From positions 1-43,669 of the forward strand of contig JAJQIL010000061.1 in assembly GCA_021199235.1 (NCBI GenBank): a DNA stretch of 43,669 bases. The letters run 5' to 3'. The notes under the pieces were generated by a model, which saw only the letters and a list, made by a program, of their open reading frames with translations, was not told the DNA's origin and did no database searches. Source of the stretch: Lachnospiraceae bacterium (GTDB taxonomy: Bacteria > Bacillota > Clostridia > Lachnospirales > Lachnospiraceae). The position numbers and the translations under genes were made by a program. Of the stretch, positions 1 through 43,669 are shown in pieces; the stretch's first letter is position 1; each line of letters starts with the position of its first letter.

Positions 1-1414
1 TGCGGTAATCGTCAACGAGCATCTTTGCCAGGTCTATTTTTTTACGGAGCGCATAAAGAACCTTACGGTCAATCGTTCCTTTGCAAACGAGGTAGATGTA
101 ATGGCAGTTCTCTTTTTGTCCCGCCCTGTGGATGCGGGCCTTTGCCTGCTCGAAATTGCTCATACTATAGTCGAGGGAATAAAATACCATTGTGGACGCT
201 GCAGTCAGAGTAATGCCGAGACCAGCCGCCGCAATCTGCCCCACAAATACACGGCACTTATCGTCATACTGGAAGCGATGTATTTCATCATCACGGTTCT
301 TAATGCCACCGCGAATGATTGCGTATCCGATTTTCTTCTTTTCCAAAAGCTCCTGGATATCATCCAGTTCCGGCACGAACCGAGCCATGATAACGAGCTT
401 TTTATCCTCTGCCATAGCGGTATCGATAATATCGGAAAGGGCGTCCAGCTTTGCCTTGCTCACGTTATTGACTGCGCCATCATCGTCGGTCAAATGCCCA
501 CCCGTTATCTGCGACAGGCGCAAAAGACGTGTCAGGATATTGGCTGTTGTGACCTCCGAATCGTCCAGTTCCGCATAGCTTTCATCTTCGATGGAGTCAT
601 ATAGTTTCAGGGCGTCCTTTTCCAAATCCACCGAGCGGACTTCCTCCGTAATCTCCGGCAGATCCAAGCACTCGGTTTTCGTCACACGAAAAGCGATGGA
701 GTGCATTTTCCGCAGGAAATCATCCGTCATCCACTTTCTGAAGATAGGGGTATGCAAGCCATAGCCGCCCATGTCAAAATACTGGCTGCGGAAGGAATAG
801 AACGATGTACCGAATATCTGGGGATTTAAGAAGCGGTACTGCGAAAAAACATCCATCTCCCTGTTCGTGATAACCGTACCCGTCAGCAGTAATTTGTATT
901 TTGCCTTATCACCGAGATGGTGCATCCCCTTGCTCTGGGAGGTACGGTTTTCCTTCAATTTGTGCCCCTCGTCCGCAATGATAAGGTCAGCGTTATAGGC
1001 AAGCAGTTCTTTCTCCAGTCTCCACGCCGATTCATAATTAACGACTACTACCTGCAGCCCCTCGCCGGACAGCTTCGCCAGCTGCTCTTTTTTCTTTGCC
1101 GCCGTACCTTTCAAAATGGTCAGCGTATACGGAAAGTCAGAAAATTTGTCGAATTCCTCCTGCCACACGCCCAGAATGGAAAGGGGAGCGACAATCAGCA
1201 CCCTGTCAACCTTCCCGTGCTGATACAGGCAGCCAGCCACGGCAACGCTCACCAGAGTCTTGCCGGTGCCCATTTCCATCAAAAGCGCCACACCACGGCT
1301 TTTCAGCCGGTTATCGAAAACACCGAATTTATCACAGGTGAATTCGAACGCCCGTTTCTGATGCTCATACGGCGCAGCCTTAATCGGCATCATCAGTTCG
1401 ATATTGTTACTCAT
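1..1414 (-). CDS. Phage-type SNF2/DEAD helicase, 3' end cut by window edge
   Basis: Reading the minus strand from the ATG at 1414 gives an open frame to the left edge, so the C-terminus is missing. Near the N-terminus is a Walker A motif (MGTGKT) after the sequence MEM; further on come the box IADEGHK (a DEGH form of the DEAH box) and LLTGTVIT, and near the left edge the helicase C-terminal signature QAKARIHRAGQ. This is the SNF2 superfamily ATPase common in Firmicutes phage replication modules. It is expected to remodel or translocate on DNA; its partner is unknown. It overlaps the upstream 67-residue gene by 8 bases, so the two are translationally coupled. The family call is firm; its role within phage replication is inference. 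Confidence 0.85.
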   Translation of the reverse strand, partial: MSNNIELMMPIKAAPYEHQKRAFEFTCDKFGVFDNRLKSRGVALLMEMGTGKTLVSVAVAGCLYQHGKVDRVLIVAPLSILGVWQEEFDKFSDFPYTLTILKGTAAKKKEQLAKLSGEGLQVVVVNYESAWRLEKELLAYNADLIIADEGHKLKENRTSQSKGMHHLGDKAKYKLLLTGTVITNREMDVFSQYRFLNPQIFGTSFYSFRSQYFDMGGYGLHTPIFRKWMTDDFLRKMHSIAFRVTKTECLDLPEITEEVRSVDLEKDALKLYDSIEDESYAELDDSEVTTANILTRLLRLSQITGGHLTDDDGAVNNVSKAKLDALSDIIDTAMAEDKKLVIMARFVPELDDIQELLEKKKIGYAIIRGGIKNRDDEIHRFQYDDKCRVFVGQIAAAGLGITLTAASTMVFYSLDYSMSNFEQAKARIHRAGQKENCHYIYLVCKGTIDRKVLYALRKKIDLAKMLVDDYR

Positions 1415-1610
1415 CGCAGCCACCCCGCATTTCCTGGATTTCGATTCCCTGCACAGTCTCACCCGGAGCCAAGACAAGGATTTCGCAAAAATCTCCGAAG
1501 AGAAGTGTGAGCAGTCTCTTAGGCAAACGCACACGGCTGCTCTCCATCACTTCCTGTTTATCGCCGCTGCAGTTGGCAACGCTGATTTTTACTCTGTGTT
1601 TTAAGTTCAT
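1407..1610 (-). CDS. Small phage protein of unknown function
   Basis: A 67-residue protein with a strong GGAGGA ribosome site about 8 bases before the ATG at 1610. It overlaps the start of the SNF2 helicase gene by 8 bases, which is typical of phage operons and is the main reason to believe it is real. It is basic in the N-terminal half and contains a short hydrophobic stretch (LLTLLFGDFCEILVLAPG), followed by an acidic tail. No recognisable domain. Small proteins in this position are common before SNF2 helicases in Firmicutes prophages, but their function is not known to me. Confidence 0.6.
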   Translation of the reverse strand: MNLKHRVKISVANCSGDKQEVMESSRVRLPKRLLTLLFGDFCEILVLAPGETVQGIEIQEMRGGCDE

Positions 1611-1703
1611 AAAATTTTCCTCCTGTTCTTTATGGATTGGGAGGAGGGGTTGTCCTTCCTCTGGTACAAGCCGAAAAAGTCAACCCCGTTCCTTTTCCGG
1701 CTG

Positions 1704-2342
1704 TTATTCCTTACTGTGTTTCTTGTGTTCCTGTTTCGGCTTTTCTACGCCGAATTCCTTACACGCCTTTGTGATAATCCTGTCCCAGCGGCCGTGGACA
1801 GCCTGCCTTGTGACTTTCTTTCCCGTAGCCGTTTCCTCTTCACGGCGGATATCCTCCAGGTATTTCATCTCGCCGAGGTGTCCGTAAACCATGTCCTGCT
1901 GCTCCGGCTTGAGCTTCTCATGGATAAATGTCTCTGCCTGCGCCACCTTCGGGTCAACAGGCTGCTCCTCCGGGAACAGCTGGTCAAACACATCACCGCT
2001 GGGGTCAACAATGCTTTCCAGCGGGTCGGCATCGAAGCTGTCCTCATCTTCGGAGTTGCCATGACGGTTATCCCGCTGGTTACGGATGCCATAATCCGCA
2101 TTCTCCTCGTCATATCGCTCCTGCAGGTCATTGTCGTGGTCGTACTCATCGAGCAGGATGATAATGTCCCTGTTTTCCGCAGTCAGCGGAACGATATCGA
2201 CCACGACACGTTCCAATTTACCGTTGGCGTGCTTCACCCACTTGGTGTAGACATAGTTGCCGCTCTCATCCACATAGCTGTCACGGTTGTCGTTGAAGTG
2301 GCTCTTCTTATCGAAGGGCTGTGAATCGTTGCGTTTTTGCAT
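1704..2342 (-). CDS. Sigma-70-region-4-like HTH protein, phage/ICE type
   Basis: I place the start at the ATG at 2342 (212 residues), because AAAGGA lies 9 bases before it; a longer frame opens upstream but would run through a terminator-like hairpin. The middle third is strongly acidic, with many D/E residues. The C-terminal part (around VTRQAVHGRWDRIITKACKEFG) resembles the recognition helix of a sigma region 4 or Trp-repressor-like HTH, as in the sigma-like proteins of Clostridial mobile elements. It heads the leftward operon with the 67-residue protein and SNF2 helicase. A role as element-specific transcription factor is inferred. A second sigma-like gene lies at 31555, also preceded by a hairpin with a U-run. 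Confidence 0.55.
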   Translation of the reverse strand: MQKRNDSQPFDKKSHFNDNRDSYVDESGNYVYTKWVKHANGKLERVVVDIVPLTAENRDIIILLDEYDHDNDLQERYDEENADYGIRNQRDNRHGNSEDEDSFDADPLESIVDPSGDVFDQLFPEEQPVDPKVAQAETFIHEKLKPEQQDMVYGHLGEMKYLEDIRREEETATGKKVTRQAVHGRWDRIITKACKEFGVEKPKQEHKKHSKE

Positions 2343-2382
2343 CTTTGTGTCCTTTCCGTCCGAGGGAAGGACGGTGGAACAC

Positions 2383-2417
2383 AAAAAGAGCCTGCAGTCG
2401 AAGATGACCACAGGCTC
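2383..2417 (-). terminator. Terminator-like hairpin upstream of the sigma-like gene
   Basis: On the minus strand, arms GAGCCTG and CAGGCTC (2411-2417 and 2388-2394 on the plus strand) flank a 16-base loop and are followed at once by five T residues. It lies only about 45 bases before the ATG at 2342, with no promoter visible in between. It either ends an upstream small RNA or acts as an attenuator for the gene. Confidence 0.5.
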
Positions 2418-2608
2418 CGGCAATCCGAAAATGGGCGCAGCAAAGCTAACGGTGGGGCATCTTCGTTTCGAACACAACCTTTATCGCTGTGTCCTCAACT
2501 CTTATGCATCCCATCGTCCTTATAGCGCTATTCGGACTAAGAGATTTATTGTGCGGTCGATAACCTCCAACCGCTACATTGATTATCGCATATGTCTGAT
2601 TTACAATC

Positions 2609-2625
2609 CCAACTCGCCGAGTTGG
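2609..2625. promoter_or_regulatory. Perfect palindrome, candidate operator
   Basis: CCAACTC-GCC-GAGTTGG, seven perfect base pairs around a 3-base centre. A degenerate second copy, CCAACTC-AAC-GAGTT, lies 89 bases away at 2698-2712. The first overlaps the TTGGGA of a weak minus-strand promoter-like sequence. Two copies of the same dyad around a gene boundary suggest a repressor or recombinase binding site; neither is proven. Confidence 0.4.
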
Positions 2626-2668
2626 CTTCAAAACGCTTGTTTTTCAAGGGATTTCGATTTTTGAGCAT

Positions 2669-2693
2669 AAAAAAAGGACCCCTTTCGGGGTCC
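2669..2693 (-). terminator. Intrinsic terminator of the type I R-M / protease operon
   Basis: GGACCCC-TTTC-GGGGTCC, a seven-pair GC-rich stem with a four-base loop, followed on the minus strand by seven T residues. It lies just after the stop codon of the ImmA/IrrE gene at 2721 and points the right way to end the leftward operon. Confidence 0.88.
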
Positions 2694-2720
2694 AAAACCA
2701 ACTCAACGAGTTATCAACTT

Positions 2721-4310
2721 TTATGAATTTTTTTCTTTCGTTCCGAGTTCCGTCAATTTCGCAGCTGCAAGCATACCATTGAAATCATTCAGTGAAATGC
2801 CTGGGAACCGCTCTAATATGTTAACGTATGTCTTTGTTGGCTCGTGATAGGCATCAAGCGTATTGGCTGATTTCTCGAAGATTTTTTCTATAATTCGGAG
2901 GCGAAGCCTTAAACCAACACATATAGCCATAAGATTATCCGTGCCCACCTTATTAAACTGATTGTTCTTGATTTTTCCGTGATAATTGGGATGCAGTCCC
3001 GTATGCTCTGCAAATGTTGAAGGTGCTGTCCAATGGTGGCGTTCCATAAGAAACCACAAACAATCGCACAGTGACTTTCCGGGATTTCCTAACATTCCCA
3101 GCAGTTCACATTCTTCATCTTCATCATAAGCAGGGATAGAAGCATAAGCCGCCTTGTACGAATCCTCTACTTTCAGGTTCTCCAAATTTGCCTGTGCTCT
3201 CGGATTAAAGAGAAGTATTCTTTTATCAATATCTTCAGCTTTAACTGCTGTTCTATAGAAGCAGCATAGTCCCTCAAGGTCTTCTTGTGCGTATTTATAA
3301 TTTTTCCAGCGATGCTCTTGGATATTAAGAACGCATTTCTGAAGATTGCGTTTTGCCGTGCTGGTGAGGCACGGTTTTCCGCTCTTAAATGTGACATATT
3401 TTGAAGAAGCCAGCACAAAATAGCCGTCTGCGAATACAAAATCTCCATTATCGATCCATCTTTTCAGAGTAGGGTTTGCATTCATTAGCCGGAAAGCTTC
3501 AAGAGCATCCAATTTCTGAAAATCGTTTCGTTCCAGTATGTCAGCAAACACATCGGTGTAATCTGGAAGCTGTGAAATTGTCGATTCCATTCCGACTTCA
3601 AGTAAACGATACTTTGCAGAGCTTCGAGAGACAACGAAGAACTGGCTAAGAGATTCTATCAACTCATCACATGAAGCGGAATCCCGTTGTTCCTCTAATA
3701 GTTCCATTGCTTTCTGTCGAAATGTACTCTTGGGCATGAGAATTCGAGGAGCTAAACGGTGTGCTTGCCATTCCAACCATTTGACTTCATTTGCCTTCGT
3801 TTTTTTTCCTTCCGGTGGCTCGTAATATGTTTCGGATTGACGGCACATGATCGGATACAGTTCTTCGGAATCTTCTGCATTTTTTAACGCCAAAATCTTA
3901 AAGTATGCCTTGTCCTTTTCCCAATGCAGAGCTTCATGAATCAGCGTGTTGCGCTTGGTCCCTTCGCCATACATTGCCTCAGACTCAGGGTCTATTAATA
4001 TTGTTCCTGCCGGATACCATACAGATTTAACACTTCCAGTTTCCCGATCATATACATCAACTTCTCCATCGAGCAACAGGCAGCAACCGAAAACATCCAA
4101 ATTCCGAGATAGGGATGCTTCAGCGACAGTCAGCTTTAAATCCTGCAATATTTTATCTACAGGCAGGGGCATTGGGGTTTCCAGTGCCTCTTTGCAGTTC
4201 TTTTGCAGGAATTTGCGGGCATAATCATCTAACCGATTCTTACCGAGAATCAATGCGCCTGTTTTTTTATTTACATCATAAATATCGCTCGATGTCGGTT
4301 TCTTCGTCAT
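2721..4310 (-). CDS. ImmA/IrrE-type zinc metallopeptidase, long form
   Basis: Starting at the ATG at 4310 (AAGGAG 11 bases before it; an ATG at 4343 lacks a site), this gives 529 residues. The zinc motif HEALH is at residues 125-129, followed by the family's second signature around WQAHRLAPRILMP and the conserved VSRSSAKYRL segment. ImmA/IrrE proteases cleave repressors such as ImmR or DdrO and so release mobile elements or stress genes. Here the protein has a C-terminal extension of more than 200 residues with no domain I recognise, much longer than phage ImmA. It overlaps the YgjP-like gene by 35 bases at the end of the type I R-M operon, so the two proteases are probably made with the restriction enzyme. 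Substrate unknown. Confidence 0.8.
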   Translation of the reverse strand: MTKKPTSSDIYDVNKKTGALILGKNRLDDYARKFLQKNCKEALETPMPLPVDKILQDLKLTVAEASLSRNLDVFGCCLLLDGEVDVYDRETGSVKSVWYPAGTILIDPESEAMYGEGTKRNTLIHEALHWEKDKAYFKILALKNAEDSEELYPIMCRQSETYYEPPEGKKTKANEVKWLEWQAHRLAPRILMPKSTFRQKAMELLEEQRDSASCDELIESLSQFFVVSRSSAKYRLLEVGMESTISQLPDYTDVFADILERNDFQKLDALEAFRLMNANPTLKRWIDNGDFVFADGYFVLASSKYVTFKSGKPCLTSTAKRNLQKCVLNIQEHRWKNYKYAQEDLEGLCCFYRTAVKAEDIDKRILLFNPRAQANLENLKVEDSYKAAYASIPAYDEDEECELLGMLGNPGKSLCDCLWFLMERHHWTAPSTFAEHTGLHPNYHGKIKNNQFNKVGTDNLMAICVGLRLRLRIIEKIFEKSANTLDAYHEPTKTYVNILERFPGISLNDFNGMLAAAKLTELGTKEKNS

Positions 4311-5040
4311 CTGTATCGGCTTCTCCTTTTTCCAGATAGTCAAGAGGCATTGTGTTCAGCATTTTCTTTGCCTCCCGCCATGTCGGGCAGAATTCCTCGA
4401 CCAGTGCATGAAATCTGTGAGTATGATTTTTCTCCAACAAATGAACAAGCTCATGAATGACAACGTAATCGAGACATTCCATCGGCTTCTTTGCAAGTTG
4501 AAGGTTAATCCATATTCTGCGCTTATCAATGTTGCAGGTACCCCACCTTGTTTTCATATTTTTTATTCTATATTCTTCTGCGTGAACTCCTGTCTTTTTT
4601 TCACATCGCAAAATTACACTATCAAGTACACGCCGGAGTTCCTGTCGATACCATTCAGTCATCAGGACCTCTCTCGAATCGGAATCCGTTCCTTCCGGCA
4701 CAGTCATAATAATTTTTGTTGGGGTCTTAATTATGTTGCGTTTGGTTCCTTCATACACCACCTGTAAACGATAGGGCTTACCCCATAAATAATGAGACTC
4801 ACCTGAAACATATTCACGCTTGCTCTGACGCTCCTGCGCCAGCATCCTATCTCTGATTTTAGTGATTTCCGGCAGCTTTTTCAGGACAAAAAGTTCTATA
4901 TCTTCCTTTTTTACATCCATCGGTGTGCTGACGGTCACATTTCCTTCCGGTGGTTTAACCCGTATATAGAGATTTTTCAGATTGCTTTTTCTGATAATCT
5001 CAACGGGCAAACCACCGATAACAACTTCCTCATTACGCAT
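4276..5040 (-). CDS. YgjP/SprT-like zinc metallopeptidase (DUF45)
   Basis: A 254-residue protein of the YgjP/WLM-like family. The zinc motif HELVH is at residues 196-200 with a third ligand histidine in NHTHRF (around 206-208). The family hallmark RWGTCN is at 165-170. It overlaps the end of hsdR by 8 bases, so it is translationally coupled to the restriction subunit. Genes of this family are repeatedly found next to type I restriction operons in bacteria, but their role there is not established; maturation or turnover of restriction subunits is a guess. No signal peptide or membrane segment, so it acts in the cytoplasm. The C-terminus is strongly acidic. Confidence 0.85.
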   Translation of the reverse strand: MRNEEVVIGGLPVEIIRKSNLKNLYIRVKPPEGNVTVSTPMDVKKEDIELFVLKKLPEITKIRDRMLAQERQSKREYVSGESHYLWGKPYRLQVVYEGTKRNIIKTPTKIIMTVPEGTDSDSREVLMTEWYRQELRRVLDSVILRCEKKTGVHAEEYRIKNMKTRWGTCNIDKRRIWINLQLAKKPMECLDYVVIHELVHLLEKNHTHRFHALVEEFCPTWREAKKMLNTMPLDYLEKGEADTDDEETDIERYL

Positions 5041-8000
5041 TATACTCTTCCTGCCTCCTGGCTATATCGAAAACATCGTTTGTATCCTCCGCGGCTTTGT
5101 CCTCGGTATACCTATGAAGCAATAGTTTTTGATAAATTGCAAGTCTTATTTTTTGTTGTTTCTGAAAATTTTTCTTCCAATCAGGGCGGATGGCAACACG
5201 AATAGCACCATCGACATCAACGGTGATTTCTGCATCTTCTTCAAAATAGTCATAGAGTGCGCGCTTTGCAGCACTGTCCCTAATCTCATCAGGATACCTG
5301 TCATCAGTCTCAGGGTGAAGGATTGCCTCTGCCAGTTCTACAACTTGTCTCAAATACTCCTCATAGCTCATAGCCTCGGCCTTGCGCTGCATGATAATTT
5401 TTCTGAGCATTTCCGACAGTTTACCATAATAAACGCTGTTGGAACTCATCTTCTTGACAATCTCATGCTGCAAGTTGTTGTCAATCGTCTCGGCCTTTGC
5501 TTCTTCATCTCCGGGCAGGTCCTTCACCAAATCAACAGGAGTGGTAGTTTTCCCCTGGAGGAGCAGTTCGACGATGGACATATTTCCCAGCTCGCTGACT
5601 ATCTTCGTATCCTCTGCACGGATATATGTGTCGAGGATGTAGCGCATATCTGCCTCATATGGCTTGAGGTCAATATAATCGCAACTTGCCAGCTTAATCA
5701 TTTCTTTGATTTTATTATAGCCGGAGATTTCCCCACGCAGATATTCGACCTCCGTTTCGGTATAATTATAATCGGGGACAAGTCTGTCGCAGCAGTTGGC
5801 AAATGAACGAGATAAAGCCGCTGTCAGTGCGTACAAAGTATCCCTCCGTGCGGTTTTCTCATCATCTTCGCTGTCATCGCCACAGAAATACTCAATGTAA
5901 TCTGTATCAGCCTGCGGCATAGGAACATTTTCTACCAACGCCTCCAACGAAGCCAGTGTCCCTTCAAGTTCGGATTTAGCTTCATCATATCGATTTTTAA
6001 TGAGGCCATCTACATCTTCCTTGTCAAAGCCGTCAAACGCCTCAGAAGTGTAATCAGCGACCGCCAGCTGCACGTTACGGAACAAATCCATGTAATCCAC
6101 AATATAACCATAATCCTTGTCTTCGCCGTCCGGCCGATTGACACGGCAGATTGCCTGGAAAAGGTCATGGTCGCGCATGGACTTATCTATGTACAGATAG
6201 GTAGCGCTTGGCGCATCGAACCCGGTCAGTAGCTTATCCACTACGATGAGGAGCTTCATTTTTGCCGGTTCTTCCTTGAACTGCTCCTTGGCTTCTTTCT
6301 CAAATTCAGCCAACTTTTTGCCGCCGAGCATCCGCTCATAGACTCTCTTTTTATACTCTTCTTCGCTTTCCTGCATGGGATCAGAAGTTGCTGTTCTAAC
6401 GCTTTGAGTGGTCGGCTCATAAGACGTTACTACAGCACATTTTGTAAAGCCCATACTCATAAAAATTTCCCAGTATCTGCAAGCCTCATAGATACTGTTT
6501 GCCACAAGCATAGCTGTGCCTCGGTCGGATTTGAGCCTCGGTTTCATGCTCATATCAAAAACAATATCAGCCGCAATCTTCTCCAGCCGCTGTTTAGAAC
6601 TGTAGAGCTTGTTGATTGACGTCCAACTCTGTTTCAATTGGAGCTTTGCCCGCTCCGTCAGTCCCTGTGTTTTCTGCTCAAACCACAAATCCACCTTGTC
6701 CTGGCTGGATAAATCCTGGTCCACGTCTCGTGCTTCATAGCGCAAATCGAGAACGACACCATCAGCCACACCTTCGTCGAATTTATAGGTGTGGATGTAG
6801 GTTCCAAACGTCTCCAAGCTCGTCTGCTTATCCGTTTTCAAAAGGGGAGTGCCTGTAAAACCGATTAAAATTGCATCCGGCATCAATGTTTTCACAGCCT
6901 CGTGCAGCTTGCCGGAGTTGGTACGATGGCACTCATCTATGAAAGCGACAATATTGCCTTTCGCCTTGAAATCTTTCGGTAAATCTTTCAGAAGTTCCTT
7001 CCGATACTGGTCAATGTCTGACTGCTTGCCTGCATTATGCCCATATTTATGAATAAGAGAGCAGATAATCGAATCCTCATTCTTATCCAGGATAGCACGA
7101 AGGTCGGCACAGCTTTTTGCCCTGCGCACCTTTTCATCCACGTCAATAAAAAGGCTCTCAATCTGGTCATCCAACTCGTCTCTGTCTGTAATAATCACGA
7201 CACGGCTGTCTGTGACATTTTCAATAATCCACTTTGTGAGCCACACCATAATAAGCGACTTGCCGGAACCCTGAGTGTTCCAAATGATGCCGCCCTCATT
7301 TTCCTGGATTCTCTTCCTGGCAGCAATGTTCGCAAAATACTGATTGTGCCTTGCTACTTTCTTTATGCCGGCATCGAAAATCACAAAATCATGAATGATG
7401 GAAAGGAAACGCTCCTTCTGGCACAGGGAAACGACACCGTTTCTCAGACGGTTATTTTCCTTTTTCTGAAGCTCTTTGATTTTTGCGGACAGCGCATCTG
7501 CTGCCTTTTTATCCTCTTTCCACTGGAGATAATATTTCTCTGTAGTGTCCGTGGTTCCATAATAAAGCCCCTGCGATTCGTTTCCGGCAAAGAGCAGTTG
7601 CATCGTTCCGAAAAAGTTCAGAATATACTCCGGCTTTTGGTTTGTGAGCATCTGACGGATGCCTTTGCCTGCACTGACATAGGAACTTTTCAGTTCAAAC
7701 ATACCAAGTGCGATGCCATTGACATACAGGATAACATCAGGACGCTTTCTCAAAACGCCATCAGTGCAGAGGACGGTCACTTCCTCTGCCACATAAAAAT
7801 CATTTCTGTTAATGTTCTCCCAATCAATGTAATGTACAGTTGGCCGATTTCTATTTTCGTCTTTTGCTCCCTGCCGACCATAACGCAAAAGAGAGTACAC
7901 ACTTCGGTTAATTTGATATAAGGAATCTACCTGGTTGTTGACTGCACTCAAAAGGTCACGCATGGCGACCTTAATCTGGTCATCACTGTACCCACGTTTT

Positions 8001-8143
8001 TTCAAATTCGCTGTCAGCAAATCTTCCTTAACCGGCGTGTTATCCTGTTCCTCCAGATTGCCGAGATAGGTATAGCCCAAATCGTCAACGAGCCAGTGCA
8101 AGACTCTGTTTTGTAATTTTTTCTCCGCATCCACCGTTGCCAT
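5033..8143 (-). CDS. hsdR: Type I restriction enzyme, R subunit (HsdR)
   Basis: 1036 residues, normal for HsdR. The N-terminal nuclease domain has RPDVILY at about 134-140 and FELK at 149-152, matching the PD-(D/E)xK active site. A RecA-like motor follows, with Walker A QGSGKS at 291-296, then DECHR, GFTGTPL and, further on, QAICRVNRPDG typical of motif VI. The C-terminal third is helical, as expected for assembly with HsdM. It cuts DNA at a distance after ATP-driven translocation when the site recognised by HsdS is unmethylated. It starts 14 bases after hsdS and overlaps the next gene. No frameshift or missing key residue is visible, so it looks functional. Confidence 0.95.
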   Translation of the reverse strand: MATVDAEKKLQNRVLHWLVDDLGYTYLGNLEEQDNTPVKEDLLTANLKKRGYSDDQIKVAMRDLLSAVNNQVDSLYQINRSVYSLLRYGRQGAKDENRNRPTVHYIDWENINRNDFYVAEEVTVLCTDGVLRKRPDVILYVNGIALGMFELKSSYVSAGKGIRQMLTNQKPEYILNFFGTMQLLFAGNESQGLYYGTTDTTEKYYLQWKEDKKAADALSAKIKELQKKENNRLRNGVVSLCQKERFLSIIHDFVIFDAGIKKVARHNQYFANIAARKRIQENEGGIIWNTQGSGKSLIMVWLTKWIIENVTDSRVVIITDRDELDDQIESLFIDVDEKVRRAKSCADLRAILDKNEDSIICSLIHKYGHNAGKQSDIDQYRKELLKDLPKDFKAKGNIVAFIDECHRTNSGKLHEAVKTLMPDAILIGFTGTPLLKTDKQTSLETFGTYIHTYKFDEGVADGVVLDLRYEARDVDQDLSSQDKVDLWFEQKTQGLTERAKLQLKQSWTSINKLYSSKQRLEKIAADIVFDMSMKPRLKSDRGTAMLVANSIYEACRYWEIFMSMGFTKCAVVTSYEPTTQSVRTATSDPMQESEEEYKKRVYERMLGGKKLAEFEKEAKEQFKEEPAKMKLLIVVDKLLTGFDAPSATYLYIDKSMRDHDLFQAICRVNRPDGEDKDYGYIVDYMDLFRNVQLAVADYTSEAFDGFDKEDVDGLIKNRYDEAKSELEGTLASLEALVENVPMPQADTDYIEYFCGDDSEDDEKTARRDTLYALTAALSRSFANCCDRLVPDYNYTETEVEYLRGEISGYNKIKEMIKLASCDYIDLKPYEADMRYILDTYIRAEDTKIVSELGNMSIVELLLQGKTTTPVDLVKDLPGDEEAKAETIDNNLQHEIVKKMSSNSVYYGKLSEMLRKIIMQRKAEAMSYEEYLRQVVELAEAILHPETDDRYPDEIRDSAAKRALYDYFEEDAEITVDVDGAIRVAIRPDWKKNFQKQQKIRLAIYQKLLLHRYTEDKAAEDTNDVFDIARRQEEYNA

Positions 8144-8157
8144 CTCGTATACCTCCT

Positions 8158-9312
8158 TTAGACCGTCAGATGAACACGTCCTGTCAGCAAGTCATCCATT
8201 GCGCCTTCTCTGATTTGAATCATCTTATCCCTTTCTGCCTCCAGTGCTTCGATTTCATCATCCATTGCAGTTAGAACAGCCGCTATAGCTTTTTGTTCAG
8301 CGACATCACCAGGCATTTTCACAACAACTGCCTTTATCAGCTTCTTGTTTAGGCCTCCACGTCCGCCGTCTCCAGAAGACAATTCTCGCAAATATAAATA
8401 TAGGCTTTCAATCAAATAAAACAAAAATTCAGAATCACATTTTTCATTGGTAACAAGTGCAGCCAATGACTGGTTTAATGCCATCGATTCCAAAAGATAC
8501 GCGGCTGTCCCTCTTGTTTTTCCTTGCCCCGCCAGTGCAATAAGAACCGATTTGCTCGGTGCTATTTTTGCAGAGGAATTCTGTAAACCAATTTCTGTAA
8601 TATATGCTGTAGGTTTGCTTACCCGTTTTTGATGAATCTCGGTGGAAGATAACCATGGAATTTTCCCACCATAATACTCGGGATGCGCAGTAGCAGGTGT
8701 TCCACCCGTGATAATTGTTTGTGTTACCTCGTCAATGGAATTTTCCACCCACCCATCATCGAAACCCTCCAGCCTTGTCCGACCGCTCATCAAATCCTCC
8801 AGCGCACCATCACGGATGCCCTTTTTCTTTTCAATCAGTTCAGCAAGGTCATCGATGTAATCATCAAAGCATGAAAGGTTTTCAACTATTCTATTCTGCT
8901 CAGGCAATGAAGGATGCGGAAATTCCATCTCCGCAATCATCGCTCTCCTCACAGAATCAACAGAGGATTTGGCTGTATATTTTTCCACTTCGTTGATAAA
9001 GTTCCTCGAAAAATAATAATAAAAATATTTTCCGGTTACTTTTCTGAAGTCGCTCATAACATAGACCCGTTGATGTGCTGCAAACTTTCCATTTATATAA
9101 TGAAATACTTTGCCTGTTCCCACACCATCTCCAGCCGTCAATACAGCTTCACAATCAAAGTCAGATACATTTATACGCTCAACAATAGGTGAACGAACAA
9201 AGAATGGATACCTGCCATTGTATATGTTATCTTGCGTATCCCTGCATCCCGTAGTTATATCAGAAATATTTGAAACTTTATCGATTTCCCAATCTGCCGG
9301 ATAAGTTACCAT
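8158..9312 (-). CDS. hsdS: Type I restriction enzyme, specificity subunit (HsdS)
   Basis: 384 residues with two target-recognition domains (about 1-140 and 185-345). Each is followed by a long helical spacer. The spacers carry the expected internal repeat: IRDGALEDLMSGRTRL at 166-181 and IREGAMDDLLTGRVHL at 367-382, showing an intact two-domain subunit recognising a bipartite site. It overlaps the 3' end of hsdM by 7 bases. The two recognition domains differ in sequence, so the target should be asymmetric. I see no second hsdS fragment nor inverted repeats nearby, so no sign of phase-variable shuffling. The target sequence cannot be read from the protein by eye. Confidence 0.93.
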   Translation of the reverse strand: MVTYPADWEIDKVSNISDITTGCRDTQDNIYNGRYPFFVRSPIVERINVSDFDCEAVLTAGDGVGTGKVFHYINGKFAAHQRVYVMSDFRKVTGKYFYYYFSRNFINEVEKYTAKSSVDSVRRAMIAEMEFPHPSLPEQNRIVENLSCFDDYIDDLAELIEKKKGIRDGALEDLMSGRTRLEGFDDGWVENSIDEVTQTIITGGTPATAHPEYYGGKIPWLSSTEIHQKRVSKPTAYITEIGLQNSSAKIAPSKSVLIALAGQGKTRGTAAYLLESMALNQSLAALVTNEKCDSEFLFYLIESLYLYLRELSSGDGGRGGLNKKLIKAVVVKMPGDVAEQKAIAAVLTAMDDEIEALEAERDKMIQIREGAMDDLLTGRVHLTV

Positions 9313-11996
9313 TTGTATCCCATCCTTCCCAGAGCCGACATAACCGCCTCCCGTGATTTCGCCGTTCTATCCTCGATTTCTCCAAGGGTATGTTCGTAGC
9401 GTTTTGCAATCAGCAACACCTTGGAGGACAATGTATTCAGGACTTGCTCGACCTCATCACTAACATCACCTGCCAGTTTCGCCATCCATTTCTTGTCGAA
9501 GAGAAGGTGTTTGATTTCTTCTACGGTCAGTTCGCTGTATTTGGCTTCGACCTTATCATCGAGAGCTTTACGGGCATCCTTGATTTTTTTGTCCACGGCA
9601 TCTTTTTCATCCGTCTTCTCAGCATATGCTGTCAGCGCTGCATATTCATCACTATAGATTTCAGGTACTACGGCAGTATCGGCAGCAAGTCGCATCGCCG
9701 CTGTGATTTTTGCTTTTCCAAACTTACCATTTTTATTCCGCAGTTCAAATTCAGCCAGTTCCGGCACCTCAACAATCAGCGCCTCCATTGAATCGGTATT
9801 GCCCTCATCAAAAAGTGCCGCCAGTTTTGTCATGGCATCCATAACAGAGGATGTCTTTCTTGCGTCCAGCTCCTTCAACCGCTTAGTCAGGTTAGCCTTT
9901 GGAATGCTGTCGCCCTTGTCGTTCAATACATCTTTCAGCAATCCGTCCTCGCCGGATTCCTCTTCGCGCATCTCATCCAGTTCGCCTTCCAGTGCAGCGG
10001 ACTGCTCCATGAGTGCATTGATGGCTGCCAGATCGTCTGTAAAATACACCGCCTCAATAATTTCTCTCGGAATCAGCGCACCCTCAAAGGATTTCACTTT
10101 AGAGGTATCGTCCACGGAGATGGTTTCTCCGTTTTCATCCTTTGCCTTTTTCTTGGCGTATTCGTACTCGATTTCTCTGCCGATTTCATATCCACTGGCC
10201 TTAATGGCATACACATCATCCTGCAGCTTCGCATTCCAGTAATTCAGCAAACAGTCATATACATCATAATTATCGAGGAGTCTGGCAGGTTCATAGGCTT
10301 CAAGCAGCATAGCACCCAACCTGCGAATTAGCTCCTTCGGATTTGTATCCGCAGTAATGCCCATCAGAATATCTTTTACAGCTGCTTTCCACTGTAAAAA
10401 TATAGTTTCAGCTTCCTTCTGCTTTTCAGCAAGCACACTCTCATCCTGTCCGATGACACTCTCAATTTCGCCGGATGGAAGGGCGAGATTATAAACGCTA
10501 TGCGTCGCATCTGTGCAAGTGAAAATTTCCTCTTTCAGTTCAGGAGAAATCGCCCACAACCGTGCCAGGGAATCGATGTCTGTTCCCGGAATGCCACCCT
10601 TCAAATGAGCAGCAATATTCTGCGGTAGGGTATCGTCTACTTTCTGAATGTAGCGAGGAACATTCAGGTTTCCGCCATTCTCCACCAAAATCTCATCATA
10701 GCTTACAAAGCGTGAATACCCCGGCACTTCGTCTCTATTGATAAAGGTTTGAACGATTTTTTCGATGTCCTGTTCGCGCAATCTGTTTTTATTTCCGTCT
10801 TTCTTAAATCCACGGCTGGCATCAATAAGGAAAATGCCATCTCTTTCGTCAGCGTTCTCTTTGTCAATGATAACGATACAAGCAGGGATACCTGTGCCAT
10901 AAAAGAGGTTAGCGGGAAGACTGACAATTCCTTTAATATAATGTTTTTTCAGGACGGCAATTCGGATAGTTTCCTCCGCGTTCCCTCTGAAAAGCACACC
11001 ATGAGGCATAATAATACCCGCCTTGCCGTTGCTGTCCAGAGATTTTACAACGTGCAGGAACCATGCGTAGTCGCCGTTTTTCTCCGGCGGCACGCCAAAG
11101 CCGTCAAACCGCTTGTATTTATCCTCAGTTGCCTTAATTCCGTCACTCCAGGATTTATCCGAGAACGGAGGATTCATAACGATGAAGTCGAACTTTTTCA
11201 GTTCATCAAAATCATCTGTAAATGCGGGGTCAGAAAGTGTATTGCCTTTCTTAATATCACCCGTACCCTTTTGGTGAAGGATTAGATTCATTTTTGCCAA
11301 GCCAGCAGTCGCATGGTCTTTCTCCTGACCGAAGATAGTAACGATGGAGTCACCGTCCTCATCCACAGGTGCTTCATCTGCCGCCCGGATTAATAGGCTG
11401 CCGCTGCCTGCGGCCGGATCGTACAGAGTCCATTTCTTTGTAGACGACTGCTTGATATCACCAATTCCAATCAGGCGTGCAATAATACGGGAGACCTCAC
11501 TCGGCGTATAGAACTGTCCCTTGCTCTTGCCTGATTCTTGGGCAAATTTCATCATAAAATACTCGTAAGCATCACCAATAATATCATCGCCGCTTGCTCT
11601 GTTATTTTTGAAGTCAATCGCCGGATTTTGGAACACGCCAATCAGACCGGATACCTTGTCCACCAGTTCCTTGCCGGTTCCAAGTTCATCCGGGTTGTTA
11701 AAGCTCACATCAGGCAAAGAACCCTGGAGCCTGTTGTCTTCAAGAAATTTTTGGATAATCTTATCAACCCGTTCACCGACATCTGGCTTTCCCTTTGCCT
11801 TAATCAAATCATCAAAGGAAGCTCCTTCGCGCACGGTGAACTCCGCAAACGGCTGTCCCTTGTATCGATCAGACACATACTTAAAGAACAGCAGTACAAG
11901 AACATAATCCTTATACCTGGCAGGCTCAACGCCGCCTCTTAATTTGTTGCAGGCTTCCCACAACATAGAATACAATTCTGATTTTTTCACAGCCAT
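9306..11996 (-). CDS. hsdM: Type I N6-adenine methyltransferase (HsdM), long form
   Basis: 896 residues, clearly longer than the usual 500-550 of HsdM. The N-terminal helical domain (MLWEACNKLRGG...YVSDRYKG) is followed by the AdoMet site DPAAGSGS at 193-200 and the catalytic NPPF at 275-278. The core therefore ends near residue 500. The remaining 350 residues are rich in charged helices, probably coiled coil, with blocks such as EGELDEMREEESGEDG. It methylates adenine at the site chosen by HsdS and protects the host. It is the first R-M gene after the HTH gene, 55 bases downstream, and shares its strong promoter. The extension is a feature of a subset of HsdM; its job is unknown to me. Confidence 0.93.
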   Translation of the reverse strand: MAVKKSELYSMLWEACNKLRGGVEPARYKDYVLVLLFFKYVSDRYKGQPFAEFTVREGASFDDLIKAKGKPDVGERVDKIIQKFLEDNRLQGSLPDVSFNNPDELGTGKELVDKVSGLIGVFQNPAIDFKNNRASGDDIIGDAYEYFMMKFAQESGKSKGQFYTPSEVSRIIARLIGIGDIKQSSTKKWTLYDPAAGSGSLLIRAADEAPVDEDGDSIVTIFGQEKDHATAGLAKMNLILHQKGTGDIKKGNTLSDPAFTDDFDELKKFDFIVMNPPFSDKSWSDGIKATEDKYKRFDGFGVPPEKNGDYAWFLHVVKSLDSNGKAGIIMPHGVLFRGNAEETIRIAVLKKHYIKGIVSLPANLFYGTGIPACIVIIDKENADERDGIFLIDASRGFKKDGNKNRLREQDIEKIVQTFINRDEVPGYSRFVSYDEILVENGGNLNVPRYIQKVDDTLPQNIAAHLKGGIPGTDIDSLARLWAISPELKEEIFTCTDATHSVYNLALPSGEIESVIGQDESVLAEKQKEAETIFLQWKAAVKDILMGITADTNPKELIRRLGAMLLEAYEPARLLDNYDVYDCLLNYWNAKLQDDVYAIKASGYEIGREIEYEYAKKKAKDENGETISVDDTSKVKSFEGALIPREIIEAVYFTDDLAAINALMEQSAALEGELDEMREEESGEDGLLKDVLNDKGDSIPKANLTKRLKELDARKTSSVMDAMTKLAALFDEGNTDSMEALIVEVPELAEFELRNKNGKFGKAKITAAMRLAADTAVVPEIYSDEYAALTAYAEKTDEKDAVDKKIKDARKALDDKVEAKYSELTVEEIKHLLFDKKWMAKLAGDVSDEVEQVLNTLSSKVLLIAKRYEHTLGEIEDRTAKSREAVMSALGRMGYKW

Positions 11997-12051
11997 AGCC
12001 CTCTTATATCTCCATTTCTATTCGAAGTTGTCATCATTAATAAACCATTCA

Positions 12052-12246
12052 TCAGTCCATCGCACTTTTTCCACTTGCCACCCAAGCGTCCAACTCGGAG
12101 CATTTGAACTTCCACTGCTTACCGATTTTATGTGCAGGAATTCCTTTATTTTTGCGAATCCAATCTCGGATAGTTCCGGGCTTGACTCCTAAATATTCTG
12201 CGGCTTCATCAATATTTATCCATTTCTCGTTTCCGATTTCTGCCAT
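12052..12246 (-). CDS. Excisionase-like MerR-type HTH protein
   Basis: A 64-residue protein, starting at the ATG at 12246 with GGAGGTGC directly upstream. The sequence WINIDEAAEYLGVKPGTIRDWIRKN is a classic helix-turn-helix of the HTH_17/excisionase family, followed by a wing with KIGKQWKF. It is the first gene of the hsdMSR operon, just behind a near-consensus promoter, and only 120 bases from the recombinase cluster. It could be the directionality factor of the recombinase or a controller of the R-M operon. Its position after the operon's promoter slightly favours the second; small HTH genes are often found directly before hsdM. Confidence 0.8.
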   Translation of the reverse strand: MAEIGNEKWINIDEAAEYLGVKPGTIRDWIRKNKGIPAHKIGKQWKFKCSELDAWVASGKSAMD

Positions 12247-12287
12247 TTTGCACCTCCGAACAAGCTCATTACAATACGTCACTTTAT

Positions 12288-12316
12288 ATTATATCAGAAG
12301 TCGGAGCTGTTTGCAA
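12288..12316 (-). promoter_or_regulatory. Sigma-A promoter for the HTH-hsdMSR-protease operon
   Basis: On the minus strand TTGCAA (12316-12311) and a perfect TATAAT (12293-12288) are separated by exactly 17 bases. The start point would lie about 30 bases before the HTH gene's ribosome site. Confidence 0.8.
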
Positions 12317-12335
12317 TAGATTTGTTATGATTTTC

Positions 12336-12354
12336 TGTTGTTTGATGTTGTTTG
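12336..12354. repeat. 10-bp phased direct repeat upstream of the hsd promoter
   Basis: TGTTGTTTG occurs at 12336-12344 and again at 12346-12354, one helical turn apart, followed by TTGATG. It lies about 20 bases upstream of the -35 box of the hsd operon promoter, a usual place for an activator or for the HTH protein itself to bind. Confidence 0.4.
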
Positions 12355-12365
12355 TTGATGTCAAC

Positions 12366-12770
12366 CTATCCAAACCTATCCTCTATATAGCATTCATGGC
12401 AGCAGTATTTTCTATGACTGTTCCCATACACACGAAATTCCTTACCGCAATTCGGACAAACGAAATCGTACCACGCTTTCCGCTCTACCATGTACATATG
12501 CGTATTCCACCATTTGCGGCGGCAGGCGTCACAGCAGAACAGCTTTTTCTTCCGCTTCGGATTCTGCGTTATCTCTGCTCCGCAATTCTTGCAGTGGGTG
12601 TCATCGTTTACTCCGCCCGGTAGGTCTTTCGCTTTTCCACTCAGACCATATCTGCGGCAGTGAGCCTTGACCGTTTCCATTTTCAAATCCAGTTTTTTAG
12701 CAATCGTGCCATAGCCATATCCTTGCATCCTTAATTCTTTGATTGCTTCTTTCTGACTGTCAGTCATCAT
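12366..12770 (-). CDS. Zinc-ribbon / HTH protein downstream of the recombinase
   Basis: 134 residues from the ATG at 12770, with GGGAGGA about 8 bases before it; a TTG two codons earlier sits too close to that site. The N-terminal 45 residues form a sigma-like or Hin-type helix-turn-helix (LRMQGYGYGTIAKKLDLKMETVKAHCRRYG). Two zinc-binding modules follow: CKNCG...CCDAC and CPNCG...CCHEC. It overlaps the end of the recombinase gene by 11 bases, so the two are coupled. Such HTH plus zinc-ribbon proteins often accompany large serine recombinases in Firmicutes elements and may be DNA-binding accessory factors or regulators. The function is inferred from position. Confidence 0.75.
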   Translation of the reverse strand: MMTDSQKEAIKELRMQGYGYGTIAKKLDLKMETVKAHCRRYGLSGKAKDLPGGVNDDTHCKNCGAEITQNPKRKKKLFCCDACRRKWWNTHMYMVERKAWYDFVCPNCGKEFRVYGNSHRKYCCHECYIEDRFG

Positions 12771-14178
12771 ATACAATTCCTCCCTTTGGCGTGTATTTTG
12801 GTATCCTATATTCGATCACCTTATCATCGAGCCACTTGATTCGCAATGTTCCGTCCAGCATGACCGTAATATTGCTGAGTGCGATTACTATGTCATTCTC
12901 GTCTGATTGCATTTCCCATATATCTCTTTTCTCAAGGTCACTCATCCAGTGCCGGATTGACTCTGTCTTAGATTTATCCGTAACTGAATTCACAGTATTG
13001 ACAACTCTCTGAACCACGCCTCTTTTGTATGCCTCTATCCTTGAGGCATCGTGAATAATGTAGTGGAGCAGCTTGTCATAGATTTTAGGCACATGACATT
13101 TTTCGCCTTTCCTGCAGGTGTTCTTGCATTGCCATTTCAAGTTATTATAGCTGGTGGAATGCCAGGGGCGAGGATGATACATCTCTCCACAGCCGCCGCA
13201 GATAACCTTGCTCGTCAACAGATGCAGCCCACTGTACCGTCCCGGAAAAGAAAGCCGCTCCTCCAGCTTTTCCTGCACATAATCAAAAAGCCACGGGGAG
13301 ATTATCGCCTCGTGGTCACCTTCAACATAATATTGCGGAACTTCGCCTTCGTTTTTCTTCGTTTTCTTCCTCAGATAGTCTATCGTGAAATCTTTCTGGA
13401 GCAGAGCATCGCCCTTGTATTTTTCATTGGAGAGCATACGGCGAATAGTCTGTTGATTCCAAACATCGCCACCTCCGGGAGCGGGTACACCTTCCTCGGT
13501 TAGAATGTTCGATATTGTGTGTGGAGTGTACCCCTGCAAGAACAGAAAAAATATCCGTCGAACCGTCACCGCTTGTTCTTCATTCACCACCATTGTATAT
13601 TTCTCAGGTCCCTTGTCATACCCAAGGAACCGACTGTAGGCAATACTCACTTTGCCATCCGCCATTCGCTTTCGTTGTCCCCATGTTATATTCTCCGATA
13701 TGGATCGACTCTCCTCCTGCGCCAGCGAAGACATGATTGTCAGTAGAAATTCACCCTTTGAATCTGTGGTGAAGATGTTCTCTTTCTCGAAATAAACACC
13801 AACGCCTTTTTCCTTCAGCATTCGGATAGTAGTCACTGTGTCTACCGTGTTTCTCGCAAATCTCGATATAGATTTGGTCAGCACCAAATCAATGCGTCCC
13901 GCAAGACAGTCCGCCACCAGCTTATTAAAACCATCCCTGTGCCTTGTACTTAAGCCTGAGATACCGTCATCCACATATATCTGGACAAACTCCCATCCCG
14001 GATGTTGCAGTATCTTTTTTCTATAATAATCCGTCTGTGCTGCAAGGCTTGTTTCCTGGTCTTCGCTGTCCGTAGATACCCTTGCGTATGCGGCAACCTT
14101 CATCTCGGCTTTTGCCGCTTCTTTGAAAGTTGCAGGTTTCGGAATGGCGGCCAGCTGCGTTACAATTCTATCTGCCAT
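12760..14178 (-). CDS. Large serine recombinase (TnpX/TndX-like)
   Basis: 472 residues. The catalytic resolvase domain carries the nucleophile Ser35 in YARVSTDSEDQ and the downstream motif LTKSISRFARN. The recombinase domain follows, with the zinc ribbon CGGCGEMYHP...CKNTCRKGEKC around 330-370, and a C-terminal coiled region. All hallmark residues are present, so it looks active. It would integrate and excise an element through a covalent serine-DNA bond between short cores. It is coupled by overlaps to the small gene before it (11 bases) and the zinc-ribbon gene after it. Which DNA it moves is unclear: the R-M operon to its left, the DISARM operon to its right, or both. Confidence 0.93.
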   Translation of the reverse strand: MADRIVTQLAAIPKPATFKEAAKAEMKVAAYARVSTDSEDQETSLAAQTDYYRKKILQHPGWEFVQIYVDDGISGLSTRHRDGFNKLVADCLAGRIDLVLTKSISRFARNTVDTVTTIRMLKEKGVGVYFEKENIFTTDSKGEFLLTIMSSLAQEESRSISENITWGQRKRMADGKVSIAYSRFLGYDKGPEKYTMVVNEEQAVTVRRIFFLFLQGYTPHTISNILTEEGVPAPGGGDVWNQQTIRRMLSNEKYKGDALLQKDFTIDYLRKKTKKNEGEVPQYYVEGDHEAIISPWLFDYVQEKLEERLSFPGRYSGLHLLTSKVICGGCGEMYHPRPWHSTSYNNLKWQCKNTCRKGEKCHVPKIYDKLLHYIIHDASRIEAYKRGVVQRVVNTVNSVTDKSKTESIRHWMSDLEKRDIWEMQSDENDIVIALSNITVMLDGTLRIKWLDDKVIEYRIPKYTPKGGIVYDD

Positions 14179-14359
14179 TGACCGTCACCCCATCTCCGAT
14201 ATTGCCGCTTAAGTCCTCAACCTCCAGGAACGGCGGCACATAGTATTCAGCTATCTTATCCAAAGCAAGGCGCATCTCTTTGGACGAAATAACGCCGTCC
14301 TTTTCCATATTGAGAAGCAGCCACTTTGCCAGCCTATAATCAACTTCTTTTTCAAACAT
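14168..14359 (-). CDS. Small SHOCT-like protein, recombinase partner
   Basis: 63 residues with one of the best ribosome sites in the window (AAGGAGGT, 7 bases before the ATG at 14359). The segment YRLAKWLLLNMEKDGVISS followed by EMRLALDKIAEYY resembles the short SHOCT helix seen in small proteins preceding serine recombinases. It overlaps the recombinase start by 11 bases and is the first gene of that operon. It may help oligomerisation or directionality; that is inference. No strong promoter is visible immediately upstream (a TTGACT lies about 60 bases before the start, but without a good -10 at the right spacing). Confidence 0.7.
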   Translation of the reverse strand: MFEKEVDYRLAKWLLLNMEKDGVISSKEMRLALDKIAEYYVPPFLEVEDLSGNIGDGVTVNGR

Positions 14360-14483
14360 CGAATTACCTCCTTCCGGTGTAGTATCTATACATTGCTCTA
14401 AAAGCCTGGAAAGTCAAGGCCACACGGCAATATTCGATGGTATGCACAAAACGCACCACCCACATAACGATTTATTTTACCTA

Positions 14484-14659
14484 TCGTTACGGAGTAGACC
14501 TTTCGTTATGTGCATATCCATAGCGATATTTTTGCACCCACCCCTGCCGAAGTTGCAAATCTGATTTCGCCAATATCAGGACAAAAAAACAAGACCGCTG
14601 CACACCCCAGAGGTGACAGAAGGTCTTGCTCCATAATGAAATGTACTACTCCGTAACGA
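14484..14659. repeat. 14-bp perfect inverted repeat with internal copies
   Basis: TCGTTACGGAGTAG at 14484-14497 and its exact complement CTACTCCGTAACGA at 14646-14659 face each other 148 bases apart. A second, 10-bp pair (CACATAACGA at 14461-14470, TCGTTATGTG at 14503-14512) brackets the left copy. The shared TCGTTA core suggests binding sites for one protein; the serine recombinase is the obvious candidate. Confidence 0.55.
14583..14628 (-). terminator. Intrinsic terminator, leftward
   Basis: Arms CAAGACC (14590-14596) and GGTCTTG (14622-14628) with an inner CACC/GGTG pairing, followed on the minus strand by seven T residues. It is placed to stop transcripts leaving the DISARM-like operon before they enter the recombinase operon. 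Confidence 0.7.
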
Positions 14660-15130
14660 AAAGTGAACGATACGCTGACCGACACCCGCCGATTTCAAAC
14701 TATGCTCGTTTCACGAAAAGGATACAAAATCCGTATCAATCTTGTAACTGTATCAATCACATATACGAGAATACCTGCTGACAGGTACGGCGGACTTTTA
14801 ACAAGCTCTGCACACAACAGATTTGTATAATAAAAAAATGGGCTTGTACACCCATAACGATTTGCCCATATTCAACCGTATCGATTTCGCAACTGCTTCA
14901 TCTATCTGCACGTTGTCTTTGATACAATCTACATACCCCAAATATGTACACAATGAGTCGAAAAAGGCTTGATTTACGGGCATTTTCGCGTGAAATGCCG
15001 CCGGAATCGGCTCATTTCGTCCTTTCAGCTTCCTTTCAAAACTGCTACTGGTGGCTGCTCTCGACTTTTCAACTTACCCCGCAAATTTGAGAACGGAGGA
15101 AAAATTAAAAAGTGTGAGGAATAATTAAAA

Positions 15131-15212
15131 GGTTTAGCTGTCACAGGTGGCTAAGGGGTTCTCAATTGGCTAAACGGTGTTTAGCCAATTCCCTTTCATA
15201 GCAAGCTAAACC
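15131..15212. repeat. Nested TTTAGC inverted repeats at the drmC 3' end
   Basis: Inner dyad AATTGGCTAAAC (15164-15175), 3-base loop, GTTTAGCCAATT (15179-15190): twelve perfect pairs. It is enclosed by an outer 9-bp pair, GGTTTAGCT (15131-15139) and AGCTAAACC (15204-15212), the latter overlapping the drmC stop codon. Further GCTAA and CACTAAAC copies lie between and after. No long U-run follows, so a Rho-independent terminator is not the full explanation. Confidence 0.6.
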
Positions 15213-15865
15213 TCACTAAACACCTTTGAAAAAATCAGCCGTGTAAAGATATCATCTAATTGCTTTGCAATGCGATTCGATTCTATTAACGTACCCAATT
15301 CAATATTACCCTGCTGACCATGATATGATAAATTTGCAGAAGTAATAAGTGTTTTCTTCTGATCAATCGATATCACTTTGGCATGTAATGCAGCCATTTT
15401 ATCCTCTGTCTGATGATAGTTGTATATTTTCAGGAAATGTCCTTGATATCTCTTTAATTTGTCAAATTCAGACTGCTTGTCTATATCGTTTACAAAGAAT
15501 TTGACAAAAACACCGCATTGACTTTTCTGAATTATCACATCTGTAAGGTCAGCAAAATATGAGGACAAAGAATATCCCGTGATTAGTATACTTCTTTCTG
15601 CTTCATGTATCATCGACCGAACCACATTCATAGTTGTCCTTGCGTTAATGGCAAAAGATGGGGGCGCAGTTACTACAAGAGAAACTTTATCAGACTCATC
15701 TTTATCCATAGCACTTACTATAAGCTTAACGAGTTCATCACATTGCATTTCAGAAAGTTCGGGAAACTTGCTCCGAATCATCGGGACAGCATTTGCTGTG
15801 TCATTTGCAACATCCCCCTTGATAGTATTTAAGAGCAACTCCTGATTTATATTTCCACCTGGCAT
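15206..15865 (-). CDS. drmC: DrmC-like phospholipase D-family protein
   Basis: 219 residues. One PLD catalytic motif is clear: H161-A-K163-V-I-S-I-D168, followed by the matching SAN178LS and a Gly-Asn-Ile-Glu-Leu-Gly end. Only one HKD copy is present, as in DrmC and other nucleases of this superfamily, which pair two subunits to form the active site. The first 70 residues are helical with no known fold. It is the last gene of the seven-gene operon and overlaps drmB by 19 bases. In characterised DISARM, DrmC was found dispensable for most protection, so it may act as an accessory nuclease. Assignment rests on family plus the drmA-drmB-drmC order. Confidence 0.85.
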   Translation of the reverse strand: MPGGNINQELLLNTIKGDVANDTANAVPMIRSKFPELSEMQCDELVKLIVSAMDKDESDKVSLVVTAPPSFAINARTTMNVVRSMIHEAERSILITGYSLSSYFADLTDVIIQKSQCGVFVKFFVNDIDKQSEFDKLKRYQGHFLKIYNYHQTEDKMAALHAKVISIDQKKTLITSANLSYHGQQGNIELGTLIESNRIAKQLDDIFTRLIFSKVFSEV

Positions 15866-17595
15866 AATTCACCCACCAACTTTCTAAAGTACGAACATTC
15901 TTCTCGACCAAAAATTGGAACTACAAGTCCTCGGTCAAGCATTCTATTTCCATTCTCACAGGCAGTTTCTGAAATCATACAACAAGAGTGACAAGCTGCT
16001 CCGTTTGAATTTTTACCAGCTGGAAGATTGCTCATGCATTCTGGATCATTTGTGCAAACAAGAGCCTCTTGGAAAGCGTCTTTCATGAGATTAGTTATCT
16101 GTTCTATACTTCCAAGTTCCACCAAGCCTCCTAGAGAGCCTTCCTTGTCTGAACTACCTGTGTATAATAGTATACCAGACATTTTGTCACTGAAATAAAT
16201 TCTTTCTCTGATAGCTGATGAAGAATAGCCTGATGACAGAGACATCTGCTTTATCATTAAATGCGAAAAGGTATGCATTAGAACATAAACCGCGTCTCGC
16301 AACACAGTGACCTTCCATTTCTTTGATTCGCAGAATTCACGGTATGAATCAGCATATTTTTGTGAAAGAGCGTTTACTGCGTTAGAATTTAGCCAAGTCT
16401 CAAGAGTGGCTTTATTAAACTCTATAAATATTCCTTCCCCATTAACTTCAGCGGCAGGAAGCCAGCGTTCTTGCTTGCCCTTGCTCAAAGCGACAACATT
16501 AGGCTGCTCGTCTGCATCAGGATCTGGCGCATCTACCCTAGTAAATCCAAGAAGAACTCGAACTTCTCTAAGTCTGGTTACACGGATTATTCTACTAAAG
16601 TACTTTTGCAGATATCTTGGCAGTGTATCTTCCTCGGTCTTAAAATGCTTTTTGTTTGACGCATAAGCAGGATCGTTATGATGTATAATAGCATTATATT
16701 CCATCTGCTTTATTTCAGTAAATTCTTTGATATTGCGCATGCGGCGTTCAAGCGCTTCATCAAATTCACTTCTTGTATATGCGGAGAAGTACATCTCATA
16801 CGTTTTTGTTATGCCTTCATCACCCATCAATTTCTTTGCAAATTCTATATCGCGCAAATGTTCATCAATCAGATTATACAATGGATTAATCCATGGAGGG
16901 ATTGAAATCGCACTTCTGCTTACAGCAAAATAGACATTCGAAGCACCTCGTTGTGACGGTATAACAGGTTTATTGCAACGCTGATTTTTAACATTAGGTC
17001 GGAACGGGTGGTGCCCGGAACATGTCAGTCCTTCAAAATTTTCTCGTTGAGTTGCTCCGTTCATGCTGCGCTTAGCTCCACAAGAACATTCAACCCACAT
17101 ATCCGCTAGAGTAGAAGTATTGCCGATGGAGTACATTTTTAACTTACCATTGCAATCAGAGTCGCCTCTGTGTACCCACCATCTCCACGGAAAGTCTGAC
17201 ATATGCCCATCTTCACAAATTGTAATAAAACGTGAGGGATAGGCAGAGCGATGACACTCTGGGCAAGTAACACCATATTTGAGATACTTATCAAGGTCAA
17301 AGTTTTTCCTCGCATCAAAGAGCCTGTTGCATTTCAAATTAGAGCACACATGCCAATATGGAAAGGTCACAACGGGTACATCCCCTGAAAAACTCGTGCG
17401 AGGCATATAAAAACAATCGACACCCAAGTATGAAGCAAGTCGGCCATCAATTATTTTTTGACCCTTCTGTTTCCAGTACGATATATCAAGGATTGTCACA
17501 GAATCCTTTACCGCATCCACAACAGAACCTGGGCCAAAGGTGGTTATAATTTGATTGGGGCGCAATTCCCCTAATTTATTATTATCAAAAGCCAT
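15847..17595 (-). CDS. drmB: DISARM DrmB protein (DUF1998 family)
   Basis: The start at 17595 is chosen because GGAGGA lies 7 bases before it, overlapping the end of drmA; the frame opens further upstream but would overlap drmA by about 95 bases. This gives 582 residues. Cysteines at 84, 89, 111, 114 and 127 with CEDGH suggest one or two zinc sites in the N-terminal half. The C-terminal DUF1998 segment contains LMHTFSHLMIKQMSLSSGYS and GILLYTGSSDKEGSLGGL, and ends with a CxSCC cluster. DrmB acts with the helicase DrmA as the core DISARM complex that loads on phage DNA ends. One base separates it from drmA. Strong call. Confidence 0.92.
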   Translation of the reverse strand: MAFDNNKLGELRPNQIITTFGPGSVVDAVKDSVTILDISYWKQKGQKIIDGRLASYLGVDCFYMPRTSFSGDVPVVTFPYWHVCSNLKCNRLFDARKNFDLDKYLKYGVTCPECHRSAYPSRFITICEDGHMSDFPWRWWVHRGDSDCNGKLKMYSIGNTSTLADMWVECSCGAKRSMNGATQRENFEGLTCSGHHPFRPNVKNQRCNKPVIPSQRGASNVYFAVSRSAISIPPWINPLYNLIDEHLRDIEFAKKLMGDEGITKTYEMYFSAYTRSEFDEALERRMRNIKEFTEIKQMEYNAIIHHNDPAYASNKKHFKTEEDTLPRYLQKYFSRIIRVTRLREVRVLLGFTRVDAPDPDADEQPNVVALSKGKQERWLPAAEVNGEGIFIEFNKATLETWLNSNAVNALSQKYADSYREFCESKKWKVTVLRDAVYVLMHTFSHLMIKQMSLSSGYSSSAIRERIYFSDKMSGILLYTGSSDKEGSLGGLVELGSIEQITNLMKDAFQEALVCTNDPECMSNLPAGKNSNGAACHSCCMISETACENGNRMLDRGLVVPIFGREECSYFRKLVGELCQVEI

Positions 17596-17596
17596 G

Positions 17597-20500
17597 TTAT
17601 TCCTCCGTGTAATAAAACATATTCGCAGAGCTTTCAACCTCACGCATAGAACGTAATGTTGCTTTTTCGTTTTCATCATGCGGCTGCTCATATGGGTTCA
17701 TCAATCTGTTGTAGTGTTCGGTACCCACAACATAATAGCGAAGCGGCTTAGACTGAGAAGCCTGTAATTTCCACCAATCAATGAACCTGTCAATTTCTTC
17801 CTCCGCATCAGCCCTTGCGGAAGGTTTAATGATGTTTAGACGGTCTATTATCAGACTTTTCACAGAATCGAGCTGTTCTTTCGTCAAGGAGCCTATTGCC
17901 GCCGCATCGGGATTATTTGCCATATGTGGGAATTTAAGTCTTATGGCTGAAATTATCAATGCATGCATAACGCGGTCCCTCGCTCGCGCGGAGAACGGAG
18001 TTGCAGTTGTTCCCTCAACAAATCTGTATAGCTGTGAGTGATATCCGGTAAAATTCTCGTAATGCGATAAGTCGCGCGGACGGTACGCATTATATAATGT
18101 GACAACCAAGCCAGGGAAAGCACGTCCAATACGGCTTGTTGCCTGTATGTATTCCGAGTTCTGTTTTGGCTGACCAGTTACAACCATAAGGCCAAGACGA
18201 TCAACATCCATGCCCACGGCAATCATGTTTGTAGCGATAGCAGTATCTAGACATTCTTTTGAATCACAGGTTGTCTCAAGTTGATTCAGCTTCTCTGGAA
18301 TCTTGTATGAGGACATTCTGGATGTAATTTCCACATTATGATTAAGATACCGCTCTTTCTCCATGTCATATTTTTTCTTGATGAAATGAATTCTTCTACG
18401 AATATCATCTTGTAAAAGTCTAACCGCACCTCCAAGTTCTCGGATACTGTTAAAGTATCCGACTAAAGTATAATATGGGTCGATCACGTCGCTATATTCA
18501 TCCTTAAGCGAATATGCCGATTGAAGAATAATAGCATAAACTCGGAGCAATGCAGTTTTTACAGACTGTCCCGGAGCGCATATACCTACATATTTTCGGA
18601 ACGGGTCACTGTCCACTGGTATCTCCCTTATAAAGAAACTGTCGCCTATCTCAAAACCGTTCGGTGGAAATTGCGTCGTGTTTTTTCTAGCGTATAGGCA
18701 CTTTGTCTGCGCCTCTGCATTCTTGATTGTTGCTGTTGAAACCACGTATTTAGGTTTAATACCATCATGAATGCACATATTCTCAATTATAGTTTCGTAT
18801 GCACCATATACTGTTCCAAGCGGTCCCGTGATAAGATGAAGCTCATCTTGAATAATCAACTCTGGAGGAAGGAATGGTCTTATGTCGCTGATTGTTGATG
18901 CCGGTAATGAATCGGTTTTTTTGTGATGCGCATGCTCCGCTCCAATTGCTACATATCCGTCCCGGCTACATACTCTGTCAACTCTTCCAAAGAGGGCATT
19001 AGTATTTACATCCCAAGGAAGACGCGCAAATTTATCCACTGTCGATAAGATTATGGTTGGACACTTGGAGTATATCTCTTCATCAACAAGGTAGACCGGA
19101 ATTGGTATTCTATCATTCCTATATCTATAAAATTGACAATCACGGTCAGAACAGTATATTTCGATAGACTTTCTATCTGTGTCAATGTTGAAATTCTCTT
19201 CTTTAAGCGGTTTCCCACAAAATGGGCATGTAAGAAGCTGTTTATACACATGGTTTTTTGCGCTCCTTGCAGCGTACGGATTATCCGGTTTCTCAATAAA
19301 TTCTTCGAATTTGTTTGGTGTTACACCGCCTCCAACCCAGAAACCTATGCTGATAGGCTCTGTTCCAAATTTCGGATAGGCCTGCCTTCTAATCATTTCA
19401 GCCGCCAGAACCATCTTTGTAATACGGTCTCTTTGTTGCGTAGTAAGTAAACGAAGAGTGTAGCGAAGCATAACCGTTACACCTCCATCAGAATTGTACT
19501 CTCCATCATCCGTTGCTCTAAGTCTTCTATTTGCAATTACGAAAGCCATGAGACCAAGATATGCTTCCGTCTTACCTCCGCCTGTAGGGAAGTACAGCAA
19601 ATCAACAACTTCACGGTCCTTGTGGCGCGGATCGACTATTCCTGCAAGGTTCATAAGAATAAAGGCAATCTGAAAAGGTCGCCAACCGAAGTTGTTATTA
19701 GGATTCTTAGGGTTAATGAAGTCTTGAAAACTGCACTCGATCTCTGAGCCGTGCTTCTTTGCATAGCCTTTGATACTATTCTGCAAAAAGATAACACGAT
19801 TCATAAAACAGAATGCTTCAAACGAGGTATCATCCGTTTCAATGATATGGATTCCTTCTCGAATACGGTTCAATGCATCCTTACAACGCTCAATGACTTT
19901 ATTTCCGATTTTCTCCTTAAAGTCCTCATTACTCATCTTGGCGTTACCGAGCAAAGTTTTGTTTATCCAACTCTCGTAAGAATCTGCAAGAGTATTAAGC
20001 TTTCCTATAGTTTCTTCTTTTTTTGACTTTACCGACATGGTAAATGTGGAGAAGAAATGCTTATCAAAGCCGTCGAGAGCGGCACTGACACCAGGAAATT
20101 CATATTCAGGTATGAATGACGATTTCACACAAGTAGTTCTTCCGTTAACTGGTTCATCCCAAACTGCAGCGCATCCACGACCTCGTCCCATAATAGGACG
20201 TTGCTCGAAGTAGAATTCATCTGCAGCAAGAATTTCCCTGCAGATATGTTCAGCTACAAACACAGCAGAGCCATTCTCCGCATAAGCTTTGATTTCCACT
20301 TGAAACATAATTGCTTCTGCGCTGTTTTCCGGATACTTTCTCTTGTTAATGACATACGCAGTAACAAGAGAATATCCGCCCTTTAAGATAATTCGAGACA
20401 CATGAACATGGACGTTAGAATCACAAACAAGCTGAAAATCCTTTGTGCGGTTAAAATCGCTAAAAATGACATGAATCGTTTCTTTCATGGGATGGCGCGT

Positions 20501-20914
20501 GTAAATTGCACGATTGTGTTCCTTCTCATCTTTACCCATATATTTTTGGGAAGACTTTACATAATCTCCCCAAGATACATCCAGATTGATGCTTTCCGTA
20601 TCAGCTTGAACGTAGAAGCTGATACCAACAGAAGAGGGCAGTTGGAAACGAGTAGCAGAAATAGGCTCGTTGTCATCATCCTCACCAGCCGTAAAATCTT
20701 CACCATCTTCAAAAGCCATGTCCGCATCAACTTCCTGTTCACTGGCACAGGAATTGTCCTCATTATCATTTTGAATGTCAAGCATTCCCACAAGGTAGGC
20801 ATAGCGCGGATTTTCCTCTAGAACCTCTTCTTTGTCTCTTGGACCAATGAGGTCAGTTCTTATGGCATCAATTATTTTTTGCCTTACCTCTGCATATTTA
20901 AATCTATCAGCCAT
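17597..20914 (-). CDS. drmA: DISARM helicase DrmA
   Basis: The ATG at 20914 overlaps the stop of the preceding gene as TAATG, with GGAGGA just before it; this gives 1105 residues. An acidic stretch (about 58-83) is followed by a long N-terminal domain. The motor starts late: Walker A PTGGGKT at 443-449, then a probable zinc site (CPFCGKP...CSDRDC), STVDKFA, the box QDELH in place of DEAH, VSTATIK (motif III) and QATSRIGRAFPG (motif VI). This domain order is characteristic of DrmA, the DNA-binding motor of DISARM; the same helicase type is found in Druantia-like systems. It is one base from drmB, and expected to act with it on foreign DNA. Confidence 0.93.
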   Translation of the reverse strand: MADRFKYAEVRQKIIDAIRTDLIGPRDKEEVLEENPRYAYLVGMLDIQNDNEDNSCASEQEVDADMAFEDGEDFTAGEDDDNEPISATRFQLPSSVGISFYVQADTESINLDVSWGDYVKSSQKYMGKDEKEHNRAIYTRHPMKETIHVIFSDFNRTKDFQLVCDSNVHVHVSRIILKGGYSLVTAYVINKRKYPENSAEAIMFQVEIKAYAENGSAVFVAEHICREILAADEFYFEQRPIMGRGRGCAAVWDEPVNGRTTCVKSSFIPEYEFPGVSAALDGFDKHFFSTFTMSVKSKKEETIGKLNTLADSYESWINKTLLGNAKMSNEDFKEKIGNKVIERCKDALNRIREGIHIIETDDTSFEAFCFMNRVIFLQNSIKGYAKKHGSEIECSFQDFINPKNPNNNFGWRPFQIAFILMNLAGIVDPRHKDREVVDLLYFPTGGGKTEAYLGLMAFVIANRRLRATDDGEYNSDGGVTVMLRYTLRLLTTQQRDRITKMVLAAEMIRRQAYPKFGTEPISIGFWVGGGVTPNKFEEFIEKPDNPYAARSAKNHVYKQLLTCPFCGKPLKEENFNIDTDRKSIEIYCSDRDCQFYRYRNDRIPIPVYLVDEEIYSKCPTIILSTVDKFARLPWDVNTNALFGRVDRVCSRDGYVAIGAEHAHHKKTDSLPASTISDIRPFLPPELIIQDELHLITGPLGTVYGAYETIIENMCIHDGIKPKYVVSTATIKNAEAQTKCLYARKNTTQFPPNGFEIGDSFFIREIPVDSDPFRKYVGICAPGQSVKTALLRVYAIILQSAYSLKDEYSDVIDPYYTLVGYFNSIRELGGAVRLLQDDIRRRIHFIKKKYDMEKERYLNHNVEITSRMSSYKIPEKLNQLETTCDSKECLDTAIATNMIAVGMDVDRLGLMVVTGQPKQNSEYIQATSRIGRAFPGLVVTLYNAYRPRDLSHYENFTGYHSQLYRFVEGTTATPFSARARDRVMHALIISAIRLKFPHMANNPDAAAIGSLTKEQLDSVKSLIIDRLNIIKPSARADAEEEIDRFIDWWKLQASQSKPLRYYVVGTEHYNRLMNPYEQPHDENEKATLRSMREVESSANMFYYTEE

Positions 20915-23565
20915 TATTTTTCTTCCTCCACGATATGTGCTGTTCCAAGAGTGTATTTGCAAGTATTCCCCAGATGTATATTATCATCAGAAATGAGTTT
21001 GTATTCCCACGTCTTATTGTCTGGGTCTGCTGTTGAAGCAAATTTACACCATTTTATTCCTTCTCTTGCTTTCAGTATTACATCTTCCGAGGTCACTTCA
21101 TTCAAAGCCTTTACTTCAACCATGAATTTCCCATCATTTGTTTCCACCAAAAAATCCGGATTGTACTGTTGGCCAGCTTTCCAAAACAAACCCAGCTGGT
21201 TCAGTGGTGGTTTAATCCAACGAATAACATCTGCATCTTCCTCTAAAATGATAGAAAAGATACGTTCTGTATCACTGTCAAAAGCGTTTGCTGGATAGTA
21301 TGACTTTTTGTACCCAGTAAAGAGATATTTTTTTATATTACTCTTATCATAGAATGGCTTATCAAATTTTACTTTACCATCCTCCTTGACATTTCTCGTA
21401 AACTTGCGAAACAGAATAAGATCCTTCTGTACAATATGGATATCATGAGTCTCTTTATCCATATGCTCATATATCTGCTTCCTAATATCATTTACAATCA
21501 ATGAGGCGTATCGGCGAACAATCCGCCTTTTATCTTCCTCATTGCCTGGTAATTGCTCAAGATATTGTTCCACTACATCGATAACAAAATCTGCATCGTT
21601 ATACGACAACTCGCTAATTGAATCAAGGAGCATACATGCTAACGTATTCATGGCATCGTTGACTTCAAGAATTTGTGCATCCACAACCGATAGTAACTGT
21701 TGATTAACAGCATCAAACCGTTCAATTTTAGCCATGGCAACCTCGAAATCCGCAATGGTACGCTTCACCTTAAAGCGATTAAAGTGTACCTCGGATGTTG
21801 TTTGCACAAGTATTTTAGGAACCGAAATGGCTTTTCTTGAATATTCTGTTACCACCTTAGTAAAGTCATCCTTGCTCAGTGGCTGTTTTTTTCCTTTTTC
21901 GAGTATCTGAGGAGCTTCTGGTGTTGCTGTTGAAGAAGCAGCAGTAGGACTATCGCCCATTATATCAGGCTGAATATCAAACAAAGACAGCTGAGTTGTA
22001 TCCTCAACCTTTTTTGTTCGCTGTGAGGCCATGAAGTTCTTCATATATTCCTGATAGATTTCTAACCTTGTTTTCGGATTACTTACCTCAATAAATGATT
22101 TTACACCAGATGCTGTAATTGCAAAATCGATTAGTGTAAGCTGTCCATCATCTTCGACTACACTTGAGACTCCAACAGTTTCTGTGTTTTCAACGGTTGC
22201 CTTGTCAAGATCACGATAGCGGAAGATATCACTGCTCTTAATTTCGTCAACAAGTTCTCTGTAGTGGTCATGTGCAACGATATCAAGTGAATCTAGGTCT
22301 TCGTTGCCTGTCTGCTCACCAAATGGAAGCCTTAGGCCTCGTCCAATAGTCTGCATGGCAAGAATATCGCTTTTGGCAGCATTAAGCGGAATAATCGTAT
22401 ATAAATTGTTTACGTCCCAGCCTTCTTTTAATTTGTATACATGCAAAACGATTTCTATAGGATTCGAAGCGTTTTCTATCGAAAGCAGGAGCCGAATATT
22501 TTCCTCAGACTCCTCGCCAGTCTGCTTTGAATGAATCTCTATAACTCTGCCCATATACTTTCCATTCTGAAAATTATCATTGTCAATCAAAGCACGAATT
22601 CTCTTGGCATGGTCAGTATCCTTGCATGCAATCAAAACAATCGGTTTTACATAATCTTGATTATGTTCGCTGCAATATTCCCTTAATATTGCTTTGCGAT
22701 GTTCATGCAAAGTAAGACCATCGCGAATTTTCATCTCCTCAATATCATCTTGATTATACCCAGCCATGTTGGAGCGTCCCATCACAACAGGTATTTTCAA
22801 GAAGCCCTCAACCGCTCCACGAGCCAAGTCGTAGGAATATATTACATTTGAGCTTACTTTTGGCGTAGCTGTAAATTCCAATCCGAGAATTGGCTTTAAA
22901 TAATTGATGGCGTTCATAGATGCTGGTGCATAATATCTATGTGCTTCATCCATACAAACAACAAGATCATCAAATTGCGCCAATACATCGGCAAAAGAAG
23001 CTCCTAACGTTTCCTTGAATCTATGAAAATTAAACTGTGTATCCTTTTTACTGTTAAAAATCTTCCCTATATTGAAAATGAAAAGCTGGATCTCAGATGT
23101 CTTTTCTATTTCGAGAGACATTTGTTCATACTTTACAGGGTATGTATCATAGTTCTCACCATCATACACTTTGGGTCGCCCCATTTCTGCTTCCAATCCT
23201 TTAAATATATACTTTGGGTGGCTTGGATTAGATTCTTTACGCAGCTTGTCATAGATGGTGTTTCCTGGTGCAAGTATGAAAAAGTGCTTGTATCCCTTGG
23301 TTTTGTAGAGATAATAAATGCAAGCACCCATAAGCCTAGTTTTACCTATGCCAGTTGCCATGGCGTAGCAAAAAGACGGGAAAGCAAATTTTGTTTTCAC
23401 ATCATGGTTATGTTCACAATATTCTGAGGCAGTTTTCTCCACAGTTTCCTTAGTATCCCGTTTATAATCACAATGTGAACTGATAGCATCGAGGCAGGAG
23501 AGCGCTTCTCCCTGTGGAGTTCTCAAACTCATCGCGTATTTAATTTTACTCACAACATCTGACAT
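20914..23565 (-). CDS. Type III-like restriction (Res) subunit inside the DISARM operon
   Basis: 883 residues. The helicase has Walker A in MATGIGKTRLMG (about 69-80), DEAHR at 206-210 and LEFTATPK at 229-236, with QTIGRGLRLPFG as motif VI. The C-terminus carries an intact PD-(D/E)xK nuclease: PD at 803-804, then VEVK with Glu817 and Lys819. This is the layout of type III Res subunits, which cut after ATP-dependent communication between two unmethylated sites. It abuts the Mod-like gene upstream and overlaps drmA by one base. A Res-like nuclease between the methylase and drmA is not part of the DISARM core as I know it, so this may add real cleavage to the system. Confidence 0.87.
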   Translation of the reverse strand: MSDVVSKIKYAMSLRTPQGEALSCLDAISSHCDYKRDTKETVEKTASEYCEHNHDVKTKFAFPSFCYAMATGIGKTRLMGACIYYLYKTKGYKHFFILAPGNTIYDKLRKESNPSHPKYIFKGLEAEMGRPKVYDGENYDTYPVKYEQMSLEIEKTSEIQLFIFNIGKIFNSKKDTQFNFHRFKETLGASFADVLAQFDDLVVCMDEAHRYYAPASMNAINYLKPILGLEFTATPKVSSNVIYSYDLARGAVEGFLKIPVVMGRSNMAGYNQDDIEEMKIRDGLTLHEHRKAILREYCSEHNQDYVKPIVLIACKDTDHAKRIRALIDNDNFQNGKYMGRVIEIHSKQTGEESEENIRLLLSIENASNPIEIVLHVYKLKEGWDVNNLYTIIPLNAAKSDILAMQTIGRGLRLPFGEQTGNEDLDSLDIVAHDHYRELVDEIKSSDIFRYRDLDKATVENTETVGVSSVVEDDGQLTLIDFAITASGVKSFIEVSNPKTRLEIYQEYMKNFMASQRTKKVEDTTQLSLFDIQPDIMGDSPTAASSTATPEAPQILEKGKKQPLSKDDFTKVVTEYSRKAISVPKILVQTTSEVHFNRFKVKRTIADFEVAMAKIERFDAVNQQLLSVVDAQILEVNDAMNTLACMLLDSISELSYNDADFVIDVVEQYLEQLPGNEEDKRRIVRRYASLIVNDIRKQIYEHMDKETHDIHIVQKDLILFRKFTRNVKEDGKVKFDKPFYDKSNIKKYLFTGYKKSYYPANAFDSDTERIFSIILEEDADVIRWIKPPLNQLGLFWKAGQQYNPDFLVETNDGKFMVEVKALNEVTSEDVILKAREGIKWCKFASTADPDNKTWEYKLISDDNIHLGNTCKYTLGTAHIVEEEK

Positions 23566-25083
23566 CTATCTGACCTCACTTTCAAATACACATTTCTCCA
23601 GAAGATCTTTCGGTATTTTCTTTATGTCAATATTATCCGGCAATATCATATCCGACTGAATCTTCGTCCCGTAAACAAGGAGAGACTGACCTTCAGCAAG
23701 TCGCATGGACAGTGATTTTATGTATTCCGCATTAATAAACTCCATTGTAATATGAATAAAGCGTTTTTCTGACGAATATCCATGAAAACATTCCTGTGGT
23801 TTGTAATGGAAACCCTCTATCTTACAGATTGCTTCACATATCATCTCAAATGTATATTCAGGGTTTATCTGATAAATTGGCAGTTTGTCATTTTTCACAA
23901 GTAGGCTAGGTGCTAATTCATAAAAATGATAACCGCCACCTCCTTGCCACGAATATTTCTCAGTAACACCAATACGGTCTACGCCATCAACAATTCTATC
24001 CATCCTTCTTTTGCACTGGTCATAAGCCTGTTCTCCTAACTCTATTCCAATCCATTTACGTTTCATTTTATGTGCAACAGCAACTGTGGTTCCCGAGCCC
24101 AAAAAGGAGTCAAGAATTAAATCCCCTTCATTTGTAGCAATGCTTAAAATACGTTCGACCAGTTTCTCTGGTTTGGGTGTGGCAAATGGATTATCTGGAT
24201 TAACATCTTTGACTTCTTTTTTTGCGTCTTGAGTAGATCCAACATCATCATATTTCCAAATAGTCATTGGAACACTACCACCTTTTACTTCGCTCAAAAA
24301 TGTTTTTTTTCGAGGAACGTTATTACCTTTAGCTCCAAACCATATTCTATTATCCTCAACCAACCGTTCAAATTCATCTTTTGTCGATATCCAACTTCGA
24401 CTCTTAGTAGGTGTTACAATTCTGCCACTAGGAGTTTTAATCGGATAATCCGTAGTAGCGCTATAAGTCCGAGCGGTAAAATCGCTCGATGTCCATGGGC
24501 CTCTGGGATCATTATCAGGATTTTTATACCTGTCGTCCATTTCTTGCGTACGAGGAAGTAAGTTCGGTTTCCATACTTCTTTATTTTTAGCATAAACCAA
24601 TATAAAATCATGTGAATCAGATAACCATCTTGCATCATTTTGAGGAGAAAATTTTTTTTCCCATATCACATTAGCAACAAAATTCTGTCTCATGAATATT
24701 TCATCACATAAGACCTTCAAATATGCCTGCTCGTCATCATCAATACTTATCCAAATGGTTCCATCTTCCGACAAAAGGTCCTTTAATAATTTAAGACGAT
24801 TTCGCATAAGGCTAAGCCAAATGCTATGTTCTAAATTATCATCATACTGTTCAAATGCTGCGCCTGTGTTATATGGCGGGTCGATATATATACATTTAAT
24901 TCGTCCTGCAAAATCCTGCTGCAATGCTTGTAACGCAATAAGATTATCGCCATGAATTAACATATTTTCACTTGACGCATCTCCATAAGATTTACTCGTA
25001 TCCTCTATTAAAATACGCGGTTCTACAACCTTATCATCATATTTCCCAACCCAAGTTAATTCCAATCTGCCTGCCTTCTGCAT
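23566..25083 (-). CDS. Type III-like N6-adenine methyltransferase (Mod / DrmMI-like)
   Basis: 505 residues. The catalytic motif DPPYNTG at 68-74 comes before the AdoMet motif DSFLGSGTT at 325-333, the order of beta-class adenine methyltransferases such as type III Mod. Between them (about 140-320) is a variable region that should be the target-recognition domain. It directly abuts the Res-like gene, as mod and res do in type III systems. It also occupies the place of the adenine methylase after drmD in class 1 DISARM, so it may serve both. Expected role: marking host DNA at an asymmetric site. A little shorter than many Mod proteins, with no broken motif. Confidence 0.87.
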   Translation of the reverse strand: MQKAGRLELTWVGKYDDKVVEPRILIEDTSKSYGDASSENMLIHGDNLIALQALQQDFAGRIKCIYIDPPYNTGAAFEQYDDNLEHSIWLSLMRNRLKLLKDLLSEDGTIWISIDDDEQAYLKVLCDEIFMRQNFVANVIWEKKFSPQNDARWLSDSHDFILVYAKNKEVWKPNLLPRTQEMDDRYKNPDNDPRGPWTSSDFTARTYSATTDYPIKTPSGRIVTPTKSRSWISTKDEFERLVEDNRIWFGAKGNNVPRKKTFLSEVKGGSVPMTIWKYDDVGSTQDAKKEVKDVNPDNPFATPKPEKLVERILSIATNEGDLILDSFLGSGTTVAVAHKMKRKWIGIELGEQAYDQCKRRMDRIVDGVDRIGVTEKYSWQGGGGYHFYELAPSLLVKNDKLPIYQINPEYTFEMICEAICKIEGFHYKPQECFHGYSSEKRFIHITMEFINAEYIKSLSMRLAEGQSLLVYGTKIQSDMILPDNIDIKKIPKDLLEKCVFESEVR

Positions 25084-25094
25084 CGTGACTCCTC

Positions 25095-27713
25095 CTAAAA
25101 TTTCAGAACAATATTGACCTTCAATACAGGATCAATATTAAACTGAGCATCAAATTCAGCAATTTCCTTTTCTCCGTCAGCCTTGAACTTACTACCTTTC
25201 TCATGAAAAGAGGCTTGGCATTTTTCAAGAGCTTTTGATTTCTCTGATATCTTTTTTCTTATATCCATCTTTTCATAAAAATTGTCTGATTCCTTTTCCT
25301 GCTCCTTCAACACATCAATTTCAGCATTCATTTCCTGATAGCTTACCACCAGCTGCTCCATCTGTATACGTTCCCAGTTTTCGACTTTTTTTCTGTTATA
25401 AGCTTTGATATGCTCTGATTGCTGCTGATACTGTTTATTCATTTCAGCAATCAGATTATCATAAATGCTTTGATATGACTCCATTTCAATATCCGTCGGG
25501 GTAAAATAATGAACATCCATATCGTCAATTCTCTCTAACGCGGGCACAAGTTCCGACTCTTTAAAATCTATATAATCACCATTCTCATCGCATAGTAACA
25601 GCACCGGAAACAAAAACTGTGCGGAATTACAAAATGCTCCAATGAAAAGTGTGCCGTGTGAGCCAAGGACATTTTCACCCCAATTATCAATTCTCCAATA
25701 ATATAAGCCCCCATCTAACTCTGGCTTGGCAAAGTTATTCCAGTATTCTACATCGCGAAGGTATTGGTCAATTTCCCGTTTGGTTGCATCGAGAGATTGT
25801 TCCTTAGCACCGTTACTTTCCATCAAAAGAAGGTTTCTGAGTTCCCTCGCTTTCTTGTCCTTTTTTGCGTTTAGGCGCCGATCCAGTTTATCAAATGCCT
25901 GCTTAAATTGAGCAGTTGTATCGCAGGTCTGATAAATATCAAGCACCATTTTTTCAAAACTTGTGCCTGACTCCAATGCGCCAAGAGCAATATCCGATGC
26001 CCCAAATACACCTTCGAAAAGCTCGAACTTCTTTGACAGAATCTCATAAACGCGTTGGTCTGCGGCGTTTTGCGTGTTAAGCAGATTAATTGCGACAACA
26101 TCATTTTTCTGCCCATAACGATGGCATCTGCCAATTCGCTGTTCAATTTTCATTGGGTTCCATGGCAGATCGTAGTTTATAACAGTGTTACAAAACTGTA
26201 GATTTAAGCCTTCAGAGCCAGCATCTGTACAGATCAGTATTTTCGCATTGTCACGAAAATAATCCACAATTGCATGTTTATATTCCACACTGCGACCGTA
26301 GTTTGTTGACCCAAAGTTTTTGACCTGCCAAGCCTTATATATTTCCTTTGACATGGTATCGTCAAAATCTCCATTGAAAAGAATTATGTCTTCTTCATTG
26401 TATCCTGTTCTTCTTAATTCCGCGGCTATGTATTTTTGAGTGCGTTTTGATTCTGTAAATATAACAACCTTTTCTGCAATGCCTCGGTCATTCTGGTATT
26501 CAAAAGCAATCTTAATGGCCGATTCTAACGCAGCAATTTTGGCATTTGTCTTTATTCGACCAGCAACCTCGATTATGGTATTTACTTCATCTAATTCTTC
26601 CTGTATAAACTGCTTCTGTATAATTGTATCTTCGTCATCCGTCTCATCAAACTCTGACTCGTCAATTTCATCTTCTACAAAGCTCCAAAACAAATCAAAG
26701 CCTTCCTGTGCGTTTGATGACTTCGTACCTTCGTATAGTTTTTCTAGCCTGTTCTTCAAAACCTCAAAGGTTTCAATTACAGCAAAGCTAGAAGAGGCGA
26801 GCAGTTTTCTAATTACGAGAATAATCAAAGCGCGATTTGAAGTGGGTATTGAATACAGCAATTCTCGTTTCAGAAAATCATTTACTCGTTGATATAGTTC
26901 AATTTCATCCGGGGAAAGAGTAAAGTCAACCGTCTTACAAACTCTTTTTTTGAAATTCATATATTTCGCTACATCCTTACGAAGTGTGCGATAAAGAACT
27001 GGGGAAAGTTCTGCTTTTAAATCGGCATAATTTTTGTTTTCAATGTACCGCTCGTTAAAAACTTTTTCACTCCCAAAAATACGTGGGTCAATAAACGAAA
27101 TCAAACCGTGTAAATCAGTCAAAGAATTTTGCAGCGGTGTAGCAGTCAAAAGTATCTTGGGAATTCCTTTTGAAAGCTCATAAAGATTTTTCGCCCGTTT
27201 GGTTCCGTGAAAAACATTTCGGAGATTATGCGCCTCATCTATAATTATAAAATCCCACTTTACATCAGGAAATCGTCTCATGAGCTTGGATGAATAATCA
27301 TACGATGTTATCACAATTCTCGTTTTTCTGTTATCTGTGAGTCTTGTGTGCCACATATAGCTTTCTTTTTCCACAGTAAGTCTGTCAAGTATGACAGCTT
27401 CTAGCCCAAACTTATCCTCTAATTCTATTTCCCATTGCTTTCTTAAAGAGGCTGGCAAGGCAATCAATATACGCTTTGCTCCGGTTTCAAGAACATATTT
27501 CAAAACAAGTCCTGCTTCGATGGTCTTCCCAAGGCCAACTTCATCGGCTAAGACAATTCCACCTGTTTTCAGCGATTCAATGGCAGCACAAAAAGCATTG
27601 ATTTGATGGGGGTTCAATTCAATGTTTGCATCCAAAAGGAAATGAAACGGCGACGCTTCAAGCTCCATTTTTTTATATCTGCTATATTGCTCAAGTAGCA
27701 GGTTACTTTCCAT
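25095..27713 (-). CDS. drmD: SNF2-family helicase, DrmD-like
   Basis: 872 residues. The SNF2 motor has Walker A DEVGLGKT at 57-64, DEAH at 159-162, LLTATPLQNS, and the C-terminal lobe CTDAGSEGLNLQFC...PMKIEQRIGRCHRYGQ. A long coiled, charged C-terminus follows (from about 770: QQQSEHIKAYNRKKVENWERIQ). The motor begins almost at the N-terminus. SNF2 helicases of this type (DrmD) define class 1 DISARM together with an adenine methylase, which is exactly the next gene. It overlaps the C5-methyltransferase gene by 11 bases and lies 11 bases before the Mod-like gene. The family is certain; the DrmD label comes from context. Confidence 0.82.
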   Translation of the reverse strand: MESNLLLEQYSRYKKMELEASPFHFLLDANIELNPHQINAFCAAIESLKTGGIVLADEVGLGKTIEAGLVLKYVLETGAKRILIALPASLRKQWEIELEDKFGLEAVILDRLTVEKESYMWHTRLTDNRKTRIVITSYDYSSKLMRRFPDVKWDFIIIDEAHNLRNVFHGTKRAKNLYELSKGIPKILLTATPLQNSLTDLHGLISFIDPRIFGSEKVFNERYIENKNYADLKAELSPVLYRTLRKDVAKYMNFKKRVCKTVDFTLSPDEIELYQRVNDFLKRELLYSIPTSNRALIILVIRKLLASSSFAVIETFEVLKNRLEKLYEGTKSSNAQEGFDLFWSFVEDEIDESEFDETDDEDTIIQKQFIQEELDEVNTIIEVAGRIKTNAKIAALESAIKIAFEYQNDRGIAEKVVIFTESKRTQKYIAAELRRTGYNEEDIILFNGDFDDTMSKEIYKAWQVKNFGSTNYGRSVEYKHAIVDYFRDNAKILICTDAGSEGLNLQFCNTVINYDLPWNPMKIEQRIGRCHRYGQKNDVVAINLLNTQNAADQRVYEILSKKFELFEGVFGASDIALGALESGTSFEKMVLDIYQTCDTTAQFKQAFDKLDRRLNAKKDKKARELRNLLLMESNGAKEQSLDATKREIDQYLRDVEYWNNFAKPELDGGLYYWRIDNWGENVLGSHGTLFIGAFCNSAQFLFPVLLLCDENGDYIDFKESELVPALERIDDMDVHYFTPTDIEMESYQSIYDNLIAEMNKQYQQQSEHIKAYNRKKVENWERIQMEQLVVSYQEMNAEIDVLKEQEKESDNFYEKMDIRKKISEKSKALEKCQASFHEKGSKFKADGEKEIAEFDAQFNIDPVLKVNIVLKF

Positions 27714-28989
27714 CAGTTTCTCCTTTACGTAGCTGCCCTAAAATACCCACTGCTATTCCTTTTGCCATCATTGGAGGTACTGCGTTCCCAATCTGAACAA
27801 ATTGCGATGTGCGTGGTCCCTCAAAGAAATAGCTATCAGGGAATGATTGTATTCTTGCGGCTTCCCTGACAGTAATAGATCGATGTTGCTCAATATCTGG
27901 ATGAATAAAGTAATGTCCATCTTTTGAAAGATGTGCCAAAATAGTGTGACAACATGCTTCATCTCCCTCAACAACCTTAAATCTGTCTGTGAACGAATGT
28001 CTGTTTTTGTGCGTTTTTAGTTCCTCAGGCAAATCGTTGTAGTTCAAACGCTTATGTCCATCACTCCATAATTGAATAGCCCTCTTATAAATTTTAATAT
28101 CACGGTCTATATTGGGGCGGCTTTTATGTGACGTTAATACATCATCCGGCGTCCGTATCTCATATTTCACAACATAATCACTTGCCGTTTCTGTGGCATA
28201 TTTATCTTGGCTTTCACCAGGATGTAGTTTGGGCAAATCAAGAAAAAGGTCATTTACCACAGCACCTGTCTTTATTTCCTTAAACTCAGGATAACTCAAA
28301 CCGCTATTCTTCAGCCAACCCACAATAATCATTCTTCGTCTGTTTTGCAGAACTCCAAATTTGTGCGCATTTTGTTCTTTACATTCGATCTCATAACCTA
28401 CACGTTTTAAGTATTTTTGAATATTCTTCCAAGTAGTTCCACCATTAGCAGATTCTATTCCGGTCACGTTCTCAAAGACAAACATACGCGGTTGATATCT
28501 TTTTAAAAACCTTGCATACAACCTATACAAATAGTTGCGCGGGTCTTCAGCCATAGGAACTTCCATATGGCTACTTTGTGCTCTTCCTACAAGAGAGTAT
28601 GCTTGACAAGGCGGACCCCCAACAATAACATCTATATTTGCAATCCCCTTGATTTTCATAATACCATCTATAGTCTTAAAGATGCTCGGCAACGATTCGT
28701 CCGACATAGTCTCGTTGATTATAGTCTTAATTATTGATGCAGGAATGTGCTTTAAAAATTCATCACGAGTAATTTCACCCAACATATATTTTTTGTATAT
28801 GTCCAGACGGTTTATACCCTTCAAATAATAATAGGCATTTCTTGTCTCAAGGGTTTTTGCTGCAAACTCGTTCATTTCCACATGCGCCACTGGCTTAAAA
28901 CCTGCTTGTAGGAAACCTTCTGATAAGCCGCCTGCCCCAGCAAATAAATCGATAAAATTATAACTACGTTGTTCGTTATCGGTTGGCAT
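27703..28989 (-). CDS. DNA C5-cytosine methyltransferase (Dcm / DrmMII-like)
   Basis: Starting at the ATG at 28989 (GAGGAA 7 bases before it; upstream ATGs at 29025 and 29079 have no site) gives 428 residues. Motif I DLFAGAGGLS is at 14-23, the catalytic GGPPCQ at 124-129, FENVTG at 172-177, QNRRR (motif VIII) further on, and QIGNAVPP near the C-terminus (motif X). All are intact. About 60 extra residues lie between motifs II and IV (around 55-115). C5 methylases (DrmMII) mark class 2 DISARM, whereas drmD and an adenine methylase mark class 1; here all three share one operon. It is the first gene of the operon, overlapping drmD by 11 bases. Confidence 0.9.
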   Translation of the reverse strand: MPTDNEQRSYNFIDLFAGAGGLSEGFLQAGFKPVAHVEMNEFAAKTLETRNAYYYLKGINRLDIYKKYMLGEITRDEFLKHIPASIIKTIINETMSDESLPSIFKTIDGIMKIKGIANIDVIVGGPPCQAYSLVGRAQSSHMEVPMAEDPRNYLYRLYARFLKRYQPRMFVFENVTGIESANGGTTWKNIQKYLKRVGYEIECKEQNAHKFGVLQNRRRMIIVGWLKNSGLSYPEFKEIKTGAVVNDLFLDLPKLHPGESQDKYATETASDYVVKYEIRTPDDVLTSHKSRPNIDRDIKIYKRAIQLWSDGHKRLNYNDLPEELKTHKNRHSFTDRFKVVEGDEACCHTILAHLSKDGHYFIHPDIEQHRSITVREAARIQSFPDSYFFEGPRTSQFVQIGNAVPPMMAKGIAVGILGQLRKGETDGK

Positions 28990-29060
28990 CTTAGTTCCTC
29001 GTTGTTCTATATTATTTACACCCATGGCTTTTATCTTCGCTGAAGCTACATCATAGGCAA

Positions 29061-29074
29061 ACTTCAAGTGAAGT
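29061..29074. promoter_or_regulatory. Palindrome upstream of the DISARM-like operon, candidate operator
   Basis: ACTTCA-AG-TGAAGT, six perfect pairs around two bases, in the 101-bp gap between the stop codon of the WYL regulator and the start of the cytosine methyltransferase. The WYL protein or another repressor may bind here. No near-consensus promoter is visible in the gap. Confidence 0.35.
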
Positions 29075-29090
29075 ATCATAATTTGAGTGT

Positions 29091-30071
29091 CTATCCCAGC
29101 ACATCCTCTAACCGTGCCCGATATTCCTTAACCACCTCATCCGGCGAAATCACCCGCATTCTTTTTCCAAACTGGAACAGCCAGCCCCAGAAGGTCGGTG
29201 ATATCTGCACCTTTACGGTGGCGATGTTTCGCTCCTCGACGGAAGTCATCATATTCACGTTCTCGCCGAAACGGTCATAGACAACGCCCGTCAAATCCTT
29301 TTCAAATTCGAGAGCGATGGTCTTTTGCTCACCGCCGTACATTTTAAACGCCTGCTCTGTATATTCGGCAACGCCACCGCGAAGCTCTAAGGCTTTTTCC
29401 GAGATATCCTCGTCCGTGGCCTCCACGGAGTCCATGCGGTCAACACGGTAGTTGGCCGTGGCATCATGCTTGTCGCTGTATGCGATGAGATAGTAGTTGT
29501 CCTCGTTATATACAAGCGATACCGGTTCCACCTCGTAATGGTGTCCATCCTTGCGGTAAACCTTCTCGCGGTTTATGTCTATGTCAAAGTAACGGAAGAT
29601 GACCTTTTTCTGGCGCTGCATGGCGTCCTCCAAGGCACCTACGTTGTAATAGATATGCTCGTTGCTGTGCTTGCGCGTATTGAAGCACACCAGATTTCCT
29701 TTTATGATTTCCGCGCTGTGGGTGCCGCCGAGGTTTGCCAGTTTATCTATCAGTTCGCTGGATTTCTTTTCGGTGATGAAGCTTGCGGCCTGCACGGCAT
29801 CTATCAGTATCTTAAGCTCCGGGGTGGAGAAGCTCCGTTCTGCCACATAGTAGCCCTTCTTTTTGCCCACCCAGGTCTCAAGGATTTCTATTCCCAGTTC
29901 ATTTAAGATGTCCACATCCCGGCTCACGACTCTGCGGTCGCAGGGGATATCGCATTTTTCCATGTAATCGCAGATTTGCACGGTTGTCAAAGGGTGCTGC
30001 TCATCGGATTCCTGCCGCAGCAGTTCCAGGAGTTTTACCAGTTTTATTTTCTGCCAGTTTTTCTGTGCCAT
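29091..30071 (-). CDS. WYL-domain HTH transcriptional regulator
   Basis: I place the start at the ATG at 30071 (GGAGG 6 bases upstream), giving 326 residues; the frame opens further up but through its own promoter. The N-terminus has a winged helix (TTVQICDYMEKCDIPCDRRVVSRDVDILNELG, about 33-70). The middle holds the WYL fold, with VEPVSLVYNEDNYYLIAY, and a C-terminal WCX-like domain with a GWLFQFG segment. WYL regulators sense nucleic acid or nucleotide ligands and often sit beside defence operons, repressing them until phage attack. It is read in the same direction as the DISARM-like operon, 101 bases ahead. Base composition is closer to the prophage than to the operon. Confidence 0.88.
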   Translation of the reverse strand: MAQKNWQKIKLVKLLELLRQESDEQHPLTTVQICDYMEKCDIPCDRRVVSRDVDILNELGIEILETWVGKKKGYYVAERSFSTPELKILIDAVQAASFITEKKSSELIDKLANLGGTHSAEIIKGNLVCFNTRKHSNEHIYYNVGALEDAMQRQKKVIFRYFDIDINREKVYRKDGHHYEVEPVSLVYNEDNYYLIAYSDKHDATANYRVDRMDSVEATDEDISEKALELRGGVAEYTEQAFKMYGGEQKTIALEFEKDLTGVVYDRFGENVNMMTSVEERNIATVKVQISPTFWGWLFQFGKRMRVISPDEVVKEYRARLEDVLG

Positions 30072-30134
30072 GCCTTGCCTCCGATTATTTGGTTTATTTG
30101 GTTTTCCTGCGCCTGAATATAAAAAATCAGTTTC

Positions 30135-30163
30135 TATTATAATGCAAGCCGTTTCAAAATTCA
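30135..30163 (-). promoter_or_regulatory. Sigma-A promoter of the WYL gene, possibly of the whole DISARM operon
   Basis: On the minus strand TTGAAT (30163-30158) and TATAAT (30140-30135) are 17 bases apart. It lies about 65 bases before the WYL start. As no good promoter is seen between WYL and the next gene, it may drive all eight genes. Confidence 0.75.
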
Positions 30164-30226
30164 ACGTTTTGTTGTCCTGAATTTGTGACTTCTGCATTTT
30201 TCGAGAAAAAAGTTGCGATTTTTCTA

Positions 30227-30255
30227 TTGACGAACACTTGTTTTGCTATTATAAT
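30227..30255 (+). promoter_or_regulatory. Promoter with SOS box for the LexA-like repressor
   Basis: TTGACG (30227-30232) and TATAAT (30250-30255) are 17 bases apart. The spacer begins with CGAACACTTGTTT (30231-30243), matching the Gram-positive LexA box core GAAC-N4-GTT. A repressor bound there would block its own promoter, so the gene is probably autoregulated and DNA-damage responsive. Confidence 0.75.
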
Positions 30256-30264
30256 GCTCTCACA

Positions 30265-30280
30265 TGGGACACGTTTCCCA
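30265..30280. promoter_or_regulatory. 16-bp dyad in the repressor leader, candidate operator
   Basis: TGGGACACGTTTCCCA is symmetric at seven of its eight base pairs. It lies just after the expected transcription start of the LexA-like gene, so a bound protein would block elongation or leave the promoter closed. A prophage-specific operator is likely, distinct from the SOS box. Confidence 0.45.
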
Positions 30281-30314
30281 AGTATGTGATACGACACAAA
30301 AAAGGAGGACCATT

Positions 30315-30920
30315 ATGTCGGTAAAAAATACGGAGTTTTTCAAGCTGATTGAGGACTTCATTGATGACTACCGGGAAGCAAACGGTGCTACTCCCACTAT
30401 CCGTGAGATCGAAGCTGGTCTCGGCATTCCCAAATCAACGGTAGGACGCTACCTCGCTTATATGCGTGAACAGGGGATGTTAGATTATTCGGGTCCCCGT
30501 AACATCACGACTAAGGAAGCGAAAAAAACGAAAAGAGAGACGGTAAAGGTTCCCGTCCTCGGAGCGGTGTCCTGTGGACTGCCGAAGTTTGCTGAAGAGA
30601 ATATCGAGGAGTACATCCGTCTCCCCGTTGCGCTCTTCGGACGCGGAAATTTCTTTATTTTACGGGCGAACGGTGATTCCATGATTGGCGTGGGCATAAA
30701 CGACGGTGACCTTGTACTTATCCGACAGCAGGATTCTGCTTGCGAAGGTCAGATTGTGGTTGCCCTCATGGATGACGAAGCGACGTTAAAGCGCTACTAT
30801 CCGGAGCCGGAAATGGGACGGGTAAGACTGCACCCTGAAAATGACAGGCTGAAGGATATTTACACGGACAGCTGCACCATCCAGGGAGTCGCCGTGAAGG
30901 TAATAAAGGACTTAACGTAA
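30315..30920 (+). CDS. LexA-like self-cleaving phage repressor
   Basis: 201 residues from the ATG at 30315 (AAAGGAGG 7 bases upstream). The N-terminal winged helix resembles LexA (FIDDYREANGATPTIREIEAGLGIPKSTVGRYL). The protease half has a Cys87-Gly88 cleavage pair in GAVSCG, the catalytic Ser122 in GDSM and Lys159 in EATLKRY. LexA itself normally uses Ala-Gly; Cys-Gly is the UmuD-type pair and common in mobile-element repressors. When RecA filaments form, the protein should cut itself and release the genes downstream. It opens the rightward prophage operons, is divergent from the WYL gene, and has an SOS box in its own promoter. It may be the prophage repressor or an extra LexA. Confidence 0.88.
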   Translation: MSVKNTEFFKLIEDFIDDYREANGATPTIREIEAGLGIPKSTVGRYLAYMREQGMLDYSGPRNITTKEAKKTKRETVKVPVLGAVSCGLPKFAEENIEEYIRLPVALFGRGNFFILRANGDSMIGVGINDGDLVLIRQQDSACEGQIVVALMDDEATLKRYYPEPEMGRVRLHPENDRLKDIYTDSCTIQGVAVKVIKDLT

Positions 30921-30958
30921 AACCATGATGATTACAGATGAAGGAGAATAATGGGGTT

Positions 30959-31171
30959 ATGGATGAAAAAGGCGAATGGGTTCCGTACTCGTGGCATTGC
31001 CCCAATTGCGGAACTATCGTAACAGGTTACAAAGGGAGCAACGGATTAATCAGCGGCGAATGTGACAGATGCTGCGCCGTAATGGTGCGGCACTTAAGAA
31101 GCAAGCAGCGCGACCGCATTGACATCTACGCTTCAAAACTCTTAGGCGCAGATTATATAAAGAGCAAATAA
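30959..31171 (+). CDS. Small zinc-ribbon protein
   Basis: 70 residues from the ATG at 30959, with GGAG about 12 bases upstream; an in-frame ATG at 30938 has no site. Two pairs of cysteines, CPNCG and CDRCC, separated by about 22 residues form a likely zinc ribbon. The C-terminus is basic (RHLRSKQRDRIDIYASKLLG). It is the second gene after the LexA-like repressor, within 40 bases, and is followed by a strong terminator. Small zinc-ribbon proteins are frequent in phage early regions; the function is unknown. Confidence 0.6.
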   Translation: MDEKGEWVPYSWHCPNCGTIVTGYKGSNGLISGECDRCCAVMVRHLRSKQRDRIDIYASKLLGADYIKSK

Positions 31172-31262
31172 ATACGCTGTACTGGTATAACGACGGGCAG
31201 GCCGGCTGAAAACGACCATAATTCCTGTTCCAGGTCACAAATAGAGATGCCACACAAAAAGT

Positions 31263-31330
31263 GCCATCGACGAGGCAGACTCAGTACCCACTAAAAAATG
31301 GGTCTGGGCTGTTTTGTCGATGGCTTTTTT
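31263..31330 (+). terminator. Intrinsic terminator after the repressor operon
   Basis: GCCATCGAC (31263-31271) pairs perfectly with GTCGATGGC (31316-31324), with a further inner stem (CAGAC...GTCTG with CCCA/TGGG), followed by six T residues and more T-rich sequence. It ends the repressor/zinc-ribbon transcript. Confidence 0.85.
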
Positions 31331-31554
31331 TATTGCTTTTTTAGTCAAAACCGGCTTTTTCGTACATCCATTGGCCACGGATGATCCAGTGCGGATTAGC
31401 CGGACAATTAAATACCATCAGCTGCCTACTGGATAAGACAGCTGCACACCCGGAATGGAGAAATACCATCGGGCTGCAGTTTATTTGCCATGCCATTTTG
31501 CAGCTGAGTACGTGGGCTACCTCCATTCCAACCAAAACGAATGGAGGTTTTTTC
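31331..31554 (+). ncRNA. Structured leader of the sigma-like gene, candidate cis-RNA
   Basis: The 224 bases between the terminator and the sigma-like ATG hold many possible stems: CCGGCT with AGCCGG, CATCC with GGATG, CAGCTG with itself, and GCTGCA with TGCAGC. A direct repeat AAATACCATC occurs at 31410-31419 (first base shared with the preceding block) and at 31461-31470. It ends in the terminator-like hairpin that holds the ribosome site. Weak frames run through it on both strands but with no ribosome site, so I favour a non-coding control element. Confidence 0.4.
31520..31553 (+). promoter_or_regulatory. Terminator-like hairpin sequestering the ribosome site
   Basis: CCTCCATTC (31520-31528), a 10-base loop, and GAATGGAGG (31539-31547) form nine perfect pairs, followed by six T residues and then ATG at 31555. 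The GGAGG needed to start the sigma-like protein is inside the 3' arm. The hairpin could thus stop transcription or block translation. Confidence 0.6.
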
Positions 31555-32064
31555 ATGTCAAAGGAAAACGAGAACAATTATCAGATTTACATCAAATCCG
31601 AAAAGCGCTGGGAATCGGTCACAGAGGAATTCCACAGGAACTATTTCCGTGAAATCGACACGTTCCGTCACAAGCAGCAGCGAAACGGGTGCTGTACGTG
31701 TACCAGAAGCAAGTGGTGGCTGTGCGATATGAACTGCGAGGAGTGCGAATTCCGCAAGGCCGGGAACCTGCTGTCTCTTGAGGCGGAGATGGCGACAGAT
31801 GAAGGCAGCACCACTCTTTCCGATACCATCCCCGATGAAGCTGCAGATATTGAGGAGGCAATCATGCTGATTGACACCATCGACGCTCTTAACGAGGAAT
31901 TAAACCGCCTTGACCCGGAAAGCAGGCGCATCTGTGAGCTCATCATGGACGGGAAGTCCGAGCGCGAAAGCGCGCAGATTCTAGGCATTCCCCGCTCCAC
32001 ATACAAGCGCCACTGGAGCAGGCTGAAGGCTGACCTCTATGAGAAGCTGAAAGACTACATCTAA
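31555..32064 (+). CDS. Sigma-70-like HTH protein of phage/ICE type
   Basis: 169 residues from the ATG at 31555. The N-terminal half has a cysteine cluster (46, 47, 49, 57, 61, 64) that probably binds zinc. The C-terminal half is a sigma region 4-like helix-turn-helix (MDGKSERESAQILGIPRSTYKRHWSRLKADL). Such proteins lead the replication module of many Clostridial prophages and conjugative elements, where they may redirect RNA polymerase. The GGAGG ribosome site sits in a hairpin followed by a U-run, so expression is probably controlled. An analogous protein lies at 1704-2342 in the leftward module. No region 2 domain is present, so it is not a full sigma factor. Confidence 0.7.
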   Translation: MSKENENNYQIYIKSEKRWESVTEEFHRNYFREIDTFRHKQQRNGCCTCTRSKWWLCDMNCEECEFRKAGNLLSLEAEMATDEGSTTLSDTIPDEAADIEEAIMLIDTIDALNEELNRLDPESRRICELIMDGKSERESAQILGIPRSTYKRHWSRLKADLYEKLKDYI

Positions 32065-32207
32065 TTACCATCCTTCTCCGGCTGCAATCAGGCAGTCGGA
32101 GAAATTCCAGAAAATTTTTCAAAATTAAGCGGACCACCCGGAGGTTTTCTTTCCAGTGGGTAGTGAGGACAGCAATAGGAAAAGTCCTTAGAAGGGAGGT
32201 ACCGCAG

Positions 32208-32408
32208 ATGATGGATACCGAGAAAAGATGCGCAGGCTGCCCCGATGCCACCGATGAGGAATTAATCGGCGTGCTTACGGCAATCAGCGTTACATCAAAA
32301 CGTTTGGCGAAGAAGCTTATCAGGCTCTCGCAGGCAAATTTATCACAGGAAGGAGGCAGCACTCATGAAGCTGTACGAAGTCAATCATGCAATCGAGGAA
32401 ATCTTTGA
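32208..32408 (+). CDS. Small conserved phage protein
   Basis: 66 residues from the first of two adjacent ATGs, with AGGGAGG about 8 bases upstream. The N-terminus has CAGCPDATDEELIGVLTAIS, then a basic helix SKRLAKKLIRL. The protein belongs to a small family that precedes Gp157 genes in Firmicutes phages. It overlaps the next gene by 44 bases. No enzyme motif; role unknown. Confidence 0.6.
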   Translation: MMDTEKRCAGCPDATDEELIGVLTAISVTSKRLAKKLIRLSQANLSQEGGSTHEAVRSQSCNRGNL

Positions 32409-32877
32409 TGCGCTTGTTGATACCGACACCGGAGAAATCCTCATGGAGTCAGACGAGCTGACGGCAAAACTCGATGCGCTCTTAATGGAAAGGCACCAGA
32501 TTTTGGAGTTCTTGGCAAAGCTGGTCTTAAACACGAAGGCTGAGGCCGCTGCACTAAAAGAGGAAGAAAACCGCTTAAAGAAGCGCCGCGAGCGCCTTGC
32601 GAAAAAGGAGGAACAGCTGATGGCTGTACTTGACAGGGAATGCGGCGGTGAAAAAACCGACCTCGGTGTCGCTACCGTCAGCTACCGCAAGACTTCCCGT
32701 GTGGAGGTGGCGGATGCGGCAAAGGCGGTGCGCTGGCTTAAGCGCAACAAGCACACGGACTGCTACCGCATTCCTTCGCCGGAGGTTGCAAAGGCCGAGG
32801 TTAAGAAGCTCATTAATACAGGAATAAAGGTACCCGGCTGCGCTGTGGTCGAAGACCGTTCCTGTTCACTTAAGTAA
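32365..32877 (+). CDS. Gp157-family phage protein
   Basis: 170 residues, mostly helical. The central part (about 60-90) is a strongly charged coiled coil rich in E, K and R, followed by a C-terminal domain with VATVSYRKTSRVEV and PGCAVVEDRS. This is the Siphovirus Gp157 arrangement. It was linked to phage resistance in Streptococcus thermophilus when expressed in a host. It overlaps the small gene before it and lies 10 bases before the AAA ATPase gene, so it belongs to the same early operon. GGAGG lies just before its ATG. Confidence 0.8.
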   Translation: MKLYEVNHAIEEIFDALVDTDTGEILMESDELTAKLDALLMERHQILEFLAKLVLNTKAEAAALKEEENRLKKRRERLAKKEEQLMAVLDRECGGEKTDLGVATVSYRKTSRVEVADAAKAVRWLKRNKHTDCYRIPSPEVAKAEVKKLINTGIKVPGCAVVEDRSCSLK

Positions 32878-32887
32878 GGAGGACGCA

Positions 32888-33844
32888 ATGTTAAACATTA
32901 TTGAAGGTAAGACGAATCCCCCGTTAAAGGCGGTCATCTACGGACCGGAGGGGATTGGCAAAAGCACACTCGCTTCCCATGCACCCGGTGCATTGTTCAT
33001 CGACACCGAGGGAGGCACAGCACACATGGATGTGCGCCGTATCCAGAGACCCTCTTCATGGGAGGAGCTGATTAGCACCATCGAGGAAGTGTCAAAGACG
33101 CCTGGGATATGTCAGACACTGATAGTAGATACAGCAGACTGGGCGGAGATGCAGTGTATCAGGGATATCTGTGCCAAGTACAAGGTCAGCGGTCTGGAGA
33201 GCTTCGGCTACGGGAAGGGCTACACCTACGTTGGTGAGGAGATGGCACGTCTCTTAGCCTCATGTGACAAGGTGGTTGCCGCCGGTATGAACGTGGTCAT
33301 CATCGCCCATGCGAAGATGCGCAAGCAGGAGCTGCCCGATGAACAGGGTGCTTTCGACCGCTGGGAGATGAAGCTCTCAAAGCAGGCTGCTCCGCTGATG
33401 AAGGAATGGCCGGATCTGCTGCTGTTTTTAAATTACAAGACACTAGTGGTTACATCAGAGAACAGCACCAAGAAGGCGACCGGCGGCAAGCGCGTGATGT
33501 ACACGAGCCACAGCCCCGTATGGGACGCAAAGAACCGCTTCGGTCTGCCGGAGGAGATGGATATGGATTTCTCCGGCATCGCAAAGCTGTTTAAGGACAG
33601 TGCCGCACCCGCTGCTCCGGCAGAAAAGCCCATCGATACGCTCCGTGCCATGATGGAAAAGGCAGGTGTGACGCCTGCAGATATCCAGAAGGTGGTTTCC
33701 GACAAGGGTCACTACGCTGCGGATGTTCCGATGGAAAGCTACAGCGACAAGTTTATCTCCGGCTGGCTCATCAAGTACTGGCCGCAGGTTTTAAAGCTTA
33801 TCAACAACTCAAATCAGATGAAGGAGGACTTCGAAAATGAATGA
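32888..33844 (+). CDS. AAA-24 phage nucleotide-binding protein (Sak4-like)
   Basis: 318 residues. Walker A GPEGIGKS is at 19-26 and the Walker B-like TLIVDTADW lies near 78-86. Later HAKMRK and the RecA-like core follow. This is the AAA_24/Sak4-like family of single-strand annealing or RecA-related ATPases in phage replication modules. The C-terminal 60 residues are separate and helical. It is preceded by GGAGG and overlaps the DUF669 gene by 8 bases. Together with the next gene it matches the common ATPase plus single-strand-binding pair of phage recombination modules. The recombination role is inferred from family. Confidence 0.8.
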   Translation: MLNIIEGKTNPPLKAVIYGPEGIGKSTLASHAPGALFIDTEGGTAHMDVRRIQRPSSWEELISTIEEVSKTPGICQTLIVDTADWAEMQCIRDICAKYKVSGLESFGYGKGYTYVGEEMARLLASCDKVVAAGMNVVIIAHAKMRKQELPDEQGAFDRWEMKLSKQAAPLMKEWPDLLLFLNYKTLVVTSENSTKKATGGKRVMYTSHSPVWDAKNRFGLPEEMDMDFSGIAKLFKDSAAPAAPAEKPIDTLRAMMEKAGVTPADIQKVVSDKGHYAADVPMESYSDKFISGWLIKYWPQVLKLINNSNQMKEDFENE

Positions 33845-34337
33845 GAACTACAAGAACCCCCAGGACGGATGCATGGACTGGGATGATGCCATTGAGAACG
33901 ACGGTCAGGAGTTTATCATCCTGCCGGAGGGCGATTACAACTTTACGGTCACGGACTTCGAGCGCGGGCGCTTTCCTGGTGGACCAAAGGTACCGGCCTG
34001 CAACAAGGCTACGCTGACACTTCAGGTAAAGACTAAGGACGGCATCGCGATGGTCCGCACCGACCTGCTTTTATACCGTTCACTGGAGTGGCGCATCTCC
34101 GCATTCTTCCGCTGCATTGGTCAGAAGAAGCACGGCGAGAGGCTCGTGATGAACTGGAACAAAGTGGTCGGCTCCAAGGGAAGGGCTCACTTTAAGCCCC
34201 GCAAGTACACCAAGGACGGCGAGGAGCGTCAGGCAAATGATGTGGACCGCTTCTATGACTATGACGAGAAGAATTTTCCTGCCGAAGACGATTGGATGAC
34301 GGTTCCGGACGGCGCGGAAGACCTGCCATTTGAATAA
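33837..34337 (+). CDS. DUF669 phage single-strand-binding-like protein
   Basis: 166 residues with the DUF669 pattern: an N-terminal LPEGDYNFTVTDFERGRFPGG and a beta-rich centre (KATLTLQVKTKDG). A polar, acidic tail ends in EDLPFE, a pattern typical of single-strand-binding proteins that recruit partners by their tip. It follows the AAA ATPase with an 8-base overlap and precedes the DEAD helicase by 11 bases. It probably coats single-stranded phage DNA during replication or annealing. Confidence 0.78.
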   Translation: MNENYKNPQDGCMDWDDAIENDGQEFIILPEGDYNFTVTDFERGRFPGGPKVPACNKATLTLQVKTKDGIAMVRTDLLLYRSLEWRISAFFRCIGQKKHGERLVMNWNKVVGSKGRAHFKPRKYTKDGEERQANDVDRFYDYDEKNFPAEDDWMTVPDGAEDLPFE

Positions 34338-34348
34338 GGAGGTGCTTC

Positions 34349-35947
34349 ATGTTTCAGCTTAGACCCTATCAGGCTGAGGCGAAGCAGGCCGTCCTTAATG
34401 CGTGGGATGAGGGGTACCGGAAGACACTTCTGGTACTCCCAACCGGCACCGGCAAGACCGTGGTCTTCGCATCAGTCACAGAAAATCAGGTAGAAAAAGG
34501 CCACAGGGTGTTAATCATGGCACACCGTGGCGAGCTGCTCACTCAGGCAGCAGACAAATTAAAGACGGCTTCCGGGCTGGATTCGGTTTTGGAAAAGGCA
34601 GAATCCTCATGCCTTGGCAGCTTTATCCCGGTGACGGTCGGCTCTGTGCAGTCGCTTGCGCAGGAAAAGAGACTCGCCCGGTTCCCTGAAGATTATTTTC
34701 AGGACATCATCGTGGACGAGGCTCACCACTGCCTCTCGGAAAGCTATAAGCGTGTACTGGAGCATTTCCCGGATGCAAATGTCCTCGGTGTTACAGCCAC
34801 TCCCGACCGTGGGGATATGAAAAACTTAGGAGAATATTTCGACTCCAAGGCCTATGAGTACAGCATGACAAAAGCCATCCAGGACGGTTATCTGGTTCCC
34901 GTAAAAGCCCAGATGATACCGCTGGAGTTAGATATCCATGATGTCGGTTTATCAAGCGGTGATTTCTCCGCTGGTGATGTGGGCTGTGCCTTAGAGCCAT
35001 ATTTGGAACAGATTGCAATCGAGATGACTCATTACTGCAAAGGGCGAAAGACCGTAGTGTTTCTGCCCCTCATCGCCACATCACAGAAATTCTGTCAGAT
35101 GTTAAATAACGTCGGCCTGTCCGCTGCAGAGGTAAATGGAAACAGCGACGACCGCGAGCAGGTGCTCAGTGATTTTGAAAATGGCCACTACGACGTTTTG
35201 TGTAATTCCATGCTCTTAACCGAAGGCTGGGACTGCCCAAGCGTTGACTGTATCGTTATCCTTCGTCCCACCAAAATCAGGAGCCTTTATCAGCAGATGG
35301 TCGGGCGCGGAATGCGCCTCTCTCCCGGAAAGGAAAACCTCCTGCTCTTAGATTTTCTGTGGATGACCACAAGACATGATTTGTGCAGACCGTCCGCGCT
35401 CATCAGTAAGGACGAGAAAATCGCGGCAATGATTGATGAACAGATGCAGGCAAATGAGGATGGTGTGGATTTAATCGAGGCCGAGGAACAGGCGGAACGT
35501 GATGTGCTTGCCGCTCGTGAAGCGGCGCTTGCCAGACAGCTTGCTGAGATGCGGGGAAAGAAACGAAAGCTCGTTGACCCAATCCAGTATGCCCTTTCCA
35601 TCGCTGCGGAGGATTTGACCAACTACGTGCCGACCTTTGCGTGGGAAATGGCTCCGCCGTCTGAGAAGCAGCTGCAGTTTTTGGAACGGCGCGGCATCTT
35701 CCCGGAGACCATAGAGAATGCCGGTTTTGCCTCCATGCTCATTGACCGTTTAAAGCGCAGACAGGACGAAGGACTCGCCACACCAAAGCAGATACGCTGT
35801 CTGGAGCGCTATGGCTTCAGACATGTAGGAACATGGCTCTTTGAGGATGCCAATGCGCTGATTTCAAGACTGGCGAACAATCACTGGCGTGTACCCTATG
35901 ACATCAACCCCACTTATTACAGACCAATGGAGAGCCTGCCCATGTAA
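34349..35947 (+). CDS. DEAD/DEAH phage replication helicase
   Basis: 532 residues. Walker A PTGTGKT is at 31-37, with DEAHH and GVTATPDRGD in the first lobe, and a second lobe with LTEGWDCPSVDC and QMVGRGMRLSPG. This is the superfamily 2 helicase often called phage-associated DEAD helicase. About 150 C-terminal residues include a coiled acidic stretch and a repeat-like segment (LQFLERRGIFPE / IRCLERYGFRHVG). Ribosome site AGGAGGTG. It lies between the SSB-like and primase genes, so a role in origin opening or fork movement is likely. Confidence 0.87.
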   Translation: MFQLRPYQAEAKQAVLNAWDEGYRKTLLVLPTGTGKTVVFASVTENQVEKGHRVLIMAHRGELLTQAADKLKTASGLDSVLEKAESSCLGSFIPVTVGSVQSLAQEKRLARFPEDYFQDIIVDEAHHCLSESYKRVLEHFPDANVLGVTATPDRGDMKNLGEYFDSKAYEYSMTKAIQDGYLVPVKAQMIPLELDIHDVGLSSGDFSAGDVGCALEPYLEQIAIEMTHYCKGRKTVVFLPLIATSQKFCQMLNNVGLSAAEVNGNSDDREQVLSDFENGHYDVLCNSMLLTEGWDCPSVDCIVILRPTKIRSLYQQMVGRGMRLSPGKENLLLLDFLWMTTRHDLCRPSALISKDEKIAAMIDEQMQANEDGVDLIEAEEQAERDVLAAREAALARQLAEMRGKKRKLVDPIQYALSIAAEDLTNYVPTFAWEMAPPSEKQLQFLERRGIFPETIENAGFASMLIDRLKRRQDEGLATPKQIRCLERYGFRHVGTWLFEDANALISRLANNHWRVPYDINPTYYRPMESLPM

Positions 35948-36039
35948 AATCGCCTTCGGCGCTTGTCACAAGTTTTGTCGGAGACAAAACTTATGACCTA
36001 CGAATGGGCAGGCCTACGTCCTGAGCTAAAGCTCAGGAC
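35934..36039 (+). other. Multi-branched stem-loop element between helicase and primase
   Basis: Four stems can form at once. GCCTGCCCAT (35934-35943) pairs with ATGGGCAGGC (36004-36013) and encloses CGCC-TTC-GGCG (35951-35961) and a long hairpin whose core is AAGTTTTGTC (35970-35979) with GACAAAACTT (35983-35992), extended by GTCA/TGAC. A fourth hairpin, GTCCTGAGCT with AGCTCAGGAC (36018-36039), stops 3 bases before the AGGAGG of the primase gene. The first arm lies in the end of the helicase gene. It may be an mRNA control element or the phage origin. Confidence 0.55.
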
Positions 36040-36053
36040 AATAGGAGGAATTT

Positions 36054-38042
36054 ATGGATAACAACATTTTATCGGCCTTAAAGGCCATTGATGTAGCATC
36101 TCTTTCACGTGCCGACTGGATAGCAGTCGGCATGGCCTTAAAAGAGGAGGGCTACCCCTGCTCCATCTGGGATGACTGGAGCCGTAACGATAAACGTTAC
36201 CATCCCGGCGAATGCGAGAAGAAATGGAACAGCTTTCACGGCAGCGGCGCACCGGTCAAGGGCGGCACCATCGTGCAGATGGCAAAGGAACGTGGCTGGA
36301 CACTCTTTGGCGAGGACGGCTGCATGGGCTGGGACGACACCATTGAGTATGACGGGGATGATGGTTTCACTGGTTTTGCCCCACCGGACGCATGGAATCC
36401 TGCTGCCGACCTGATTACTTATCTGGAAACACTCTTTGACGCAGACGATAAGGTCGGCTATGTCACCGGCGACGTGTGGCAGGACGGCGATGGGAAATGG
36501 CTGCCCAGCAAGGGTGTGTATGACAGGACTGCTGGAGAGCTTATCGCGTCACTTAAGAAACACCCGGATGATGTCGGCGCGACTGTTGGCGACTGGAAGG
36601 CACAGGCTGGTGCCTGGATTCGTGTAAATCCGTTAGATGGCGAAGGCGTCAAAAACGACAATGTAACCAAATTTAAATTTGCCCTTGTTGAGTCGGACAC
36701 ACTTCCCATCGCGGAGCAGGATATCCTGTTTCGCAAATTAGAGCTCCCTATCGCTGCGCTGGTCCATTCCGGAGGCAAGTCCCTTCACGCCATCGTTCAT
36801 ATCGATGCGGAGGACTATTCAGAATACAGAAAGCGTGTGGAATTTCTCTATGATTTTCTGGAGAAAAACGGTGTGACCATCGACAAGCAGAACCGTAACC
36901 CGTCAAGGCTTTCCAGAATGCCCGGTGTTACCAGAAACGGGAACCGGCAGTACCTCGTGGCAACTAATATCGGGAGGAAGTCGTGGGTGGACTGGATGGA
37001 CTTTGCGGAAGGGGTGTCGGATGAATTACCTAGCATGGTATCGCTTAATGATTATAAGGACAACCCGCCGGAGTTGCCGGAAGAACTGATACAGGGCATC
37101 CTGCGGCGCGGACATAAAATGCTGGTTTCCGGTTCGTCAAAAGCAGGAAAAAGCTTCCTTCTGATGGAGCTTGCCATCGCTATTGCGGAGGGCAGGACGT
37201 GGCTTGGATTTCCCTGTAGGAAAGGGCGTGTGCTATATGTGAACTTAGAGATTGACCCGGCCAGCGCCATCTGCCGGTTCTTTAAGATATACAAGGCTCT
37301 TGGGCTGGAAATGAAGCACACCGAAGATATCGTCATCTGGAACCTGCGAGGCCATGCGGTTCCCTTAGATGAACTGGTGCCAAAGCTCATCCGCCGTGTG
37401 CGCGACCAGCACTTCGATGCTATCGTCATTGACCCGATTTACAAAGTCATAACCGGCGATGAAAACAACGCTTCGGAGATGGGTGCCTTCTGTAACCAGT
37501 TTGACAAAATCTGTACCGAGACCGGCTGCTCGACCATCTACTGCCATCATCACTCTAAAGGTGCGCAGGGCGCAAAAAAGGCTATGGACAGAGCCTCCGG
37601 CAGTGGTGTATTTGCCAGAGACCCGGACGCGCAGCTGGACATGATCCAGCTGGAGCTTACAGATGATTTGAAAAACAACGTCCGTGATGGACATGCGACT
37701 GCTTGGCGGCTGGAGTCGTCCCTGCGCGAATTTGAAAACATCGAGCCGGTCAATTTCTGGTTTGAGTATCCCATACATCGGCTGGATATATCCGGTGAAC
37801 TGGATGGGTGCGGCGCGGAAGGCAGTTGGCAGGCCAATCTTTCCAAGAGCAGCAAGCGGACGAGCCCAGAGGATAGAAAGAAGTCGCTGGACAGCGCTTA
37901 TGACATCTGTGTGGACAACGGTATGGCCAACATTGCTGACATGGCAGAGTATATCGGACTTTCCGAGAAATCCATCCGTCGTTATCTGAAGGAATATGAA
38001 GCAGATTACATCTGTAAAGGCGGCGTGGCAATCCGCAGATAA
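36054..38042 (+). CDS. Phage primase / RepA-like helicase fusion
   Basis: 662 residues. The N-terminus (about 20-85) resembles the PriCT-2 domain (ADWIAVGMALKEEG...ECEKKWNSF). Next comes a primase-polymerase-like part with HSGGKSLHAIVHID (238-251) and RNPSRLSRMPG (281-291). A RepA-like hexameric helicase domain follows, with Walker A GSSKAGKS at 360-367 and IVIDPIYKV as Walker B. The C-terminus has a helix-turn-helix (IADMAEYIGLSEKSIRRYL). The order suggests a protein that primes, unwinds and binds origin DNA. It starts after a strongly structured 100-base leader with AGGAGG. Confidence 0.83.
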   Translation: MDNNILSALKAIDVASLSRADWIAVGMALKEEGYPCSIWDDWSRNDKRYHPGECEKKWNSFHGSGAPVKGGTIVQMAKERGWTLFGEDGCMGWDDTIEYDGDDGFTGFAPPDAWNPAADLITYLETLFDADDKVGYVTGDVWQDGDGKWLPSKGVYDRTAGELIASLKKHPDDVGATVGDWKAQAGAWIRVNPLDGEGVKNDNVTKFKFALVESDTLPIAEQDILFRKLELPIAALVHSGGKSLHAIVHIDAEDYSEYRKRVEFLYDFLEKNGVTIDKQNRNPSRLSRMPGVTRNGNRQYLVATNIGRKSWVDWMDFAEGVSDELPSMVSLNDYKDNPPELPEELIQGILRRGHKMLVSGSSKAGKSFLLMELAIAIAEGRTWLGFPCRKGRVLYVNLEIDPASAICRFFKIYKALGLEMKHTEDIVIWNLRGHAVPLDELVPKLIRRVRDQHFDAIVIDPIYKVITGDENNASEMGAFCNQFDKICTETGCSTIYCHHHSKGAQGAKKAMDRASGSGVFARDPDAQLDMIQLELTDDLKNNVRDGHATAWRLESSLREFENIEPVNFWFEYPIHRLDISGELDGCGAEGSWQANLSKSSKRTSPEDRKKSLDSAYDICVDNGMANIADMAEYIGLSEKSIRRYLKEYEADYICKGGVAIRR

Positions 38043-38049
38043 ATGGACA

Positions 38050-38202
38050 GACATAGGGGAAATTACCTATGTCACGACAGGGACAGACAAAGCAGAAATC
38101 TCCCTATGTCTAAAGGCGGTCAAAGGCCTTATATATAGAGACTGTCCGTCTCCGCTGTCGCGGGCTGGTACAAGGGCTTGCAAGCCTGCCCTTGTGCCCA
38201 GC
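38050..38202 (+). other. Stem-loops in the primase-RusA gap
   Basis: The 220-base gap after the primase gene contains GACATAGG (38050-38057), which can pair with CCTATGTC (38066-38073) or with CCCTATGTC (38102-38110); these exclude each other. A longer hairpin follows: GCTGG plus ACAAGGGC (38164-38177) with GCCCTTGT plus CCAGC (38188-38202). No U-run follows either. The region is otherwise gene-free; a 72-residue frame across it lacks a ribosome site. Confidence 0.45.
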
Positions 38203-38262
38203 ACCGAACAGTGACCCTGCCTTTGTCTGAAATGAAAAATTAAAAAGTACGAGGTAGAGACA

Positions 38263-38673
38263 ATGAACTTTTTTATAGCAATGAACCCGCCGACCGTAAC
38301 CGCTCAGATGAAGCAGGTGCGTGTTGTGAAGGGGAAACCAATATTTTATGACCCGCCAAAGGTAAAGGAGGCCAGACAGACACTGTCAGGATATCTTTCC
38401 CTACATAAGCCGGACAAGCCGATGGAGGGAGCCGTCTCACTTTCCGTGCTGTGGCTCTTTCCTAAAGGGAAAAGCCATAAGAACGGCGAATGGCGGACGA
38501 CGAAGCCTGATACCGACAATCTCGAAAAGCTCTTAAAGGACTGCATGACTGCGGTGGGCTTCTGGAAGGACGACGCACAGGTTGTCAGGGAGTCGGTCGA
38601 AAAACGCTGGTCGGATGAGCCATGCGGCATTTATATCGAAATTGAAGAATTGGAGGACAAAACTCATGTATAG
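38263..38673 (+). CDS. RusA-family Holliday-junction resolvase
   Basis: 136 residues. The catalytic segment KPDTDNLEKLLKDCMTAVGFWKDDAQV (about 85-111) is the RusA signature, with the acidic residues that hold magnesium. Proteins of this family cut four-way junctions to separate replicated or recombined phage DNA. It overlaps the next gene by 8 bases. GAGGT lies before the start. The position after primase and before packaging genes is usual for phage RusA. Confidence 0.88.
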   Translation: MNFFIAMNPPTVTAQMKQVRVVKGKPIFYDPPKVKEARQTLSGYLSLHKPDKPMEGAVSLSVLWLFPKGKSHKNGEWRTTKPDTDNLEKLLKDCMTAVGFWKDDAQVVRESVEKRWSDEPCGIYIEIEELEDKTHV

Positions 38674-39103
38674 AAACAGTGAAGGTTATTATGACCCAAC
38701 CGCCGGAATGGCGATGAGTCAGGCAATGAAGGAATATCGCAGTGAGCGTAAGAAGGTCTGGAGCAGACAGTACGGGATGAAAAACAGGACAAAGATTTAT
38801 GTTGTTTCTCCCTATTCCGGAGACGTGACAAAAAACACGGCTGCCGCCATCCGCTATTGCCACTATGTCATAAATAAGGGAATGATGCCGGTCGCAAGCC
38901 ACCTTTTGTATCCGCAGGTGCTGGATGATGACATTCCGGAGGAGCGTGAGCTTGGATTGATGTTTGGATTATCACTTTTGGCTCTGTGTAATGAAGTATG
39001 GGTGTTTGGCTCGCGTATCTCCTCCGGCATGGAGAAGGAAATTGCAGAAGCAAACCGGCTGAACAAGCCTATCCGCTTCATCAGCGAGGAGGCGATGCGA
39101 TGA
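38666..39103 (+). CDS. DUF4406 protein, nucleoside-deoxyribosyltransferase-like
   Basis: 145 residues from the ATG at 38666, with GGAGG 10 bases before it and an 8-base overlap with rusA. After a 40-residue basic leader comes KIYVVSPYSGDVTKNTAAAIRYC, and later LLALCNEVWVFGSRISSGMEKEIAEANRLNKPIRFI. This is the DUF4406 fold, related to nucleoside 2-deoxyribosyltransferases. The serine and glutamate in the SSGMEKE segment match the family's active-site region. It may modify or recycle nucleotides for phage DNA, but no substrate is known. Confidence 0.8.
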   Translation: MYRNSEGYYDPTAGMAMSQAMKEYRSERKKVWSRQYGMKNRTKIYVVSPYSGDVTKNTAAAIRYCHYVINKGMMPVASHLLYPQVLDDDIPEERELGLMFGLSLLALCNEVWVFGSRISSGMEKEIAEANRLNKPIRFISEEAMR

Positions 39104-39321
39104 CTCCGGAACAGGCACTTGGCAACGCGATTATCATTCAGGCAGTCAAGGATTACCGCATGGCGCTAAGAACACTAAAGAAAAATCCGGACTGTATGTC
39201 GGCAAAGGATACCAGGCGAGAAATTGAGCAGTTCTTCCGCTCCCAGTGGTATATGATGCTGACCGATGTGGACGGCGAATTCTTAATCCAAAAACTGAAC
39301 GAGGAGGTGTCCAGCAAATGA
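39100..39321 (+). CDS. Small phage protein of unknown function
   Basis: 73 residues. Its ATG overlaps the stop of the preceding gene by four bases (ATGA) and its own stop overlaps the next start in the same way, so it is translationally coupled on both sides. The N-terminal two thirds are helical (AIIIQAVKDYRMALRTLKKNP...REIEQFFRSQWYMMLT) and the end is DVDGEFLIQKLNEE. Small proteins of this type commonly lie between DUF4406 and DUF1492 genes. No function can be assigned. Confidence 0.65.
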   Translation: MTPEQALGNAIIIQAVKDYRMALRTLKKNPDCMSAKDTRREIEQFFRSQWYMMLTDVDGEFLIQKLNEEVSSK

Positions 39322-39743
39322 CATCCAAGGAATATTTAAGACAGGCGCATAATCTTGACGCTCTCATCAATTCCCACCTAAAGGAAAAGTCGGAGCTGCA
39401 GCAGATGGCTTTCAGCATCAGTACCCCCAATTTGGGCGAACGGGTGCAGACCAGCAGAAACACGGACGCGCCATACACGAAGACGATTGAAAAAATCTCG
39501 CTTTTGGAGGACAGGATAACGAGGGAAATCGACCGGCTGGTGGATTTAAAGGCAGAGATGCTCTCGGCGATTGAGGATATGGAAAATGCGGATGAACGCC
39601 TGCTCTTAAAATACCGCTACTTCGACGACTGCTCCTTTGAGCAGATTTCGTCCATTCTTCATATATCATTAAGCACCGTTTACCGCCTCCACTCCGCCGC
39701 GCTGAAAAATTTTGTGGTTCCCATGAAAGTTGACAGTGTTTGA
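39318..39743 (+). CDS. DUF1492/ArpU-like late transcription regulator
   Basis: 141 residues from the ATG at 39318, with GAGGAGG 10 bases before it. A coiled-coil N-terminal half (DALINSHLKEKSEL...LLEDRITREIDRLVDLKAEM) leads into a sigma-like helix-turn-helix (LLKYRYFDDCSFEQISSILHISLSTVYRLHSAAL). DUF1492 and ArpU proteins are thought to switch on phage late genes. Directly after its stop codon lies a promoter-like region with TATAAT but no -35, and three 10-bp phased repeats, a plausible target. It is the last gene before the packaging region. Confidence 0.82.
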   Translation: MTSKEYLRQAHNLDALINSHLKEKSELQQMAFSISTPNLGERVQTSRNTDAPYTKTIEKISLLEDRITREIDRLVDLKAEMLSAIEDMENADERLLLKYRYFDDCSFEQISSILHISLSTVYRLHSAALKNFVVPMKVDSV

Positions 39744-39774
39744 CAGTGTTTGAGAAAAGATTTCGTTGTATAAT
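39730..39774 (+). promoter_or_regulatory. Activator-type late promoter with 10-bp phased repeats
   Basis: TTGACAGTGT at 39730-39739 is repeated exactly at 39740-39749, and TTGAGA begins a third copy at 39750. The 10-base period puts the copies on one face of the helix. They cover the -35 region of a perfect TATAAT at 39769-39774, where no -35 box exists at 16-18 bases. This is the picture of an activator-dependent promoter. Confidence 0.6.
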
Positions 39775-39804
39775 GATATCGTGAAAAACTGCACGATGGA
39801 CAAA

Positions 39805-39839
39805 AGCTCTTGCGGGAGAAATCCTGCGAGGGCTTTTTT
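39805..39839 (+). terminator. Intrinsic terminator after a very short transcript
   Basis: A 13-pair stem (39805-39817 with 39822-39834, three G-T pairs) has the loop GAAA and is followed by TTTTTT. It lies only about 60 bases after the expected start of transcription from the TATAAT at 39769. The promoter would therefore make either a 60-base RNA or a late transcript that must pass the terminator. Confidence 0.75.
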
Positions 39840-39915
39840 CGTGGCGTGAAACTCATCCTGTGACCTTTGCGGAGGCGCAGCCGTGACAGGCGGCTTATGT
39901 TTGGAGGTGGAGATT

Positions 39916-40305
39916 TTGCCAAGAAAACCGAAACACCCCTGCTCCCATCCCGGTTGTCCGGAGCTTGTGGAGTATGGCGAACGCTTCTGTGAGAAGCACC
40001 TGAAGGAAGAAAACAAACGCTACGAGAAGTACGACCGGGACCCGGCTGTACGCCGTAGATATGGACGTGCCTGGAAACGTATCCGTGACAGCTATGCTGC
40101 TGCACACCCTTTGTGTGAGCTCTGCCTCGAGAAGGGTATCTATACAAAGACCGAGGAGATACACCACAAGCTGCCGCTCTCTGAGGGAGGAACGCATGAC
40201 CGCTCCAACCTCATTGCTCTGTGCAAGCCGTGCCATGCGCGGATACACGCAGAGCGTGGCGACAGGTGGCACAACCGTTCGAGAGGTCCGAATGGTGAGG
40301 CCTAG
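39916..40305 (+). CDS. HNH endonuclease of the packaging module
   Basis: 129 residues. The start is best placed at a TTG at 39916, with GGAGG 8 bases before it; a GTG at 39883 has no site and would lie in the HNH leader. Zinc cysteines (CSHPGC, CELC, CKPC) frame the HNH motif EIHHKLPLSEGGTHDRSNLIALC. HNH proteins encoded next to the small terminase assist specific cleavage of the packaging site in many cos-type phages. The gene is followed by a 110-base gap and the small terminase gene, which supports this. Confidence 0.85.
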   Translation: MPRKPKHPCSHPGCPELVEYGERFCEKHLKEENKRYEKYDRDPAVRRRYGRAWKRIRDSYAAAHPLCELCLEKGIYTKTEEIHHKLPLSEGGTHDRSNLIALCKPCHARIHAERGDRWHNRSRGPNGEA

Positions 40306-40418
40306 GGGCGGGTTAAATCTCTGTTCGGCTTCTCCCAGGGAACGGTGCGGGGGTCACGCGCGCAAAATCGCAAAAGTTTTTAGGGGAATAGCCCCTTTGG
40401 AGAGGAGGTGCTTTGAAA
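40306..40418 (+). other. Candidate cos/packaging site
   Basis: The gap between HNH and small terminase genes. It contains a G-rich run ending in GGGGGTCACGCGCGC (about 40351-40365), then an A-rich stretch, and AGGGG-AATAG-CCCCT (40382-40396) just before the AGGAGG of the terminase gene. In HNH-type phages cos lies here. The exact cut cannot be read by eye. Confidence 0.35.
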
Positions 40419-40964
40419 ATGGGTACAAGAGGACCAAAACCCGGTACCGGCGGCAGGCCGAAAAAGGCCATCGCAGATAAGATTGCTGACGGAAACACGG
40501 GACACAGACCGCTGACGGTTATCGACTTCGGTGACAGCGCGGCTGATTTGGAAGGTCAGGCAATGCCAAAGCCTGCTGAGTTTCTGTCCGCTAAGCAAAA
40601 GGACGGCTCCACGCTCTGCGCGGCTGAGATATATGAGACCACATGGCAGTGGCTCTCGGAACGCGCCTGCGCTTCACTTGTCTCTCCTCAGCTAATTGAG
40701 CGCTTCGCTATGGCAAGCGCCAGATGGATTCAGTGCGAGACGATAACAAGCCAGCTGGGATTTCTGGCAAAGCACCCTACCACGGGTGCGGCAATCCAGT
40801 CTCCCTACGTGGCCATTGCGGACAAATACATGACGCAGGCAAATAAGCTGTGGTCAGAAATTTATCAGATTGTCCGTGAAAACTGCACGGGCGAATACAC
40901 GGGAGCAAGCCCACAGGACGATGTGATGGAACGCCTGCTCCGGGCAAGGAAAGGAATGAACTGA
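40419..40964 (+). CDS. Phage small terminase subunit (P27 family)
   Basis: 181 residues from the ATG at 40419, 8 bases after GAGGAGG; an in-frame TTG at 40413 is too close to that site. The N-terminus is basic and glycine-rich (GTRGPKPGTGGRPKKAIAD), typical of P27-like small terminases. A helical body follows (YETTWQWLSERACASLVSPQLIERFAMASARWIQCE). The subunit recognises the packaging site; the large subunit would lie to the right, outside the window. Followed within 2 bases by the MetK-like gene. Confidence 0.85.
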   Translation: MGTRGPKPGTGGRPKKAIADKIADGNTGHRPLTVIDFGDSAADLEGQAMPKPAEFLSAKQKDGSTLCAAEIYETTWQWLSERACASLVSPQLIERFAMASARWIQCETITSQLGFLAKHPTTGAAIQSPYVAIADKYMTQANKLWSEIYQIVRENCTGEYTGASPQDDVMERLLRARKGMN

Positions 40965-40966
40965 TT

Positions 40967-41749
40967 ATGATTGAGAAAGTAAATCCGGGCCATCCGGATA
41001 AATGTGCGGACAGGATTGCCGGAGCGATAGTTGACCTGGCATACGCTTCTGAGGAGAATCCGAAGATTGCTGTTGAGGTGTTGATTGGGCATGGCAAATG
41101 TCACGTCATCATCGAGACCACAGCGGATTTAAATGAACTGGAGGTACAGGAGGCAGTTCACAGGATTGCCGGTCCGGTAGTGCCTGACATTGTGATAGTG
41201 GCGCAGGATAAGCTGCTCGCTGATAACCAGGCGGATGAAATCCGCTGTGGCGACAATGGGATTTTTAAAGGCACACCTCTGACGGATGAACAGAGGCAGC
41301 TCTCTGAAATAGCCCATGCCATCTATGAAAAGTACACTTCTGACGGAAAGTACATCTTAGACGGTGACCGTCTGATTATTTGTCAGAGTAATGCTCCGAC
41401 AGATGAGCTGCGAAGTGTGTATCCAGATGCGGAAATCAATCCTCTCGGAGACTGGAGCGGCGGCACGGATGTTGATACAGGTGCTACCAACAGGAAGATT
41501 GGTTCTGATATGGCCGACTCCGTTACCGGCGGCGGTCTGCATGGCAAGGATTTATCTAAGGCAGATGTGTCTGTAAATATTTATGCATTCCTGAAGGCGC
41601 AGGAAACAGGAGAGGAACAGAAGCTTTGCTGTGCCATCGGCGACACGGAGATTGATGGAGTGCCTTACTCTGAGATTGTGGAGCAGGCAAGGAAGTACAT
41701 CCAGTCTGTTGGCGGCTTTGAGAAATTAGCGGAATGGGGGCTGTTTTAA
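40967..41749 (+). CDS. metK: Compact S-adenosylmethionine synthetase (MetK-like)
   Basis: 260 residues, about two thirds of a normal MetK (roughly 390). The family's ATP-site motif GHPDKCADRIAGAIVD is at 8-23, matching GHPDK of MetK. CGDNGIFKGTPLTDE (94-108) matches the GDQG loop, and NRKIGSDMADSVTGGGLHGKDLSKADVSV matches the glycine-rich GGGAFSGKD segment. So the catalytic features are kept while connecting parts are shortened. It should make AdoMet from methionine and ATP. It ends one base before an AdoMet-using DNA methylase gene, suggesting a local AdoMet supply. Activity cannot be judged by eye. Confidence 0.82.
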   Translation: MIEKVNPGHPDKCADRIAGAIVDLAYASEENPKIAVEVLIGHGKCHVIIETTADLNELEVQEAVHRIAGPVVPDIVIVAQDKLLADNQADEIRCGDNGIFKGTPLTDEQRQLSEIAHAIYEKYTSDGKYILDGDRLIICQSNAPTDELRSVYPDAEINPLGDWSGGTDVDTGATNRKIGSDMADSVTGGGLHGKDLSKADVSVNIYAFLKAQETGEEQKLCCAIGDTEIDGVPYSEIVEQARKYIQSVGGFEKLAEWGLF

Positions 41750-41750
41750 A

Positions 41751-43010
41751 ATGAAAACTACATCTGAAATGCAGCTGGTGCCGGTCGAGAAGCTGGTGCA
41801 ATATGTAAATAATGCGAGGACACACTCGCCGGAGCAGATTACAAAGCTCCGCTCTTCTCTGCGTGAGTTTGGTTTTATCAATCCGGTCATCGTTGACAGG
41901 GATTATGGCGTGATAGCTGGACATGGGAGAATCGAGGCAGCAAAGGCCGAGGGGATCATCGAGGTTCCCTGTGTGTTTGCCGGCCATCTGACCGAGGCTC
42001 AGAAGAAAGCATATATCCTCGCTGACAACCGGATGGCGATGGACGCCGGTTGGGATGAAGAACTCCTTCGTATCGAGATTGAATCCCTGCAAGGCGAGGA
42101 CTTTGATATTGGTCTGACTGGCTTTGATGAGAAGGAACTGGCTGACCTGTTTTCCAATAGCTCTGACAGCGAGGTTGAGGATGATGATTTTGATTTATCA
42201 GAGGCGCTGGAAAAGGCAGCCTTTGTGGAAAAAGGCGATGTCTGGACAGTCGGACGTCACAGGCTGATGTGCGGCGATGCCACTTCTGCCGAGGATGTGT
42301 CAAAGCTGATGGATGGCAAGAAGGCAAACCTGATTGTGACGGACCCGCCGTATGGCGTATCATTCAAGTCTTCAGACGGTCTGACTATTCAGAACGACTC
42401 CATGAAGGGCGATGACTTCTACACATTTCTGTACAAGTCCTTCCAGAATATGGTCGCTCACATGGAAAACGGTGGTGCGGCTTACGTGTTCCATGCGGAT
42501 ACGGAAGGCTTAAACTTCCGCAAAGCATTTGTGGACGCAGGCTTTCATCTCGCTGGTGTGTGTATCTGGGTGAAGAATTCGTTGGTGCTGGGACGCTCTG
42601 ATTACCAGTGGCAGCACGAGCCAGTGCTTTACGGATTTTTACAGAACGGAAAGCATCCGTGGTACTCCGACAGAAAACAGACGACCATCTGGAATTACGA
42701 CAAGCCAAAGCGAAACGAGAACCATCCGACTTCCAAACCTCTCGATTTGCTGGGATACCCAATCAGCAACTCCACACAGGAGAATGCTATCGTTCTCGAC
42801 ACCTTCGGCGGCAGCGGCTCGATCATGATGGCCTGTGAGCAGTTAAACCGTATCTGTTATTCGATGGAACTGGATGAGAAGTATGCTTCTGTCATCCTGC
42901 GGAGATATGTGGAGATGACCGGTAACGCGGACGACGTTTCTGTAATCCGTGGTGGAGAGACAATTCCTTACTCGGCTCTCGTGAAGGATGTCGAGATGCC
43001 GGAAGGGTAA
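41751..43010 (+). CDS. ParB-like / DNA methyltransferase fusion
   Basis: 419 residues. The N-terminal 90 or so form a ParB-like nuclease/CTPase domain (VPVEKLVQYVNNARTHSPEQI...GVIAGHGRIEAAKAEG). The C-terminal part is a methyltransferase, with DPPYGV near 199-204 and DTFGGSGS near 348-355; the target motif order is of the beta class. An acidic linker (EVEDDDFDLSEALEKA) joins them. Phages use these to methylate their own DNA, which can protect them from host restriction, including systems like those in the left half. It follows metK by one base. Confidence 0.9.
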   Translation: MKTTSEMQLVPVEKLVQYVNNARTHSPEQITKLRSSLREFGFINPVIVDRDYGVIAGHGRIEAAKAEGIIEVPCVFAGHLTEAQKKAYILADNRMAMDAGWDEELLRIEIESLQGEDFDIGLTGFDEKELADLFSNSSDSEVEDDDFDLSEALEKAAFVEKGDVWTVGRHRLMCGDATSAEDVSKLMDGKKANLIVTDPPYGVSFKSSDGLTIQNDSMKGDDFYTFLYKSFQNMVAHMENGGAAYVFHADTEGLNFRKAFVDAGFHLAGVCIWVKNSLVLGRSDYQWQHEPVLYGFLQNGKHPWYSDRKQTTIWNYDKPKRNENHPTSKPLDLLGYPISNSTQENAIVLDTFGGSGSIMMACEQLNRICYSMELDEKYASVILRRYVEMTGNADDVSVIRGGETIPYSALVKDVEMPEG

Positions 43011-43123
43011 TTGTGACAAATCAGCCCCTACATTTTTGGTAGGTATTTTCTTCGATTCTGCTTGCTATCTGTGGGTTTTAGAGTGATTAATACACTACCA
43101 AAACAAAAGGAGGCCAAAGCCAT

Positions 43124-43669
43124 ATGAAGATTAACTACAACGTAACAGGAACCAGACGCAAGGAACTCGCTCGTGTGATTTCACAGATTACCGGAGCAAA
43201 GGCTGAGTACCAGTACATGCCGACCTGCGCATACGTCATCGACTTCTTCACTCTCAGCAAGGAAGGAATGCTGGAATTCAGTGACCGAAGCGACACCGAG
43301 ATTGTCGAGGAGGTGCTGGAAGGCATCGCTGCAGCCGGATTTGAATGCGAGGCTGCAGAAAATGCTGACGAGATTGATGAGGAAGAAACGATTCAGACCA
43401 GCGATGAAGCGGAAACTGAAACACCACAAGCTGACGAGCTGACCGAAGCCCTAGATGAGAACAAGGATGTGGAAGATGCTCCTGCTGAAGATACCTGCTC
43501 AGAAGCTCCTTGGCTTACGATTTCACTACCGCTCGACAAGGTTGATGCCGGAAAGCTGACAAGAATTCTGGAAGCCAAAGGCAACCTGATTAAGAAGGCT
43601 CTCGGTGTTGATGACCTTCCAATCGAAATCGGTGAGGATACCATTTCCTTCCCTTGGTTTCAGGAACTT
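43124..43669 (+). CDS. Phage 'virulence-related' family protein, 3' end cut by window edge
   Basis: The ATG at 43124 follows AAAGGAGG. The 182 residues visible begin MKINYNVTGTRRKELARVIS and include YVIDFFTLSKEGMLEFSDRSD, the pattern of the so-called virulence-related proteins in Firmicutes phages. The middle is a low-complexity acidic linker (about 85-127), and a second half with LTISLPLDKVDAGKLTRILEAKG follows. No catalytic residues can be pointed to; the function is unknown and the name gives no evidence for virulence. The 113-base gap before it holds an inverted repeat, TTTTGGTAG (43034-43042) with CTACCAAAA (43095-43103). Confidence 0.6.
   Translation, partial: MKINYNVTGTRRKELARVISQITGAKAEYQYMPTCAYVIDFFTLSKEGMLEFSDRSDTEIVEEVLEGIAAAGFECEAAENADEIDEEETIQTSDEAETETPQADELTEALDENKDVEDAPAEDTCSEAPWLTISLPLDKVDAGKLTRILEAKGNLIKKALGVDDLPIEIGEDTISFPWFQEL

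Follow-up and report, generated by a model that had tools for sequence, protein, structure and literature searches.

The operon described here raises the question of how a set of DISARM genes that encloses a type III restriction-modification (R-M) pair relates to the known DISARM classes, and whether its parts could act together. It is located in a Lachnospiraceae contig of 43,669 nucleotides that was analysed over its entire length (the window).

Gene content and class assignment of the operon

The following features were annotated in the window:

12366..12776, minus strand: HTH_38 protein overlapping the recombinase gene (Pfam HTH_38, 20.4 bits, under the cut-off of 27)
12760..14178, minus strand: large serine recombinase of the phage-integrase type (PHROG 95 integrase, 424.9 bits; Pfam Resolvase/Recombinase)
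15206..15865, minus strand: DrmC, PLD-family nuclease (PADLOC DrmC, 322.4; Pfam PLDc_2, 56.9; NCBI DrmC_I, 117.6)
15847..17595, minus strand: DrmB, MZB/DUF1998 protein (NF038324, 594 bits; Serratia DrmB 7s9v, 314.7 bits)
17597..20914, minus strand: DrmA helicase, short form (NF038325, 1279.7 bits; Serratia DrmA 7s9v, 587.7 bits)
20914..23565, minus strand: type III Res, helicase with a C-terminal PD-(D/E)xK motif (PADLOC REase_III, 401.2; Pfam ResIII, 73.6)
23566..25083, minus strand: type III Mod, beta-class amino-methyltransferase (Pfam N6_N4_Mtase, 177.4; PADLOC MTase_III, 552.8)
25095..27713, minus strand: SNF2/RapA-like helicase, DISARM_DrmD_b (NF038318, 1502.4 bits)
27703..28989, minus strand: C5-cytosine DNA methyltransferase, DrmMII type (PADLOC DrmMII, 558.9 bits; Pfam PF00145, 198.1)
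29091..30197, minus strand: WYL/WCX-domain transcription regulator (Pfam WYL, 51.8 bits; WCX, 27.7)
30264..30920, plus strand: S24 repressor-like protein, head to head with the operon (Pfam Peptidase_S24, 99.5; PHROG 4 transcriptional repressor, 97.2)
31381..43010, plus strand: phage early region (Pfam; PHROGs, including primase PHROG 2597, 983.8 bits; IMG/VR relatives)

The initial annotation had described a minus-strand unit of seven genes between positions 15206 and 28989, in the order C5 methylase, SNF2 helicase, Mod, Res, DrmA, DrmB and DrmC. Content, order, strand and coordinates were all reproduced, and the joints of -19 to +11 bases agree with a single unit (C5/DrmD, -11; DrmD/Mod, +11; Mod/Res, 0; Res/DrmA, -1; DrmA/DrmB, +1; DrmB/DrmC, -19). 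Relatives and ribosome-binding sites favor ATG starts at 20914 for DrmA and 17595 for DrmB. The WYL regulator gene, on the same strand 101 bases upstream of the C5 start, probably opens the transcript here; it is facultative, being present upstream of the C5 gene only in L042 and L060 among 30 distinct relatives, some of which have little upstream sequence.

Members of the DrmA and DrmB families are adjacent, as DISARM requires, with 1 base between them, and both pass the family check proposed in the initial annotation (DrmA, NF038325, cut-off 950; DrmB, NF038324, cut-off 240). The SNF2 protein matches the whole of model NF038318 (cut-off 950). For DrmC, the PADLOC model scores best, and the NCBI DrmC_I score falls under the cut-off of 133. 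The catalytic motifs are intact, as had been claimed, in the aligned operon proteins, the window protein being included in each count: FAGAG, PC and ENV of the C5 methylase (31/31 each); GKT and DEAH of SNF2 (30/30); DPPY (21/25) or DPPF (4/25) of Mod; GIGKT (26/26), DEAH (25/26) and C-terminal ExK as EVK (23/26) of Res, which reads GIGKT, DEAH and PD...EVK in the window; and GGGKT and DELH of DrmA (28/28). For DrmC, the window protein alone was inspected, and it has the HxK-x4-D motif. DrmA also carries SMREVES with the equivalent of V1296.

Mod and Res have the makeup of a type III R-M system, that is, a beta-class Mod with a central target-recognition domain (TRD) and a Res with an SF2 helicase and a PD-(D/E)xK motif; together with their matches to MTase_III and REase_III and the DISARM family matches, this bears out the description of the operon as DISARM-like, with a type III pair inserted. 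Relatives of Mod in the PDB are 6k0w and EcoP15I Mod 4zcf. Its product is likely m6A, with m4C possible; some type III Mods encoded behind such a helicase make m4C (PMC8259958).

The C5 methylase provides the DrmMII required for class 2. DrmE, required for class 2 and PADLOC type II, has no matches in the window's genome at E<=1e-20, as the initial annotation had held, and DrmMI, required for class 1 and PADLOC type I, is absent among the 25 best of 61 models, with MTase_III models on top for Mod. Because type I requires DrmMI and type II requires DrmE and DrmMII, according to the available portion of the PADLOC description (PMC9252829), the operon fits neither type. With class 1 (drmD-drmMI-drmA-drmB-drmC), it shares the DrmA, DrmB and DrmC families and the order SNF2, methylase, DrmA, DrmB, but Mod-Res stands in place of a PglX/MmeI-like DrmMI, SNF2 is not in the DrmD clade, and DrmA and DrmB form their own branch outside the class 1 clade. 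With class 2 (drmMII-drmE-drmA-drmB), it shares the position of DrmB, on the class 2 side of the class 1 split, and a C5 gene 66% identical to the counterpart in one DrmE-containing locus, L146, whereas it lacks DrmE, contains SNF2 and Mod-Res, and has a DrmA just 34-37% identical. In the other DrmE locus, L145, the C5 relative is just 25% identical and lies on the opposite strand. A type III pair suspected from gene lengths upstream of L146 proved to be a GajB-like helicase and a type IV-like enzyme.

The presence of both an m6A and an m5C methylase had been put forward as a novelty; this claim is not supported, because the Serratia DISARM operon holds C5 and N6 methylases together, as stated in the accessible part of its description (PMC9142583). 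That system (7s9v/7s9w) also has homologous DrmA and DrmB and the V1296 motif but, in the same part of the text, Mod-Res is unmentioned. In Cutibacterium acnes DSM 16379, a type III R-M system likewise lies inside a DISARM locus, but, in the section of the paper at hand (PMC7365801), a 32.5-kb island with this system splits and disrupts drmMI, unlike a conserved in-operon pair. No publication naming the present arrangement as a subtype was found in the literature covered, which did not include Ofir 2018, nor is it described in the available excerpts of the literature on Pseudolactococcus, Pseudoclostridium, Antarctic soils and Erwinia. Together with the lack of fit to either PADLOC type, this agrees with the initial suggestion of an undescribed arrangement.

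Conservation and ancestry of the type III components

Of 31 relatives, 28 are informative, the contigs of L054, L058 and L068 stopping before the junction. Mod-Res is flanked by SNF2 and drmA in 25 of these 28; this count is not a census, since the scan was limited to the 80 best of 467 matches and did not pick up L131. Insertion in one genome, against which the initial annotation had proposed a gene-order survey, is thereby excluded. L131 keeps the placement although its proteins are just 39-61% identical. The relatives include Bifidobacterium thermophilum (L053) and Ruminococcus flavefaciens (L063). The strains L051 and L063 are near-identical, L170 and L171 duplicate L040 and L043, and L054, L294 and L295 are one phage.

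The exceptions are of several kinds. In L057, the pair has decayed to a Res remnant while the other operon genes persist, so DISARM can be retained without Mod-Res; in L066, a short contig, no internal Mod-Res is visible. L062 and L301 lack the internal pair and have an unrelated type III pair directly upstream of the C5 gene; as these two outside pairs are related (Res, 68%), they may reflect a single event. All four loci retain an SNF2 of 871-889 residues beside DrmA. In E. coli genomes, no near match was found; plasmid matches are all below 60% identity for DrmD, DrmA, Res and DrmB, with Mod matches at 60-80% in 3 of 874 records, and the phage collection yielded one 4.5-kb faecal record with a partial DrmA at 56%.

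The SNF2 protein is called DrmD by both NCBI and PADLOC, against its placement in the tree. Operon helicases and the helicases of free-standing SNF2-Mod-Res operons (triads) form a single clade (100/99), and one clade of SNF2 with canonical class 1 DrmD is rejected (AU test, p-AU 0.00026). Judging by this phylogeny, the SNF2 gene is a type III-associated helicase, sister to the SNF2 of the triads. The careful tree omits L067, L015, most near-identical operon rows and six long-branch helicases, one of which, L125, adjoins DrmB and had grouped, by a very long branch, with class 1 DrmD in an earlier tree; L069 is scored as a triad, yet its SNF2 gene is opposite in strand to mod/res. The sister relationship and the rejected DrmD clade together imply that a type III triad occupies the place of class 1 DrmD-DrmMI. 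Of the class 1 and class 2 markers proposed to coexist, the C5 methylase is a DrmMII; the reading of SNF2 as the class 1 marker is not borne out by its phylogeny, and a chimera of both classes through common markers is contradicted by the helicase tree.

The helicase of E. coli NCTC86 (Eco86II) places among the triads and is 42% identical to the operon SNF2. Eco86II and BspHIV, type III R-M systems with an extra helicase gene (PMC8259958), share the SNF2-Mod-Res order, but their operons lack DrmABC and the C5 gene; Eco86II makes m4C, and the NCTC86 Mod, at about 1,040 aa, shares just 24% identity with the window Mod (505 aa). Triads with a short Mod have Res homologues of near full length. In the Res tree, whose inner order is unresolved and subject to a long-branch warning, the operon proteins are one clade (100); 11 triad Res join them in a wider set (96) that excludes the Res of NCTC86 and the two outside ones.

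A conservation profile identified a hypervariable stretch of Mod, about residues 125-325, as the central TRD. Six operon genes co-diverge (Spearman 0.75-0.96 for pairwise identities; 23 of 31 loci, drmC left out), whereas the TRD is uncoupled from the other genes (-0.14 to 0.03; same loci, that is, without L044, L054, L057, L058, L061, L062, L066 and L067). The TRD is 25% identical between the window and L039, against 77% for the flanks; it is closer than the flanks between the window and L137 (67% versus 56%) and between L042 and L049 (97% versus 85%). When the window Mod is compared with 34 others, the TRD is closer than the flanks in just 4 cases, a point against the reading favored below. 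As read from these identities, the operon is inherited as a block with the Mod target domain exchanged freely, and the TRD belongs to a pool common to free-standing type III systems. Co-evolution of a variable Res patch (505-575) with the TRD was rejected (Spearman -0.08; 1567 of 2000 permutations as high), as was repeat-based phase variation, given just two short repeat arrays, one within the SNF2 gene (25398-25430) and none in mod.

Phage neighbourhood and alternative explanations

The operon is flanked by the phage integrase gene (12760-14178) and by the repressor and early genes (from 30264), with the contig ending at 43669. Early genes include sigma-like, Gam-like, Sak4, helicase, primase, RusA, SAM-synthetase-like and ParB-methyltransferase genes, and the pair of HTH_38 and recombinase genes recurs in IMG/VR L260-L263. 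All seven operon genes occur on one IMG/VR contig, head to head with phage early genes. Scanning with DrmA patterns gave no viral contigs and missed those that the DrmD and C5 scans did find. Past the integrase, the window also encodes a type I R-M system.

We consider it probable that the operon is a DISARM variant, located in an apparent prophage, in which a complete type III triad replaces class 1 DrmD-DrmMI between a DrmMII-type C5 gene and DrmABC, with a coupled mechanism; sequence comparison shows the unit, conservation, joint inheritance, helicase ancestry, Mod domain exchange and phage neighbourhood. It is somewhat unlikely that two independent defence systems, DISARM (C5, DrmABC and perhaps SNF2) and an ordinary type III pair, share one transcript for joint transfer or regulation. 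The loss of the internal pair from L057, L062, L066 and L301 with the rest persisting, the existence of SNF2-Mod-Res operons without DrmABC, and DNA restriction by Eco86II (PMC8259958) would suit such independence, but Mod-Res keeps one fixed spot over deep divergence, L062 and L301 were again joined by a different type III pair, and the Mod flanks and Res co-diverge with DrmA and DrmB. That SNF2 works for Mod-Res alone, as in triads, with DISARM here being a DrmABC core without DrmD function, appears improbable: its nearest relatives are indeed triad helicases and not DrmD, but SNF2 is kept near DrmA in the four loci without the internal pair, although in L062 and L301 it could serve the outside pair, and it occupies the same position as DrmD does in the class 1 gene order. 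We give a similarly small chance to an ordinary class 1 DISARM with its methylase gene replaced and nothing new in mechanism; two-methylase DISARM is already known, and the database filing as DrmD and the order DrmD-methylase-DrmA-DrmB(-DrmC) fit class 1, against which stand the rejected common ancestry with class 1 DrmD, the placement of DrmA and DrmB, and the predicted cutting enzyme that accompanies the methylase.

As to its setting, the operon looks, from gene neighbourhoods, as if carried in a prophage. It is rather unlikely that it lies beside the prophage, in a defence island at the integration site, as the type I R-M system past the integrase and the absence of these phage genes from the fetched flanks of 28 of 30 distinct relatives (all but L039 and L054) might suggest. 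Against this, the head-to-head placement is the same in the window, in L039 and in a single IMG/VR phage (L295, L294, L054), related phages hold other defence-type genes at this position, and a phage-type integrase is found on the far side, both in the window and of the cargo in L185.

A possible coupled mechanism and its implications

Under the favored reading of a DISARM variant with an in-operon triad, Mod and the C5 methylase would mark resident DNA, and Mod-Res would cut incoming DNA that carries the target in unmodified form, the Mod domain setting which target this is. The SNF2 motor could connect this event to DrmAB, which would load on natural or newly made DNA ends, check base methylation via the conserved V1296-equivalent residue and then unwind the DNA, with DrmC or a host nuclease assisting degradation. 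A Mod domain swap would re-target the first step with the remaining steps untouched, and a lysogen with the operon could exclude competing phages. That Mod-Res cutting feeds DrmAB is our inference. Type III cuts leave 2 nt, which counts against this step. In vitro, the binding of Serratia DrmAB to 5' overhangs is poor when these are shorter than 7 nt, according to the accessible text (PMC9142583). Mod-Res and SNF2 may be physically linked; against this, the extra helicase of Eco86II is dispensable for methylation and none of its peptides were found with the active enzyme (PMC8259958).

New here are the co-divergence of six genes with the Mod TRD exempt and the position of the operon head to head with phage early genes. 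As "DrmD" covers helicases of different origin, class calls from this database name can mislead. Large size has been offered as a possible reason for Dnd, BREX and DISARM being missing from prophages, in the part of the source available (PMC9090908); the present occurrence of 13.8 kb of DISARM genes next to a phage early region goes against this remark. Archaeal provirus DISARM cases are on record (PMC11705971) and share the provirus setting; these are class 2 with DrmE, and a type III triad is unmentioned in the available text.

Exchange of the Mod domain predicts that the Mod mark differs between strains and the C5 mark is common. The operon ties the role of the extra helicase that adjoins mod in >500 genomes (PMC8259958) to DISARM, for which deletion tests are straightforward. 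Tentatively, as a possibility that we would put at less than even, the operon may provide two-tier, re-targetable immunity, in which SNF2 couples sequence-specific type III cutting to sequence-independent DrmAB processing, swaps of one Mod domain redirect a broad DISARM response, and the set of roughly 14 kb serves temperate phages as a weapon against their rivals. If true, this reading would also explain what the orphan helicase does in >500 type III systems.

Gene content and distribution

The operon is tightly packed and is preceded by a regulator gene:

15206-28989, minus strand: seven-gene operon encoding C5 methylase, SNF2 helicase, type III Mod, type III Res, DrmA, DrmB and DrmC
101 bases upstream of the operon, same strand: WYL regulator gene

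The initial annotation described one seven-gene unit with intact motifs; in the window, its content, order and tight spacing (intergenic distances of -19 to +11 bases) are borne out, as are the catalytic motifs, which are mostly retained among the aligned relatives. The G+C content of the operon is 0.39, vs 0.48 for the rest of the contig. The WYL gene is found at the upstream position in 2 of the 30 distinct relatives.

A survey of one genome per species, with the best 80 of 467 matches retained, identified close relatives of the SNF2 protein (44-88% over the best segment) at 30 loci (L039-L068) from Clostridia, Erysipelotrichia, Treponema and other Spirochaetia, Gallicola and Bifidobacterium; one additional relative, L131, brings the total to 31. 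The contigs of three of these stop short of the SNF2/drmA junction. Mod and Res are encoded between the SNF2 gene and drmA in 25 of the 28 informative loci, including L131, where protein identity is merely 39-61%; the arrangement annotated in this genome thus extends beyond it. Reading frames are disrupted in two of the 25 (mod and res in L044, the SNF2 gene in L067), and two more (L060, L061) contain additional inserted genes. The three exceptions are L057, with only a Res remnant, L062 and L066. Within the genus, the operon is present in 2 of 35 other genomes, and the cut-off of the DISARM_DrmD_b model, which matches the SNF2 protein, was passed by 2 of 398 genomes sampled across the phylum, the window's own included. 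The occurrence of the operon is patchy, like that of a mobile cassette.

Ancestry of the parts and known DISARM systems

The components of the operon are already catalogued (NF038318, PADLOC). The coexistence of two methylases, initially considered novel, is known from Serratia DISARM, which has both (PMC9142583, accessible part). The seven-gene arrangement matches neither of the PADLOC DISARM types in the available part of PMC9252829; no description of it was found in the literature searched, with Ofir 2018 outside that coverage, and the accessible portions of PMC12458937 and PMC12839542 do not mention it. In Cutibacterium acnes DSM 16379, a type III system belonging to a 32.5-kb island interrupts a DISARM locus (PMC7365801, in part), whereas in the window the type III genes share a common operon with the DISARM genes.

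With helicases of free-standing SNF2-Mod-Res operons (triads), the SNF2 protein shares 38-45% identity, vs 23-27% with DrmD from five class 1 operons. In a careful tree, the seven-gene and triad helicases form one clade (support 100/99), and the helicase of the E. coli NCTC86 SNF2-Mod-Res locus, which we take to be Eco86II, groups with the triads. A constrained tree uniting the seven-gene helicases with class 1 DrmD was rejected (p-AU 0.00026), so that, by phylogeny, the SNF2 gene is probably not the class 1 DrmD marker it had been taken for. The operon Res proteins form a single clade within a set containing 11 triad Res, with poorly supported inner order and a long-branch warning. By comparison with the class 1 gene orders, a type III triad thus occupies the DrmD-DrmMI position. 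DrmA and DrmB group in separate, supported clades that belong neither to class 1 nor to class 2, in a tree with only two class 2 rows and several long branches. One DrmE locus (L146) encodes a C5 protein 66% identical to that of the operon; in another (L145), the C5 relative is just 25% identical and lies on the opposite strand.

Several other layouts were encountered. Directly upstream of the operon in Ruminococcus flavefaciens (L051, 1-8444; L063, 2-8442) lies a second DISARM-like cluster encoding an HSP70/actin-like protein, a UvrD-like helicase, DrmA (35%) and DrmB (31%), with families scanned in L051 only. The layout of the predicted viral IMG/VR contig L304 (6660-17714) resembles class 2 DISARM, with C5 (58%) followed by genes of 684, 853 and 581 aa and by DrmA (33%). 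SNF2 loci of this kind in Salmonella (L117, 7545-17560) and E. coli (L177, 8814-11895) open with a short HTH gene, which in L177 carries the annotation mads1; no mod or res follows in the part of L177 shown. An extra helicase gene like that of the triads, of unknown role, adjoins mod in >500 genomes (PMC8259958, in part).

Mod target domain and proposed mechanism

In a set of 15 loci picked for their closeness, pairwise identity averages 0.84-0.88 for C5, SNF2, Res, DrmA and DrmB; for DrmC and Mod (14 loci each), the averages are 0.74 and 0.60. The Mod termini of the close loci mostly agree with the window at 0.77-0.90, and residues 176-275 drop to 0.13-0.18. For six genes (all but drmC, with the C5 target region included), pairwise identities across 23 of the 31 loci correlate at 0.75-0.96; the correlation of the Mod target domain with every other part is -0.14 to 0.03. 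The target domain is less alike than its flanks in 30 of 34 comparisons with the window (L039, 25 vs 77%), and the opposite holds for the window with L137 (67 vs 56%), L132 (65 vs 56%) and L138 (48 vs 32%), and for L042 with L049 (97 vs 85%). The operons of L132, L137 and L138 are without DrmABC in the stretches examined. Because of the flat correlation and of domains more alike than their own flanks, we read the Mod target domains as swapping within a pool that these operons share with free-standing type III systems.

Two loci that lack the internal pair, R. albus L062 and viral contig L301, have an unrelated type III Mod-Res pair ahead of the C5 gene, with 21 bases separating it from the C5 frame in L062 and an overlap in L301. 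These outside pairs are related to each other (Res, 68%), so a single event may account for both. SNF2 persists in each of the four loci where the internal pair is absent (L057, L062, L066 and L301); this speaks for SNF2 serving DrmABC as well, although its partner in L062 and L301 could be the outside pair.

Gene content, order, motifs, co-inheritance and ancestry are established here, and a mechanism can be proposed alongside them. Mod and the C5 methylase would label self DNA; Mod-Res would cleave unmarked DNA at sites chosen by the Mod domain; and the SNF2 motor with DrmAB would work on the resulting ends. Type III cuts leave a 2-nt overhang. Serratia DrmAB shows poor binding to 5' overhangs <7 nt (PMC9142583, in part), a length that such cuts do not reach; this weighs against a direct hand-over and would call for an unwinding step. 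DrmA retains the residue equivalent to Serratia V1296, a proposed methylation sensor (same source, accessible part). The Mod product may be either m6A or m4C: EcoP15I Mod and a Mod named adenine-specific are among the three best solved-structure matches of Mod, and Eco86II methylates GAGCC as m4C (PMC8259958, available portion).

Phage setting

A phage early region (repressor, Gam-like, Sak4, helicase, primase, ParB-methyltransferase) lies head to head with the operon, and a phage-type serine integrase lies beyond its other side. Further beyond the integrase, a type I restriction-modification system (HsdR, HsdS, HsdM) and a YgjP-like metallopeptidase gene are encoded (4276-11996), so the contig has two restriction-modification-type defence sets. 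Two early-region genes adjoin, as do their relatives in IMG/VR contig L205:

40967-41749: protein with a weak S-adenosylmethionine-synthetase N-terminal match (44 bits; PHROG 1569)
41751-43010, directly after it: ParB-methyltransferase fusion

In IMG/VR, where viral labels are predictions, contig L295 carries all seven genes in the identical head-to-head placing (SNF2, 72%; primase, 81-84%). Its near-copy L294, for the portion it covers, and the fetched parts of L039 and L054 agree with this; L054, L294 and L295 represent a single phage. L295 and B. thermophilum L053 match at 86.4% over 13,950 bases of DNA, starting 34 bases ahead of the C5 frame and continuing until both fetched stretches end. 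The space separating the early genes from the C5 gene holds ABC-3C C-terminal domain and DUF2326 genes in L039, genes of similar length in L295, and the WYL gene in the window. Among related phages, L186 and L203 have a terminase gene and L203 also a portal gene.

Defence-type genes before the early genes were located as follows:

L188, 54-5357: ABC-3C component and Eco57I-like methylase
L182, 1-3579: HsdM methylase
L203, 204-2705: AAA_13 protein
L039, 5463-8435: ABC-3C component

The first three are the other phages checked at that place. Thirty related IMG/VR stretches extend 4.5 kb or more ahead of the early genes; two of them, both from the same phage, have the seven-gene system itself. 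The place ahead of the early genes is likely a cargo hotspot in this phage family. Since these phage genes occur in the fetched flanks of just 2 of 30 distinct chromosomal relatives (L039, L054), the phage appears to be one vehicle among several for the operon.
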